Assembly: GCA_036924285.1 (NCBI GenBank)
Contig: JAYKYS010000006.1
Span: forward strand, 21,426,001-21,490,000
From: Asterella californica
Taxonomy: Eukaryota > Streptophyta > Marchantiopsida > Marchantiales > Aytoniaceae
Reading direction: 5' to 3'
Length of the DNA: 64,000 bases
Shown here: piece after piece, positions 1 to 64,000 of the stretch
How the letters are laid out: the number at the start of each line of letters is the position of its first letter
Position numbering within the stretch: the first letter of the stretch is position 1
Position numbers and translations under genes: made by a program
Notes under the pieces: model-generated
What the model was told of the DNA's origin: nothing
Seen by the model: only the letters and a program-made list of their open reading frames with translations
Database searches by the model: none

Positions 1-1000
1 GCTCGTTGAGAACATGCTCTCACCCACATATCCGGGTCATCAAGGTTCAGCACCTCAGCAGAATCACGACGAATGACCGAAGGTAGATATGGATTTCGAC
101 CGTATAATAGAAAATACGGTGAGAAGGAAGCCAAAGACGCTTGTCGACTAAAACGGTAGCCCATAGCCAACCATGATAACTGCACATCCTAGTCTCCCAA
201 GTGGCCCTTCTGCAAGCCATACTTACGCAATCCTCTCTTCACCGTCTGAACTACCCTCTCCGCCAAACCATCCGCCTCAGGATGATCTCGAGATGTAGTT
301 CAATGATCAATCAGCGCCTGATCACACAAGATCTGAAACTCACCAAGGAACTCTGTACCTTGGTCTGTCAGCACTTCAGCTGGTGCTCCAAAACGACTCA
401 ACACTCGATCTAAGAATGCATACGCTGTCCCTTCACTCGCCTTGTCTGGTAATGCCACCAACTCAATCCACTTGGAAAAGTGCTCCACCATCACCAACAC
501 ATATCGATGATGACGTACAGTTAACGGTAAGGGTCCCGCAAAATCCAAACTTCAACGGTAACCCAACCCCATAATCGGTAAGGGGTGTAACTGTGAAATA
601 GGAGCATTAAACGATGCTCGTACTCGATCACAAACCACACATCGTGCAACAAACTTTTGCACATCGACGTGCATACCACGCCACCAATACTGTCCTTGGA
701 GTAAGCTATGCGTGCGCTTCACTCCAAAATGTCTCAACTCCTCATGAGCATGTCGTACTAACTGTGCCCTCTGAGATGGATGTGGCACTATCCGTACTCT
801 CCCATCATCCCACACTCGAAGTACATGTCGTCTTTCTCGTCGAAATCTCTTCGCTCGTTGAAGGACACGATCTCGCTCCTTGGCACTTACTGTGTCTACC
901 ACCACACTAGTACGTAGATACTCCATCACAGTCACATCGTCATGGATATCTCGCTGGTTTGGAACACCATCTCCACCCTCAGGATCTGGAGACTCGTCAT
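1..1000 (-). pseudogene. Integrase region of the gypsy-like pol (partial, two stop codons)
   Basis: The N-terminal zinc-binding part (about 800-640) has paired His residues (HAHEEL...H) followed by CVVC, an HHCC finger. The catalytic core begins near 550 with DFAGPL, which carries the first Asp, and continues to the second Asp in LTDQGTEF near 350. A stop at 552-554 replaces a Trp codon and a stop at 300-302 replaces an Arg codon. Both parent codons are inferred from the related plus-strand copy at 15.8-16.2 kb, where they read TGG and CGG. The catalytic Glu would lie beyond the second stop, so this copy cannot make a working integrase. The C-terminal part continues toward the window edge. 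Confidence 0.85.
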
Positions 1001-1002
1001 CT

Positions 1003-1613
1003 ACTCTCTCACTTGAGAAAGATACGACTTGGCCCTCCATACTAGAGTTCATGGCCAACACAAAAAAAAAGACAGATGCATGCCACCTCGACACTATCTC
1101 CTCATCAACCTCGTCATGCCATCGAGCCTCAGTCTGATCCTGCTGACTCGTGCATGGGTTACGACTCAACCCATCAGCATCTAGGTTTGCAACTCCCGGT
1201 CTATGCATTACCTGGAAGTCATACTCCTGTAAGATCAGAGCCCATCGTGCAAGCTTCCCTGTAAGCTTGTCGGACTTCATCAACCACTTGAGCGGCTGGT
1301 GATCAGTGATGAGAGTAAAGGGGTTCCCAAACAGATAACATCGGAAGTGTGCAACAACCCACACTGCAGCTAAACACTCCCCCTCGTACGAACTGTACAT
1401 CGTCTCCGCCGAATTGTTGGAGCGACTGACATACGTCACCACAAACTCCTTTTTCTCATCATCATGCTAAGTCAGTACTACTCCAAGTCCCAACATACTT
1501 CAATCAGTGTGCAGTTGGAAAGGACGTCCCCTAACGGGTCTCCTCAAGATGGGAGCAGATATCAACCTATCCTTGAGCTCCACAAAAGCTTGCTCTTGCT
1601 CATCTTCCCACTG
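1003..1613 (-). pseudogene. RNase H region of the gypsy-like pol (two stop codons)
   Basis: Four acidic residues expected of a retroviral-type RNase H can be seen in order: the Asp of LHTD just before a stop at 1500-1502, the Glu of EGECLAAV, the Asp of LITDHQPL and the Asp of NLDADGLSRN. Stops at 1500-1502 (probable Trp codon) and 1467-1469 (probable Gln codon) interrupt the domain. A third stop at 1614-1616 separates it from RT. All are in the same frame as RT upstream and integrase downstream, so this was one polyprotein. A linker of roughly 100 residues rich in Asp, Glu and Arg leads to the integrase zinc finger. Confidence 0.85.
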
Positions 1614-2627
1614 TCACTCCTGGTCCACCTTCATCAACTTGGTCAATGGCTTCGCAATTGCACTAAATCCTTTCACGTATCGACGATAAAAGTTCACCAA
1701 ACCAACAAATGCTCGAACTCGACTCACATCTGTGGGACGTGGAATACGTGCAATGGTCTCGACCTTCGTTTGTTGAACACCCAACCCACCTGGGTAGATG
1801 GTGTGACCCAGATACTCTACCAACTCCTGGAAGAACTTGCACTTCCCATGGTGTAACTTCAACCCATGAGCTCTCAACCACTCGAACACATCCCGTAAGT
1901 GTCTCTCATGCTCCTCCACTGTAGCACTATAGACTAAGATGTCGTCAATATAGCATCTGACAAAATCCAATCCTGCTAGGATCCTATCCATCACTCTTTG
2001 GAATTCAGCAGGGGCGTTCTTCAACCTAAATGGTAAGAACCGCCACTGATACAAACAATCCTTGCCGTGAGAGTCAATCCCCCAGAATGTTGTCTTGGTT
2101 TTATCTTCCTCTCTCACCGGCAACTGATGATACCCTGCTTGAAGATCCAAAGTACTGAAGACCTTCACATTCCCCACTGCATCAAAGATCTCCTCAGGTG
2201 TCGACATGGCATACTTATCGGACTTCGTCTGCCGATTGATAGGACGGTAGTCTCCACACATACGTCTATCCGTGTAGTTGTCATACATATCCTTCTTTGC
2301 TGGCATAACTGTGACAGATGCATACTCTCCATACGACATCTCCACCAACCCAGCTTCCACCAAGTCTTGAGTCCTATTCTGGATCAAGGTTCTCTCCATG
2401 TCATTGTACCTGTAAGGACGTCGAAAGATTGGCGTGTCATTAGCCAAGTCGATCCGTATACCCGGTCCCTTCAAGGTACCCAAATCCTTCATACTAAAGG
2501 CAAAACAATTCGTGTAGCTTTTCAGGAATCTCTGAACTCTTCGTCTCTCCTCTCCTATAAGCTTGGGTCCGATCTTTGGCTCCCAAGTATCTTCTGTCAC
2601 CATGCTAGAGGTAGAAGACGAAGTCAT
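1614..2627 (-). pseudogene. Reverse transcriptase region of the gypsy-like pol
   Basis: This 337-codon open stretch holds a complete RT core. FSTLDLQAGYHQ carries the first catalytic Asp, and the YIDD box carries the other two. The LKNAPAEFQRVM segment is the usual thumb-side conserved block, and YLGH with FVGLVNFYRR marks the connection toward RNase H. It is the best preserved piece of this pol. It is bounded by a TAG at 2634-2636 on the methyltransferase side and a TGA at 1614-1616 on the RNase H side, both in frame. The family is clearly Ty3/gypsy-like. No host function is implied. Confidence 0.9.
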
Positions 2628-2633
2628 TGACTG

Positions 2634-3851
2634 CTATCTTGCAGCCTCTGGAGCAGTTTCCTTCTGCTCACCACTAACAACCTCCACCGCTACTGTGCGA
2701 AAAACTTCTACAGTTCTAGCTGCAAGCTCCACACTCTCTCCTATGACATCCCATGATGTCCAAGGATGACGAACTCCACGTGCCTCGCCCCCAGCCTTTG
2801 CCTCCACCGACTCGGTAGGCAAAGAGCTCAAGAGTGCTCGAGCAGTAACACCCGTCAATCGCATCCGACGCTGCTCAGCCAATCCAAGGCTAACAATCCA
2901 TGTCAAGCAGTTCAAGTCCATTGCTTGACCCAACACTTGACGACATGAAGCCTCCGACACCGAAGCTACTGCCGTCGTACCCGTAGTGAAACCCATCGCT
3001 CGCTCTCTCTCATCGGCATTGGTCTCCACCAATTGCCGTAATTGAGCATCCCACACAAGCCCAGGTCCTCCATCTCTGTAAGCATGTGATGTTGGAAAGC
3101 TTACCAAAGTAGGTAACGCTACCATGGACCGTCCCACTAGGTTCACCACTGCCATGGGTGACCTATCGACGATCTCACTCCTTGAGATCGTCGTCCTGCA
3201 TCCAAGATGCTATCAACCGTGAGATGCGCTGGTCGTCTCACTTCATCGTGTGCGCGCTTAAGCACCTCTCTCGGTAACAAGTTCGTCCACCACAACCATG
3301 GACGATGTGCACGAGATCCTACTCTCGCTGCATCCAACAACACTGCTGGTCCAACCCAAGACCGAACTTGGTGCACGCTCCATCATGTGTGCACGAGCAT
3401 CACCCAACAAAGGAACATTCTCCAAGATGTACGCTGGAGAATCCATCTGATGCATCTGGAGATGTCGTAAGATTCGTAACATCTCCCAAAACATCCTAGA
3501 TCGTGGATCATGCAAACCCTGACCTCTCCCAGCACGGGTGTGATCTTGACATGGCCACCCCGCTATCACCAAGTGAATGGTGCCAACAAACGTGAGATCC
3601 TGCGCCCTCAGCAGCGAAATATCTGACGGCAATGCTTGCTGGTATCCTCTAACGGCTGATATAGGCAACAACTCAGGATATCTCTACACCAAACGTGCCA
3701 CGTGACGCAATGAGACACGTCTTGCGACCTCATCTCTCTCCACATACAAGTATCGCTGTCCTTGTATGCCTGCCTGCAATACCGCAGCCAAACCTGTGCT
3801 GATCCCTCCAAATAGCTCCAGCACACACACACCCTCCTTTGGATACTGTCA
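2634..3851 (-). pseudogene. C5-DNA cytosine methyltransferase domain embedded in retrotransposon pol (broken)
   Basis: Between protease and RT lies a catalytic C5-MTase domain of about 325 residues. Visible in order are motif I (VLELFGGISTGLAAVL), motif IV with the catalytic Cys (AGWPCQDHTRAGRG), motif VI (YILENVPLLGD), a later Arg/Trp-rich block (GSRAHRPWLWWTN), and a C-terminal block with ERERAMGF and LGQAMDLN that fits motifs IX-X. The pattern is closest to DNMT3/DRM-type enzymes by eye; that subfamily call is inference. A stop lies at 3684-3686, in a probable Gln codon. Frameshifts fall near 3375-3390 and near 3160-3200. The last third runs in the RT frame, separated from RT only by the TAG at 2634-2636. 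A linker after the domain, about 2870-2637, has no recognised motif. No ADD, PWWP, UBA or BAH domain is seen. The catalytic Cys and ENV residues are present but the copy is dead. Confidence 0.87.
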
Positions 3852-4660
3852 TGCAATGGGAGTCGTATCCAACGGTGTTAAGGTCACAGGACCAGTAACA
3901 GGAACACCCCGATGTTTCTCTACTGGCGGTACAAAGACTTCACTCCAAGCTTGCTACACCAACCGATCAGCATATTGCTGCAACTCTCCACTCGAACTCC
4001 AGAGTGGAACATCTAAAGCAGATGGTACTAATATAGACATGATAGACATGTCCTCCACCTCCTCAAAAACCGAAGTATCCTCCGCATGGACATTGCCCTC
4101 CAACAACTCGCCCGGCCAAGTGATGATCGAACTGAACCCTGCAACGGATGCCATCGTCCCTGGTGTAGGCTCCGTCGTCTCAACTCTAGCACTGAACCGC
4201 ACTGGTAAGCGGCTCACTCGTCCCTCACCGAACTGCCAACCTGGTCTGTAAGATGTTGTCTCCGTCCAATAGTCGATCACGAACCCCATAGGGTACAACA
4301 CAGCACCTCCCACCAATACATCATAAGACTCTGCGGCTACAACGATGGCCTTGGCCCTCACCATAGAGCCATCCGTGGGGTGATCTGACCGAACTCTCAC
4401 CGTCAACATCTCACGTGTCATGTGTAGAGCCGTACTTCCTGATCCCCCTAGAGATGTCTGCAACTGGAATGGACATCTCTCCACCTCGGACTTCTTTAGA
4501 CCCAAACCAATACATGCCGCCTTTCCCAACATCAACGGTTGGGCTCCAGAGTCTAACAAGACCTTATGAGGTCGATACACTTTCTCTGAAGGTGCCACCA
4601 AACAGAAGATACCACTTCTGTTGTCCAACAACACCACACCTGGTGCCAAACCAGCACGGT
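3852..4660 (-). pseudogene. Retropepsin-type protease region of the gypsy-like pol (3' part)
   Basis: The active-site motif reads LLDSGAQPL. A downstream VLVGGAVLYPMGF block fits the second conserved region of a retropepsin. The frame continues through a stop at 3954-3956 and another at 3849-3851 straight into the methyltransferase motif I, so protease and methyltransferase were one polyprotein. The upstream part of the same reading frame resumes at 11151 on the other side of the nested element, and the phase matches exactly when one copy of the 5-bp target duplication is counted. Confidence 0.82.
4656..4660. repeat. Target-site duplication, left copy (ACGGT)
   Basis: ACGGT sits directly outside the left LTR and is matched by ACGGT at 11147-11151 outside the right LTR. 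Five base pairs is the usual length for gypsy-type integrases. Confidence 0.85.
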
Positions 4661-6682
4661 ATCGTGTCGGATATTTTGTGCGTGAAGGATGTCCAGGAAA
4701 ACGCGAGGTTCCTGGCTGTGGAGATGCTGTGTGCCAAACAGAGACAAGACAGAGAAGAACAACCACGAAAAAGGAATGCTGCGATATATACCACTCTGAA
4801 AGTATGTACACTGTCGATTCTTTCTCCAAACAGCACAAAACTGAGGAAAAGACCAGAGCGGTCTGTAACCTACTTCAGAAGCCCTAAAACAAACCCCTGA
4901 AACGTAACCCTAGTCTGAAATCGCCAAAACGTAGCTCAAAGCAAGAGGAACTTCTCTTTGCTAACAACCAGAGCCACAACAGTATCATGCGATCCAAACC
5001 CAAGTCCAAACCACATCCACACACTAGCTCTTGGCTAAAGCTAGCTACCACAAGCCATACACAACCAACTAAGTCCTTAACGAACTCAAAAGGACGAAAC
5101 CTGTAGCGAAGGAACCGAAAAAGACCTATCTGGGAACTTTCTCCTTTCGCCAAACGATCTTCAAATGTTGATAGGGTCTCCTTCCCTGACTCCGTTGGCC
5201 CAAGAAACCTTCAGATCCGGCTCCCGATAGTTGAGATGTCGCTAATTTTCGGTCGCAGGTGACCGAACCTTCAAAAACTCCTCCCTGCGGCTTAAAACCG
5301 CTCACACCGCACAAACGGATCGTCTAAACTGATATCCGTCTTCGCTGGTAGGTAGATCTGGCTACTCTGAACCCAACAAGACTCCAAACAAGCCGTTTGG
5401 AGTTCCCCTTGCAAAACTACTCGAGAAATTTGGTCGCAGGCTACAAAAAACTGACGTAAATCGGCTCCCTGCGACTCAAATTTGCTCACCACACCCAAAC
5501 CAACAATCCAATTCACTTACAGTCTTCTCCTATGCGTACATGAGGACTCCCTGATCGCGTAGGCACCAAGAACGAAGAGCTTGGTTCACCGATCGCGAAG
5601 AACAATCCAATCTCAGATCGCAGGCGATGAAAACCTGACGCAAGCGCTTCCCTGCGAGCCAATTTCTCTCACAACTCTCAAACCGCCCGATAAAACTTTG
5701 TATCGTCTTCAATTTCCTGAAGAACTCGTTCTTCTGATCCCGATGATCCAAGGACAGCAAGTTTGGACTCCGGAACGGCCCGAACGGTCCAACTCTCCTT
5801 CACAGGTAACTGAAAAACCCAATTCTGCTCCCTGCGTCTCAATTTCTCCCAGTACGCACTCCCTGATCCGTCTCTTCCCAAACCGTTTGAACCAGTGCGT
5901 AGCCTGCACAGATCTGAACCCAACGACGCCTTGCGCGCTTGCATTGGACTCCTAAATCTCTCGCACCGTCCGCTGACAGGTCGCAGGCGCAAGCAAGCCC
6001 CTTAAGCAGCCCCCTTGTTACAGTCTGTACGTACGAAGTTCACTCCTGAATAATAAGAAGCAGGCCCCTTGCGTCTTTGATATAACGCCTGAAGCCCTGA
6101 ATACCCAGTCAGCAAGTAACTAGGGGCCTAGCTTGATTTTACCTTCTTTCGAATCGCATAACTTCTTCCCTGGATGTCCAAACGAAGTAAACAAGATGCC
6201 CATGGAAAGCTGACAATGAGCTCTATCCATCTATGCGATAAAAGCGAAGATCCGAAGTTGCGCCAAAAACTCGTAAGCTGGGGCCTAGCTTGTTTTCTCC
6301 ATCTTTCGAGTCCTGTAACTTCTTCACTATGCGTCCAAACGAAGTAGACAAAGTGCCTATGGAAAGCTGACAAGGAGCTCTACCCATCTATGTGATGAAA
6401 ACGAAGATCCGAAATGGTGCCAAAAACCCGTAAGCTGGGGCCTAGCTTGTTTTCTCCATCTTTCGAGTCCTGTAACTTCTCCACTAGGCGTCCAAACAAA
6501 GTAGACAAAGTGCTTATGGAAAGCTGACAAGGAGCTCTACCCATCTATGCGATGGAAATGGAGATCTGAAATTGTGCCAAAAACTCGTAAGCTAGGGCCT
6601 AGCTTGTCTTACCCATAAGTGTCTTTGGAGCGACAAAAGTCAAAATTTGATTTTCATGTAGGAGCCGGTCCACGACACGACA
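4661..6682 (-). repeat. 3' LTR of the nested element (2022 bp)
   Basis: This repeat matches 9125-11146 base for base apart from about eight substitutions, mostly C/T or G/A. On the minus strand it starts TGTCGTGTCG and ends in CGACACGAT, giving a short imperfect terminal inversion but an AT rather than CA end. It contains three and a fraction tandem 157-bp units at 6123-6604. No protein gene is supported; small open frames in it repeat identically in the other LTR only because the DNA is duplicated. Confidence 0.92.
6123..6604. repeat. 157-bp tandem repeats inside the 3' LTR
   Basis: Units starting with GGGCCTAGCTTG begin at 6123, 6280 and 6437, with a partial fourth at 6594, giving an exact period of 157. 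Each unit contains GAGCTCTA(C)CCATCTATG and a CCAAAAACYCGTAAGCT end. The same array recurs at 10587-11068. Confidence 0.9.
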
Positions 6683-6694
6683 TCCACCCCCTCC
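6683..6694 (-). other. Polypurine tract of the nested element
   Basis: On the minus strand GGAGGGGGTGGA lies directly upstream of the TGTCG start of the 3' LTR. This is the expected place for the plus-strand primer. Confidence 0.8.
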
Positions 6695-7360
6695 AAACAT
6701 GTGCATCCTCCGGTATGCACCAGAGATACCAACCAAGGAGTGGACCGACACTCAACCATCTTGTCATCCTCCCTCCCATCTCAGTCAACCTCATCCTCAA
6801 GGTTGCAACCTGATCGTCATCTTGAAGTTGCTACCCTGCCATGATCCTTCCTAGATCCATGCTCATCGATCTTCACCTCGAACCTCTCATCCAATCACCT
6901 CCTCTAGATCTACATATCTTTCAATATGCAAAGAGATAGAAAGAATAACCCATCATATCATAAAAATGTCTTTCATCCGTCTTGTAGAACCTCATCGTCG
7001 AGGTTTGTGATCCAAATGTCGTAGTAGACATCACCCATCCTCCCAATCATCATCGCATATCTTGACTGTAACCCTCAAGCTCAAGTCTGTACATGTCATC
7101 GTATCTATCCAACTCTTCTTTTCTGTTTTCTGAAAAAAAGAACCACACTGCTGCAACCAAAATCCTCAACCGCAACCATCATTGTCTCGCTGTACAATGA
7201 TATCCTCCTCAATCATCATCCTCCCTGATCTCTTCTTCTGAAAATCCTCACAACCTCCCAAGCATCACTCTCTCAACCCAAATCACATGTAAACTTTCAC
7301 AACCTCTCAAGCATAATCACCATCAGCAATGGCTTCTCCCCTGTAAGCCATCCTTACCCA
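6695..7360. other. Untranslated 3' interior of the nested element
   Basis: About 670 bp between the gag stop and the polypurine tract. It is C/T-rich on the plus strand, with CTCATC and CCTCCC runs. I see no protein domain, tRNA or inverted repeat in it. Confidence 0.6.
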
Positions 7361-9010
7361 TCATTCTATACCCGTAGCATCCAGAGCATCCATCCACTCT
7401 CCTTCACCCTCAGCATATCTGTCCTTGATGATGCCAATGGTGGCATCGTGGACTTCTCTTGCAGCTGCACCCAAGACCTCCCGTGATATGAACCCAATCT
7501 TCGCATCTCGAATGCACTCCTCCCAACCTCCTCTCACATCCATAGTCATAACCCCAATATCTGGTTGTTGTATGTTTGCAACCAGATCAACCATGTCCAC
7601 TGTCTGCACCCCAACCATCTCCTCCGGTTGTGAAGGATCACCCTCCATTGCCTGTTCAGGAAGAATAGTTTCCTGTTGAACTTTATCCTCCCTGACTTGC
7701 TTCTCCGAAGAAATCTCTTCTTGTCTCTTCTTCTCGTTCTGCATCGTGGATGCAGTAGCCAACTTGAGCTCGCTTGGATCCACGTGCTCATCCGAATCAT
7801 CCATATGGAGATTATGCTCAATCTCCTCCACCCTAGTACCATAACTTGTAGCTTCGATAGCTACAACTGCATGTGCCGCAAGATAATCATCCACCAATTT
7901 CTTCATCCCTCCTTTACCAACGTTGGCTTGAAGGAGAGTACCCGTACTTGTGAATGCAACCTTTCCATCCTCCCAAGAAATTACCTCTCGTTGCAAAGAC
8001 TCTGCAAAGTCGATGCAATCGTCCCGCTGATGATCAGTACCATCACACCACATGCAGTGATGTACCCAAGCTGGTTTGGGTTCAAGCTCCATCTCAATCG
8101 ACGATCCCTTATCCTCCAACCTAGTAACCTTAGCTTGCAGATCTTGCATCTTTTGCTGTAGGTCCTCGATGGTTGGATCCTTCTCCTCTACAACTACAAC
8201 TGGAGGTTGAACCTCAGATACTACCCGAACTGGTGTGGTAGTCAACGCTGCAGGTGTCAACCTTGTAACTCTTTCTCTTGTATGTCTCCAGACAAGAAGT
8301 TCAACCGCTTCATGCACAACCTCCCAATTCCTTGTTAACCCATCTTCTTCCTCCGCATCCTCCAGAAGTAGCTCTAACCGTTCTTGCCATGTCTCATCAG
8401 CAGCTTGAAGAAACAACTCTGTCTTGTAAGTCTCCAAGGCTAGCTTGTCCACCTGAGGTAGTTGAGAGAATTGTCTCTCAAATTCCTTTAACAGCTCTGT
8501 AGGCTGTAAACCCTTGTTGGATCTGTTGACCCATCCCAAAAATGATTTCTTGGTTACTCGATCTGAGTTTCCCAAGAAATACTCATCCATCAGCGCATGT
8601 GAAAATGTATCCCAGTTCCTCCCAAAACGCTTTGTTAGACCTTTCACATGCTCCCTTATCTCAAGCACCGCAGCGAGTTCGAATGTCTCGATCATCTCCT
8701 TCTCCGGTACTTGATCCAAATCCATCTCCGTCTTGTAACATCTCAAGTACTTTGAGATGTCTCTCCCACCAAAAAGATCAAACTTGCCGATCACCCTTCC
8801 AAGCGCCTTCTTCCCCAAAGCCTCATTTTGTTCCTTCTCTTGCTCTTGTCGCATAAACAAAGTGAACGCTTGAAACAATCGTGCAGTTGCTGCATCCAAC
8901 TGCACCCCTGGTATCCCCTCTGATCTATCCATCCTGTCCAAAGTCATGGCTCGTCCCATCCTCCCATGATCCCAACCGTCTACATATCCATCATCCCAGG
9001 TCCGCAGCAT
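7361..9010 (-). CDS. Gag-like protein of the nested LTR element
   Basis: An intact ORF of about 549 residues if read from the ATG at 9010; a few upstream in-frame codons lack ATG. The middle part (roughly residues 80-260) is helical and rich in charged residues and Trp, as in capsid-type gag proteins. A coiled-coil-like stretch rich in Glu, Leu and Lys follows near residue 300. A CX2CX4HX4C zinc knuckle (CMWCDGTDHQRDDC) comes next, followed by a GKGGMKKLV segment. The C-terminal part is acidic. No protease, RT or integrase motif is present, so it would act as the particle protein of an element mobilised by another pol. It has no premature stop, in keeping with the young LTRs. Confidence 0.82.
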   Translation of the reverse strand: MLRTWDDGYVDGWDHGRMGRAMTLDRMDRSEGIPGVQLDAATARLFQAFTLFMRQEQEKEQNEALGKKALGRVIGKFDLFGGRDISKYLRCYKTEMDLDQVPEKEMIETFELAAVLEIREHVKGLTKRFGRNWDTFSHALMDEYFLGNSDRVTKKSFLGWVNRSNKGLQPTELLKEFERQFSQLPQVDKLALETYKTELFLQAADETWQERLELLLEDAEEEDGLTRNWEVVHEAVELLVWRHTRERVTRLTPAALTTTPVRVVSEVQPPVVVVEEKDPTIEDLQQKMQDLQAKVTRLEDKGSSIEMELEPKPAWVHHCMWCDGTDHQRDDCIDFAESLQREVISWEDGKVAFTSTGTLLQANVGKGGMKKLVDDYLAAHAVVAIEATSYGTRVEEIEHNLHMDDSDEHVDPSELKLATASTMQNEKKRQEEISSEKQVREDKVQQETILPEQAMEGDPSQPEEMVGVQTVDMVDLVANIQQPDIGVMTMDVRGGWEECIRDAKIGFISREVLGAAAREVHDATIGIIKDRYAEGEGEWMDALDATGIE

Positions 9011-9102
9011 CCTCCCGAACAACCAAACTCATCTTCATCCTCATTCATGATTGTTGATCTCCTCTGCCCAATTCTGACACACAAATATCTCCACCCCGGA
9101 CC

Positions 9103-9120
9103 TTCACGTCGAGTTCACCA
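9103..9120 (-). other. Primer-binding site matching tRNA-Trp
   Basis: The plus strand reads TTCACGTCGAGTTCACCA just inside the right LTR. Compared with the plant tRNA-Trp 3' end as I know it (TTCACGTCGGGTTCA plus CCA), 17 of 18 bases match. It lies four bases inside the 5' LTR end. This orients the element on the minus strand. Confidence 0.8.
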
Positions 9121-9124
9121 CCGT

Positions 9125-11146
9125 ATCGTGTCGGATATTTTGTGCGTGAAGGATGTCCAGGAAAATGCGAGGTTCTTGGCTGTGGAGATGCTGTGTGCCA
9201 AACAGAGACAAGACAGAGAAGAACAACCACGAAAAAGGAATGCTGCGATATATACCACTCTGAAAGTATGTACACTGTCGATTCTTTCTCCAAACAGCAC
9301 AAAACTGAGGAAAAGACCAGAGCGGTCTGTAACCTACTTCAGAAGCCCTAAAACAAACCCCTGAAACGTAACCCTAGTCTGAAATCGCCAAAACGTAGCT
9401 CAAAGCAAGAGGAACTTCTCTTTGCTAACAACCAGAGCCACAACAGTATCATGCGATCCAAACCCAAGTCCAAACCACATCCACACACTAGCTCTTGGCT
9501 AAAGCTAGCTACCACAAGCCATACACAACCAACTAAGTCCTTAACGAACTCAAAAGGACGAAACCTGTAGCGAAGGAACCGAAAAAGACCTATCTGGGAA
9601 CTTTCTCCTTTCGCCAAACGATCTTCAAATGTTGATAGGGTCTCCTTCCCTGACTCCGTTGGCCCAAGAAACCTTCAGATCCGGCTCCCGATAGTTGAGA
9701 TGTCGCTAATTTTCGGTCGCAGGTGACCGAACCTTCAAAAACTCCTCCATGCGGCTTAAAACCGCTCACACCGCACAAACGGATCGTCTAAACTGATATC
9801 CGTCTTCGCTGGTAGGTAGATCTGGCTACTCTGAACCCAACAAGACTCCAAACAAGCCGTTTGGAGTTCCCCTTGCAAAACTACTCGAGAAATTTGGTCG
9901 CAGGCTACAAAAAACTGACGTAAATCGGCTCCCTGCGACTCAAATTTGCTCACCACACCCAAACCAACAATCCAATTCACTTACAGTCTTCTCCTATGCG
10001 TACATGAGGACTCCCTGATCGCGTAGGCACCAAGAACGAAGAGCTTGGTTCACCGATCGCGAAGAACAATCCAATCTCAGATCGCAGGCGATGAAAACCT
10101 GACGCAAGCGCTTCCCTGCGAGCCAATTTCTCTCACAACTCTCAAACCGCCCGATAAAACTTTGTATCGTCTTCAATTTCCTGAAGAACTCGTTGTTCTG
10201 ATCCCGATGATCCAAGGACAGCAAGTTTGGACTCCGGAACGGCCCGAACGGTCCAACTCTCCTTCACAGGTAACTGAAAAACCCAATTCTGCTCCCTGCG
10301 TCTCAATTTCTCCCAGTACGCACTCCCTGATCCGTCTCTTCCCAAACCGTTTGAACCAGTGCGTAGCCTGCACAGATCTGAACCCAACGACGCCTTGCGC
10401 GCTTGCATTGGACTCCTAAATCTCTCGCACCGTCCGCTGACAGGTCGCAGGCGCAAGCAAGCCCCTTAAGCAGCCCCCTTGTTACAGTCTGTACGTACGA
10501 AGTTCACTCCTGAATAATAAGAAGCAGGCCCCTTGCGTCTTTGATATAACGCCTGAAGCCCTGAATACCCAGTCAGCAAGTAACTAGGGGCCTAGCTTGA
10601 TTTTACCTTCTTTCGAATCGCATAACTTCTTCCCTGGATGTCCAAACGAAGTAAACAAGATGCCCATGGAAAGCTGACAATGAGCTCTATCCATCTATGC
10701 GATAAAAGTGAAGATCCGAAGTTGCGCCAAAAACTCGTAAGCTGGGGCCTAGCTTGTTTTCTCCATCTTTCGAGTCCTGTAACTTCTTCACTATGCGTCC
10801 AAACGAAGTAGACAAAGTGCCTATGGAAAGCTGACAAGGAGCTCTACCCATCTATGTGATGAAAATGAAGATCCGAAATGGTGCCAAAAACCCGTAAGCT
10901 GGGGCCTAGCTTGTTTTCTCCATCTTTCGAGTCCTGTAACTTCTCCACTAGGCGTCCAAACGAAGTAGACAAAGTGCTTATGGAAAGCTGACAAGGAGCT
11001 CTACCCATCTATGCGATGGAAATGGAGATCTGAAATTGTGCCAAAAACTCGTAAGCTAGGGCCTAGCTTGTCTTACCCATAAGTGTCTTTGGAGCGACAA
11101 AAGTCAAAATTTGATTTTCATGTAGGAGCTGGTCCACGACACGACA
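9125..11146 (-). repeat. 5' LTR of the nested element (2022 bp)
   Basis: Near-identical to 4661-6682, with about eight substitutions seen by eye. It lies upstream of the primer-binding site and gag on the minus strand and so should hold the promoter. I could not pick out a convincing TATA box. The 157-bp tandem array recurs at 10587-11068. Confidence 0.92.
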
Positions 11147-11151
11147 ACGGT
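11147..11151. repeat. Target-site duplication, right copy (ACGGT)
   Basis: Matches 4656-4660 and abuts the outer end of the 5' LTR. Its minus-strand reading supplies the Arg codon that links the two halves of the interrupted protease frame. Confidence 0.85.
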
Positions 11152-11488
11152 CAATAGCCGGCCTAGCTGATGACTCATCTAACCTAGCAGCCGCCGCTTG
11201 CCAAGTACCACTGGTAGCTGTCCTGATCCTCGACTCCATGGACACGTCTACCGTCTCTCGCTGAACTACTTCAACACTAGAGGTAACTACATCCTCTCTC
11301 TCACTGAGCGTGGCCGCCAACTGGAACACTGGAGCCAAGTTGACTCCCAATGCCTTCATATCCGTGGCTGAGAATAGTGGGGCTCGCAAAACTGCTGTAG
11401 CCGCTCCCAACATCGGGTTCGACGTCGCATCCACAAACGTCAAGGGTGGATTCACATCACACCCACTCCTGGATGTCGATGCCTCCAA
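11152..11488 (-). pseudogene. Gag-pol junction or pre-protease segment of the gypsy-like element
   Basis: An open stretch whose phase matches the protease frame beyond the nested insertion. It is rich in Ala, Val and Thr with no named motif, and probably links gag to protease. It ends at the target duplication, after which translation would run into LTR sequence. Confidence 0.7.
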
Positions 11489-11499
11489 CTCTACTGCTT

Positions 11500-13320
11500 C
11501 ATCGGTAGGTCATTTAGGAATCATAGATGTGGTCCTCAACGCCTCCGATAACGTGAACGACTGAGGAAGCCTGATCTGTCTACCAGCCTCCCCGCGTTGT
11601 GGATCCAACTCCACTGACGCACCTCGTGGCTCAGAGACACGTACTGCACCTCTAGTCACTGCCGCAGATGCCTCAATCTACGCCACACCAGCCATGAAGT
11701 CGAAGTCACCTCCTTCTCCTCCATAAGACGTGGAAGCCTCTGTTCCACCTGATCTCCGCTGAGCCATAGTCATACTAGCTATCCTCTGCTCCAACTGTTC
11801 AATCGAGCAGCCATACCTGCTTTGACGTCGTAGCAGGCGGTGGACCAATTGATCCTCTCCCAGGTGTTGGACCTCTACCTCCAGCTCGACCACCACGGCC
11901 TCCCTGAGCTCCTCCGCCTCGTCCACGATCAACCTTCCCTTGCCGTAGCTCAAGATGAAGATCAAAACAACGGTCACTACTGTGACCTGGTCGCCCGCAA
12001 TGCTCACACTGCCTAGGCACCGCTTGAAACGTCCCAGATGTCTCATAACCACCTCTCCTTTGTGGACAATCCTTTTGCTGATGAGGACCATCACAAGTCC
12101 AACAAGGACCTGCTTGCTGCTGACTAGAGAAGGACGGCATGGGCTTCTGCCCACCAGATCCTCCAGCACCTCCATGGGATCACGAGTGTTCAACACGATC
12201 CTTACCACCACCACCACCACGCTGTTGCGTAGCCTGTGATCCTCGAGAAGAGGAGGTCGCCCTATGTGATGCGAGTCCCACCCTCTCCTCTACCATGTTG
12301 AGCTCTATCCGCTCAGCCAAACTAAAGACAACCGCTAATGTCGGAGCGGTGTCTCTAAGGAGAGTGGCATCCCTGACTCTCCTACGCAGCTCCCGATCTA
12401 GTATCCCATACCAGAACTGGACTGCATGTGCTTCTGTCACCCCTTGGGTAACGCTGATCAACCGCCTCATGCGAGTAAACGCCTCGCGTAGGCTCTCTCC
12501 AGTCTTTCGCTGGAACTCCTGCAGACTCTTCAACTTGTCGGTCTGCACACCCTGATAATTCTTCCTCAAACAGTGGAAGAACTGAACCACAGGGTTAAAC
12601 TCTGGTGGTATCCCGCTCGCACTACCACCTGCTCCACTACTAGTGGACGCACCGTTGGTAGTAAGGACTCCGCCACTCGTGGATGTACCACTACTACTGG
12701 CACCTGACCTCGTAGGTGCTACGCCTCCCGAAACTACACCAGTAGTGATAAAAACGTAGTTGAGAGACCAATGTTGTCTCTACAACTCAATCTCAATACC
12801 GTAGTCTCGTCTGAACTCGTGGTAATCGTCCATCGACAGTCCCTCCAAGTGCTGAAACAAACCTTTCCACGCCATGAAAGGTGTGAACAACTGTGGGTTC
12901 CGCATCTGCTGCAGATCGCACCAACTGTCGAACTCCTGGATGAAGTCATCCAGCTCAATGGTACCCACCGTACTCGAGTAATGTCGAGGCCCCTTCGTGA
13001 CCCCATAGATCTCGTCCATGTCCCACAACAACGATGTGGTGACACTAGACTCACCACCAGAAAACGTGTTGTCTGCGTCTGAATCGTCCTCTAGAACAAC
13101 CAACGGCAATGGTGTAGATCGTCGGTATCTCACCCCACTCCGTGTATACCCACTGTCCGAGAAGTCCTTACCAAAACTTCCCGAGAACTTCGTGGTGATA
13201 GAATCTCACGGACCAGAATGTCGAAATCCTCGTCACCACCGTAACTACAACTTGTCTATCCCCGCTCCTACTGAGCTCACTTATCTCCTACTAGGACGGT
13301 CAAGGTAAGGGCAACCTGTA
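11500..13320 (-). pseudogene. Gag region of the gypsy-like element (several frameshifts)
   Basis: Open pieces in different frames together resemble a retrotransposon gag. One piece near 13130-12780 is acidic and contains WDMDEIYG. One near 12590-12180 contains FHCLRKNYQG, LQEFQRKTGESLREAFTRM and FWYGILDREL, typical of the gag capsid core. One near 12140-11799 carries two zinc knuckles, CWTCDGPHQQKDC and CEHCGRPGHSSDRC, followed by Gly/Arg-rich sequence. Frames change between and within these pieces, so no product is expected. It lies directly upstream of the protease segment. Confidence 0.78.
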
Positions 13321-14969
13321 CCTACCATCACCACAAGCAGCCTCTCACGGTTTGTTGATCGTCACTTCAACTGCACCGTGAGAGAAACAAAGATAGTCTG
13401 ACTGATCATCACTCCAGTCTCACTACCGACATCACACTAGAGTAAACTCACTCTGGAAATCAAGCGCCAACACAGCAAAAATGCGGCTCACAAACAGGAA
13501 GTAGAATATGGAGGGGTTCCAACCACAAGAAGTCCAAACGATAACCCTCCACACTCAAACATTCACATAAAGAGAAACCCAGCCCCACCCGGACTGACGC
13601 GTCTTCTTCGGTGACCACATGCACAATATATGATCACCCGATTGTTATAACTTGTACCTAAGGTCACTAACTAGATGTCCATACCTCTAGTAGCTCCAAA
13701 AATATCAACGTGATAGCTCTACTAGCTCATCCAAGACAACTGCTACGAACTACCTTCATACGCGTCTTTTCGGTATAGGCAAACACTACCACAACAGCAG
13801 CTTCCCCCTAGTACTCTGGGGTCGCCCTACCACTCCTCTAGGAACGTGCGAGCAAGTCTCCTACTATCTTAAACCAGCCCCTAAGTACTTGCACGCATCC
13901 CTGTAAGACACCAAGAGCTATTGGTCTAGTGGTACAGCCAAAGTTGAGACTACAGAGTTAAGCGTCCAAGTCCAGAAATAGTGTTGGAATGGGTGACCTA
14001 CTGGTTTTACACTTCTCACACAACTGAAACTTGGATACCTCTCTCACGCACGCCAGCAAGCTGGCTTGCAGCGGGCGCGGGCTCAGGCTTTGCTCCGCCT
14101 CCGCACTCTCGCACTCCGCTCTCACGCCTCCGCACTCACGCACCTCTGCTCCTCGAAGCCTCAACTCCACACCTCGACACTCCCGCTCACTCTCCGCTCC
14201 GCTCCGTTAGGAGAAGAGTACCCGGGCCAAACACCATAAAGAAGGACGAGTACGACGAGAAAACACCCGAAACAGCAACTCAGGGTCGAAATTGCACCAA
14301 ATTGTCGAAATCAGCCAATTTGGAACTCGCAGACGGGATTTACGTCAGATTTTGGCCAACCCGCGACCTTCTTCGGCTTGTAACTTAGTCGATCCTTCAC
14401 CAAATCGAACGATTTTGGTTGCGTTGGAATCGTCTTCTCGGCGCGCACCTACTGCACTCCTCAGATCCAAAAATTATCGACCCAATCTAACCTGACACTC
14501 CCCGACGCACTTCTGCTGACCTGAAACCCGTCACAAAACCCGTCACCAGAAATTTCGACTTCTCATAACTCAAAAACGGCTCGACCAAACTTCGTGAATC
14601 TTCCTGCACTAAGACCGTCTTCCCAGTGCGCTTCCAACGAGCCCACATTGGTCTGACATTGTCGACTATTTCGTCTGCCACGCCCAAATGCGCATTTCAG
14701 TCCGAAAATGGTCACTTCAACACATTCCGCGAAATTTCAGCAGCGCTTCCGCATTACCTCACCACCAAATCGACTGCGAACAAGTTCAGACGACACCCAT
14801 ATACATAGCGATCGATCACAACACCCAAAACGAACTACTCCACGCACGTGCGCACCCGCAAATCGAAGATACCAACGATCTGTCAACTCCGGAGATACCA
14901 CCGGCAGCAATCTGCGACCTGAAATCTCTAAACCAGGCCTCTCAATCCGAGTTCTTCAAGTTATAACAA
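13321..14969. other. Probable 5' leader/LTR territory of the gypsy-like element, with no protein gene
   Basis: About 1.6 kb upstream of gag on the minus strand. It includes a GC-rich stretch (14050-14220) with repeated CTCCGC/CACTC words and a 5S rRNA-derived segment at 13940-14008. I could not find a matching second LTR in the window, so LTR borders are not set. Short open frames here show no domain. Confidence 0.45.
13940..14008 (+). repeat. 5S rRNA-derived sequence
   Basis: AGTTAAGCG at 13956 and the block GAATGGGTGACCTACTGG starting at 13987 resemble the internal promoter of plant 5S rRNA (AGTTAAGCG and GGATGGGTGACCTCCTGG). The distance between the two blocks, 31 bases, equals that in 5S rRNA. 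A TTTT run follows at once. The flanks are much less similar, so this is a derived piece rather than a working 5S gene. Known 5S-derived mobile elements are Cassandra TRIMs and SINE3; which this is, if either, is open. Confidence 0.7.
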
Positions 14970-15241
14970 GGTATGTACTCACTCCATCTGCCAACAGGCA
15001 CTAGACAATCACTACAGTCGAGCCAAATCCACTTTGTGCTCACAGAGAATCCAGATCTCACTCTCAAGACTACTCACCATAGCCAGGAGCTTGAAAGCTC
15101 AACTTGAAGAATTGAGGTCTCCAAGCCCCTACCTGCGAAGTATACCCCTTGTGGACACTCTCACCAACTTGCCCTAACGGCCTTACCGGGGTCCGTCACT
15201 TGGCACTCGGTCAACCTAGCCGAGTTATCAAACTGACGTGA
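14970..15241. repeat. 271-bp direct repeat, copy 1
   Basis: Starts GGTATGTACTCA and ends AAACTGACGTGA. It matches 17214-17484 with scattered substitutions and small gaps. The pair flanks a 2-kb segment holding an integrase fragment and a PHD fragment, so it could be LTR remnants, but termini and target duplications are not clear. Confidence 0.7.
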
Positions 15242-16620
15242 CAACCTAGATGTCGATGGATTGAATCGCAACTCATGCACGAGTCAGCAGGATCAGACTG
15301 GGGTGAAGATGACATGACGAGGTTGATGAGTAGATAGTGCTAGGGTGGCATGCATCTACCTTTCTTTGTGTGTTGGTCATGAACTCTAGTATGGAGGACC
15401 AGGTTGTATCTTTTTCAGATCAGAGAGTAGATGGTGAGTCTCCAGATCTTGAGGGTGGAGATGGTGTTCCAGACCAATGAGATATCTACGACGATGTGAC
15501 CGTAATGGAGTATCAACATACTGGCGTGGTGGTAAGCACAGTAAGTGCTAAGGAGCGAGATCGTGTCCTTCAACGAGTGAAGAGATTTCGACGAGAAAGA
15601 CGACATATACTTCGAGTGTGAGATGATGAGAGAGTACAGATAGTACCACATCCATCTCATGATGAGAGGGCACAGTTAGTACAACATGCCCGTGATGAGT
15701 TGAGACATTTTGGAGTGAAGCGTACACATAGCTTACTCCAAGGATAGTATTGATGGTGTGATATACATATTGATGTGCAACAGTTTGTCGCACGATGTGT
15801 GGTTTGTGATCAAGTACGAGCATCGTTTAATGCTCTTACTCCACTGTTACACCTCTTACTCATTATGAGGTTGGGTTACTGTTGGAGTTTGGATTTTGCG
15901 GATTCTTATAGTTGATTGTATGTCGCCACCGGTATGTATTGATGATGGTGGAGCACTTCTCCAAGTGGATTGAGTTGATGACATTACTGGACAAAGCAAG
16001 TGAAGGGACAGCGTATGCGTTCTTAGATCAAGTGTTGAGTCATTTTGGAGCACCAGCTGAAGTGCTGACAGACCAAGGTACAGAGTTCCTTGATGAGTTT
16101 CAGACCTTGTGTGATCAGGTGCTGATTGATCATCGGACTACATCTCGAGATCATCTTGAGGCGGATGGTTTGACGGGAGAGGGTAGTTCAGACAGTGAAG
16201 AGAGGATGCGCAAGTATGGCTTGAAAGACCACTTGAGGGACTGAGATGTGCAGTTATCATGGTTAGCTATGGGTTATCATTTTAGCCGACAAGCGTCTTT
16301 GGCTTCCTTCTCATCGTACTTTCTATTGTATGGTCGAGATCTAGATCTACCTTCGGTTATTCGTCGTGATTTTGCTGACGTGCTGAACTTTGATGACGCG
16401 GATATGTGGGTGAGAACATGTTCTCAACGAGTAGAGACATTTTGGAGTGTTATGTCATGGCTTTTGAGAACTTAGCGATGCTCAGCATAAAGACACGTTG
16501 TGATATACGACTGTTCGAGGAGGAGGTTATCAATCATCAATTCGCAAGTTTCATCCTGACAGTTATATCTATCTGCAGCAGACTGCACTGAGGACATTGG
16601 ATGTGACCGCATGACGCACT
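15242..16620 (+). pseudogene. Degraded RNase H end plus integrase fragment of the same gypsy-like family
   Basis: This plus-strand segment is a diverged copy of the minus-strand sequence at 1-1200. It opens with the NLDVDG part of RNase H, passes through a broken zinc-finger region, then the integrase core (LTDQGTEFLDEF at about 16066-16110) and a C-terminal segment with LSWLAMGY and PSVIRRD. Many stops and shifts are present. Where the left copy has stops at 552 and 300, this copy reads Trp (TGG) and Arg (CGG), which shows that those stops are recent changes in the left copy. Confidence 0.82.
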
Positions 16621-16912
16621 ATTTTACGAGTGCGTGAGGTGTTACCTTCTGGAGTACTCATGTTAGAGGGCCGTAATGGTGTTGTTTGAAAGGACCATGT
16701 GCGTTGTCATCTTCCCAACTTCGATGGTATCGTTGACTCATCGTCTCCCAAACTGACAATTAGGTCCTTCTAACTCCAGATAGTCCCATGTCCCAACTAC
16801 GCGATATACATCTTCATGGGTGTAAGGATCAGTAGGCCGGGTGCTACATCGCCCCATCATTAATCACATGTGTGCAATCCATACCATGCAAAGATCTAAT
16901 CAGCTATCTCTG

Positions 16913-17104
16913 CTATATACATCGAGGACAAACCCACCGTCCACTAAGAACGAGACTGAGAGATGGAGTCAAACATGACATGTGCCAACCTCTCGAACAA
17001 CCATCACACATCAACATACGGACTGCTCCACCAGCAGACCCACATAACATACATCTCAAGATTTCTCTCTTGTAGCTTAGCTGCACTATCGTGCGCATAC
17101 ACAT
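16913..17104 (-). pseudogene. PHD-finger fragment within retroelement debris
   Basis: A short minus-strand open frame contains a full Cys4-His-Cys3 pattern: CMLC, then CDGC, then WHMSC, then WVCPRC. This is a PHD zinc finger, a fold that usually reads histone H3 tails. It lies between two 271-bp direct repeats, next to an integrase fragment on the opposite strand. No start, stop or larger protein context supports a live gene. A retroelement origin is inference from location. Confidence 0.72.
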
Positions 17105-17213
17105 CGCTACACAACATACATCGCTGTCAGAGGAACATCACATGTACACATAACACATGGACGATCTCATACACATACACACAAGTGTACCACGATGATA
17201 AACGGTATGTACT

Positions 17214-17484
17214 CATTCCATCATGCCAACGGACACTAAACAATCACTAAAGTCGAGCCAAATCCACTCTGTGCTTGGAGAGAATCCAGATTATACTCAC
17301 CAAGACTATCCATCATAACCAAGAGCTTGAAGGCTCAACTTGAAGAACTAAGGCCTCCAAGCCCTACCTGCGGAGTATATCCCTAGTGGGCTATCACACC
17401 AACTTGCCCTAACGGCACTAACGACCTACCGAGATTCGTCACTCTACACTCAGTCAATCTAGCCGAGGTGCCAAACTGACGTGA
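17214..17484. repeat. 271-bp direct repeat, copy 2
   Basis: Matches 14970-15241 in the same orientation, including GTCGAGCCAAATCCACT and CCAAGCCC(C)TACCTGCG words. The two copies differ at many sites, so this is older than the nested LTR element. Confidence 0.7.
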
Positions 17485-17930
17485 TAGATGTCATGCGTAT
17501 ACACATTGCAACCTCTACCTCTCCTACCTCATTTCATAGTTAAGACAACAACATGTCTAGCAATGACTCACTCTACAACATTATACAATAAATAAATCTC
17601 TAAAGCATGGTTGGAAAATAGATCAATTGACGATGATGTTACACACTCATCGATTATCTATTCTATTGTCATAGATTGACTTAACAAGATGTTGCTTCAC
17701 TTCTTGCGCTCCAAACGGTCCACATCATAAGACTAATTCAAACAGGTTATTATAAATACGATACAATTACAAATTCACAAATGACAAGTGATCAGTGAAC
17801 GCATTTGTAACTCATGATAGTCTCATTTGTTGTTGGACGTGAAATCAATCTATATGAGAAAAAATTAGAAATCTATAGTTTTGAGTGTTATATCACTCTC
17901 AAATTCTTTGCACGTGATACTGTGCTCCCC
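17485..17930. other. No gene seen
   Basis: AT-rich DNA without a convincing open frame or repeat structure. Confidence 0.5.
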
Positions 17931-17939
17931 TTCCATGAT

Positions 17940-19085
17940 CATGTTCTGTAGCTAATCCGCATTTATATGTACCTTGAACTCGAATTCTCTGAAAAGAGAC
18001 ATCGTTTTCTCCTCAAATTTGACTATATCAAAATTGACTAAACGTGTAATCTTTGTCGTTTGCATACAGTCCCTACTCAGACCATAGCATGATATTTTCT
18101 ACCGATAACTTAGCTCTTTATATGCAAGACTGCCGTTTTCACATGTTCGCTTATCCAGCATTTTTCACCCGTCACGGCATAACCCTTACTTGTTCTATGA
18201 TACATTATATATACATGCTTGTATATCTGTCTTGGACTCGTGCATCTACCGCTATCTCTATCATCATTACCCTCATTTTGATTGAGATGATGTCTCTTCT
18301 GAGACAAGCGAGGGTTAAAAGATTGAGCTTGGAGTTATCTGTGCTAGTCTATCACACAAAGAGTGACCTCGACCTATCTTATTTCTCCTTGCTGATCATC
18401 TTTCTCAATCGAGATTGTCTACCGAGCATGTTTTTGGTGGAACGAGTTGGGGCTCTATTACACCTACTTTTTCAAGGCATTATATCCATTCTTGTATAGA
18501 GGTGAAGAAAATAATATTGCAAGCGCTTGGGTGGGACTCAGAAAGGTCTACAAGGAGCGAGATCTGCATCAAGTAACTCTCAAACAGCAGTAGCACCATC
18601 ACGTTGTTATGAAAAATATATATGAGACTATGGTCGTCTAGGAGGAGTTGTTTATGTTGGTATGAGTCACCAACGCAACAAATAGGGTCAAATTGACCTA
18701 CATGAATATCCTACCTCGGACGTTTCAGTTTAACAAGTATAAGAGCTCTAACTCGCTTTCCAATATTTTTACGTGTTGTCTTCTACAAATGCTTGTGTTA
18801 GACAAGTACAATGCTTCTCCGAGATGGATCATGCAAACTTGGATACAAAAAGGACGCTCTAACTCCCTCTGGCTGTCCCTTGTCAGACTCGAGGAGGTAA
18901 CACCAAAAAATATAAACAATATTGTTTTTACATAGATAACAAGCGTTATCTACATTGTAAGCACAAGTACTTTACAAAAAATTCCAATGACGAAGAGAAC
19001 ACAAGTGAGGATCCTCCAGAACCACACATTACTCAGAACGAGAAGCAGACACACCGCGAAGAGAATGTGGAACGTGCAGAGTAGT
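17940..19085 (+). pseudogene. Degraded copy of an unrecognised two-ORF family
   Basis: Two protein-like pieces occur in order on the plus strand. ORF A (about 18000-18250) contains YMQDCRFHMFAYPAFF and a following HYIY. ORF B (about 18660-19085) contains NRVKLTYMNIL, NKY, then KYNASPRWIMQTWIQKGRS with LW after it, NINNIVF and KYFT with an acidic tail. The same two pieces in the same order occur on the minus strand at 38613-36613. In the ORF B core about 60 codons align without gaps. This copy has stops and at least one shift. I do not recognise the family; neither piece resembles a transposase, RT or helicase motif that I know. Confidence 0.6.
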
Positions 19086-20430
19086 TTCCAGCTTTTATTC
19101 CCTTAGCTAACGCCTTGCTTAGATCCACCAGCTCTGATAGGCCAAACACTATCGAAGTTTGATATTTGGACTTAGCATACTGTAAGAAGAATTACTACCA
19201 ATCCTTTCACTAGCAGTACAGTACCAGTCCTTTTAATCTGAATTAGCTTTGAAATATATAATCAAGTTAAGACTTTCTATCTATAATGGATTCGATTTCT
19301 ATGACATCACTATAGCAGACGGTCAATTATGATATGCAATGGCTTAGAAACTTATATCAAGTTCAGATCGTTTAAAACAATAAAGCAGTTATGTATCATG
19401 CGTTTGATCGCTGTGATCGTGCTCAATTCACAATGCAAAACTTCAAAGTGAACATCTCTATGTAAATCCCAAGTTCCTGTACTGCCCGAGAAACTATAGT
19501 TATCTTACACATATGGTAATAATGACAACCCGATGGAAGAAATTCGAAAATAATAAATTTTGAAGCATCTGCCAGAGGACTACACAACACGACCCTTCTC
19601 ACGAAAGAATACATACGATTGGAGGAGATGGAAAATAATAGCTTTGGAGAAAAAATAAAATGGAAGAGATGAATATACATCTCAACTCACATCAAGGGGA
19701 CAACTTGTGAAAATGCAGTTCAGAAAAAGAAAAAAGAAATTATTATTTTCTCATTTGGCCGCGGGTTGCTACAATAAGCGAACGGAACACTATACAAGTG
19801 GAGATATAACTGAAATTTAGTCAAGAACATGTGGGTTCAAGTTTCTAATTAATGCGAATTTATTACAACCATAGGTGGACCATACATCCTCTTTTGCTGC
19901 ATGTGCAAAATTTAGCAAAGTGCTAAATAAAATGGGTTGTCAAGTGACTTAATCAAATGTCATTGGCGTTTTTCTTCAGCCCATACAGAATGTAGCAGTG
20001 TTGTTCACGCGAGTTGCTTATGAGTTTTGTACGACTGAAGTGATCATGTGTAATCAAGTTACCAAGTGGATTTTAAATTTAGTATTTTAAATTTAGTGAA
20101 AGTAATTCAGAAAACTTTGACACAAGTCACAATCTGCATACTTTATCTAGCAGTGCTTTTCCCCATGAAGGTGCGCTCTAGTACACTGAATTTTTCACTA
20201 ATCTTTTTGAAAACTGTTTGCAGCCAATTGTCCATGATTATTTTGGTTACCTAATTAAACATTTGTTTTTTTCTTTTGTTTTCCTAGAAGTGCAGTTTGG
20301 ATGCATATTGATTCGTTGCTGCTTACTGTTTTCATATATGTCACGAGACGTTATCCAAGACAAAGTTTATGGGTTAATGATTTTCTCGTATAAAGATCTG
20401 TGATCCACTAGTAAAAATATTTTTAATTTG
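19086..20430. other. AT-rich intergenic DNA, nothing recognised
   Basis: Only short open frames without domains. No inverted or tandem repeat stood out. Confidence 0.5.
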
Positions 20431-20432
20431 TA

Positions 20433-20537
20433 AGCTTTAGTTTATAGCTTAACTCTTCCAGAGGAAAGGTTAGTTCATAAATTAAAGCTCTTTGCATATT
20501 CCCCTCTTATGAACTTGGAAGAAGTGAATATGCAAAG
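20433..20537. repeat. Two-hairpin repeat
   Basis: Hairpin A (20433-20489) has AGCTTTAGTTTATAGCTTAA facing TTAGTTCATAAATTAAAGCT. Hairpin B (20490-20537) has CTTTGCATATTCCCCTCTT facing GAAGAAGTGAATATGCAAAG. Related A+B pairs recur at 34261, 39930, 42918, 54421, 56862 and 63359. Confidence 0.75.
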
Positions 20538-20661
20538 AAGTAGACTTATATAAAAATAGTAAACGACAATTAATCACAATATATTGTTAATTTGATGTGA
20601 TTCACTACCTAACTTCTCCTGAAAAAGGGTTAGGTCTTAAATTATCTAATCTTTTAATGAG

Positions 20662-20766
20662 TTTAATTATTACCTAACCCTTCCTGCAAAAAGATTAGGT
20701 AATAAATTAATCCTTAGATATTTGACTCTTCCATCTCCCGATGGAGAAGGTGAATAATGTGCATGC
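20662..20766. repeat. Two-hairpin repeat
   Basis: Hairpin A at 20662-20710 pairs TTTAATTATTACCTAACC with TTAGGTAATAAATTAA. The second, weaker hairpin is built on CTTCCATCTCCCGATGGAGAAG. An A-like half copy lies just upstream at about 20600-20645. Confidence 0.65.
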
Positions 20767-21420
20767 TCATATATATACGTGCAGTCAAACTCTTCTCCTC
20801 ATTGAAGAGGTGGAAACTCACAAGCGAAAGTGGGATTTCATTCGATGGAAAGCAATGCGCTTTCTGTTTTGTTTTCACTGCACTTTCTGTATCAGTGAAT
20901 TCACGACACACAGTAGAAAAGATTGTATATCGTTATCAAGGTCCTTCTTACTACTCGCCAAGCTACTCAAAATTACTTGCATGAATAACCATTAGTATCA
21001 ATAATCTTCTTTTCCAAATTTCAATTGCAAATGAATATCTTTATTTAATATGCATGTAATCCGGAGTTTGCAGGAAAGAAGAGTACAAGCGGAAGGAATA
21101 ACGGAAGGAAACAATTAGGATGCAATCAGCCGGGACAGGATCGAGCATTGTTACCAGACTTGGAGGTCAAATTTAGTTCTTTCTGATCAAAGTTGTATAA
21201 TTTGTTATCTGTGAATTGTTAATACAAAATCTATAAATGTTGACTTGCAGTTATAAACTAATGTCATGAGAGAAATCTAAATTATATATAAATAACAATG
21301 GTTAAAGTGATGCAGAAAACATATAAGCAACAGCACGTGAAACCTCGCTCAAGAAGAGAGATTGTACAGTAAGAGACATTGTTTTGTCAAACATTTAATC
21401 TATCACTTAAGGAAAATGCA

Positions 21421-21480
21421 AAGTGGTTTAATTTAATTTATCATTTTATAAATAATATAAAATGATAAATTAAACCGCTT
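21421..21480. repeat. Hairpin repeat (A-type arm only)
   Basis: AAGTGGTTTAATTTAATTTA with TCATTTTA faces TAAAATGATAAATTAAACCGCTT across a short AT loop. It is close to a perfect long palindrome, with terminal sequence like other A hairpins. Confidence 0.7.
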
Positions 21481-21880
21481 CCACCAATGCGTACGGGTGA
21501 TCATGAAAAGAACCCAAGATCTTTACTTAAAAACGGACTCGGACCCTAGGTCCATGGACATTTGAATCATAGTTCTGGATATGGTTCCGAAGAAGCCAGA
21601 GTTAACAATATTCGTAGCATCTGCAGACATGGTACAGCAACAAATTAGAATTTTATTTTGGATATAACTGTAATTTAGGACAAAATATTTCTCGCGAGGT
21701 GAAAACAACTCCCCTTTCGTTCCCTTCCCTCTCTCTTGAAAATCGTCCAATAAGCAAATGACGGCACCGTGGTGGTAGGATTAGAATAGGATAGATAGAG
21801 ATAGCACGTCTAGATATCTGCGGTGAGTCTGGAGAGAACTCATAAGTATAGAACCTTAGCACGCACTGCCGAAACCATAA

Positions 21881-22122
21881 AACCGAAGGTCTGATATCAG
21901 ATAATCATTAAGTTATGAGTGATTTAATTTATTATATATGTTTTCTTATCATAATAATTAGATAATAAATAAATCCTGCCACCTTCTCCATCTTCAGATG
22001 CAACCGAAGGTCTGATATCAGATAATCATTAAGTTATGAGTGATTTAATTTATTATATAAATTTTCTTATCATAATAATTAGATAATAAATAAATCCTGC
22101 CACCTTCTCCATCTTCAGATGC
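21881..22122. repeat. 121-bp tandem duplication
   Basis: Units 21881-22001 and 22002-22122 are almost identical; ATATATG versus ATATAAA is one difference seen. Each unit ends in CACCTTCTCCATCTTCAGATGCA, the B-type arm of the two-hairpin family. The duplication therefore involves part of that repeat. Confidence 0.88.
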
Positions 22123-22696
22123 AGAAGGTGATTATGCAAACTTGCCTACCTACTTTCCAAGAGATAGCACGTCTAGAGATCGAACGGACCAGATCAGTGA
22201 GTATAATAGGAGGTGCTACTTTGAGAGAACAGTTTCTTCTTCGGTATTATGGTAAAACCCGGATCGTTATTATCACTTTGTTTCCCAGTTCGATTCTCGT
22301 TACACTAAAACTTCCAGCAGCGGCTGGGTTTTATTGCTATGCGTTAGAGCATCTTCACCCCAACGCTGGAAACGGCCATGGAAGATCTAGTCCCCAGTCT
22401 CTTCGGAACGAAAATTGCGGAAGAGAAAAAAGTTATGCAATGCGTTAATTCGTTACAGATTTAACGTGGACGTTTACCGATACCATATAGAAAAGCTACG
22501 AGAAAGCTTTGATTTAAGTCTTTACTTGATAGATTTCATCTTTTCAAGAAGGTTTTATCCACATAAGTATTTTACTATTTTACTATTAAATGTTTTTGCT
22601 CACATACAATGAACCTGCAAAATGAGGTCCTAGCTATGAAGATAATTTCTAGTGGCACCGATGGTTCAAAAGTAGAGGATCTTTATCGTTAAAGGT

Positions 22697-22938
22697 GAAA
22701 TTTCTCCACCGTAGTCCTTATATGGATCTTTAAAGGACATCAGAACCTTGAAATTGTTTCGAAAGTATTAAAATTAAATTATTTGACTTTGAGTTAAGGA
22801 GTCTTTATTGAAATCTTTGAGTTCAGGAAGTGCGATAATTCCTAGAAAATATTTTGAATTAAATATTCTTATAAGCGAAGTGATGGGAAGACTTTCTCTT
22901 TACTGATTAAGAGATATTTAAAGATCTACGGTGGAGAT
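22697..22938. repeat. Small inverted-repeat element (MITE-like)
   Basis: TTTCTCCACCGTAG with ATCTTTAAA on the left faces TTTAAAGATCTACGGTGGAGA on the right. Similar GAGCATCTYCACC words occur at 22345, 42250 and 55630, so several copies may exist. Borders are approximate. Confidence 0.5.
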
Positions 22939-25340
22939 GTTGTATTATTAGAACTTTACTAATGATTATTTGTTTCGAAAGTTTATTTCGGACCTATGCT
23001 GGTTTGTATGTCGAATCTCCTCTATCTCTCAATCATCTCGAGTAATAATCCAATTTATAAATAACAGCCGAGATTCAGATATCTTGTCACGATAAGGATC
23101 TCAGTCATTCAAATTTACTCGAATTTCGTTCCGCAGCCGGAAGACCTTCTACATGGAAGTAGGACAAGCATGGCAACACTAGCCTATAGAGTTTTGCAAA
23201 ATAATATGCATGCAACTTGGAGTTCTCGCTAGAGGGAAAGAAGGAGAAAAACACAAAAGATACATCTTCAAGTGCGATTGATACGAATAGGAGTGTGAAG
23301 TTATTGTCATAATGAGTTTTTTGTGAAAGTTAAATAATATGTAACCGTAATATCACTTTTGTTAACTCTTATCCACGGAGTGTTAGGAAATTTTATTAAG
23401 TTCAAATTCTATACGAACCTCATCAAGCCTTATGGTTTATATTGTGGTCTTCTCGCGTTTCTAGGCATGGACTAACAGTATAATTATGAAATATTTTGGT
23501 TATATTCATTTACTTTTCCTTTAATACTTATATATTTATCCGTTAAAGGAGCAAAAGTTACCATAAGTTCTCGAGCATATATATTTATCACCTCTTCCAA
23601 GTCCGGTAGAGGGATAATGCAAAGAGGTTTAATTTATCACCTAACCTAAAATTCAAATATAAATGTTAAATGCATGTCAGAAATGATAAAAAAAACCTAT
23701 AAATAATGCAATCAAAACCTTCATCTATGAGAGATAAAATCGATAAAATCGATGGATTAGATAAATAAAATAAAATGTTTAATTTATCACCTAATCTTTA
23801 TTAGGATATAAGAGTTTGGTGATAAATTAAACCTCTTTGGCCAAAGGGTTATGGAGAAAAAATTCATGGTTGAATCAGCATCACATCCAAAGCATTGGTC
23901 TATGCTAATAACAAGGAGCTAAGCTTGTAATGAGTTGCATAACTATGCGTTAGCGATTCATTTCGATCTAAATTTCTTCTTCTCTCTTTTTCAAGTTTCA
24001 CAGAGATTCTCTCAGTCCTTTTCTTTTTTTGAAGAGTGTCTTAATACGATAAAATACATTATATAGTTAAAAATATATCTTTTCCTTTTTTGTTCTTCAC
24101 AATCAACATAGATATATAGTTATGCCAAGAGCATCTCCTTTGTAAAGGAGAAGGTTTTCTCTTTTACATCATTTAAGCATAAAAAAGTATCATTTCCCAA
24201 GAAGACTAGACATCTTCTAGAAGACATGAAGCAGAGGTGTCTTCTCAGTATGATTCCAACTGTTAGAGTTAGAAAAGAGTTAATGAGAAGTAGTACTTGC
24301 AACAAGCAAGGACACCCGTGAGCGATATACAAATTGGTACACAATTGCTGATGATATATGACTTGTTTTTTCCTTTCGGACTGTTTGAAATCTGTTTGCT
24401 TTACTTTGACTCCCCTAATTCATGTAAAAAGAATTCCTTCCACATGTTTCACCGGGAGGTACCTGGGGGATCAGCCTGAATATGCCCATCAAGTTTACGT
24501 GACTCATTTTCATCGATAAAATAGATGATATCATTTTGGTATATTGGTAGAAAGATGCCCGGCTCGGACAAGCCATGTCTGGGTAAGAGAGACTTCTCTC
24601 TTGGACTTCAGATGTACGAGAAAGAAACCAGTGAAAACTGCCGATTGTCGTCAAGTTATATATTTTTATTATGGTTGTAAGTCATCCGCGTCAATGTGAA
24701 ACAATTGACGCGGATGTCAATTTTTTTTTGATACATGATAAATGTGATATATGTTCAAGATTTCTGAATAAATGTACTTATGTGAGTGATACCTAAAGTT
24801 ATAACTAATTATTATTGCATAGTTAGTGATAAGATTCGACTCACAATTCTATCCGGAAATCTATCAAATAGTACGCAAGGCAAATAAATATCAGATCCAT
24901 GAAAATGAGCCAGGTAAACTCGAAAAGCAGGCCTAGGTTAGTCCCACGAGTACGCTCCGTCGCGATATTGGGAGAGATTTTTGTACATACAAATGATACC
25001 CCTTGTATCATTTTTTTGGGTGCAGATTGACAAAATAAAAAGTCAAACGATAGTTTATTGATAATCCGAGTTATCCTAGAAACGACAATTTATAAATGTA
25101 TCCGAGCCACATCCTAACAATAGTAAGGGTGTTATTTCTATAAATAACAGATTTGGGATTAACATAAGATCGGGATGTTTCTGCAAGACAAGCCCGACCT
25201 ATTTGTAGATATGCAATTAATTTGCCATGCAAGTTGTCTGGTCGATGTTCTAACCAAACTTAAAATATATCTCATCCGGTCAATTGTCTGGGATAATTTT
25301 CATGCATATCCGAGCTTCAACTCTCCGAGCACAACATTAT
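22939..25340. other. Gene-poor AT-rich DNA with hairpin-family debris
   Basis: Contains a two-hairpin body segment (23431-23600, with CTTCTCGCGTTTCTAGGCATGGACTAAC) and a nested hairpin at 23621-23838. A short palindrome, ACATCCGCGTCAAT..ATTGACGCGGATG, lies near 24685-24717. No protein gene was found. Confidence 0.5.
23621..23838. repeat. Long hairpin with an inner A-type hairpin
   Basis: AAAGAGGTTTAATTTATCAC (from 23621) is the inverse of GTGATAAATTAAACCTCTTT (ending 23838). A second pair nested inside, from 23777 to 23832, has the same sequence. This looks like two members of the hairpin family, one placed inside the other. Confidence 0.7.
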
Positions 25341-26495
25341 AACAAATATTAGGAAATGACACCCCCTAATATTCGAGATTTAGTTATGTATATATCTTGG
25401 CTACCTTCACCCCGTCTTGCGTTCCCCGGGTAGAAGGTCTTCGACTTATATCTGAAAATGTCACCCCCTAGTATTTCCAGCCGAACCCTGTGAGTTAAGT
25501 GAGGGGCAACGTCGCTAAAGTGCCTGGTGGGCCCGGACGGGAACACAGATCTGTGACAGGGCCACAAATGGCGCAACTGTTGGTCTCCTGAGTCCTGCCG
25601 CGAGTTCCCGAGTTCGCGAGTCCCGACACATCACTAAGGCACGCCTACGGCCAATTGGTCCGATTCAGAAGCCAGGGAGCAGGCAAATGTATTGCTATAC
25701 TAGGTCAGACAAGAGAGAAGCACTTTATATCCTGGAAACGAGAGGACTGACTGCGTGGACTGATGAATTGAATGGAGTGTCCGTCGCACAACCGCCAGCT
25801 GATCGAGTGAAAGAGAAAGGGCTTCAAATGGATGTGTGGCTCGGGAGGCTCGAAGCCGTGCCATTCTGACAGATTGAGGATATGCGTGTGGCGATATGCC
25901 GCGGTGTAAGACTACACGACACGAGGACGGAGGAATGTGGTGATACCCTTCGTTGGCCTTGTCATCATCCTCTTCCTATGGCAAATTAGCAGCAGCAGTT
26001 TGATTTGCGCTGCTGTGGTAGTTCTGCTGGTCCCTTTTCTTTCCTTCCTGTTGTCTCTGTTTTACTTCGTACGACGAAGCCTATTCCCATTTTCAATCGG
26101 TGGCCCCTGTAAATTTACTTGTTTATTGGTCGATGGGCGCTGGATTGGTCCAGAGTCGTTGGTCAAATTCCGCCCTGTACACCCTATCTTGTGAGATTTT
26201 ACCTTAAGGAGCTAGTAGCAAAGCATTTGATATTAATGCGGAATATATCCGTTTTTTCTCTGCACCCGCACAGAGTCGCAGCTGCGTTTCGGGAATTCTG
26301 TACTTGAGCTTTCTTGTTAACAGTGTGAACTAGCCCGCGACTTGATGCCGGCGCGGCAATAAGTTAGTTGAAGAATTATGTATGGAATGTGTGTTCGATC
26401 AGGTGTTTAGGATTGTGGCGTCTATGCAGGTTTGTCTTCTTGGCCCTGATGCAGCAGAATTTTAGAATTTTAGTAATGGCCGAATCCGATGGGTG
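25341..26495 (+). promoter_or_regulatory. Upstream region of the RETICULATA-RELATED gene
   Basis: GC content rises compared with the DNA to the left. It holds a direct repeat, ATGWCACCCCCTARTATT, at 25357 and 25459. I cannot place a transcription start. Several short upstream open frames could be untranslated leader; none has a domain. Confidence 0.4.
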
Positions 26496-29400
26496 ATGAG
26501 TTCCGCGCAGATGGGCAGCTATTCTGCCGTCGGCGCCTTGGCGCTGGCTACCTTAAACTGTAGTAGTCCCGAGTCGAAGCTTGTCGTTCCCTGCGCGAGG
26601 GACTTATCACGAGGGAGCAAGACTTTATACGGAGTACCTCTTCGACAGAGGAAGAGGAGATTGATGCATCAAAGCCTAGATCCCGGTTTTCTCTCTAGAT
26701 GTCATTATACCTCTCCCCCTGAGTTTCCAGTGCCGAGAAGAAGGTGTGACCCCCTGCAGATTACGAAGGCGCGAAAATTCCTTCACAGAATTTTGAGTTC
26801 GCCTTCAGGAATCAAGTATGGAGTTCAAACAGGAAGATCATACGGGGCTATTTCACACGCAGGCACTGGGAAGGCTACACAGTGTCATCAAGGCCCTCAA
26901 ATCGGTGTATACAGTGAAAATGAGAATGATGAAGTTGGGAAAGGAGAAAATGTAGAAGCTCCGGATCAGGACTTGAGCTCTGCAGTCCAAGCACCACGTT
27001 TCAGTAGAAGGATGCTTTTAGGAGCAGTGGGTTTAGGTGTTTCAATCTCCTCATCCTGGTCTTCGGAAGGGGCAAAAGCGGCAGACACGGTAAACAAGTT
27101 CTCTATTACTAAAGGTTCGTGGTTTTTAGGAGAGGCGGATCCGGTTCCTCCTGGCGCTGTTGAAAAGAAGAACGGATCACGAGTTTATGATGCGACTGTA
27201 TTGGGAGAACCGGTGGCACTAGGAAGCGATAAGGACCGAGTCTGGCCAAAGCTCTTGGGGGCTCGAGTCGTCTACCTGGGTGAGGCTGAACAAGTGGCTG
27301 ATTCTGACGATCAGGTGTGTACATGTGTATTGACTCCCGGGATATTTGCCTTGTCCTCGTATAGTGAAGCGATTCTGGTTACAGCCGGACATTTGAACTG
27401 AAAGAAGAGACTCCTCTATTTAACTTTTTGCCTCCGTTGCTGAAATGTATTTCCGTCTTAGGATACTCCTGAAGAGTTTCCTTGGAGGATTTCATTACTT
27501 CAGCTCCTCCTCTGCTCAAAACCGAGATACGTATGCAGGATTAATGCCGTCAGAGCTTCCCGGAAGATGTAGAATATGTTATAGTGTCAAAAATCTCCAA
27601 GTGGTCGGGAACCGTTAGCCATGGCGATTTCAGGAGTGATATGATCGTTCATAGTTTGTACGCCAGTGGTTGCTGAGATAATATAATCCGTATCTTGGTT
27701 CGCTGCTACATTTGTTACGGAACACATCTTTTTATTTCAAGTCTGAAATGGTCCTTAGTTTTGGGAAGGGGTTGGCAGTTGCTGGAGCTAGAGATCGTTC
27801 GGACTGCAAGAGACAAGTGCTTCGCAGAGGCTCGGGGCGTGACACTTGCCCTTGAAGCTTTTCCGATTGTCGTACAGCCTCAGTTGAATCTCTACATGAA
27901 CAAGAAGTAAGTAGTCTTTCTACGTGCTGCTTGATATTACCTTCTATTAAAAATACTGAATAAATAACTGCACAAAGAAATGAAGTGGATCTGCCGGTTC
28001 TAGGTTTATCTCAAGTCCAGTATAATGGAACTGTCTAAAGCTGGTTTAGACAGTTCCATCATAAACGTTTGGTCCCAAATCCCCTTTTTGCCCTTAATCC
28101 TTTCCACAAAACCTTGTACACGATTGTACGCGATAGTTTTAGTTTGATGTTATCTTCGTGATCAGTTTGCTGTTCAGCCCTCACTCAGCTCACCACATGT
28201 CCGTTGCATAGGTGTCATGCTTGTTTTGCGTCTGAACTGGAAGTAGCTCTACAGAGTCGTGGAACTGATGGCTAAGTCTCTGTTTACAGGATAAAGGATG
28301 AAGAACTAAGAGCCTCGGTGCTAGCATTACCAGATGATCGTTGGCAAGGGTACCTGCCGATTCTCCAATACTGTAGAGACAACGGTGTCCGTGTAGTTGG
28401 TATGGGAGCTCCTGAGAAGGTAATTGTCTTTCCCTTGGTCATTCCTACCATAGCAGTCAACAATAAGCGGTGTTGCCCCTATCGTTACCCGAATGACATC
28501 TTATATCTTGTCAGTACAGTTCTCAAAGAGTTCATAGCGAAACTTGATCTTACAGACGAGCTTTACTTCAAAAAAGCGTCAGGAAAGATTGAGCTTAGTT
28601 CTTGCACGACTTGAGGAAAGAACTTTGTCGTTCGGGTAATCTATTCGGATCTCAATTCTTCTCAAGATGCCGTAACAAGGATGTGTTTACGATGTTCTCA
28701 TCGTGTCACCAGGTCATACGAACTGTTCAAGCTCAAGGCATTCAAGCTCTGGACAAGGCTGATGGTCAAAAGTTTGTACCACCTGTTGGGAAAGGCTATA
28801 GATTTAAGTCCTTCCCAAATACAGGTGACTCGGACGGGTTTGATCCGTTACCAAATGCATCAGGGCGCTTCGGACCAGGGCCTTACAGATTCGCACAGGC
28901 ACGAATTGTCGCCGATTATTCAATGTCGCAAGTCATCGCACAGGTGATCAAAGACGGAGGGGCAGTAGGTCTGACGATTGTGGTTACAGGTGCTTCTCAT
29001 GTGAAGTATGGAACAAGAGGGATGGGGTTGCCAGCTTGGACTTCAAAGAGTCTTCAGAAGAGAACTCAGGCTGTAGTTCTTCTCAATCCGGACAAACAAC
29101 ATATTCGGAAAGAAGGGGATCTCCCGGAGGCTGATTTCTTATGGTACTCCGCCGGGAAGGTCTGCACCCGAAACTGCTTCGATCGTGCAGAAGTTGCAAG
29201 GGTCATAGGTGCAGCCGGGAGGAGGCGAGAAGCACTGCCACAGGTTGCTTCTAACGCTATGAAGATGTCCGGCTTTGCATATTGCATCACACTGGAATTG
29301 CTAATATTCTCCGACTTATTCTAGTGGTGGTAGTGTTGTTCACTGGACATCTGCGCAACTAGTCTTGTACTATCCTTTTCCTTTTGAGCACAAGGAGCAA

Positions 29401-31162
29401 GTCTTTTGAGCATCTGACGAAATGGGCCTTAATCATATTCAGCTTGTTTGTGTCAAGTCCTTTTATACTGATGACCTTGCCATCATAAAGGCCCTCTATC
29501 TGGAATTCGTAATGCTACTTACTTAAACACCTGACATGAGAAAAGCCGACATGAGAAAAGCCGAAATATCTCGACTCCGTTAGTGACCTTCCTTAGTAAT
29601 GCATGTACCATTAATATACTGGGTCCATGTATCTGCCGGCGCTGAGAGTATGTCGTGTGCCTTGTGAGCAGGATATACAGCTGGGACTAGAACGTGGGCT
29701 GGTGGCTCCTGAAGTTCTGGAAAGCTTATTCAAGCTGGATGAACAACCTATAATGGCGGAATTAACAAGCCGTTTCCAGGTATAGAGTTGGATTACATGC
29801 TGGAAAGCTCGAACTCGATACTACTTAAAGGCCGTCACCGGTCTAAGAGTAGTGTGTCACCAAGTGCCTCTACTTTGTCCTGAAGACCGTGGTAATTGTG
29901 CAGGGCTTGCGAGAGAGATGGTTGGCAGATCCTCGTTTTCTGCAGCGTCTTGCCATTGAAGAGGCGATCTCTATAACGACGACGTTGCTTGCCCAATACG
30001 AACGCAGAGGAGACCGGTTTTGGAAAGAACTAGACTATGTCACCACGGATACACTTCGGGGAGCCGTTGTTGATTTCTTCACAGTTTGGCTACCTGCCCC
30101 TAGACTATCTTTCAGGGCGCTGGACCCACAAGATGAGGATTTCAATGCGTTGGAGAGTTTGAAGGGGCTACTTGGGTCGTTTCCAGATAATGCTTTTCAA
30201 AGAGCTCAAGCAGGAGTCAGTTGGGGTGTAGGTGAAAGGATAGGGGCAATAATCGTAGGAGGAATCAAGCTGTTTGGTGTAGGGTTCATCTCCTGCTTAG
30301 GTACTGTGGCTATCTCGAATTTTGTCCTCGGTGTAAGGCAAAATATCTCCTCCGGTGAAGGTCCAAAAACGCAGAACAAGCGGTCACCAGTTGTGAAGAC
30401 TGCCCTTGTTTACGGTTCATTCTTGGGGACTTCGGCTAATCTTCGTTACCAGGTAACTTGACTTGGCGTTCGAACGGATCTCTCAAACCAGACCTCTCGC
30501 TCCCAGTTTTTGCGGATTTTCTCTCTGTGAAATATTGGTGGCGGCGGCAGAAACTACATGTTCTCGTCCTGTGTTACCCTGCAGATTATTGCTGGTGTGG
30601 TTGAGCACTGGTTGGCTGATTATTTGCTGGCGTCACAACCTCTGGCTGGCAACGTTCTCTCGTTTGTGGCCCGCACGGCCAACTCATACTTTGGGACTGG
30701 GGTACGTTTCTTGCTGTTACGCGCAGTGTTTAATCTTGTTAGGAAGGAAAGAGTTTCAGAATTTACTAGGATTGTTATTTGCTTTATCTCAATGGAAGTG
30801 GTTTCTTTCAGACACTCTTTTAGGATATACGTAAACATCTGCTGAACTCATACAGGACAAGCTTACTTTGAAAAGGATCGAGGCGATTTTACATGTCTTT
30901 TGAGTGGATGTTTCTGTGCACATTGCAGCAATGGGTGGACTTAGCCAGATTTTCAGGTCTTCAAGCCCATAATGATGAAGAGAACGCACCAGCGCCAAAA
31001 GGAGACGTGGAAGAGGAAGAGGTGATTTCTGTGGAGAAGCTGAAAGATGAAGTGGAATTCGAAAACAACTCCAACGGAAAACCACCATCGCCTAACGGAC
31101 ATGCTACCACTGGAGAAGCCAAAGAACTAGCAAAGGAGAGTATCAAAGCTCCTAAACCATAG
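26496..31162 (+). CDS. RETICULATA-RELATED 5/6-type chloroplast protein (ChaN/Tiki-like plus DUF3411)
   Basis: Eight exons with GT-AG borders: 26496-27314, 27779-27906, 28290-28419, 28713-29243, 29672-29779, 29904-30452, 30585-30701 and 30929-31162. They join in phase to about 871 residues. The N-terminus is long, Ser/Arg-rich and transit-peptide-like. [14 protein letters not shown] near residue 170 followed by an AKA site near 195 resembles a twin-arginine thylakoid signal. Residues about 250-540 match the ChaN/DUF399 part of Arabidopsis RER5/RER6, including [20 protein letters not shown], the GASH motif and [10 protein letters not shown]. Residues about 575-795 match DUF3411, with [31 protein letters not shown], a membrane-like [13 protein letters not shown] segment and NSYFGTG. 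The acidic C-terminus varies in the family. In Arabidopsis these proteins affect chloroplast and leaf development; the biochemical role is unsettled. The first ATG was chosen; a GTG lies just before it. Confidence 0.92.
28025..28059. repeat. Perfect 15-bp-stem hairpin in intron 2 of the RETICULATA-RELATED gene
   Basis: ATGGAACTGTCTAAA and its exact inverse TTTAGACAGTTCCAT are separated by five bases. This could be a MITE remnant or a structured intron element. Confidence 0.8.
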
Positions 31163-32518
31163 CTTGACACGGTTACTCCTCAGGGGCATGTTCCAGAACG
31201 GAAATAAATAGGCAGTTAGTGTAACGTAACGAGATGCACTGCTCCGGAGCATTCAGAGGTCACATTGAAGACATAATTCTTGCGTAGGGCAGGTCCATGG
31301 CGCATCCAGTTGTCTCTCCCTACGAATTCTTCTGCGTAGGGCAGGTCCTCAGATGAGTGGTGCTGGGTTATGTAGCAGATCTCAATGTAGCAGATTTGAT
31401 TACCAAGTGTTAAACTCTTAGAAGCACTTTCTGTGATTCCATTTACACTCTGGAAGAGTTCAAGTGGAGAGGTGGCGAGCCATAGATCTAATTCACTTAC
31501 CGTGTCACGTAAGTAGTGACGTTCCCCTTGTATACCACACACAGTACTGGAACATGTCGCTATGTCTTGGCATCCAGTTGTCTCTCCCTACGAATTCTTC
31601 GAAGCAAAAGTCGGAGATGCCTCGCCTCAGCAGACGACGTGGTTATCGGACGTGCCTGTATACCTACATTCACACGAGATCTTGGTCGAGGATTGAGCTC
31701 TGACAAGTATCACAGTAGTGGCCACCAGAGACAACTTTTATGTTCTTAGCGCGCTCAGAGAGCCGGTTGTGCACATTAGGCACAAGACAATTGTTTAGAT
31801 CAATTGCTTAGATAGTAGACAGTAGCGGCTGATTGCACACTGTGATCACAAAAAGTCAGCAGTCAGATTCACACCAAAAGACGCGCAATTGTATAGGTGT
31901 GAACAATTCTCTTATATTGCAAGCCTGGCATTTGGTGGTTAAAGCGACACGAATAGCGGCGAGAGTTCACATGGGCTTGCTTGGTCTTGCCCATCTCCAA
32001 ACGAATCTGTGGATCGTTCTATCTGCAACGTGCGCATTCTCATCAGCTCGGCTTTCGGTTTGTACCTTCTTTCTTCCTCGTTCTTGTCCGGGACGTTTGC
32101 AAGCAGAGCTCTGGAAACTGTCCTCTTCTCAGCAAGAGGAGAAGGGAGGAAATTTGGTGTTGCAAATTTTCAGTCTGCTTGAATTGTCGTTTGGACCGAG
32201 GAAGTGCCGCTAGAAGACAACTTAGTGGGACAGACTAGTTCTTTCTTTTGGCCCAGTACGTAGCTGGGATACACTTGTGACACCCTTTCGCCGTGGGGCT
32301 TTTGCAGTCGAAAGCTGCTGCCCTTTCACGGTCTGAGAATTAACGGAGAATCTCGTAAGGTGAACGTACGCACGCACCGAACTTACATACGGAACGTTGT
32401 ACCGGTTACCGAGTTCTCCGGGAAACGGAGAATTTAAGGAGAAAGAATATGAACGTAGCTACGTGAGCCCCTCCCGGCGTTGCTCTGGCTACGGGCTACG
32501 GTGGGTGGTGTACATTGT
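31163..32518. other. Region downstream of the RETICULATA-RELATED gene
   Basis: Holds the probable 3' UTR, an exact 31-bp direct repeat (31302-31332 and 31570-31600, starting GCATCCAGTTGTCTC) and a paired TGCGTAGGGCAGGTCC (31281 and 31333). A SINE-like shared segment lies near 32284-32340. Short open frames have no domain. Confidence 0.5.
32284..32340. repeat. SINE-like shared segment, copy 1
   Basis: CCTTTCGCCGTGGGGC followed by CCCTTTCACGGTCTGA matches the segment at 56996-57047. At the second site it continues into a tRNA-like sequence. The short shared block suggests a dispersed SINE family. Confidence 0.45.
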
Positions 32519-32846
32519 AATAGGGGTGTCAAAGTTCAGAGGAAAGATTCTTCAACGTTGTAGAATTATCACAGGTAAGTTTGTATATAAGAGTTACTCA
32601 TTTTGGGTCACGCTTGTGATTGAACATCAAAATTTTATCACTGATTAATTTTTATTTGTACACTCAAGATGATAATTATTGTAAGAAAATAGACGAAATC
32701 ACTGAATAACGCCACGGGCGTTTTCCTGCAGGTATCTCAGGAGGTGCCCGCATGAAACACTTATCGCAGTCTTGCCGAAGTCGTAACTCACGCCTGCGAA
32801 TTTCAAATATTTCAGAAATTCTTTAACTTTTACATCCCCTATATAA
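32519..32846. repeat. TIR-bearing MITE, diverged copy
   Basis: Starts TAGGGGTGTCAAAGTT and ends with an imperfect inverse, AACTTTTACATCCCCTA. Its internal sequence matches 33482-33886, including GATTCTTCAACG, GGGTCACGCTTGTGA and GCCGAAGTCGTAACTC. It is shorter and more decayed than the second copy. Confidence 0.72.
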
Positions 32847-33484
32847 CTCTTACAAGGTATGTTTCGGAATTTTATGATATAAAGCAAGTGGTTTCTCTCG
32901 CAACCACTCTTAAATTGCATTGGAAAGAGCAAAGGAGAGATCTTTTCACTTACGGATTAACTAGATCTTCTAATGAGCTACTGTAGGACAGCGCTTGGTC
33001 GCCCAAATCATTTCACCATCTTTACTTGGACATCAATATCTAAACGTTCAATTCGAATATAACTCCTACCATAGTACAATCAAAATATACAAGTTAGACG
33101 TTTACTTTATGGAGAATGATAGTAAAGCATGTTTAACTTACAGAAATTTACTTGATCATACCTCTAGATAGAATGTCGGACTTGATTAGACTTGATTATA
33201 ATTCTTTATTTCATCAGATCTTTCATCTGGAGTAAAAAATGAATCCAGTCTCAGTTTACGACGTGAATAAACAACATGACTTGTATGACTAGCAACTCCA
33301 GATCAAAGATCTGATAAAGCAAGAAATTATAGAAAAAGGTCTGATCAAGTCCAAAGATTGTTATAGGGTCTGATAAAGTAAATCTCTGTTTAACTTATAA
33401 TATTTTAAAAATTTTGTATCTCAACTGGATCGTGAGAAAGAAAACCGGCCGTGAATGTTTCTTTTCTCTATGTGAATGTGATAA

Positions 33485-33886
33485 ATAGGGGGTGTCAAAG
33501 TTGAGAGGTAAAGATTCTTCAACGGCAAACAGAGAAAGAGCCGTAATTTCACATGAGTTAACTTTGTATGGAAGCAAGATTGAGTTTGGGTCGCGCTTGT
33601 GACTCAAACTCAAATCACAAATTTTCAAATAAATTTTTTTCATTCTGACACTCAGAATAATTACTCAGCATAGTAGATATTCCATTGCAAAAATAAACAG
33701 ATAAAACGAATGAAGGGTCGTTAGAAAATGCCCACGGGTGTTTTCCTAAAGGTACTTCCGGAGGTGTCCGTACGAAGTACCTCCGGAGGTGTCCGTACGA
33801 AACACCTCCCAAGGTTTGGCCGAAGTCATAACTCCTTCCCGCGGGTGTAAAATCTTTATGAAAGGTTCATAACTTTGACACCCCTA
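33485..33886. repeat. TIR-bearing MITE, about 0.4 kb
   Basis: TAGGGGGTGTCAAAGTT at the left end is mirrored by AACTTTGACACCCCTA at the right end, with TA next to both ends. There is no coding capacity. It contains an internal duplication, CCGGAGGTGTCCGTACGAA, repeated at about 33758 and 33784. TA-flanked TIRs are known from mariner/Stowaway-type MITEs; assignment to that superfamily is inference. Confidence 0.78.
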
Positions 33887-35590
33887 ATATGCATCCAAAG
33901 TGTCTTTTTGCCTCAGGGAAGGAAAACGACAAATATCAAACAAACTACAAAATTCTCAGAAACGATTGGTTAAAAATGGCTTGCAAAAATAAATAGTGAA
34001 AAATAATCGACAGACAGTAGTTACAAATAATACAGCTTGTTTCAGTTCTAAGATAACATAGAAGGGGTGGAGTTTTAGACAGTCAATTTTTTCTAAATAT
34101 ACTTAACTAAATTTAAATGGTTAAATTTAAACTCCACACTGCTTTGATTACACGTTGGCCTTGCAGTCACTGAAAACCCATAAGTAACACCCCGGGATTT
34201 AACATGTTTTTTATATTATGCGTCTGCTTTTCACCAAATATAAATATATCAATTTTTCAACTTTTAATTTATAGCCTAACTCTTCCAACAAGAAGGGTTA
34301 GGCTATAAATTAAAAGCTCTTTGCATATTCCCCTCTTCCGAAATGGCAAGAGGTGAATATGCAAGGAAGACACATGTGTACTGCATGAAGAACGTGCAAA
34401 AGAGTACAGTCGTCGAAATGAAATAAGGTGAAATTTCTTCTAGGGTATTGAATGTGCTTCCTTTTTTCGTTATGGCTTTTTTCTTTTAATGAAAAGAAAT
34501 TATTTCTCCTCGGATAATCTCCATGCATGTTCAATCAAGCTGGATTTCTCTTTGTGTCACTATATAAATTTGTAAATATTATTTATAAATAATAGAATAA
34601 CCTAAGGTAAAGATGATCTGACTGTTAATTACTATCCTGCTCCAGAGTTACAAGGATAACCCATAAGCTTCAAGAACTATAAAGATGATCCTTTACAACT
34701 TACAGAAAATGTGAAATCATAATGTTAAATTTTTTCTCCAATCCATCCGATCGAAAGGATTAGGGAATAAATAAAATGAACATGCATGCGTCCGAGAAAA
34801 ATGGATGTGTAAAAAGCATGAAAGAAAATATTTTTTTCTTTATAATTATTTTGAGTATGAAGAAAAGATGTATTTTTTGCTTCAAGAAATTTAGAAATTC
34901 TCATCTTAACATTGCTCTGACAATATTCAGTAGTGTTTCGAGATGAGTCATAACATGTAAAGGGGATTGAAAAGATTCAAGTTGATTCCATATTACACAG
35001 ATTTTAATTTGTGATGAAAAGATAATGACCAAAATCATTTTCTGCATAACAGTAAAAATTATTCAACTCTATGAAAACAAACCTACAAAATAAAGTCTTT
35101 TGGGTAACCGAAACACTTGTAGTCATACTGGGGATGCATATTCACTCTCTCCAGGGAAAAGTTAGATAACAAATTAATGTCACCAAAAATTAATGATTTT
35201 CTGGAACACTAAACCTCAGTCTTGTAGTTGGATAGCTCGTTTTTCTATACATTGCTTATGGGTTATGTCCGGACGAAGACGTCTTCTTCAGTTGACATTT
35301 AATATTTAATTAAAAATATCAATTTAAATTTACTTTAATATAAATATTTTATATAACAGACATATATTATAAAATATAACTGAAACCAGAAAAAACACTA
35401 GAACAAAATATTTAAACAAAATCATAACTTTCGAAATGTGGCCCTGCAAACAGACCCGGCCAACCAATCTCCATTTTCCATTTTTCCTCTCTTTTTGCGA
35501 TTTTCCTTTTCCCGAGCTACGTGTTCCGAGCCGCTTTGGATGCATATTATTCGTGCTTTAGGATAGCCAAAGATGAAGTAACATGTAAAC
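33887..35590. other. AT-rich intergenic DNA with one two-hairpin repeat
   Basis: Apart from the repeat at 34261-34365 I see only short AT-rich open frames without domains. Confidence 0.5.
34261..34365. repeat. Two-hairpin repeat (best preserved)
   Basis: Hairpin A pairs CTTTTAATTTATAGCCTAAC with GTTAGGCTATAAATTAAAAG over about 25 bp. Hairpin B pairs TTGCATATTCCCCTCTT with AAGAGGTGAATATGCAA with one mismatch. The two stems are separated by only a few bases. Confidence 0.85.
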
Positions 35591-35596
35591 TCGTAA

Positions 35597-35618
35597 ACAG
35601 TGTGTTGAGCATGCTTAT
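35597..35618. repeat. Direct repeat flanking the 36-39.6 kb locus, left copy
   Basis: AGTGTGTTGAGCATGCTTATTC occurs here and again at about 39629-39650. The pair encloses the ORF A/ORF B locus. The GAGCATGC(T/A)TATTC word is also found at the end of two-hairpin elements, so the pair may be two repeat termini and not a target duplication. Confidence 0.55.
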
Positions 35619-36612
35619 TCACCAAAAAACCTGAGATGGTTACTACCAAGCAGCAAAACCTAAGTAAGCAACTAAAACCTGAAATTGTTACTTATTTCTT
35701 ATTTATTGACCAAACTGCGAAGTTGAAGTAGAGTGGTCCCGACAATGCAAAAATACAAAGCAAAACTGATACAATTTGCAGGATATTCACATTTTCGTCC
35801 AGATTTGGACTTCTCTAGCAGCATATAACGTTAAATTTTGGGCTCCTTGGTCGATACGGAAATTTATTACTCTCTTATTACTTATACTTTTTTGCGTCTC
35901 TCTTCTTCACTCTACTGCTTGACACGTCTTGGCCACGGTTCACTCTTTCTGTCGACAGAGACGAGTGATAACAACACAACTAGTTGTTATTCGCATTCTT
36001 GTTAACATATGCCGTAGGACATCTTGCCGTAACAGCACACCGTATACTAGTGTACTCTGAACACTAGTGACGATATATAGCGCAACTTTCATCTCTGTTC
36101 ATTACATGGGCAGTGCCGAACGATAATCCTCCACGGTAAAGCGTTGGTATGCTGCCATTTTTCCTATCGAGCGAAGTGAGCAAATTGAGGAAGCAAGCGA
36201 CCGACCGAAAGAAGAGCGAAGCAGCAGAAAATATCCCCACCATAAGACAATCTGGCAACACAGTGATGCAAGGCCTAACTACACATGGGACTTGTGCTTG
36301 AGGAAGATTGTATTTATTAAGATGAAATGGTGTTGTCACATCCACAAGTAGTGGTTTCAGTGTAACAGTAGTGCTTTGACTGTAACAGCAATACGTAGAA
36401 ATATTTGACATACTTGAAGTGGCCAACTACAATCGAAAAGTACAGTCGTCTAATGTGAACTTCATGTCACTACAACCGTTTCATGAACGCAGAAATAGCA
36501 AAGGGGGAATATGATCATATGTCAACCGTAACAAGTACTGTACAGAGTAGAAAGATGTGTCCATGAGAATCGAAACTAGAAGGCTATGTCCATGAGAATA
36601 GAAACTAGAAGG

Positions 36613-37275
36613 CTATGTCCAGTCTAGATACATGAAGAGTGTACGGTAGAAACGAGAACGCTGTGTACAGTGGACTATTGGCGACCTGATGCTATCGGTC
36701 CATTCATCATGGATTGTTTCCAGCAGCTCCATCTCCTGTAAAAACGTATGACAATAAGATAGATGTGCAGAAAATGTGAAAACAGAAACATTGCCATGAG
36801 ATATGAACAGAATTTGTTTACCTTCAGTGGCTCTATCCGCTCCAAGACTGCGACGCAGTGCACTGCAAAGGGGCAGGTAAGACGGTTGTGTGTCTTGGAA
36901 CTGTGGTCGTTGCTGCTCAGTACTGCTGATAGGTGTCTCTTCATCTTTGTCAGTGTGATCATCTACAGCATCCACTGTGAAATATCTGGCACGCTGTTGT
37001 TGATGGAAAAAGAAAATTTGATCAATATCTTTCATGATGACTGTTACAGGATGCACGATGGCTCTCCATAAAGCATCGCTGCGTCCTCTCTGCAGTCCAA
37101 CGCCCATTAGCCATTTGCAGGATGGTGCGTATTTTCCAGACTTAATCATCATTCTCAGGAAGGTTCTCAATGTCGTTCCCAGAGGGTGTCTGGTCCGATA
37201 CTTGTTATGCAATGCTCTCTGTAGAATGTTATTGAAATTCAACTCCACACGATTTTTAGTGTCAGCTGCACCTAC
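36613..37275 (-). CDS. Unrecognised protein, ORF B of the two-ORF family
   Basis: An open stretch of about 220 codons without an obvious ATG at its start. The frame extends upstream of 37248 into a VYVVGAADTKNRVEL-like beginning, so it may be an exon of a larger gene. Features are NKYRTRHPLGTTLRTF, KYAPSCKWLMGVGLQRGRS, an LW pair, KDIDQIFFF and RYFTVD followed by a Glu/Asp-rich tail. The plus-strand copy at 18.66-19.08 kb keeps these positions with the same spacing. That argues for past selection on the protein. I know no family that fits, and the function is unknown. It lies downstream of ORF A on the same strand. Confidence 0.5.
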   Translation of the reverse strand, partial: VGAADTKNRVELNFNNILQRALHNKYRTRHPLGTTLRTFLRMMIKSGKYAPSCKWLMGVGLQRGRSDALWRAIVHPVTVIMKDIDQIFFFHQQQRARYFTVDAVDDHTDKDEETPISSTEQQRPQFQDTQPSYLPLCSALRRSLGADRATEGKQILFISHGNVSVFTFSAHLSYCHTFLQEMELLETIHDEWTDSIRSPIVHCTQRSRFYRTLFMYLDWT

Positions 37276-37668
37276 AACGTAAACAGCTCATCTTCGTCTC
37301 TCAACATGGATTCTGAGATATTTTTCATACAAGAAACATGATGCGCCTCAGACTTGTCTTTCATACAATATCCTACCATCCCAACAAAGATGTGCAGTCC
37401 TTTGTTGTTTAATTTTTTGACACAAACTTCAGCTCCCAACTGTCTATCAGGACCTTTCTAACTGAGAACAGAAACGATACATTTTTTCACTTCTATCGGG
37501 CTACTAGCTTGCAACGATAAGACTCCTTGTACATGTAAGTGCAATAATGCCCCTCCTCTTTCTACCGAAATAAAACCACTATCGCATTCTGTATGAAGAA
37601 AACTGCATAGAAGGGGTCAGCAGGTCATATTCAAGTCACCTCATGTCTGTCCAACTGTTAAGGACACC

Positions 37669-38613
37669 TCATGCAGTTTTCTGAAAGGTTTCTTGCGGGG
37701 GTTGGTCACTGGAGGAATCGGGCGGACAGCACGAGCTGCTCTTCTCATAAACATTGCAGTCAGAAGGTTTATCTAACCCGTCAGAGGGAAATGAGATATG
37801 CTTACATCCTAGTCGAAACAGAGCAGGGTTTATGCAGTGCACACAGCGAAGGCGGTAAACAGCATGGACTACAGGTTTAAGGAGTTTAGCATCCTCTGCA
37901 GACTGTAAATATTTTGGATAACAGAAAAGTATGGAATGACGATCACGGAAGATTAACCACTCATCTCGTGACTCAATGTAATGAAAAGGCCCAGCCAAGG
38001 CATAGCAGCACGACTGTGCGGTAGTAAAACTCCGAGAAATAAGAACGTAATCCAAAGCTGGGACCAAGAACTCGGGAGGTTCTTGACAGTACTGCAAGTC
38101 AATATAAATGTAATCTCTATCTCTATAGAGTTTAACATCATCGAAGGAAAGTGAACGCGAAGTGATGAGAGGATAAGCAGGCAAGGTAAGAGGCACATGT
38201 AATCTGTCTGACAGACAAGAACGTTTATCAACATGAAAGCATTCCGTTTGGATATTATATAAGTTGATAGTGGAGAGTATGTCCACTCTGGGAGGAGTGG
38301 CAGGAATTGTAACGAGGATATCATCATCGACATATGCATCAGACTGCGACATGAAGGTAGACAGTAGCAGTAGACAAATACATAGAGGTGTAGCAAACTT
38401 ATCTTTTGTAGGACGCGAAGTGGAAGAGAACGACGAGGACCGGAGCCCCATGTCAGCTTGCACGGCAAAACGTGGATATGGTGCTGAAGGTCCCATGTCA
38501 GCTTGAAGGTATGGCGCGGTCCGTTTATAAACCTCAGAGAGCGTTCCTCGGACAAACTCTGCCGCTGAGCAAAGACAAAACAGTGATCCTCCAACGCAGG
38601 AATAAGTAGACAT
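37669..38613 (-). CDS. Unrecognised protein, ORF A of the two-ORF family
   Basis: About 314 residues from the ATG at 38613; the open frame extends some way upstream without ATG. The N-terminal part has two near-copies of a QADMG segment and a hydrophobic stretch (LCICLLLLSTFM). The middle has VDDDILVTIPATPP, then SFDDVKLYRDRDYIYIDL. A C-terminal region with FHYIESRDEW, FRDRHSILFCYPKYL and HAVYRLRC resembles YLQDRRYHMFSHLAYFL at about 50.88-50.92 kb (minus) and YMQDCRFHMFAYPAFF at 18.12 kb (plus). Cys-rich CCPPDSSSD lies near the end. I do not recognise a domain. It may be a mobile-element gene or an unplaced plant family. Splicing to ORF B at 37275 is possible but not shown. Confidence 0.5.
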   Translation of the reverse strand: MSTYSCVGGSLFCLCSAAEFVRGTLSEVYKRTAPYLQADMGPSAPYPRFAVQADMGLRSSSFSSTSRPTKDKFATPLCICLLLLSTFMSQSDAYVDDDILVTIPATPPRVDILSTINLYNIQTECFHVDKRSCLSDRLHVPLTLPAYPLITSRSLSFDDVKLYRDRDYIYIDLQYCQEPPEFLVPALDYVLISRSFTTAQSCCYALAGPFHYIESRDEWLIFRDRHSILFCYPKYLQSAEDAKLLKPVVHAVYRLRCVHCINPALFRLGCKHISFPSDGLDKPSDCNVYEKSSSCCPPDSSSDQPPQETFQKTA

Positions 38614-39650
38614 CAAATCGAGATAGAAGCTGAGGTACAGATTAGCATTAGTGGAGTGAAGGGGAGCAATGAGCAATGCAGCGAGCGAGCCCCGGCATGG
38701 AGACAAGCATGAGGAGTTGTTTACCTTCTTTGATGACTCTTGACATGGAGCAGGTTAGTATGAGGAACGGAAAAACAAACCATCCTCGAAATGAAGTTGC
38801 AGTATCACATTTCGCAATTGAGTAGCGAACTGAGCAGCAAGAAGGTGCAAACAAAGCTAGGAGCAGTAGAAAGCGAGCACCGAAGTTAGCAGCTGCAAAG
38901 AAGAGAGGCGGCAAGAGAAAAAGAAGAAAAACCGCCGCTGCAGCGGTCCCAGCGGCCGTAGTTATCCAGCGGCTCCATCCACCATCACGATCCTCCAAGG
39001 GAAAGGACAGAAAAGAAAAGAACGATGCCATAAGAAGGACCAATAACAACCATGTCCAGATGCCCGGATGGCGGATTATCTTGTTTGCCTGGGCACCGAA
39101 AGATGCGAACTGAGCAGAGAAGTGAATCCGTCAGTGGAGCAAGCAAGAGGAGAGCACCATTCGAAACAGGGAACCGAGAGAAGCAGCCCGCCTTCAGCCG
39201 ATATGGAGCAAATAAAAGCAAGTCCTGAACGGATTGGACCTAAAGAGAACAGTAGTCCGCAGCGAAGACGTCGGCACATAACGACAGGCGGAGAAAGGAG
39301 ACAGCCCCAATGCGAAAACTGCGATGCGATGCGATGCGAAAACTGAGCCCCGCCATTCTCGAGCAAGACGAGAGCGCGATGTAAAAAAATGAAGAGCGAA
39401 GCGACCAAAACAGCCAGCATGAAGCATTTGACCTAAACACATTACTCCGCAGCGAAATGGCCGAAGTGGAGCGAAATATGGGCCGAACACAGAAACCCCG
39501 ACAACTGTGCTGAAAATGACACCTGTTTTTCGGCGTTAACCAAGTCCGTTCCAGCTTGATGTTTTGAACCATCCAATAAAAAAGCGTTCCTTCATTCCAG
39601 CTTGTCGTCTAGCGCTGATTACTGACGAAGTGTGTTGAGCATGCTTATTC
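38614..39650. other. Purine-rich region upstream of ORF A
   Basis: The plus strand is rich in GAAGCGA, GAGCGAAG and GCGATGCGATGCGA words. Long minus-strand open frames here are hydrophobic by-products of this bias and are not called. The right copy of the 22-bp direct repeat is at 39629-39650. Confidence 0.45.
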
Positions 39651-39929
39651 GTAAAACAGCGAACGGTGATGATGAAAGTTATCAGTTGTGACTTTTCCAG
39701 TTTACGGAGAGGTTGAGTTTCGGTAGTATGCATTTTATTTAACACCTATATGCTTTTCGATATCATTAAAAGAAGAAAAATTCCCCAGAAATTAATCGAG
39801 CATGCATACTATGGTTAAACCTCAATGTTCACATGGATCTATAATTCATTGACGCAACCTGCAAAATATATAAAACCCACTTCAGCGAAATGTAGAATCA
39901 CGTTGTATTGACTCTGTCGAGAGCACCTT

Positions 39930-40030
39930 GCATATTCACTTTCTCCATCTTTCAATGGAGGAGGAAAATATATAGATATTTAATTTATTATTTAACTCTT
40001 GTTGCCGGAAGAGTTAAATAATATATTAAA
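39930..40030. repeat. Two-hairpin repeat
   Basis: Hairpin B first (TTCACTTTCTCCATC facing GGAGGAGGAAAATA), then hairpin A (TTTAATTTATTATTTAACTCTT facing AAGAGTTAAATAATATATTAAA). The downstream body to about 40300 includes AGACTTGTATTTTTAG and ends GTTCATCGAGCATACATATT. Confidence 0.75.
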
Positions 40031-42917
40031 CTAACATTAAATTAATGTGTAAATAGTTACATATTCCCAGACTTGTATTTTTAGGAGAGCGGCAGCTTAC
40101 TCAAGCCTTTTGGTTTATATCTTGGTCTTCTCATGTTTCTAAACGTGGACTAACAGTTAAAATATATAAAATATTTTGATTATTTTCATCTACTTGGTAT
40201 ATAATTTTCATTTAATATTTATATATTTTCTCAATAACAGCAAGCAAACAAAAATTCCCACAAGTTCATCGAGCATACATATTGACTATGGAATAAACCT
40301 ACATAGAGATCAGAAACGAACCTAACTAGCTTGAAAATGCATTATTAAAAAAATTAAATCTTCAATAAATGATCAATCCAACAAAACACAACACTCTCAA
40401 GGAAGGAACAATTCTCATTAAACAGTATCTCATGCTCTATAGGAGAGAATTGATTTAAATCCTTTATAGCAGTTTGTAATTAACGGTTCAATCCCGGTAC
40501 TCTCAGTCAACCATCCTCCAATGTGAGGTTCTCTTGGTGACCAGGAGTACTTATAGGGGTACCAGGGGTATAGTATTTGTTTTACCTAACTATCGAAAGC
40601 ATGCATATTATGAACATCTAGCATCATATTATCCATGCATTCTATCATTAGGTAATAAATTAATAAATGTCGTCTAACGACGTCTCTCAGTTCTCACATG
40701 TTAAAATACCACACTCTTTCTATATTGTTCAAGTTGTCATTACGATGTGAAAACAAGGATGAGGAGCTCTTCTCTACTCCTCTATTTATACATTATAGAT
40801 TTTTACTTTGGTACCCTCCGATAACTCAGTCGTAACTATTTTTATCAGATTTTACTAAGATATTACTTAAGATAAAAACATTAATCACATGGACTTCTTA
40901 TCTTTTCACATGGGCTTATTCTTTCAAAGTCAACAACTTCTAGAAGGATTGTGAAATATTCTCAAAGAATTGTCAAATTTCCACCCTCCTCTACACTAGG
41001 CCCACTAAAAAAGAGATATGTGGAATCTCTTCTTGTTTTTAATGCCCACAAAGTCAATAACTTTAGTCTCACCACTAATATCAAGTCAAAAAAGAGATAA
41101 GACATATTTTCCACCTCCTTTTTACCTTTTAGACAAGATGACAAGGTAGTAGCGCTCACTCTTTAAGAAATATCTGAATTCTGTCCATAAGTACAGCTAA
41201 GTTTAACCATAATTAACTTTAGCTAGTCATGATTAACTTGATACCTCCTTAAAGTACTTGGGTAGCAAATAAACATTCTCCACACTTAGTTATAACTAAA
41301 CACCTTACTAATAGATAAACTTTCTGTGTGTAACATAGGTTGTTACATTTTAATCTCACACTAAATTTTCGCTTCGTCCTCAGAGTGAAGAGAGAACTTT
41401 CGTCGATGAAACAACTTCAACTTGTCATGATTTACTCGATCGAATCTCCTTCCTCCTAGCTCCTGAAAGTCATATGTGAAGTCGCTCCACAACTTATCTA
41501 CAAAAAAGATCAAAATATCTAGGAAAAAACTTTTTCCTACCTCTCTTGAATCTGATAGCATCATATAACATTACCCAATCTTTGACTTGAAAAGATTTTA
41601 CCTCCCTCTTGTCCAATCGTTTGTCGTAACTCTTCTTTTGATATGCTTGAGCTCGTTCCATCTGATCATTAAAAGCTCACCCGAATTTCATTTAATATCC
41701 TTTAACGGATATTCAGTAATTAGCTGTGCAGTGAATCACATCGTGTAAATCTCTGGGACAGCTTTGATTCAAGTCCTTACCTTCACAAATTTGGTTTTCC
41801 TTGGCGAATTCTATCAGAAAAATATTTGGGGTGTAATGGTTAAATTCTTTGTTTACAGACAGCAGATCTGTATAATGAAATCCTCTTGGTTACTAGGTAT
41901 ATATTCATAAGAGCACCTGGGCTTTAATCTGTGGTGCGGTTATAAAAGTAAGAATATAAATATTCCTTTTCTTCAAAGTAAGAATATCAATTTTCTTTTT
42001 CTTCTCACCTTGTTACAGAGAGTATTCTCTTTGGTTCTAAAAAACCCTCAAAACTTCATGTTTACATTTTTAATCAATAATGAAGGTGAATTACAATAAA
42101 TATATCTAGTGGAGAGTTTTGATTAAGTCATTACTTCAAAGATTTCATTCTAACATGAATTGTTTATCAGGAAAAGGATTCTATGCTTCACTGTTAAATC
42201 TTTTATCTCTCCGAAAGTGAACCTGAAAAAGAGGGACTTTTTGTAACAAGTAATATTAGAGCATCTCCACCTGTAATTAAAATTAAAATTAAGATCTCTT
42301 TATTGTTAATTTAAAATTAAAAGTAAAATGTCGTCTGACTTTTCATTTGTTATGCAATTGGAAAGGTTAATGAAACCATCCTTAACCAGTAAGGCGAACA
42401 TTGATATCCACACGTGAGCCATAAGCCACTTATCTAAGCTTTATTTCAACACTGGAGTATGTCATTTAAGCCACTGTTGAAATTCGAATAACAACACAAA
42501 TCCACACATACTTTTAAGATGACATTTAACTGGATTTGTAACAAACTCAAAGCGACCCAGATGGGTGTAATTTTCAGTAATACCCGAATGGTAAACATTT
42601 TCTCGAAGGAAAAGTCTGGAAGCTCGTATTTATAGGCCTCATCATGCACCTGTCAAGCAATACCAGTGGACAACACGCTACTGTAGTTCGTATTCTCCTA
42701 TCGACGTAGTTCTAGAAAGATTGCTAAGCGGTACTGTGGCACGTCCAGCCGGTGCTTCTGCAAGTCTGTTCCAGAACTGAGGTACGGTGTGTCGTTAAAC
42801 GATAACTAACCTTGGTGCTGGTTTACGTACTAACCACCTCCTTGGACATAACACTTGTTATAGATCAGGTCCACAGTTACAGTGCAACAGTTCATTAGAA
42901 TCTTTTGTGTATATTCT

Positions 42918-43021
42918 TTGCTTATTCACCTCCTCCATCTTCCGAAGGAGGAGGCAAATAAGCAATGGTTTAATTTAATACTTAACTTTTCTTGTTGGAA
43001 GAATTAGGTATTAAATTAAAC
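42918..43021. repeat. Two-hairpin repeat
   Basis: Hairpin B pairs TTGCTTATTCACCTCCTCC with GGAGGAGGCAAATAAGCAA. Hairpin A pairs GTTTAATTTAATACTTAACT with TTAGGTATTAAATTAAAC. Confidence 0.8.
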
Positions 43022-43600
43022 TTAGTGTATATGAGTGGTGTAATGAGTACTGGTTCCCGGACTTGTATGTTTTGAAGCGCATCGTTGGAGTCAAGGTGTA
43101 TGGGTTATGTCCTGCTCTTCTCACGTTTTCAGGTGTTTTTAAAAATAATAAATTTTTAAAAATAAAAATTATTCATTAATTATATAATTCTTCGCTGCGC
43201 ATTCCCTGCGACCTTGTTTCGGTGCTTATTAGCTATACGTGTTTGTGACTAACACGTATAATAACAAAATATAAAATATTCTTTTAAATTTATGACCAAA
43301 TACATATAATCACTTCATTACTGTGAAGGTGACAAAAAGTGGCTATAAAAGTTTAGGGAAAATAAAAGAATAGCATATGGTCTACAATATACTTCATTTC
43401 ACGATCCTCATTTATTGACACATCACAAAGAAATTAGTGATAAGTAGTCAGTGCACAACATCTAATAACGGTTAATGACTTACGAACTACATTTTTCTTT
43501 TTTACTCTTGCCTTCTAAGAAAAAAGTAGTTCGTTAGTGTTTAAGCGTGATATAGATATTTAGTCGTATTTGTTTTGTATTCTAGCGACGCTGATATATG

Positions 43601-45600
43601 AATATAAATATTGTTAAAGTGACAATACCTAGAGAGTTTTACAAAAGGTTATAAATTCCTTTCTTATAACGTGTTTGTGACTATGTACAATGACGGGACC
43701 GATCTACATAAAGGAAAGATAACTTTTCACTATCGGAAAGAACGGGATAGATCTTGCAGTGAATGCAGACGACAATCACCTTTTCTGAAGACCAGTAGAG
43801 TGAACAAACTGTCACGCAGAGTGACGCAAGGGCGACATCTGGCCCTCTCGGAGCTTATTGGATAAGAGTGCACAGTTTATTACAGAGGAATTTTTGCTTG
43901 TTTGTGAACTGATATTGACGTTGGAACGTAAGTCTCAGAATTAACTGCGAAAGTTCTCATTTTTACGTTCATGGACGGCCCAGAAGTCACCTATCTACCG
44001 TAATTGTAACGGAAAACAAGAACGAAAAGAAGTCCAGCTCGTGTAGACCTCAGGCCCCTGAGGTCAGGGTCAGGGTAGTCTTGCGGTAACTCAGGTTTAC
44101 ACCAAGTTCCACGTGTAACGTCCATTGAAGGTACTAAACTAACCCATTCAGCAAATCAGGTCCCTACTTGGCAAGACAGCCAACGATCTTGCATCATCAC
44201 AGCCACAGTCGGTATTGGAGGAGCTTTGTGCCGGTTAGGAAGTTTAGGATTTTACCGGGAATCCTGTTCGGACGAGAATGGTTTGGCGGCAAAAGAGTGC
44301 TGACAATGTTGGACAAGGAAGGAGAAGGACACGTTGATCTTCAGAAGTCTCAGGAAAGATCCGGCACCTTCGTACCCTAGGAAATTAGCCACGTGGCCTT
44401 CAGGAGTTCGAGGCAGTAGAATCTCCAGTTTATGGTACCTCAGTAACTTGTAGCTTGTAACTTGAGTAACTTGAATACCGTACTTGAGGGAAATGTTCAA
44501 CTGTCAAAGATTTGGACAGTCCTGCTAAACAGTGCTAAGGACTGCTAAGGACCAGCTTACGTGGGAACTTACGTTCTAGACCTGGAGAAAGACTTTTCCT
44601 CCTCAGAAGAAAATATCTATCCACGTTTGCATGAACAGGCCGCGTGGCCCATTAGGGACAGAAATTCACTCTAGGGAAAAACGAAAGGGCTAAACTATTC
44701 CCGGAATCCGGTTCATAGCCGGAAGTTGGTTTGTCTCATTACTCTAGCTACTACGTTTCCTTCTTGAAGATCAGCTTCACGAGATACAGTTAGAGGTATC
44801 AATTGGTTCTGGGAGATCCCGTGGGCGTCTATAGATGGTAAGTATAGGCCGGTAGTATAGGCCGGTAGAAGCTACACGAAGGGTAATAAACGAGAAAGCG
44901 AAAAGTGAGGATCCCGGCCGAGCCGAGCCTACCGTAGACCACGTCCTGAGGCGCGAAAGTTCGACAGAACAGGTCTAGAAGGATACCGAAACCGCCTTCG
45001 GAGAACCGCGTGAAGGGTACTGGTCGCGGTTCCCGAATGTTCCCTAACTTCACCCGGGCACATAGCAGTGTCCGTTAACTGGACCTTCTCGAACCAACCG
45101 GAACTTACTTCTTTAGCAGGAACTCGTCGCCCCGTCCACAACTCAGTCCTCCCTGCCGTCTTGGACGCAGTACAGGCAGACGCGCGGGTACGTGCCGTTC
45201 TCCACTAGTGCTTAGACTTCAGTTTCTGACCTACCTACCGGGTACTGGTGACCGCCACAGAATCAAAATGACGTGATTGATCCCTTTTCTAGTCGTCAGC
45301 ATGGTAATGCTACTGGATGCAAACCGGTAATGTAGAGACCGCGACTACTCCCAGAACGCGGTGAGATGCGGGCCCTTCTCGAGACGTCCTTTTGCCACCT
45401 GGTAGTTGACAGTTTGAGTGAAGGGTTCCTACTCCCGAGGGCAGGTCTCCTCCGATATTTGCTGGAGTCCGTTCCTTCTAGAGGAAGGGCCTGAAGGCCT
45501 TCTCTAGATTCTTCCGAAGAACTTCGGAACCGACCATGACTGCCGCTGCTGGCTACTCAAATACGAACCCCCGACTCCACTTGACATGTCAGGCAGTGAA
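43601..45600. other. Unidentified region upstream of the BAG gene
   Basis: Base composition is more even than in the neighbouring AT-rich DNA. I found no protein domain in any frame. Small structures are a 13-bp tandem repeat, TATAGGCCGGTAG, at about 44842-44868, and a palindrome-rich stretch at 45475-45530 (AGAAGG/CCTTCT and TTCCGAAGAACTTCGGAA). It may be old transposon debris. Confidence 0.4.
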
Positions 45601-45861
45601 CAAATCTTTCTTTGAAGCTCGTGCATTAAGCTATCCTACACACTTCTCTCTCGCAGATCGCGGCAAAGTGTTAGTCTAGTTCGTTCGGATCTTTGATCTT
45701 CTATCGATTGCGGATATCTCATTAGTGACTTAGACAGTAGCGGAGACAGTAAGTGAACGGACGAAAGAACGACGAGATACAGCAGTTTTGAGTGATAGAT
45801 TGGATTTGGTGAGGGAGGTTTTCTGATAGATCGATTTTCCGCGTGGTGGTTTGAGTGAGAA
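45601..45861 (+). promoter_or_regulatory. Likely 5' leader of the BAG gene
   Basis: This stretch is rich in GATCT/CGATT and GAGAC words directly before the ATG. I cannot set a transcription start or a TATA box with confidence. Confidence 0.35.
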
Positions 45862-48037
45862 ATGGGAGGCGGAGTGGTCAGTGGCGAGCCATACATTCGC
45901 TATCCGTACAGCTCGAGTGGGACTCCCGGGTACAGTTCAGTGTTTCCTCCTCGGAGACGATCGAGCTTTTGGGGCAATGAGTCGTTTCCCGAGGAATTGA
46001 CGAATCTGGCTAGGAAAAGGAAGCTGGATGGAGTTAAAGGAGAGTCACTGGGTGTATCGAATGGGAAAAATGTGCGTGAAATCGTTGTGGAGGACTCATC
46101 GATGAGCAGGAGTTCGCCAACTCATAAGTCACAGGGTTATGGAAACGCTGGCACTAGCTCTGGGAATTCGCCTGCTTCTCTTAGGGGCGGAAGTAGAAGC
46201 CTTGCTCCAAGTGAGGGTCATACCGTCACGATTCCTGTGGTGTTTACCAGCGGGGAGGTGAAACATCAGCCTGTACCTGTCGTCTCTCCGGAGGGAACAA
46301 AGAAGCCCAGGAGAACATTTAGTGAGGAGGCAGCCGCAGTTCTGATCCAGTCCGTATTCAGAGGGTATCTTATCCGGAGAACTAAGCCTCTTGAGCACAT
46401 GCGCAATATCAGCAGCATCAGGACGAAACTGAAAGACTTCGAACGACAATTGTCTGACACGGACGTAGTCGAGAAAATGAGAACAGATATGACTGTCAGG
46501 CTCCGAATCACAGAGGGAATCATGGCCCTGTTGTTGCAATTGGACGCCATTCAGGTAAGCGAAGGAGCACAATGTGGTCGCTGTTTCTCTTTCTCTCTCA
46601 TTTTCCTGTCATTGTGCCTCCTGCAGTTTGGTTCTGTGTTAGGCTCCTGCCTACATAGTGATTCTGTGTGTTAGTCAGGATACTCACAGGTACGTTACTT
46701 TGTGTTCATTTCAGGGTGTGCATCCCGACATTCGAGTATGGAGGAAAGCTGTGACGAAGGAGGTGGTCACTCTCCAGGAGAGAGTAGACATTCTACTGAA
46801 TGGTGATGGAGAGACACTGGAACCCCCCCTTGAAGGTCACGATGATGAAGATACAGCTATGGCGGTGGAGGAAGGTAATGCAGCCGAGGACATTCGTTAC
46901 GAAAATGATGACGCAATGACCGAAATCGTTCACAGTGAGTCGCTGCCGGAATCCAAGCACACGGAGGGCAACTGGCCGGAGGAAATTGTTCTAGATCAGT
47001 TGAAATTGGGGGATGACGAAGTTGATGACGAAGTTGTGCAAGATGTGTGCGCTGATGTCGGTGAGCGCGCGGGCGAGGTTACCATGGACAATTCGGACCT
47101 CGAAAGTGGCGATTTTGCGGTCACAATGGAGCAGACGGGGGGACGACAAGAGCTAAGAATAGAGGCGATGCAGGATGGAGGGCTCATGCTGGAAAGAAGC
47201 GATCATCGACAGCAGCACACACGTTCAAAATCCCAAGATGCCCACAGCAGTGGGGCAGCCGGGTTCCAAACAATGGACACCAAAGGTGAGCCAATGACCG
47301 ATGACGGCGAGGCGACGACGGAGGGTGCGGTGAGGAAGGACGAGGAACTTCGAGGTGAAGAGGCTGTTATCTTTAGCACGGACGTAGCGGAGCATGGTGA
47401 AGGCGGATGGACTGATGCCCCTGCCGAAACCGAGACTTTCGAAGGTCCCGAAGCGACCGCGGGACAAGGTATGGAGTTGGACAGGGACGAGTCTCCCCCA
47501 GGAAATCGGGGCGAAGAACTCACCGGAAGTCCCTACCTATTCGACTGTAAATGGAATCGCAGCCCGAGAGAGCGGGAGACGTTGAAGAACTTATTGAAGG
47601 AGATCTCCAGTCCTTCGGAGAGGACGGCACCAGTCCCTCACTGTGTCCGACTGAGTGGCGCCGAAGAAACGGACTGCCACGGTGCGCCTGGCGCGTGTTC
47701 GGACCATGAAGAAAATGACGGGGCCGCAGCGGATTCCGGCCCCGGCTCCAAGAGCGGAAATGACGAGCCGGACGCACGAGCTGAAGCCTCTGGATGGACG
47801 GAGAAACCTGAACCTGATGGTCGTCTGTTGAAGCTGTGTGAGGAGAATAAATTGTTGAAGTCGCTTTTGTTGGACGTCATGAAGTGGAACCAGCTCCAGG
47901 CCAACAACATGAGGAATGTCACGGAGAGATTAGAGAAATTAGAAGAGAGACTTATGGCGAAGCAAAAGAAGAGCAGCAGTAAACCCAAAGGACAGAGATG
48001 TACCCGCAGCAGATTAGAACGGAGGTTGAGGAGATGA
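45862..48037 (+). CDS. IQ and BAG domain co-chaperone (plant BAG5/6/7-like)
   Basis: Two exons, 45862-46554 and 46715-48037, join in phase across a GT-AG intron to give about 671 residues. Residues 157-173 form an IQ calmodulin-binding motif (AAAVLIQSVFRGYLIRR). Residues about 180-262 match a BAG domain, including LRITEGIMALLLQLDAIQ continuing as GVHPDIRVWRKAVTKEV. BAG domains bind the nucleotide-binding domain of HSP70 and promote nucleotide exchange. The intron splits the BAG domain. A long Glu/Asp/Gly-rich low-complexity middle follows. The C-terminus has a Leu-rich coiled coil (LCEENKLLKSLLLDVMKW and RLEKLEERL) and a Lys/Arg tail, an arrangement seen in BAG6-type plant proteins. The ATG chosen is the first in the long frame. 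The role is inferred from the family. Confidence 0.9.
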
Positions 48038-50200
48038 TTCAGATTCTACGAGTGTGCTTCTGTACAGCTTACTTAATGTGTACATACTAAGCTTTTGGCT
48101 TCAGTTATACAACTGTTCACTCTGCCAGCGCTAACTGAGTCTGTAACGTCATGTCTATCGTGAAATATGCATACTTCACACTTGGTTTGCGTCAACCTGA
48201 AACCGATCCATATCCTGCAGGAATGGTACGAGATTCAGGAACTTCCTTTTCACCTGTTTGCTTAAAGTTTATGCACATGTTTTGCTCGGCAAGACACTAT
48301 ACTCTGAGATGTCGTAAGTGACGGAGAAAGAGCAGGAGAGAGAGAATTCTGGGATGAATAATGCTCCTATTCGAATTGATAGGTAGGATAGGTAAGGTAC
48401 ATAAACTTGTGAGAGGCTTCTTTGCAGCTACACCTTGCCAGCAACATAGTCAGTATTCTACCCGAACATCGAGAAGCAAGTGACATCGTTTTAGAGTTCA
48501 CAGTTTGGAAGTTTTACGAGTACAACAACAAAGAGGCTTTTGAGAAATATCACATCCCTTTGTCCAGCAAACCACACCGCCGGGTGTGGCGGCGGCCTGC
48601 GCGCTTTGTTACGGGTGGCTCCCTTAGCCGCTTCTAATATACTTCCGGTCGACCGGGGCCGTTTTATTAAAAAAAATAAAAATAAAAATAAAAAAATTAA
48701 GCAAACCATCACGAATAACGAAATGTTAGCTGAATAACATACGACGAGAGAATTCCCATACCAAGTGTGTCTCCTGATACGAGAAAGGGTCCCCGAATAC
48801 CTGAGAATCTGGTAGGTAACTGATCATCCTTCCCGTGCCATATATGCATGCTTCCCAACAGATATAGACTGTGCAGTATAGTATAAGAGTAGCAGTGTCA
48901 ACGCTTACTGTTTGCTAGGTGTGTCCGGTAGTGGTTATACGACTTATGCTCCATATATCATCATGGTCATGGTGCGAGTGCAATTTTGTTGACCCAGAAT
49001 GCCTTATTTTTCGGGTTTGCTTTCAGAGAAATGAGAAATTTAATCATTACTGCTTTTGGTCACTACGTCTTCATCCCAACTTGGAATCTGTGAATAAAGA
49101 ATCAACTTAATAGTTATTCACCATTATATTCATATCTAGAAGTTGTTTGAAGCAAAAAGAGATATTTTATAAATATTTAAAGAATATTGTGAAGAAGAAA
49201 GTTACTGCTGAGTAAAATAAATTATTCTTTTTCGTGCTTCTGTACTCATACTCGGGGTTTAAGACCAGGTATCACATGCTGTTTACACGGTTAAACTTTT
49301 TGCTTAAGAGTATAACCAACATCTCTTAGCAAGGTGTTGCAATGGTATATTACGTATCAGATTTCAGATTTTATATAGCATGGAAAACAGTATTACCAGT
49401 AATTTAATGGATGGATGTTCTTAATACTGTAAGGCGATTATATAATAGTATGGGCTTGAAATGTAGAACGTATAATTAACATAACCCTAAACCTTAATGG
49501 GAAAGAGTAGTTTATCTAGCTAAAAACACTAAATTTTGTTTCCATCACAATATCAAACAAAAGGCTTAGGGTCTAAACCCTAATTCTAAATCTTGGTATT
49601 CAGGTTTTCGCCTCCACCCAGATATATATACACATGCTTTTGCTTTTCTCTGATCTTTTTTCTGCAAGTTCGAGGGCACGCATATAATTTATTCACCTTC
49701 TCGACGATTGATGCTGGTGAGCAGTATATTATTAAAGCAAAACACAAAAGTGTCGTCTGAAGAGGTCTTCCCTTTTTTTCTCTGCTTCGGTGTGGGAGGA
49801 AGAATATTTCTCTTTGGCAGCAAAGCACACTACTCATGAGATTTGTTCTTTTTGCAGGCCAAAGTGCAGGCGATCACTCTGAAAGCGTCACATTACGTTC
49901 CTCTAGTGATTTTGCTTTTCTTCACTTAATAATGGATTATGTCGATGTACGAACTCTGTCAATATTTTCTAGGAAGTGCACGAACGGATGGAAGAATGCT
50001 GTTGCAAGTGCACGAAATGGTAAAACTGAAAGGTGTTTTGCACTAAATTATCGAGAACGCATTATCTCTCTTCCTTTGCACAAATGAACACTGAAGATAC
50101 ATGTAAACATGACAGAACATGCGAACATATGCATAATTGAAAAATTATAGGTCTCAGAGATCAAATCCGAAGAACAAGTCGTTTTATTTCATATACTCCA
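48038..50200. other. Downstream of the BAG gene: 3' UTR, then AT-rich DNA
   Basis: Holds a GC-rich block with an A-rich tail (48570-48702), listed separately. Short telomere-like AACCCTAAAC/TAAACCCTAAT words lie near 49485 and 49573. No supported protein gene. Confidence 0.45.
48570..48702 (+). repeat. SINE-like GC-rich block with A-rich tail
   Basis: A GC-rich segment (CACACCGCCGGGTGTGGCGG to CGACCGGGGCCG) is followed directly by T(4)ATT and a run of A interrupted by single T (AAAAATAAAAATAAAAA). Its composition is sharply different from both flanks. A retroposed small RNA or SINE would look like this. No A/B box could be shown. Confidence 0.4.
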
Positions 50201-50356
50201 TATCCAGTTAAATAGCTTTGTAACTAAATCCTCCTTTAAACTGCGAATCAGGAATGCGAAGTAAACTTTCATGCTGTGTAATGTCTTTCCATGGTGAACT
50301 GTTTTCTTCATCAGAAGAAAGAATATCAAGAGCTATATTCTTATCATTCTGAACTA

Positions 50357-50407
50357 AATCTAAAGTTGTCATCTTCTTACATAATAAGAAGATGACAACT
50401 TTAGATT
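50357..50407. repeat. Perfect 23-bp-stem hairpin
   Basis: AATCTAAAGTTGTCATCTTC continues as TTA, then a CATAA loop, then the exact inverse TAAGAAGATGACAACTTTAG and ATT. I see no mismatch. It could be a MITE core or a small-RNA-type fold-back. Confidence 0.88.
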
Positions 50408-50849
50408 GTCGAATCACCATACCAATCTGAATCTGACGTCAGGTAACACTTTCACTTGACTTCCATCATCTGTGTTGAACAATGAACACGTTGCATTCAG
50501 TTCAACTGCTTGTGCTTGCGTGGGTTTAAGCCAAGCACTATGAAATCTATATTTTCTCGAATCTTTACAGATTTTCTTGCATCTTCTTTAACTGATTGGA
50601 AGCGTTCAGAAGCATAAGAGTTTGTTGTGAAGAAAATCAGACAGTCAAGGGAAGAGACTAATATCAAGGTCACCGTCGGTTTTACAAACTGTGATCGAGA
50701 GCTCCATGTTCAGTCTTTCGGCTCTCGCTTGTCAGCGAAGGAACATGGTTACGGCCAAACTACGTGTGATGTCTACAAAGCTAACGAAATACAGAAGGGT
50801 CGAAGTGTTGCAAATACAAAGGAGTGACAGTGTCCGATACAAGCAATGT

Positions 50850-51341
50850 ATGGTGGATGCGAACAGTCCCTCAGAACTAAGAAAATAGGCAAGGTGGGAG
50901 AACATATGGTATCTTCTATCTTGTAAGTAATGAGATAATTCACTGATCAAATAGTAAAAAATTCGATAAAGACCGGTCACTATCCGTAGAGATTACAAAT
51001 GGAAGCGGCAAAGATGGCAAATCTTCACGATCTTTATGTAATCAAATTTGAAGAAAAAAGCTATGCCGATCGAGAGAGTATGTAATTCAAGGTAGTACTA
51101 GCTTGGTGTGAAGGAGCAGTGCACTATCATCGAAGCTTATCATGGGTCCACTGGAAGCAAGATAAAGAAAACATGGAGGAGTGGCAGAAATATACAAACT
51201 CTCATAATCCGATTCGACTATGTTAACGTCAATAGTTGAAACACTTCCGGATGAGAGAAAATGACTAAGATGACTATAATCGCTATAGAGACTGCAATTG
51301 CTCTCATCGATTACATCTAGACGATCCTTAGTCTGGGACAT
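50850..51341 (-). pseudogene. Partial degraded copy of ORF A of the two-ORF family
   Basis: Minus-strand pieces include SDYESLYISATPP and ISFDD, followed after stops by FYYLISELSHYLQDRRYHMFSHLAYFL and IHCLYR. They correspond in order to ATPP, SFDD and FRDRHSILFCYPKYL with HAVYR in the 38-kb ORF A. DNA near 51000-51065 also resembles 17975-18060 (CAAATTTGAYTA, ATCTTTG). No ORF B was found next to it. Confidence 0.55.
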
Positions 51342-51779
51342 TACCGAAGAGGAAGCACACCATATAACAATTCATCATCGCCCTTAATCACATTGGCTTC
51401 ACGGACACATTCCATTGATCCAGAAGGGTCGACAAGTCGTGAAACCACTGTCCATGCCATATGTGCAGTTTCTGTCGACAGCAAAAGAAAAGGTGAGGAG
51501 CGCACGTCCGTCCATAATGTGACTGACGGGTTGTAATGTAAAGAAAGCACAATCTACACACAAGAGCGTAGTGAGAAGAGAAGAACTAAGAAGAGACGTG
51601 GAAATGGTGCACATGTAGAACAGCAGTGACAAAAACAAATGACAATGTGTGAGCAATAGGAGAAGCGCAAAAACAGAAAAAAAAAGGGAACGTTTGCCAG
51701 CGTAAGCTCAATATACCTGCAGCCAATACGAGAAAAAAAGTTAGGAACCGTAGTTAGAAGAAAAGAAAAAGAAAAAACA

Positions 51780-51920
51780 AAGAGTGTAAGGAGAGAAGAT
51801 TTATCGACTGTGAAGAAAGAGAAATAGCGAAGAGCGTAAGGACAGATGAGTTATCGAGTGCGAAGAGAAAGAAATTGCGAAGAGTGTAAAGACAGATATT
51901 ATCAACTGCGAGGTCAATTA
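51780..51920. repeat. Tandem repeats of about 50 bp, three copies
   Basis: Units beginning AAGAGYGTAAGGASAGA, with TTATCGASTG and AAGAAA words, occur three times in a row with small differences. The purine-rich composition extends on both sides. Confidence 0.72.
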
Positions 51921-52211
51921 TAGAAAAACCGCACGGACACTTGTAGAAGAAAGCCCAACATGATCACATTCCGCCAAGATCGCCAAGAGAAGAAAGACGA
52001 GATAGAGTCATAGAACAATCATAGACAGCGTTAGAAGCTGCAAGAGACAATGCCAAACGATGGTGGGAGAAACAAAGCGTAACCATCCAGCGATGACGAG
52101 CGAAAATAAGAAGCGAAGCCTGAGACGTGCGATACAGCTACAACACCATAGGGAATGGACAATGGCAGCAGAAGAGCTAAGACTAGAAGAGCGCAGCCAT
52201 GCAGCGATGCC

Positions 52212-52484
52212 GAGCGAGAAACAAAATGAAAAGAGAAGCGCCAAGGCATCGGTGAAAATATACGAAATGAAGCGGAACTGCCGCCATAGAATTTGAACTT
52301 AATTAAAGCGAATCCAACGTCCGCTGTTGGCAACCTATCCGCGAAGTGAAACAAAAAAAGAGAAGCGTCAAGACAGAGGCTTCTTCTGAAAAAATATACA
52401 ACGCACACGAAATGAAACGATCATAGAATTTGAAGTTAATTAAAGCGTACCCAACGTCGTCCGCTGCCAACCTATCCGCACGAT
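52212..52484. repeat. Tandem duplication of about 140 bp
   Basis: GAAACAAAA..AGAGAAGCG, then ATAGAATTTGAASTTAATTA and ACCTATCCGC, occur at 52212-52342 and again at 52347-52484. Confidence 0.75.
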
Positions 52485-53515
52485 GGATTTATCCCTGCTG
52501 GATACAATGCTTGTCCTCTTCCTCCCATTTCTCAAAACCTCACTTAAGATGCAAAATAGGGGTTCACCAACGACCCACACGTCAGTTGAATATTATGCTT
52601 TCTAGAAATGAATTTAGATAAAGAGACACATTAGAGAGATCCTCGGAGTTGAGTCTCTAAAATATTTAACGAAAGAGGTACGTCAAAAAGGATGGGAGCG
52701 TACTTCTGAACTTTTCTTAGATGACAAAAAAGAAAGACGACAAGAGTTGCTGCTTAGATAAACTTGAAGCGTCAAGGTTAAAAGGGCAAGAGAACCCATA
52801 AGTACAGTTTCCAGTGACGATACAATGGACGATAAAGAACTTCAGAGAAAAAGGAAAAATATACCGTTTTCATTCAGTTTAAATTTGGCAAACTTTCAGA
52901 GAGGAGAGGTTCAGTGATGTACTTTTTGAGTGAAATTATATTACAGTAGTGTGAGACGGGGGTATAGACTCGTCTCTAGACGAATAGGGTCAATCACCTG
53001 AGGATAGAATTAGACAATACTTTGAACTGCCTCTTCGTTGTATTACAATAACACTCAAAAGTGTGCAAAAGGCACTACACTTTGAGTTATAAGTGTAATA
53101 CTGAAGCACTGAATCCTTGGACGTAAGAGATTTTCGTATTTTCTATCAAACATTTTATCATTTTAAATAATTTTACCTAATTTATCTCAATGGACGTTTG
53201 CAATCTATTCCTCTAAATGAGATCTCTTGTAATGTTTTTGATTCGGATTTCTATAGACTTTTACAGTATCTAATTACAAACATTCAGGACATACCTCTTC
53301 TTATCTTAATCTTGTATTCGTCATAGGTTAGAGGTTTGAGTAGCACCAGTAGACCAAAGTCTAGCATGTGTGTTCATGAGAAAAGTTTTAAAAAGCACGT
53401 GAAAACTGAATGGAGCTCAGAGGTATCCATACATACCATAATAATAAGATACTGATATTGAGAGTTCGAAAAAATAAAGCAACTCTAATTCAGTTGAAGT
53501 TATCAGTAGGCCTCG
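52485..53515. other. No gene seen
   Basis: AT-rich DNA without supported open frames. No repeat stood out. Confidence 0.5.
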
Positions 53516-54055
53516 GCTCCCGTTTGGTTCGGTTCAAACCGGTTTGAGAAAGTTTGGACTTAACCGTTATAAACCGAACTGGTTAAAAGAAATATAAACT
53601 TGAACGGACAGCGGACCAAACCATTTAAACCAGACACTGTATAAACTGAACCATTTAAACCAAAACCACGAAATCAATAAATTAAACCATCTAAATTTTC
53701 AAAAATCTGAACATGAACCACTTTGAATCAAACCGTTTCGAACCAAACCGTATACATCATAGTCCGAACCGTTTAAACTAGTTAAAGGTTACTTCAGCTA
53801 GAGTTCAAAATTGCACATAATGTTCTGAAATTACAGATTATTAAACTGTGGTTTGAACTGTTTAAGCTGCAGTTCGAACCATCTGAACCATTTCTATAAA
53901 TTCTATTGAATGTTGAACCAAACTGATTCAAACCTGAACCGTTATAAACGTAACCATATGTTGAACTTGAACGAAACCAAACCGTGGTTGACCGATCCTA
54001 AACTGCTTTAAACCACGGTCGTGGTTCAGTTTGGCTCGAACCGAACAAGAACCGA
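53516..54055. repeat. Array of degenerate AACCGTTTRAACC-type short repeats
   Basis: Words such as AACCGGTTTGA, AACCGTTATAAACC, AACCATTTAAACC, AACCGTTTAAAC and GAACCGAACAAG follow each other through about 540 bp, in both orientations because the word is close to palindromic. The unit is about 12-15 bp and quite diverged. Confidence 0.78.
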
Positions 54056-54420
54056 TTTCTAGTTATCCGTTCCAAGGATTTCTTTCTATTTCTTTCTATT
54101 TTTCCTTTTCTCCTAAATATGTTCGAAAAGTGTAGCTTGATACTCCGTACATGGATACCATGCTAGCCATGTTCAAGATTCTACTCTAAATCTTCCTACA
54201 CTTCCCATAATCGTTATATTGTAAAAACAATCCAAACCGCGCATAGTAAATCAAGCTTTCCCTAACTCTGGTAGGGCATGTGGATAAAAACCACGCAGTT
54301 AAGGAAACGTGAATGGAAACTTCACACACTAAAAATCTAAACTCTAGACACTTTCAGAATTCAAATACATGACTATATCCACTTAATGGACAAGGATGTT
54401 CAAAAGTGAGTCACTCGTGC

Positions 54421-54522
54421 ATATATATTCATTTTCTCCATCTTTCTCAGAGGAGGAAAATATGTAGAGGTTTAATTTAATATCTAATCTTTTTGATAAA
54501 AAATATTAGGTAATAAATTAAA
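54421..54522. repeat. Two-hairpin repeat
   Basis: Hairpin B (TTCATTTTCTCCATC facing GAGGAGGAAAATAT), then hairpin A (GTTTAATTTAATATCTAATC facing TTAGGTAATAAATTAAAC). The downstream body includes AGACTTGTATCTTTAG and ends near AGTTCATCAGATATACATAT. Confidence 0.75.
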
Positions 54523-54857
54523 CTCATAATAAATTAATGTATTAATAATTTCAGGTTCTTAGACTTGTATCTTTAGTCGCGCTGCAATCTAATTATGGTT
54601 ATATCCTGGACTTCGTACGATTCCATGCATAGACTAATAACTAAAATTAAAATTTATCAATTTATAAAATGTATTTAATATTTATAAATTTTTTCAATAA
54701 CAACAAGCGAGCAAAAGTTCCCAAAAGTTCATCAGATATACATATATATTCACTTTAACTCTGAGGTGTGAAGTTCGATTCTTATGTACTCATATCGCAC
54801 ACTGAAGTTAATTTATGAGAAGTAATTCCGTTTCGTTATTGTTTGTACTATCCATGA

Positions 54858-54968
54858 AGCATGTATATTTTACCTTCTCTACTTTCTGGAGATGGTGGCA
54901 TGCACTTAATTATATTATTAATAATTTTTTCTCGGTGGAAGGATTAGTTAATAAATTGATAATTATCA
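54858..54968. repeat. Two-hairpin repeat, weak
   Basis: The B-type arm ATATTTTACCTTCTC faces GGAGATGGTGGCATGC imperfectly. The A-type arms, TTAATTATATTATTAATAAT and GGATTAGTTAATAAATTGAT, are decayed. Confidence 0.5.
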
Positions 54969-56861
54969 CAGATTAGTGACTTTCTGGCTTTTGGAACCGG
55001 TCTTCGATTATCGGAAGAGAGTGCTCACGCATTTCACTTATGGATTTTGTCTCGATGTAGTTGTGACTCTCGTTAATCTAACACTTAATATCTAAAGTAA
55101 ATATGGATATAACTGTGAACTTAATGTCAAAATTTATATACTCTATATATATACATCTATAATAAATAAAAAACATAGACAGAAAATACTCACTAACTTC
55201 ATTCTATGCTTCCAAAAATACTTGTCAACTCCACTATCGAAAGCCAGTCACCTTTTATATTTTCCTCATGTTACCTTGCTTTTCCTTTTCCTTCTCTAAC
55301 CCAAAATGTCACTTGGATGCATATTATTTTGCTTGAAGTTACGCAAACTACTTTCAGCACGGTTTGATCGGCTACTACGGTCACTTTTTATTTCTACAAA
55401 AAACAACAAGAAGAAACATTGTTAAACTATTATGCTTTTGAGACTAGAATTTCTTTTCGTCAAATCATGTATAATTCATATTCTTACAGTGGCACATGTC
55501 AAAGTTATTGAGATAGACAAATTACCAAATAATCATCCAGTATCTCATATAATTTCTAAGGAAGATAAAACTACGTAGTGAAGGACTGCATAAAACTGCG
55601 TAGTAAAACTCTCACGTTTTCATGTGTTTACTGCGGAATAGCATCTTCACCGTGGGTTTTTAAAGGCTACCCTAACCCGTTAGGGAACTAGTTATGGTAA
55701 AATTTTCTCACCGCTGATCTTTATACTGGTTTTTAATTTATGGAATTTTCTAAAGTCATTGTGCTTCCTAACTTAAAGATTGCAATGACGACCTCTTAAC
55801 CCTATATCAAACTGTTTGAGGAGCAGTTTTTGGTAATTCTGAAAAAGTTTAAATTTTTGATATTTTTTAGAGATCCATTTAAAGAGTGCGGTGGGAAAAT
55901 TCATCCCTTAAGGATAAAAATCTTTCACTCTTATCTGTAAATTAGAGATGAGGAGCTCTTTATCGCTATATGAGAGGAGATGGTCTAAGTCTTCTCTAAT
56001 ATTCTAATGTTTCTTTAACTGTTGCTAACTCTGATACTCCCAAGCACTAACAATTAAGGAGTGCCCACTGTATTAAAATCTGACGGATAGAAAAACGAAC
56101 AAACCTATGTGGAAGCCTAGATAACATGACAGTAGACTCTTGGGTCTCAAAAGGAAAGAGCATCTTCCGACGTGTACTCGCTTTCTGTTACCACTTGCTG
56201 GCCATGCGAGGGAGATGAAAAGTCCTTCTAGACTTCTTGGACTTCCTTTATGGTTCCCAACGCTTCCAACTTAACGACAAATTGTAACCGAACCATGGTG
56301 AAAGCTATCTACGTGAGCATATATGGAAAGGTGATCTCAATGATTCTCAATGACTTTGAAACGCAAAATTTCCTAATAATGCTAAAAGGTTATAATCCCT
56401 TAGTGGACATGTTGTAGAATATATCTTAGTATTGAGTATCAAATGTCTTTAGGTTATTATGTACTGGCATTTCTTTTAATAATTAATAAATTTAGGCTTC
56501 CGTTGTGAATAACTATCTATTATATAAACTTTGACAAACAAAACTGACAAAAGAAAAATACTTTCCTAACCGAGTTTAGATAAATTTGAAACCATGGAAG
56601 CTTTGATACATTCAATCTTTTTCTACAAAGAATATCAGTCCCCACTTCCTTGTACAGTGAATTTTGTTTTCTTTTCTCAGAAGATATGTAAATATTATAA
56701 TAAACTATTATAAAAATAAAATTAATGCATATTGATATATGTTAACCCGCCTCTGAGTTGCCAGCTGACCCTAATATAAACCATAAGCGAAAACTAGGCT
56801 GATGCACTGCTAGCGGTATAATGAAAGACAATGATCTTCAAAAACCTCATTTTGAGGAGAC

Positions 56862-56960
56862 ATTAATTCATGCCCTAACCCTTCCAGCGGGAAGGGGTAG
56901 GGCATGAGTTAATATACACCTCATGTACACACTTCTAAGTGTACATGAGATGAATATGCA
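56862..56960. repeat. Two-hairpin repeat with altered stem sequence
   Basis: Hairpin A pairs ATTAATTCATGCCCTAACCC with GGGTAGGGCATGAGTTAAT. Hairpin B pairs CTCATGTACAC with GTGTACATGAG. Compared with 34261-34365 the stem bases differ on both arms together, so pairing is kept. Confidence 0.8.
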
Positions 56961-56989
56961 TTCCAACGAGAAACGAGTCACTCCATTAA

Positions 56990-57130
56990 CACTTCTTTCG
57001 CCATGGGGCATTCTGCAACCTGAAGTTGCTACCCTTTCACGGCCTGAACCCCGCCGCCCAGGGGATTCGAACTGCAGACCATATGCCCCGGCTTGGCTAT
57101 GGGCGGATGGGGTCGAGATCGACGGCTTCG
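56990..57130 (-). repeat. tRNA-like SINE head, copy 2
   Basis: On the minus strand TAGCCAAGCCGG fits a tRNA A box and AGTTCGAATCC fits a B box, but they are only 14 bases apart, too close for an intact tRNA. The flanking CCTTTCGCCATGGGGC and CCCTTTCACGGCCTGA are shared with 32284-32340. A tRNA-derived SINE fits better than a tRNA gene. Confidence 0.5.
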
Positions 57131-57542
57131 GTTATCTAGTGATATTTACCATTATATTTAAAGCTTTTACTCGTAAATACAAACCGATCTACCGGTATAT
57201 TATTATCTCCATAAAAAGCACTGTCAAAAACTAGCCAGAGATGGCCGAATACAAAATGACAACTCCTTCGCGCGTCTTCTTCCACTCTCGTGTAGTCCAT
57301 GCATACTTACGCTGCAAACTGCTGTAGACGCTCCGATCAAGAAACAAGAAAACTGCAGACAAGATTTCAAGCATTCATGAATCACTGCACAGAATTTACA
57401 CTTGCGGACAGCCAGCAGGCGAAGAATTGAGATGTACTGCGGGAGAAAAGAAAAGAAAAGTGTCCAATGGGATCCAAAGATTTTACCAAGACGAATTCAA
57501 GGATGGAATCTGTATTCACAATGTGCTAGATCTAACTCCACT

Positions 57543-59507
57543 TCAAAAATCCGTCATGAGATGAATTCCGCTGTAGCGCCCTGACAGCTCAATGTCGAGG
57601 ACAGGACGAAGATATGGTGCTTTTACGGTGATATTCCCCTTGGAAATCTCGTCTAGATTACAATTCAAATACACGCTCGAGATCTGTTGCGCGACATCGA
57701 TGGTCTCACCGCGCTGGCATGGCGGGGTGGTCCTGTTCTCGAGCTCTGGTCTAAACTCGATAAACCACGGAATTAGAGCCCCGTACGCTTGAGCGATGCC
57801 CCCGAAAGTGGAGATGGGCGTGACCAGCAACTGATCGGAGAAACTGAGAAGCAAGATCTCCGTGAACGCCTCCGTATCTTCTTCGATGCTGTTCCACCTC
57901 TGTTTTCTGGAGCTCGTTAGCTGCACAAGGCTCACATCCTCACCCGTCACGGTGACAGGATTCTCCAAGTACGCTTTTGTTATGTGATCGTATAGACCGT
58001 GGAGGAGCGAGGCGATGAACACTTTGATCACGGGAGCCGTTTTTATGGCGCTCAGACTTTGCTGCTGCTGCTGCTTTTGTTGATCGTCGTTGTCGATGGG
58101 TAGTGATTGAGTGACGTTCGGCAGAATGTTTTCCTTCCAAAGACAGTCCAGCACTCGGCGATTGACGAGGATTTCATCCGCGCCGATCCGAAAGCGCATC
58201 TGGATGCCCACACGGCGAGACCCGTCTTTCCTCATCAAGTACGCGTGGGCCAAGTGCTTGATTCGCCGCCAGACGGCGTTATTCGGGAGCACGACGCCCC
58301 TCAGAATTCTGGTAAGAATCATCCTGTCCGGAAACATTTGCTCAAAAGCCGGCAAGAAAGTGATGGTGGTGAAGAGCCTCGGAATCGTGTAAATGCAGCC
58401 GCTCCAGAGCACGAACGGGACCTGGGAGTAGTACTCCTGCTCTGCCCGGCAGTAGAATCTCGAGTGCGCCTGGTAGCTGTGCGCCGAGTCCGGTGAAGCC
58501 ACAACCGCATAATCCTCAGGCCTCCATGGAAACGATGCGTTTGGATTCTGATATTTGCTCTCGACGACTTGTGCTGCTCCTGCTCTCAGCTGTGAAGATG
58601 CGTTCTGTTTCCCCCAGTACCTGACATGTGCGTCAATCTGTCCGTAGAATTGATCATCAGTTTGCCAAGAATGACCGTGGGAGCGAGTCAGCAGCAACTG
58701 GGAGGAGTTGAGGAACCAAGAGGAGCCTATGAAGGGCTCACAGGTATTTGCGGGCAGGAGGCTCAGATGGCTCACGAGTAAGATCCTCTGAGTGACAAGA
58801 GCATACGCGAAGGCCGATACCAGAACCAGTATCTTGTTTCCCAAGCCTGCGCCTGGGTTGGCGTCTGCAACCACGAATTTACAGCCCGGGACCGAATCGT
58901 TTCTATTAAGAAAGTAGTCTCTGACGGTGCCCACCCTCCGCATGCACGCTCTGTGAAGCTCTGAGTACTTCTCCAGCACCTGCTCCCACTCTGGGCTCCT
59001 GAGCAACTCCTTGCTATGATTTCTGTCGAGGTACATGAGCGGAAGCTCCCACCTGCTGGAACAAGGGTTTCGTCGATCCCATTCCTTTCTTTGCGTTTCG
59101 TTCATGCTTTCCCCTTTCCCGTTTGTCACCAGGGAGAGAGTTTGACTCAGAGCTTCCAGCAGAAGTGTGTTGTCAGGAGGAGGAGGAAGAGGAGGAGGAG
59201 GAGGTGATGTATGAGAACTGTCATCTGATCGATTCTGAGCTTCAAATCTAGTGCTGCTGGAGTTGGAGATGTTACTCCTCAGCGAAAGAGGATCTACGCC
59301 GAGCAAAGCGTTCGTGCCTACCTTAGCGTCTAGCAATTCGTACCATTCCGCTAAGCTCAGCAGAACCAGTGACAGCAGCAAGACACGCCACCACTTATAA
59401 AATCCACAGACCCCTCCTCCTCCTCCTCCTCCTCCTCCTTCTCCGTCTCCGTCTTCTTGTTCAGCAAATTCATTTACATGGACTTTCCTGGCGGCTGCAG
59501 CTTGCAT
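57543..59507 (-). CDS. GT37-type fucosyltransferase (xyloglucan/cell-wall glycan alpha-1,2-fucosyltransferase-like)
   Basis: Single exon, about 654 residues from the ATG at 59507; a GTG five codons upstream lengthens the open frame but is not a likely start. A short N-terminal tail with a poly-Gly run precedes one membrane segment (WWRVLLLSLVLLSLAEW, about residues 39-55). This gives a type II Golgi topology. A Pro-rich stem follows, then the catalytic part from about residue 145. Conserved blocks are NPGAGLGNKILVLVS (about 217-231), VGIQMRF (about 433-439), and VTPISTFGGIAQAYG (about 562-576), which match the nucleotide-sugar-binding blocks of plant GT37 enzymes. GT37 enzymes transfer fucose from GDP-fucose to xyloglucan or arabinogalactan-protein glycans; the acceptor cannot be told here. 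A Gln-rich insert lies near residue 476. Confidence 0.92.
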   Translation of the reverse strand: MQAAAARKVHVNEFAEQEDGDGEGGGGGGGGGVCGFYKWWRVLLLSLVLLSLAEWYELLDAKVGTNALLGVDPLSLRSNISNSSSTRFEAQNRSDDSSHTSPPPPPLPPPPDNTLLLEALSQTLSLVTNGKGESMNETQRKEWDRRNPCSSRWELPLMYLDRNHSKELLRSPEWEQVLEKYSELHRACMRRVGTVRDYFLNRNDSVPGCKFVVADANPGAGLGNKILVLVSAFAYALVTQRILLVSHLSLLPANTCEPFIGSSWFLNSSQLLLTRSHGHSWQTDDQFYGQIDAHVRYWGKQNASSQLRAGAAQVVESKYQNPNASFPWRPEDYAVVASPDSAHSYQAHSRFYCRAEQEYYSQVPFVLWSGCIYTIPRLFTTITFLPAFEQMFPDRMILTRILRGVVLPNNAVWRRIKHLAHAYLMRKDGSRRVGIQMRFRIGADEILVNRRVLDCLWKENILPNVTQSLPIDNDDQQKQQQQQSLSAIKTAPVIKVFIASLLHGLYDHITKAYLENPVTVTGEDVSLVQLTSSRKQRWNSIEEDTEAFTEILLLSFSDQLLVTPISTFGGIAQAYGALIPWFIEFRPELENRTTPPCQRGETIDVAQQISSVYLNCNLDEISKGNITVKAPYLRPVLDIELSGRYSGIHLMTDF

Positions 59508-59851
59508 CGTAATATGCCTCACTTATGATTTTCTAATTCGCCTGTACACAGACCAGATCTATGGGATCCTCTTCTCACTCTCAGCTAGAGTGACTCCGTA
59601 AATATAGTAGTTCTGCAACTCTTCGTTTCGGTTCCTGCAAATAGGACTTCAGTTTTTGTCTGCAGCCAAATTTTACCTACGAGGAAATCAACAAGAATTT
59701 CATGAGCAAGAGAAAGGAACACAGGACTTGGGAAGTAGTAAGACTGAGACCTGACGAGAAAAGCTGAAGGAGTCCTGAAAAGAAGGGTTCAACTGAAACG
59801 AGCAGTGAGCAGGAACTACTGCTATGCTGGCTCAATGGATACAATCTGCTC
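59508..59851 (-). promoter_or_regulatory. Upstream region of the fucosyltransferase gene
   Basis: About 340 bp between the fucosyltransferase start and the next small open frame. I cannot place a transcription start. Confidence 0.3.
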
Positions 59852-60226
59852 ATGGAAAAGCTTCAAACTTTCTGGGAGAAAGAAAAGAAAGATGAAAGGA
59901 TCCAAGTCACGAAAGGAAAGGAAGATTCAGCGTCTGACGAACTAGACTCTTCTGATTACACCATATCCAGAGCACACACCAAAAGACGGGCAGACAGCAC
60001 TCCTGAATACTGCCTGGATCTCTTTCGGCTGCGCCGCAGCCAATCTGAACATCCAGTCTACCTCAGCTTACCGAAGATTCGTATGTTGAAACGTTCATGG
60101 GACTGCAGGTATGACAGGGGTCGGTGTCGACCAAGGCCCATAGTCCCGTCTGCAGTCATGAGCTTACATAATATGTCGAAAATTTCGATGGCTGTAGAAA
60201 CAGTGACGAGTCGGTGCATTTATTAA
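59852..60226 (+). CDS. Small hypothetical protein, weak
   Basis: A 124-codon ATG-started frame, rich in Lys, Glu, Arg and Ser, divergent from the fucosyltransferase. I recognise no domain. Composition is plausible for coding but there is no homology I know, and it could be part of a longer leader or chance. Confidence 0.2.
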   Translation: MEKLQTFWEKEKKDERIQVTKGKEDSASDELDSSDYTISRAHTKRRADSTPEYCLDLFRLRRSQSEHPVYLSLPKIRMLKRSWDCRYDRGRCRPRPIVPSAVMSLHNMSKISMAVETVTSRCIY

Positions 60227-60463
60227 TCCGGTTCTATAAAACTAATCGAAAGTAAAGATGGGCACCAAAAGAAAGCACGGCTATATCACTGTGTCGTGGG
60301 GGTTGGTGTAATACTACTAAGCTGCACGGCGGAAACAGCTTTTGAAATCAAAATCGAAAATAAAATATACTATGCCTTACCGTGTCGAAAATACATCGAC
60401 TGGTCTTAGCAATCTACGTGACGGAGTCTTGACGGTATTCAGATCATCAGTATACATCTGAAC

Positions 60464-60836
60464 AGAAATTTGCTTGATCATACCCCCAATAGGTTCCGTG
60501 AGCTTGATCATACCCCTCTTAACGTTTTCTTGCTTGATCACACCCCTGACTGGCTATTTCCTGTCAAACCAGTCACTTTGTGATGTTATTCAGATGTGAG
60601 ACTGCACATATTAGAGGAATGAGAATATGGATCGTCTAACGCGTCCTTAATGTCAAATATTTTGATTACAGTGATATTTAGTAGAGGTTAAAAGTACTAA
60701 AATGATGAATCAAAAAATAAGATGACTGGTTCGACTGTCAATAATCCGTCAGAGGTATGATCAAGCAACCAAACGTTAAGAGGAGTATGATAAAGCTCAC
60801 TGAACGTACTGGGGTATGATCAAGCAAATTTCTGAC
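60464..60836. repeat. Fold-back element with TIRs of about 80 bp
   Basis: The left arm reads GAAATTTGCTTGATCATACC, then GAGCTTGATCATACCCCTCT and AACGTTT. The right arm carries the inverse: AAACGTTAAGAGGAGTATGA, then GGGGTATGATCAAGCAAATTTC. Each arm has two to three GCTTGATCAYACCCC words. The interior is AT-rich with no ORF. The form is MITE-like; superfamily not set. Confidence 0.82.
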
Positions 60837-63800
60837 ATCTGAACGCATGGCTTCTCAGCACAGAGCTACTGTACTCTCTCCTGCTTCCTCAACGTCTCTG
60901 TCAACGTCCCTTACAACATCTCCAGCGAAACCCCTAGTTCATACTCTAACGTTATTTTGAAGTATATTTTGGATACTGTATATTAAACTTTAATCAATTC
61001 CAGAAATAAAATCTAGTGAAATGCTTATTTTAGAGTTTCAGTTTCATATACAACACTTTCTATTCATTCTCACATTCTTGTAGCGTGTGATTACGATGGT
61101 TACTCGTGTTTTCATTTGAAATAGTATAATTAAAGTTTTACCTCTTACAATATTTTATATTGTTAATACAGAATATTCTTTACAATGAATATCAATGTAG
61201 GAAATCATTACGCTTTAATGAAACTTATAACTGTAAAAGTTTAAATAAAATGAAACATTATATAGAGTGTACCCCTTTACAATCTATGTGACCTCGTCAG
61301 CCTTTGAACTTGAGGTCTCTCCTCTTCTCGTTCCTTGGAGAATTCCGTCAACGTTCAGAAAGGCGTGGCAGATGACTTTTCGGGTTCAGAGTCAACTGAC
61401 CGTGGCTAGGAGAAATCTTGCTTGCATGGTCTTCAGCCAATCAATCAGGGTCTTGCATGGCCATGTCAGGCAGCCGCCGGATGATCCATGACGGACAAGC
61501 AGGGAGATGGTGCTCGATCAGGCCCAAGTCACCGAGTCGTAGAAAAGTTTCATTTGTGCCCAAGTAAGAAAGAGACTCAGACGCTTGACTTGTTGGCAGC
61601 TTTGCTGGCTTTTGAGTCCAGGGTCGACACGTAGCACCCTTTCAGAATATGTCATGGTCGGTTATAGTGAGCCTTGGATTGATGATCTCTTTAAGTCTCT
61701 TCTATATACATAGATAGTACAATGCTCTAACCCGCCGGGTATTGTTACAATATGATTAGGGATTAGAGATTCATAAACAGGGTACCTAAGTAAAGCTTAT
61801 AGAAGATATTCAATTATTTACTTGGTCGGCCTATGCGCCATAGTTTTTACTTTTCCATGCACTTTGAGTTCAAATCGTCTTTTGATCAGGCCCATGACCG
61901 GATAAATGAGGAAATGACAGCTACGTCAGCAGTTACACGACACGAAGAAGTTCATGATAAAGATTCCTGGGAAACAGAGTAACGCATGACCGTTACATGA
62001 TGATCTGTGAGATGAGAAATTTACAGATATTAACTGATAGCAAACAACGCTGATTAAAACGTAAAAAGATTAGCAGAAATGAACGTGGCTGTGTAAACTA
62101 TCTACCGACTGCAGCCAGTCATGGGCCTGACCAAGAAACGTCTTCGGTGCAAAGGTCCCACCAAGTTTAAGTTCTGCGCATGAAACTGACCAAGCAAATA
62201 TCTGAAAAAAATTAAGTCGAATTGATCAATCAGATTTAATTTAAACCCCGGTGGGTATACCTTTATATGACAAAATGCTTACGTGGCATTTTATTGGACA
62301 ACTTATCCCGGCACTTTTGCTTGAGATTATATTTTATTACAAAATATTCTTGCACGTATAGGTTTATATAGAGCTGAGGTTTCTTTCAGAATGTTCAGTA
62401 TTTCAATATCTGTTAACGCGTATCAAAGCTAGAATTTTTGGCAAATATTGGTAGTGAGTGAGTATTACGATTTCAGTGAAGAAACAGTGGACGTGAGTTT
62501 TGGCAATAAGGACGTTCAAGACTCAAGTAATTTACTTTAATTTTTATGTAATATTTAAAATAAAATAATTATATTAACTCATAAATACGATTATAATCGA
62601 TCCACTACACTATACGAAGTTGTAATTCCATATATTACTAACTCTTTTTTTTCTTGATGTGAGAGAATTTTATTTCTTAGCTTTGACAGTCACTATTTTT
62701 TACGTACAAGAGTGAATAAATATACAAAAAATATTATACTAAAAACCTTAACGAGACATAAATCATTCATTGGTCCGTCGAAGTACCATTCCCCAAAATT
62801 TGAACCTAAAATGAATTACCCTTGATACGCAAGAGCCTTTGTACCCACACAAGGGGTTTAAGATAAGGATTTTATTTGATGTGTACAATCGTAGGATTTG
62901 AACCATGTATTGGTGATGCAATGAACAAAGTATATCTACACGATTCACATATATACACTCGAAAGTCATTGAACATTAATATATAGGAAATTTTAACTAC
63001 TGTTAATACAATGACAATTTCAGCTTAGTATATATAGCTTTTGTACGTATCTAGACAATCAAACTCTGAGAAGGGAAGGAAGAGAAATTATCTGTTTTCT
63101 TGGTTATTGTCTATTTTTCTTGTGAACATGCATGTTGGATGAACTTCTGGGAACTTTTGTTTGCTTACTGTTACCGGAGAAATATATAAATATTAATTAA
63201 ATTTATATACTAAATAGATTTAAATAATTAAAATATTATTTATTGTGCTTAGAAACACAAAGAGAACAAGAGATAAACCATAAGTCATGAGTAAGATGCT
63301 GCACTTGAAAAGTAGAAGTACGAGAAACAATAATCATTAATGTATTAACTCAATGTGAGTTTAACTTAATACCTAACTCTTCTTGCGGGAGGGTTAAGTA
63401 TTAAACTGAATGCACTAATATTTACCTCGATGGAGGAGGTGAATATCCATCCGTGAATACGCTTGCATATTCAATTCTCCCTATCTTTCGATGGAAGAGA
63501 GCTGTAAGCTTAATATATAAAGGTTATATAATAAACTAAAGGTATTTATTGAGTAGTTTGTTACAGTCGACAAGCGACCGCAATTATACAACTGGAAGCG
63601 CGTTGCTATGAACTTGCTATGCTACTTGCTATGGGTTTTCAGAGATGTTTTCGCAATTTCTTGTAGAGTTAATATTTAATACTTAGATTTTAATTTTAAT
63701 TTTTAATAAAACTTTATATAAAATTTCTGTACAACAGTTACAGTTTTCTCGATAACAGATACCGGGCAAAAGTTCCCAAAAGGTGGTTGAGCATGCATAT

Positions 63801-64000
63801 TTCTCTTTTGGAGGCTGTGACGGTACACCAGCCTCGACTCTGAGGCTTTATTATCACTAGAAGAAGGAACCTTACCAAGCCAATGACGGCTCTCAGGAAG
63901 TCAAAGAGAAACGGCATAAATTGACTTTCTGCATGAAATTCCTCAAATGCATGCACTTGATCTTGACAAGCGCTGCTTCCTCCTCCATCAGTCCTTCGTC
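60837..64000. other. Gene-poor AT-rich DNA with hairpin-family copies
   Basis: No protein gene could be supported. A two-hairpin repeat lies at 63359-63450, another B-type arm near 63467-63510 and a body segment near 63617-63805 ending GTTGAGCATGCATATT. Confidence 0.5.
63359..63450. repeat. Two-hairpin repeat
   Basis: Hairpin A pairs AGTTTAACTTAATACCTAAC with GGGTTAAGTATTAAACT. A B-like stem follows (TTTACCTCGATGGAGGAGGT). Confidence 0.65.

What the first reader, a model, noticed from the sequence alone, without database searches (positions are those of the whole stretch)
2634..3851. DNA cytosine methyltransferase captured inside a gypsy-like pol polyprotein, between protease and RT
Seen: motif I, the PCQ catalytic motif, ENV and a C-terminal LGQAMDLN block, all within a retrotransposon pol. 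The protease frame runs into motif I, and the last third of the domain shares the RT frame. It is a polyprotein domain and not a nearby host gene. Known, from memory: retrotransposon-borne DNMTs were reported in dinoflagellates and in the charophyte Klebsormidium. Inference: this is such an element, with a DNMT3/DRM-like catalytic domain that may let it shape its own chromatin state. The position between PR and RT, and its presence in what may be another plant lineage, deserve attention.
Basis: partly seen in the sequence, partly recalled or inferred. Interest (0 to 1): 0.9.

Follow-up and report, generated by a model that had tools for sequence, protein, structure and literature searches.

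The report
Liverwort jumping gene carrying DNA methyltransferase
A liverwort-like genome holds hundreds of copies of a jumping gene that carries its own DNA-methylating enzyme, placed just before a stop signal of a kind that ribosomes sometimes read through; such elements were known from a green alga, so this is a new and informative variant rather than a new kind of thing.

Summary
A DNMT3-type cytosine methyltransferase domain (window 3833-2859, minus strand) lies between protease and reverse transcriptase (RT) of a decayed Ty3/Gypsy element, in one frame. It is not DRM-like: its motifs are not rearranged. The host is probably a liverwort near Marchantia.

The family is large: an exact junction signature occurs 853 times in the 517-Mb genome, and 16 of 123 listed matches sit in open frames of 1,367-1,381 aa. 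Relatives occur in Marchantia, Calypogeia, Sphagnum and metagenomes.

So it would be made with Gag. (2) The element has split direct repeats, a DDE integrase and a PHD finger; in one clade (Haematococcus, metagenomes) the domain sits after RNase H.

Klebsormidium Gypsy-Dnmt3 elements (PMC5890265) are the precedent. Readthrough and self-methylation are inferred, not shown.

The parts
14963..15243 (-). 5' terminal repeat A1 (281 bp), starts TGTCACG; first base of the element at 15243
   Evidence: 97.5% identical to A2 left of the window at -774..-1054; 4-bp target-site duplication AGGT
12312..13019 (-). Gag of the DNMT element (relative of the N-terminus of Marchantia P0004)
   Evidence: tblastn 61% identity, E 9.5e-93
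11949..12110 (-). two CCHC zinc knuckles
   Evidence: translation
4660..11146 (-). nested younger LTR element (foreign to the DNMT element): LTRs 4660-6682 and 9124-11146, gag-like ORF 9022-7361, flanked by ACGG at 4656-4659 and 11147-11150
   Evidence: LTRs 99.5% identical over a 2,031-bp alignment, ends and flanks read by eye from the same output; none of nine seeds of the DNMT element matches inside
4236..4643 (-). aspartic protease (LDSGAQP)
   Evidence: tblastn 64%, E 2e-59; translation
2859..3833 (-). DNMT3-type C5-cytosine methyltransferase domain, canonical motif order; broken in this copy
   Evidence: relatives up to 62% identical over nearly the whole queried region
2634..2858 (-). 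C-terminal tail of the gag-PR-DNMT frame; near-neutral among genomic copies
   Evidence: tail length close to that of proteins of Marchantia and Calypogeia; dN/dS 1.18
2625..2633 (-). TAG CAG TCA: stop codon in a UAG-CAR-YYA readthrough context, RT in the same frame
   Evidence: 853 exact genomic copies of the family's 24-nt junction signature (the window's own copy has ATG instead of ACG and is not among them)
1818..2585 (-). reverse transcriptase
   Evidence: PF00078 1.1e-30
1158..1547 (-). RNase H
   Evidence: PF17917 8.3e-25; 82%
3..596 (-). integrase core and start of its C-terminal part; the rest, a PHD finger and repeats B1-A2-B2 lie just left of the window (to about -1163, locus L048)
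   Evidence: H2C2 zinc finger upstream, PF17921 1.7e-16

Best explanation
This is a decayed copy of a large, recently active Ty3/Gypsy retrotransposon family that captured a DNMT3-type methyltransferase. Translation of its RNA mostly stops at a UAG directly after the methyltransferase, giving Gag-protease-DNMT. A minority of ribosomes read through the UAG-CAR-YYA signal and add RT-RNase H-integrase-PHD. The enzyme is thus made at Gag-like amounts and should be packaged with the RNA and RT, where it can add CG (or other) methyl groups to the element's new cDNA before or at integration. Shown by sequence: domain order, frame, shared stop context, purifying selection on the enzyme, split direct repeats, DDE integrase, PHD finger. 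Inferred: recent activity, readthrough, packaging, methylation of its own cDNA and any benefit from it. My separate odds: DNMT captured by this element family 0.98; leaky stop 0.85; enzyme still selected for activity 0.85; self-methylation of cDNA as its role 0.4.
For: DNMT3 class; tree apart from the host's DNMT3 and DRM, support 95/99 and 100/99. Element order in other copies: GAG-CCHC-PR-DNMT matches in one frame at C154, C92 and C102; DNMT-RT-RH-IN-PHD matches in one frame at C154, C207 and C313 (C154 has a stop between integrase and PHD). Leaky stop: in 30 of 38 TE junctions the DNMT frame runs to TAG-CAR-TCA exactly 74 aa after the domain, with RT in the same open frame in 29 of those 30 (the other stretch showed no RT); 5 of the remaining 8 carry the motif behind a stop or frame lesion; 853 exact signatures, reversed-pattern control 0. 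Relatives end near the same place: tail after LGQAMD is 93 aa here, 92 in Marchantia P0004, 94 in Calypogeia P0006 and P0105, 88-94 in P0009, P0045, P0063 and P0126. The signal's definition was seen in PMC3542737 (passages). Selection: median dN/dS 0.20 for DNMT, 0.11 for RT, 1.18 for the tail. Recent activity: A1/A2 99.7% identical at C313 and 16 of 123 matches in long open frames. Precedent for activity: both tested SymbioDIRS-Dnmt3 copies methylated CG in yeast (PMC5890265, section 10 read).
Against: The Klebsormidium Gypsy DNMT, the nearest tested kind, showed no activity in yeast; its authors call that inconclusive. Low variation of the 9-nt signal is not exceptional: 25 of 214 windows in the tail are as invariant, because copies are young (median 94% identity among 18). 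Tail lengths of other relatives differ (72 in P0007, 85 in P0095, 98-158 in more distant groups), and I did not check on DNA that each of those proteins ends at a stop codon. Some Marchantia gene models (P0010, P0012, P0017) and Sphagnum P0019 run from DNMT into RT without a stop, which could mean splicing. In metagenome P0121 (seed match) and, by eye, P0096 and P0128 DNMT and RT share an uninterrupted frame. dN/dS pairs share history, and stop-free copies were chosen. No expression or methylation data were available.
Confidence: 0.7

Rival explanations
1. The TAG is not recoded: RT-RH-IN is expressed from a spliced or subgenomic RNA or by re-initiation, and the UAG-CAR-YYA match is incidental.
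For: Several Marchantia gene models and one of Sphagnum join DNMT to RT across the stop, as splicing would. The window copy has an ATG two codons after the TAG.
Against: That ATG is ACG-like in 33 of 36 rows readable at its second base, window included, so re-initiation there is not the family's way. RT follows in the same open frame in 29 of 30 copies whose DNMT frame reaches the TAG. By equal codon odds a random stop would fit UAG-CAR-YYA about once in 1,500 (my calculation).
Confidence: 0.13
2. The DNMT acts on the host's chromatin or on other DNA (for example to silence rivals or keep copies quiet) and not mainly on the element's own cDNA.
For: Hundreds of copies could supply much enzyme; the PHD finger suggests chromatin contact; PMC5890265 discusses effects on the host epigenome (passages).
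Against: In Klebsormidium the methylome resembles that of land plants. The DNMT is tied to Gag-PR here, which favours action inside particles.
Confidence: 0.3
3. The DNMT has a non-catalytic use, such as binding DNA or RNA, or is a passenger.
For: A few relatives differ at the catalytic motif (ECQ in P0032, P0036, P0070, five others unlike PCQ).
Against: PCQ in 105 of the 113 rows where my pattern found the motif, and ENV or ENI in 116 of 138 (regex-based, fragments included, 152 rows in all); dN/dS 0.20.
Confidence: 0.12
4. The domain is a chance assembly artefact or a single host gene next to a retrotransposon.
For: None found.
Against: 853 junction signatures; of 38 fetched family loci all carry the domain and 35 show RT within the fetched stretch; relatives in other plants.
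Confidence: 0.01

Closest known systems
KnitGypsy-Dnmt3 of the charophyte Klebsormidium nitens (de Mendoza et al. 2018, PMC5890265)
   Same: Dnmt3-class domain without rearrangement in an LTR Gypsy element, DNMT under purifying selection, intronless copies, DIRS-like repeat structure with Gypsy domains (abstract, passages, sections 9 and 10 seen).
   Different: Here in a liverwort-like genome with hundreds of junction copies (the paper calls the K. nitens copies fewer than those of Symbiodinium); DNMT ends the gag-PR frame before a leaky stop, whereas the paper places it in the Pol ORF; PHD finger at the C-terminus.
SymbioDIRS-Dnmt3 and SymbioLINE-Dnmt of Symbiodinium (same paper)
   Same: Retrotransposons with a cytosine methyltransferase in the coding region; SymbioDIRS domains methylate CG in yeast.
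   Different: Other retrotransposon classes (DIRS with tyrosine recombinase, LINE); the authors treat the Gypsy capture as independent.
Plant DNMT3 and DRM host genes
   Same: Same catalytic superfamily; host DNMT3 (L020) shares motif order.
   Different: The host's DNMT3 is split over two frames as by an intron and its DRM has rearranged motifs (L020, L021); both branch apart.
Readthrough-type gag-pol retroelements and tobamovirus-type UAG-CAR-YYA signals
   Same: Stop between an upstream and a downstream coding part in one frame, with the type I context (PMC3542737 passages).
   Different: Here an enzyme of the DNA-methylating kind sits on the Gag side; I saw no such case in the listings.

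Membership tests
KnitGypsy-Dnmt3-like retrotransposons | Dnmt3-class catalytic domain with canonical motif order | tested here: met
   Motif order I-PCQ-ENV-RxR-LGQ; DNMT3A/B best structures
KnitGypsy-Dnmt3-like retrotransposons | Gypsy-type RT, RNase H and integrase | tested here: met
   PF00078, PF17917, PF17921; rve 2.1e-14 in copy C154. No RT tree was made
KnitGypsy-Dnmt3-like retrotransposons | DIRS-like repeat structure | tested here: met
   A1 ... B1-A2-B2 in the window element and C313; B1-A2-B2 also at C154 and C207, where no A1 was found
KnitGypsy-Dnmt3-like retrotransposons | DNMT inside the Pol polyprotein ORF | tested here: not met
   DNMT frame ends at TAG-CAR-TCA before RT in 30 of 38 copies; one polyprotein only by readthrough. 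The paper's own layout could not be viewed, so I describe this as like, not as a strict member
KnitGypsy-Dnmt3-like retrotransposons | Common descent with the K. nitens elements | not tested
   No K. nitens sequence at hand
DRM methyltransferases | Rearranged motif order (VI-X before I-IV) | tested here: not met
   Canonical order here; rearranged order seen in the host's own DRM L021
DIRS retrotransposons | Tyrosine recombinase in place of DDE integrase, no target-site duplication | tested here: not met
   rve integrase, 4-bp duplication AGGT and TG...CA ends; no dedicated search for a tyrosine recombinase was made, and C313 showed no perfect duplication
Ty3/Gypsy LTR retrotransposons | Two full LTRs flanking the element with a tRNA primer site after the 5' LTR | tested here: not met
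   Only A at the 5' end, B-A-B at the 3' end; the first 20 bases after A1 carry no TGG in the window, C92, C102 and C313
Programmed type I stop readthrough | UAG-CAR-YYA with downstream frame open | tested here: met
Programmed type I stop readthrough | Measured readthrough product | not testable with these tools
   needs an experiment

The most novel reading that the evidence does not exclude
A land-plant retrotransposon family keeps a de novo DNA methyltransferase as a structural-side (Gag-linked) particle protein by means of a leaky stop, so that each particle methylates its own cDNA before integration. The element arrives pre-marked, is less harmful and so tolerated in hundreds of copies, and such elements, spread from algae to mosses and liverworts, would be a self-silencing lineage whose enzyme moved position once within the polyprotein.
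Probability: 0.25. Interest if true: 0.85.

Novelty: new variant of a known kind. Interest (0 to 1): 0.6.

Why it matters
It turns an algal oddity into a widespread and abundant kind of element in early land plants and gives a testable account of dosage: the enzyme would be made with Gag, not with Pol. Liverworts such as Marchantia are experimentally tractable (general knowledge), so the open question whether a transposon methylates its own DNA, and why that would pay, becomes directly testable.

Tried and rejected
Rejected: a lone host gene (853 junction copies); DRM (motif order); the TAG as mere decay (same motif in 35 of 38 copies); re-initiation at the window's ATG (not ATG in most copies).

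Led nowhere or weak: viral contigs gave no relative for P0004 and, for profile A2, 19 loci, among which my RT and protease seeds found nothing. The conservation test of the 9-nt signal is not significant (25 of 214 windows). The first tree shows the RH-DNMT-IN type nested among the other TE DNMTs; the tree without four long rows (P0070, P0088, P0090, P0150) keeps that type as one clade (100/98, one change of position) but leaves the backbone unresolved, so I cannot say which position came first or whether there was one capture. An RT tree with other Gypsy elements was not made, and counts of altered codons at the stop were asked for and not answered. No A1 repeat was found upstream of gag at C154 and C207. 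Structure prediction never ran. Paper searches showed no report of DNMT retrotransposons in bryophytes; the library holds open-licence papers only, and I opened five papers, the rest as listings.

Full report
What is there. On the minus strand the window holds a broken Ty3/Gypsy-type element. Nine seeds from related proteins place Gag at 13019-12312, zinc knuckles at 12110-11949, protease at 4643-4236, DNMT at 3833-2859, RT at 2585-1818, RNase H at 1547-1158 and integrase from 596. All of these matches lie in frame -3. Between zinc knuckles and protease sits a younger nested LTR element (LTRs 4660-6682 and 9124-11146, 99.5% identical; ACGG on both sides, read by eye). The copy is dead: stops at 3956, 3851 and 3686, a stretch around 3376-3155 in another frame, a stop at 1616 and further shifts.

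Which methyltransferase. Pfam PF00145 reaches E 1.6e-10 on the ORF at 3671-3258. A profile of 11 relatives finds DNMT3A (2.5e-21) and DNMT3B before DRM-type entries (6e-10 to 1.7e-8), HhaI (about 1e-7) and DNMT2 (about 1e-5). The motif order is canonical. The host genome has its own DNMT3-like gene, split over two frames as by an intron (L020), and its own DRM with rearranged motifs (L021) (names by motif, my reading). In the tree the TE domains stand apart from both (95/99, 100/99). With one host DNMT3 and one host DRM only, this does not exclude other host DNMT3s within the TE group.

Host and spread. The window's intronless xyloglucan fucosyltransferase is 62% identical to Marchantia polymorpha and M. 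paleacea proteins, then 41% to Riccia; I infer a liverwort. The genome has 516.7 Mb in 773 contigs. PF00145 gives 123 scored matches out of 1,250 first-look candidates; 16 of the 123 lie in open frames of 1,367-1,381 aa. I fetched 40 of the 123 by region; 38 are this element family and 2 (L077, L078; 29% identity over part of the domain, no RT) appear not to be; L020 and L021, also among the 123, are host genes. An exact 24-nt junction signature occurs 853 times, with none for the reversed pattern. Protein relatives include Marchantia polymorpha (many), Calypogeia fissa, Sphagnum, M. paleacea and many metagenome contigs (35 hits; 340, of which 120 were listed; each search scored only the 8,000 best candidates).

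The leaky stop. The DNMT frame ends at TAG CAG TCA (2633-2625), and RT goes on in the same frame. In 30 of 38 family junctions the frame runs to TAG-CAR-TCA exactly 74 aa after the domain; in 29 of these 30 RT follows in the same open frame, and in the other no RT lay within reach. Five of the other 8 have the motif behind a stop or frame lesion. Proteins from Marchantia (P0004) and Calypogeia (P0006, P0105) and some without a name (P0009, P0045, P0063, P0126) end at nearly the same distance, 88-94 aa after LGQAMD against 93 here; others differ (72 in P0007, 85 in P0095, 98-158 in more distant groups). I take the stop as native. PMC3542737 (passages) gives UAG-CAR-YYA as the type I readthrough motif. 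Against this stand gene models of Marchantia and Sphagnum that join DNMT to RT, which may be real splicing or a predictor stepping over the stop, and metagenome proteins P0121, P0096 and P0128 (by eye) with no stop there. The motif's low variability by itself is not significant.

Selection. Among stop-free genomic copies, median dN/dS is 0.20 for DNMT (18 copies, 133 pairs), 0.11 for RT (13 copies, 59 pairs) and 1.18 for the 74-aa tail (30 copies, 74 pairs; chosen as carrying the stop motif) (pairs with dS over 0.05). Pairs are not independent and broken copies were left out, but the tail is an internal yardstick: the enzyme is constrained and the spacer is not.

Ends. The 5' end has one repeat, A1 (281 bp, 15243-14963). 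Left of the window the 3' end reads PHD - B1 - A2 - B2, with A1/A2 97.5% and B1/B2 97.2% identical. The element starts TG, ends CA and is flanked by AGGT; the interrupted target is another copy of the same family. B1-A2-B2 recurs at C154, C207 and C313, and A1 at C92, C102 and C313; no A1 was found at C154 or C207, the 3' repeats were not found at C92 and C102, whose matches end at RT and integrase, and C313 has no perfect duplication. The integrase is of the rve type and a PHD finger follows it (E 8.7e-13 at C154). A purine-rich stretch precedes B1 in the four copies seen, and no TGG primer start lies in the first 20 bases after A1. PMC5890265 says of the Klebsormidium element that its repeats are arranged as in DIRS while its domains are Gypsy, which fits.

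Second layout. Of 151 related proteins, 103 showed the DNMT domain alone, 42 have it after Gag or protease or before RT, and 6 have it after RT or RNase H, some then followed by integrase and PHD: Haematococcus P0036 and P0038, metagenome P0032, P0035, P0037 and P0064. These six are one clade (100/98) and the position changes once on the tree. The backbone is unresolved, so direction and number of captures stay open.

How it most likely works. Most ribosomes would make Gag-PR-DNMT; some would read through to add RT-RH-IN-PHD. The enzyme would then be packaged at high dose with the RNA and could methylate new cDNA. Only the sequence side of this is shown. In yeast, SymbioDIRS DNMTs were active, while the Klebsormidium Gypsy one was not, which its authors call inconclusive.

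Known and new. The kind is known (PMC5890265; abstract, passages and sections 9 and 10 seen). PMC12344493 (passages only) mentions retrotransposon DNMT3s in streptophytes and dinoflagellates by reference to the same work. I saw no report of bryophyte elements, the leaky stop or the moved domain in the searches named under Tried and rejected. I rate it a new variant of a known kind.

Noticed in passing
window 4660-11146: Nested LTR element with 2-kb LTRs (99.5% identical) and a gag-like ORF (9022-7361) but no match to the RT or integrase seeds: probably a young non-autonomous gag-only element.
   Followed up: partly
window 15244-16736 and left of window -4950 to -1164 (L048): The target of the insertion is another, older copy of the family on the plus strand; between its gag and the end of its RT, protease and DNMT appear to be missing.
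   Followed up: partly
window 16740-17512: PHD region and B-A-B repeats of the target copy lie inverted relative to its integrase, and in an order that one inversion does not explain.
   Followed up: no
P0032, P0035, P0036, P0037, P0038, P0064: Gypsy elements of Haematococcus and metagenomes with DNMT after RNase H (before integrase where that is present), three with PHD and P0035 with a Tudor-like domain; P0032 and P0036 have ECQ in place of PCQ.
   Followed up: partly
L020 (G000:C1:40145511) and L021 (G000:C419:30573634): The host's own DNMT3-like gene and a DRM with rearranged motifs.
   Followed up: partly
window 57543-59522: Intronless xyloglucan fucosyltransferase (GT37), 62% identical to Marchantia.
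   Followed up: partly
window 21881-22122: Two head-to-tail copies of a 121-bp unit, 98% identical.
   Followed up: no
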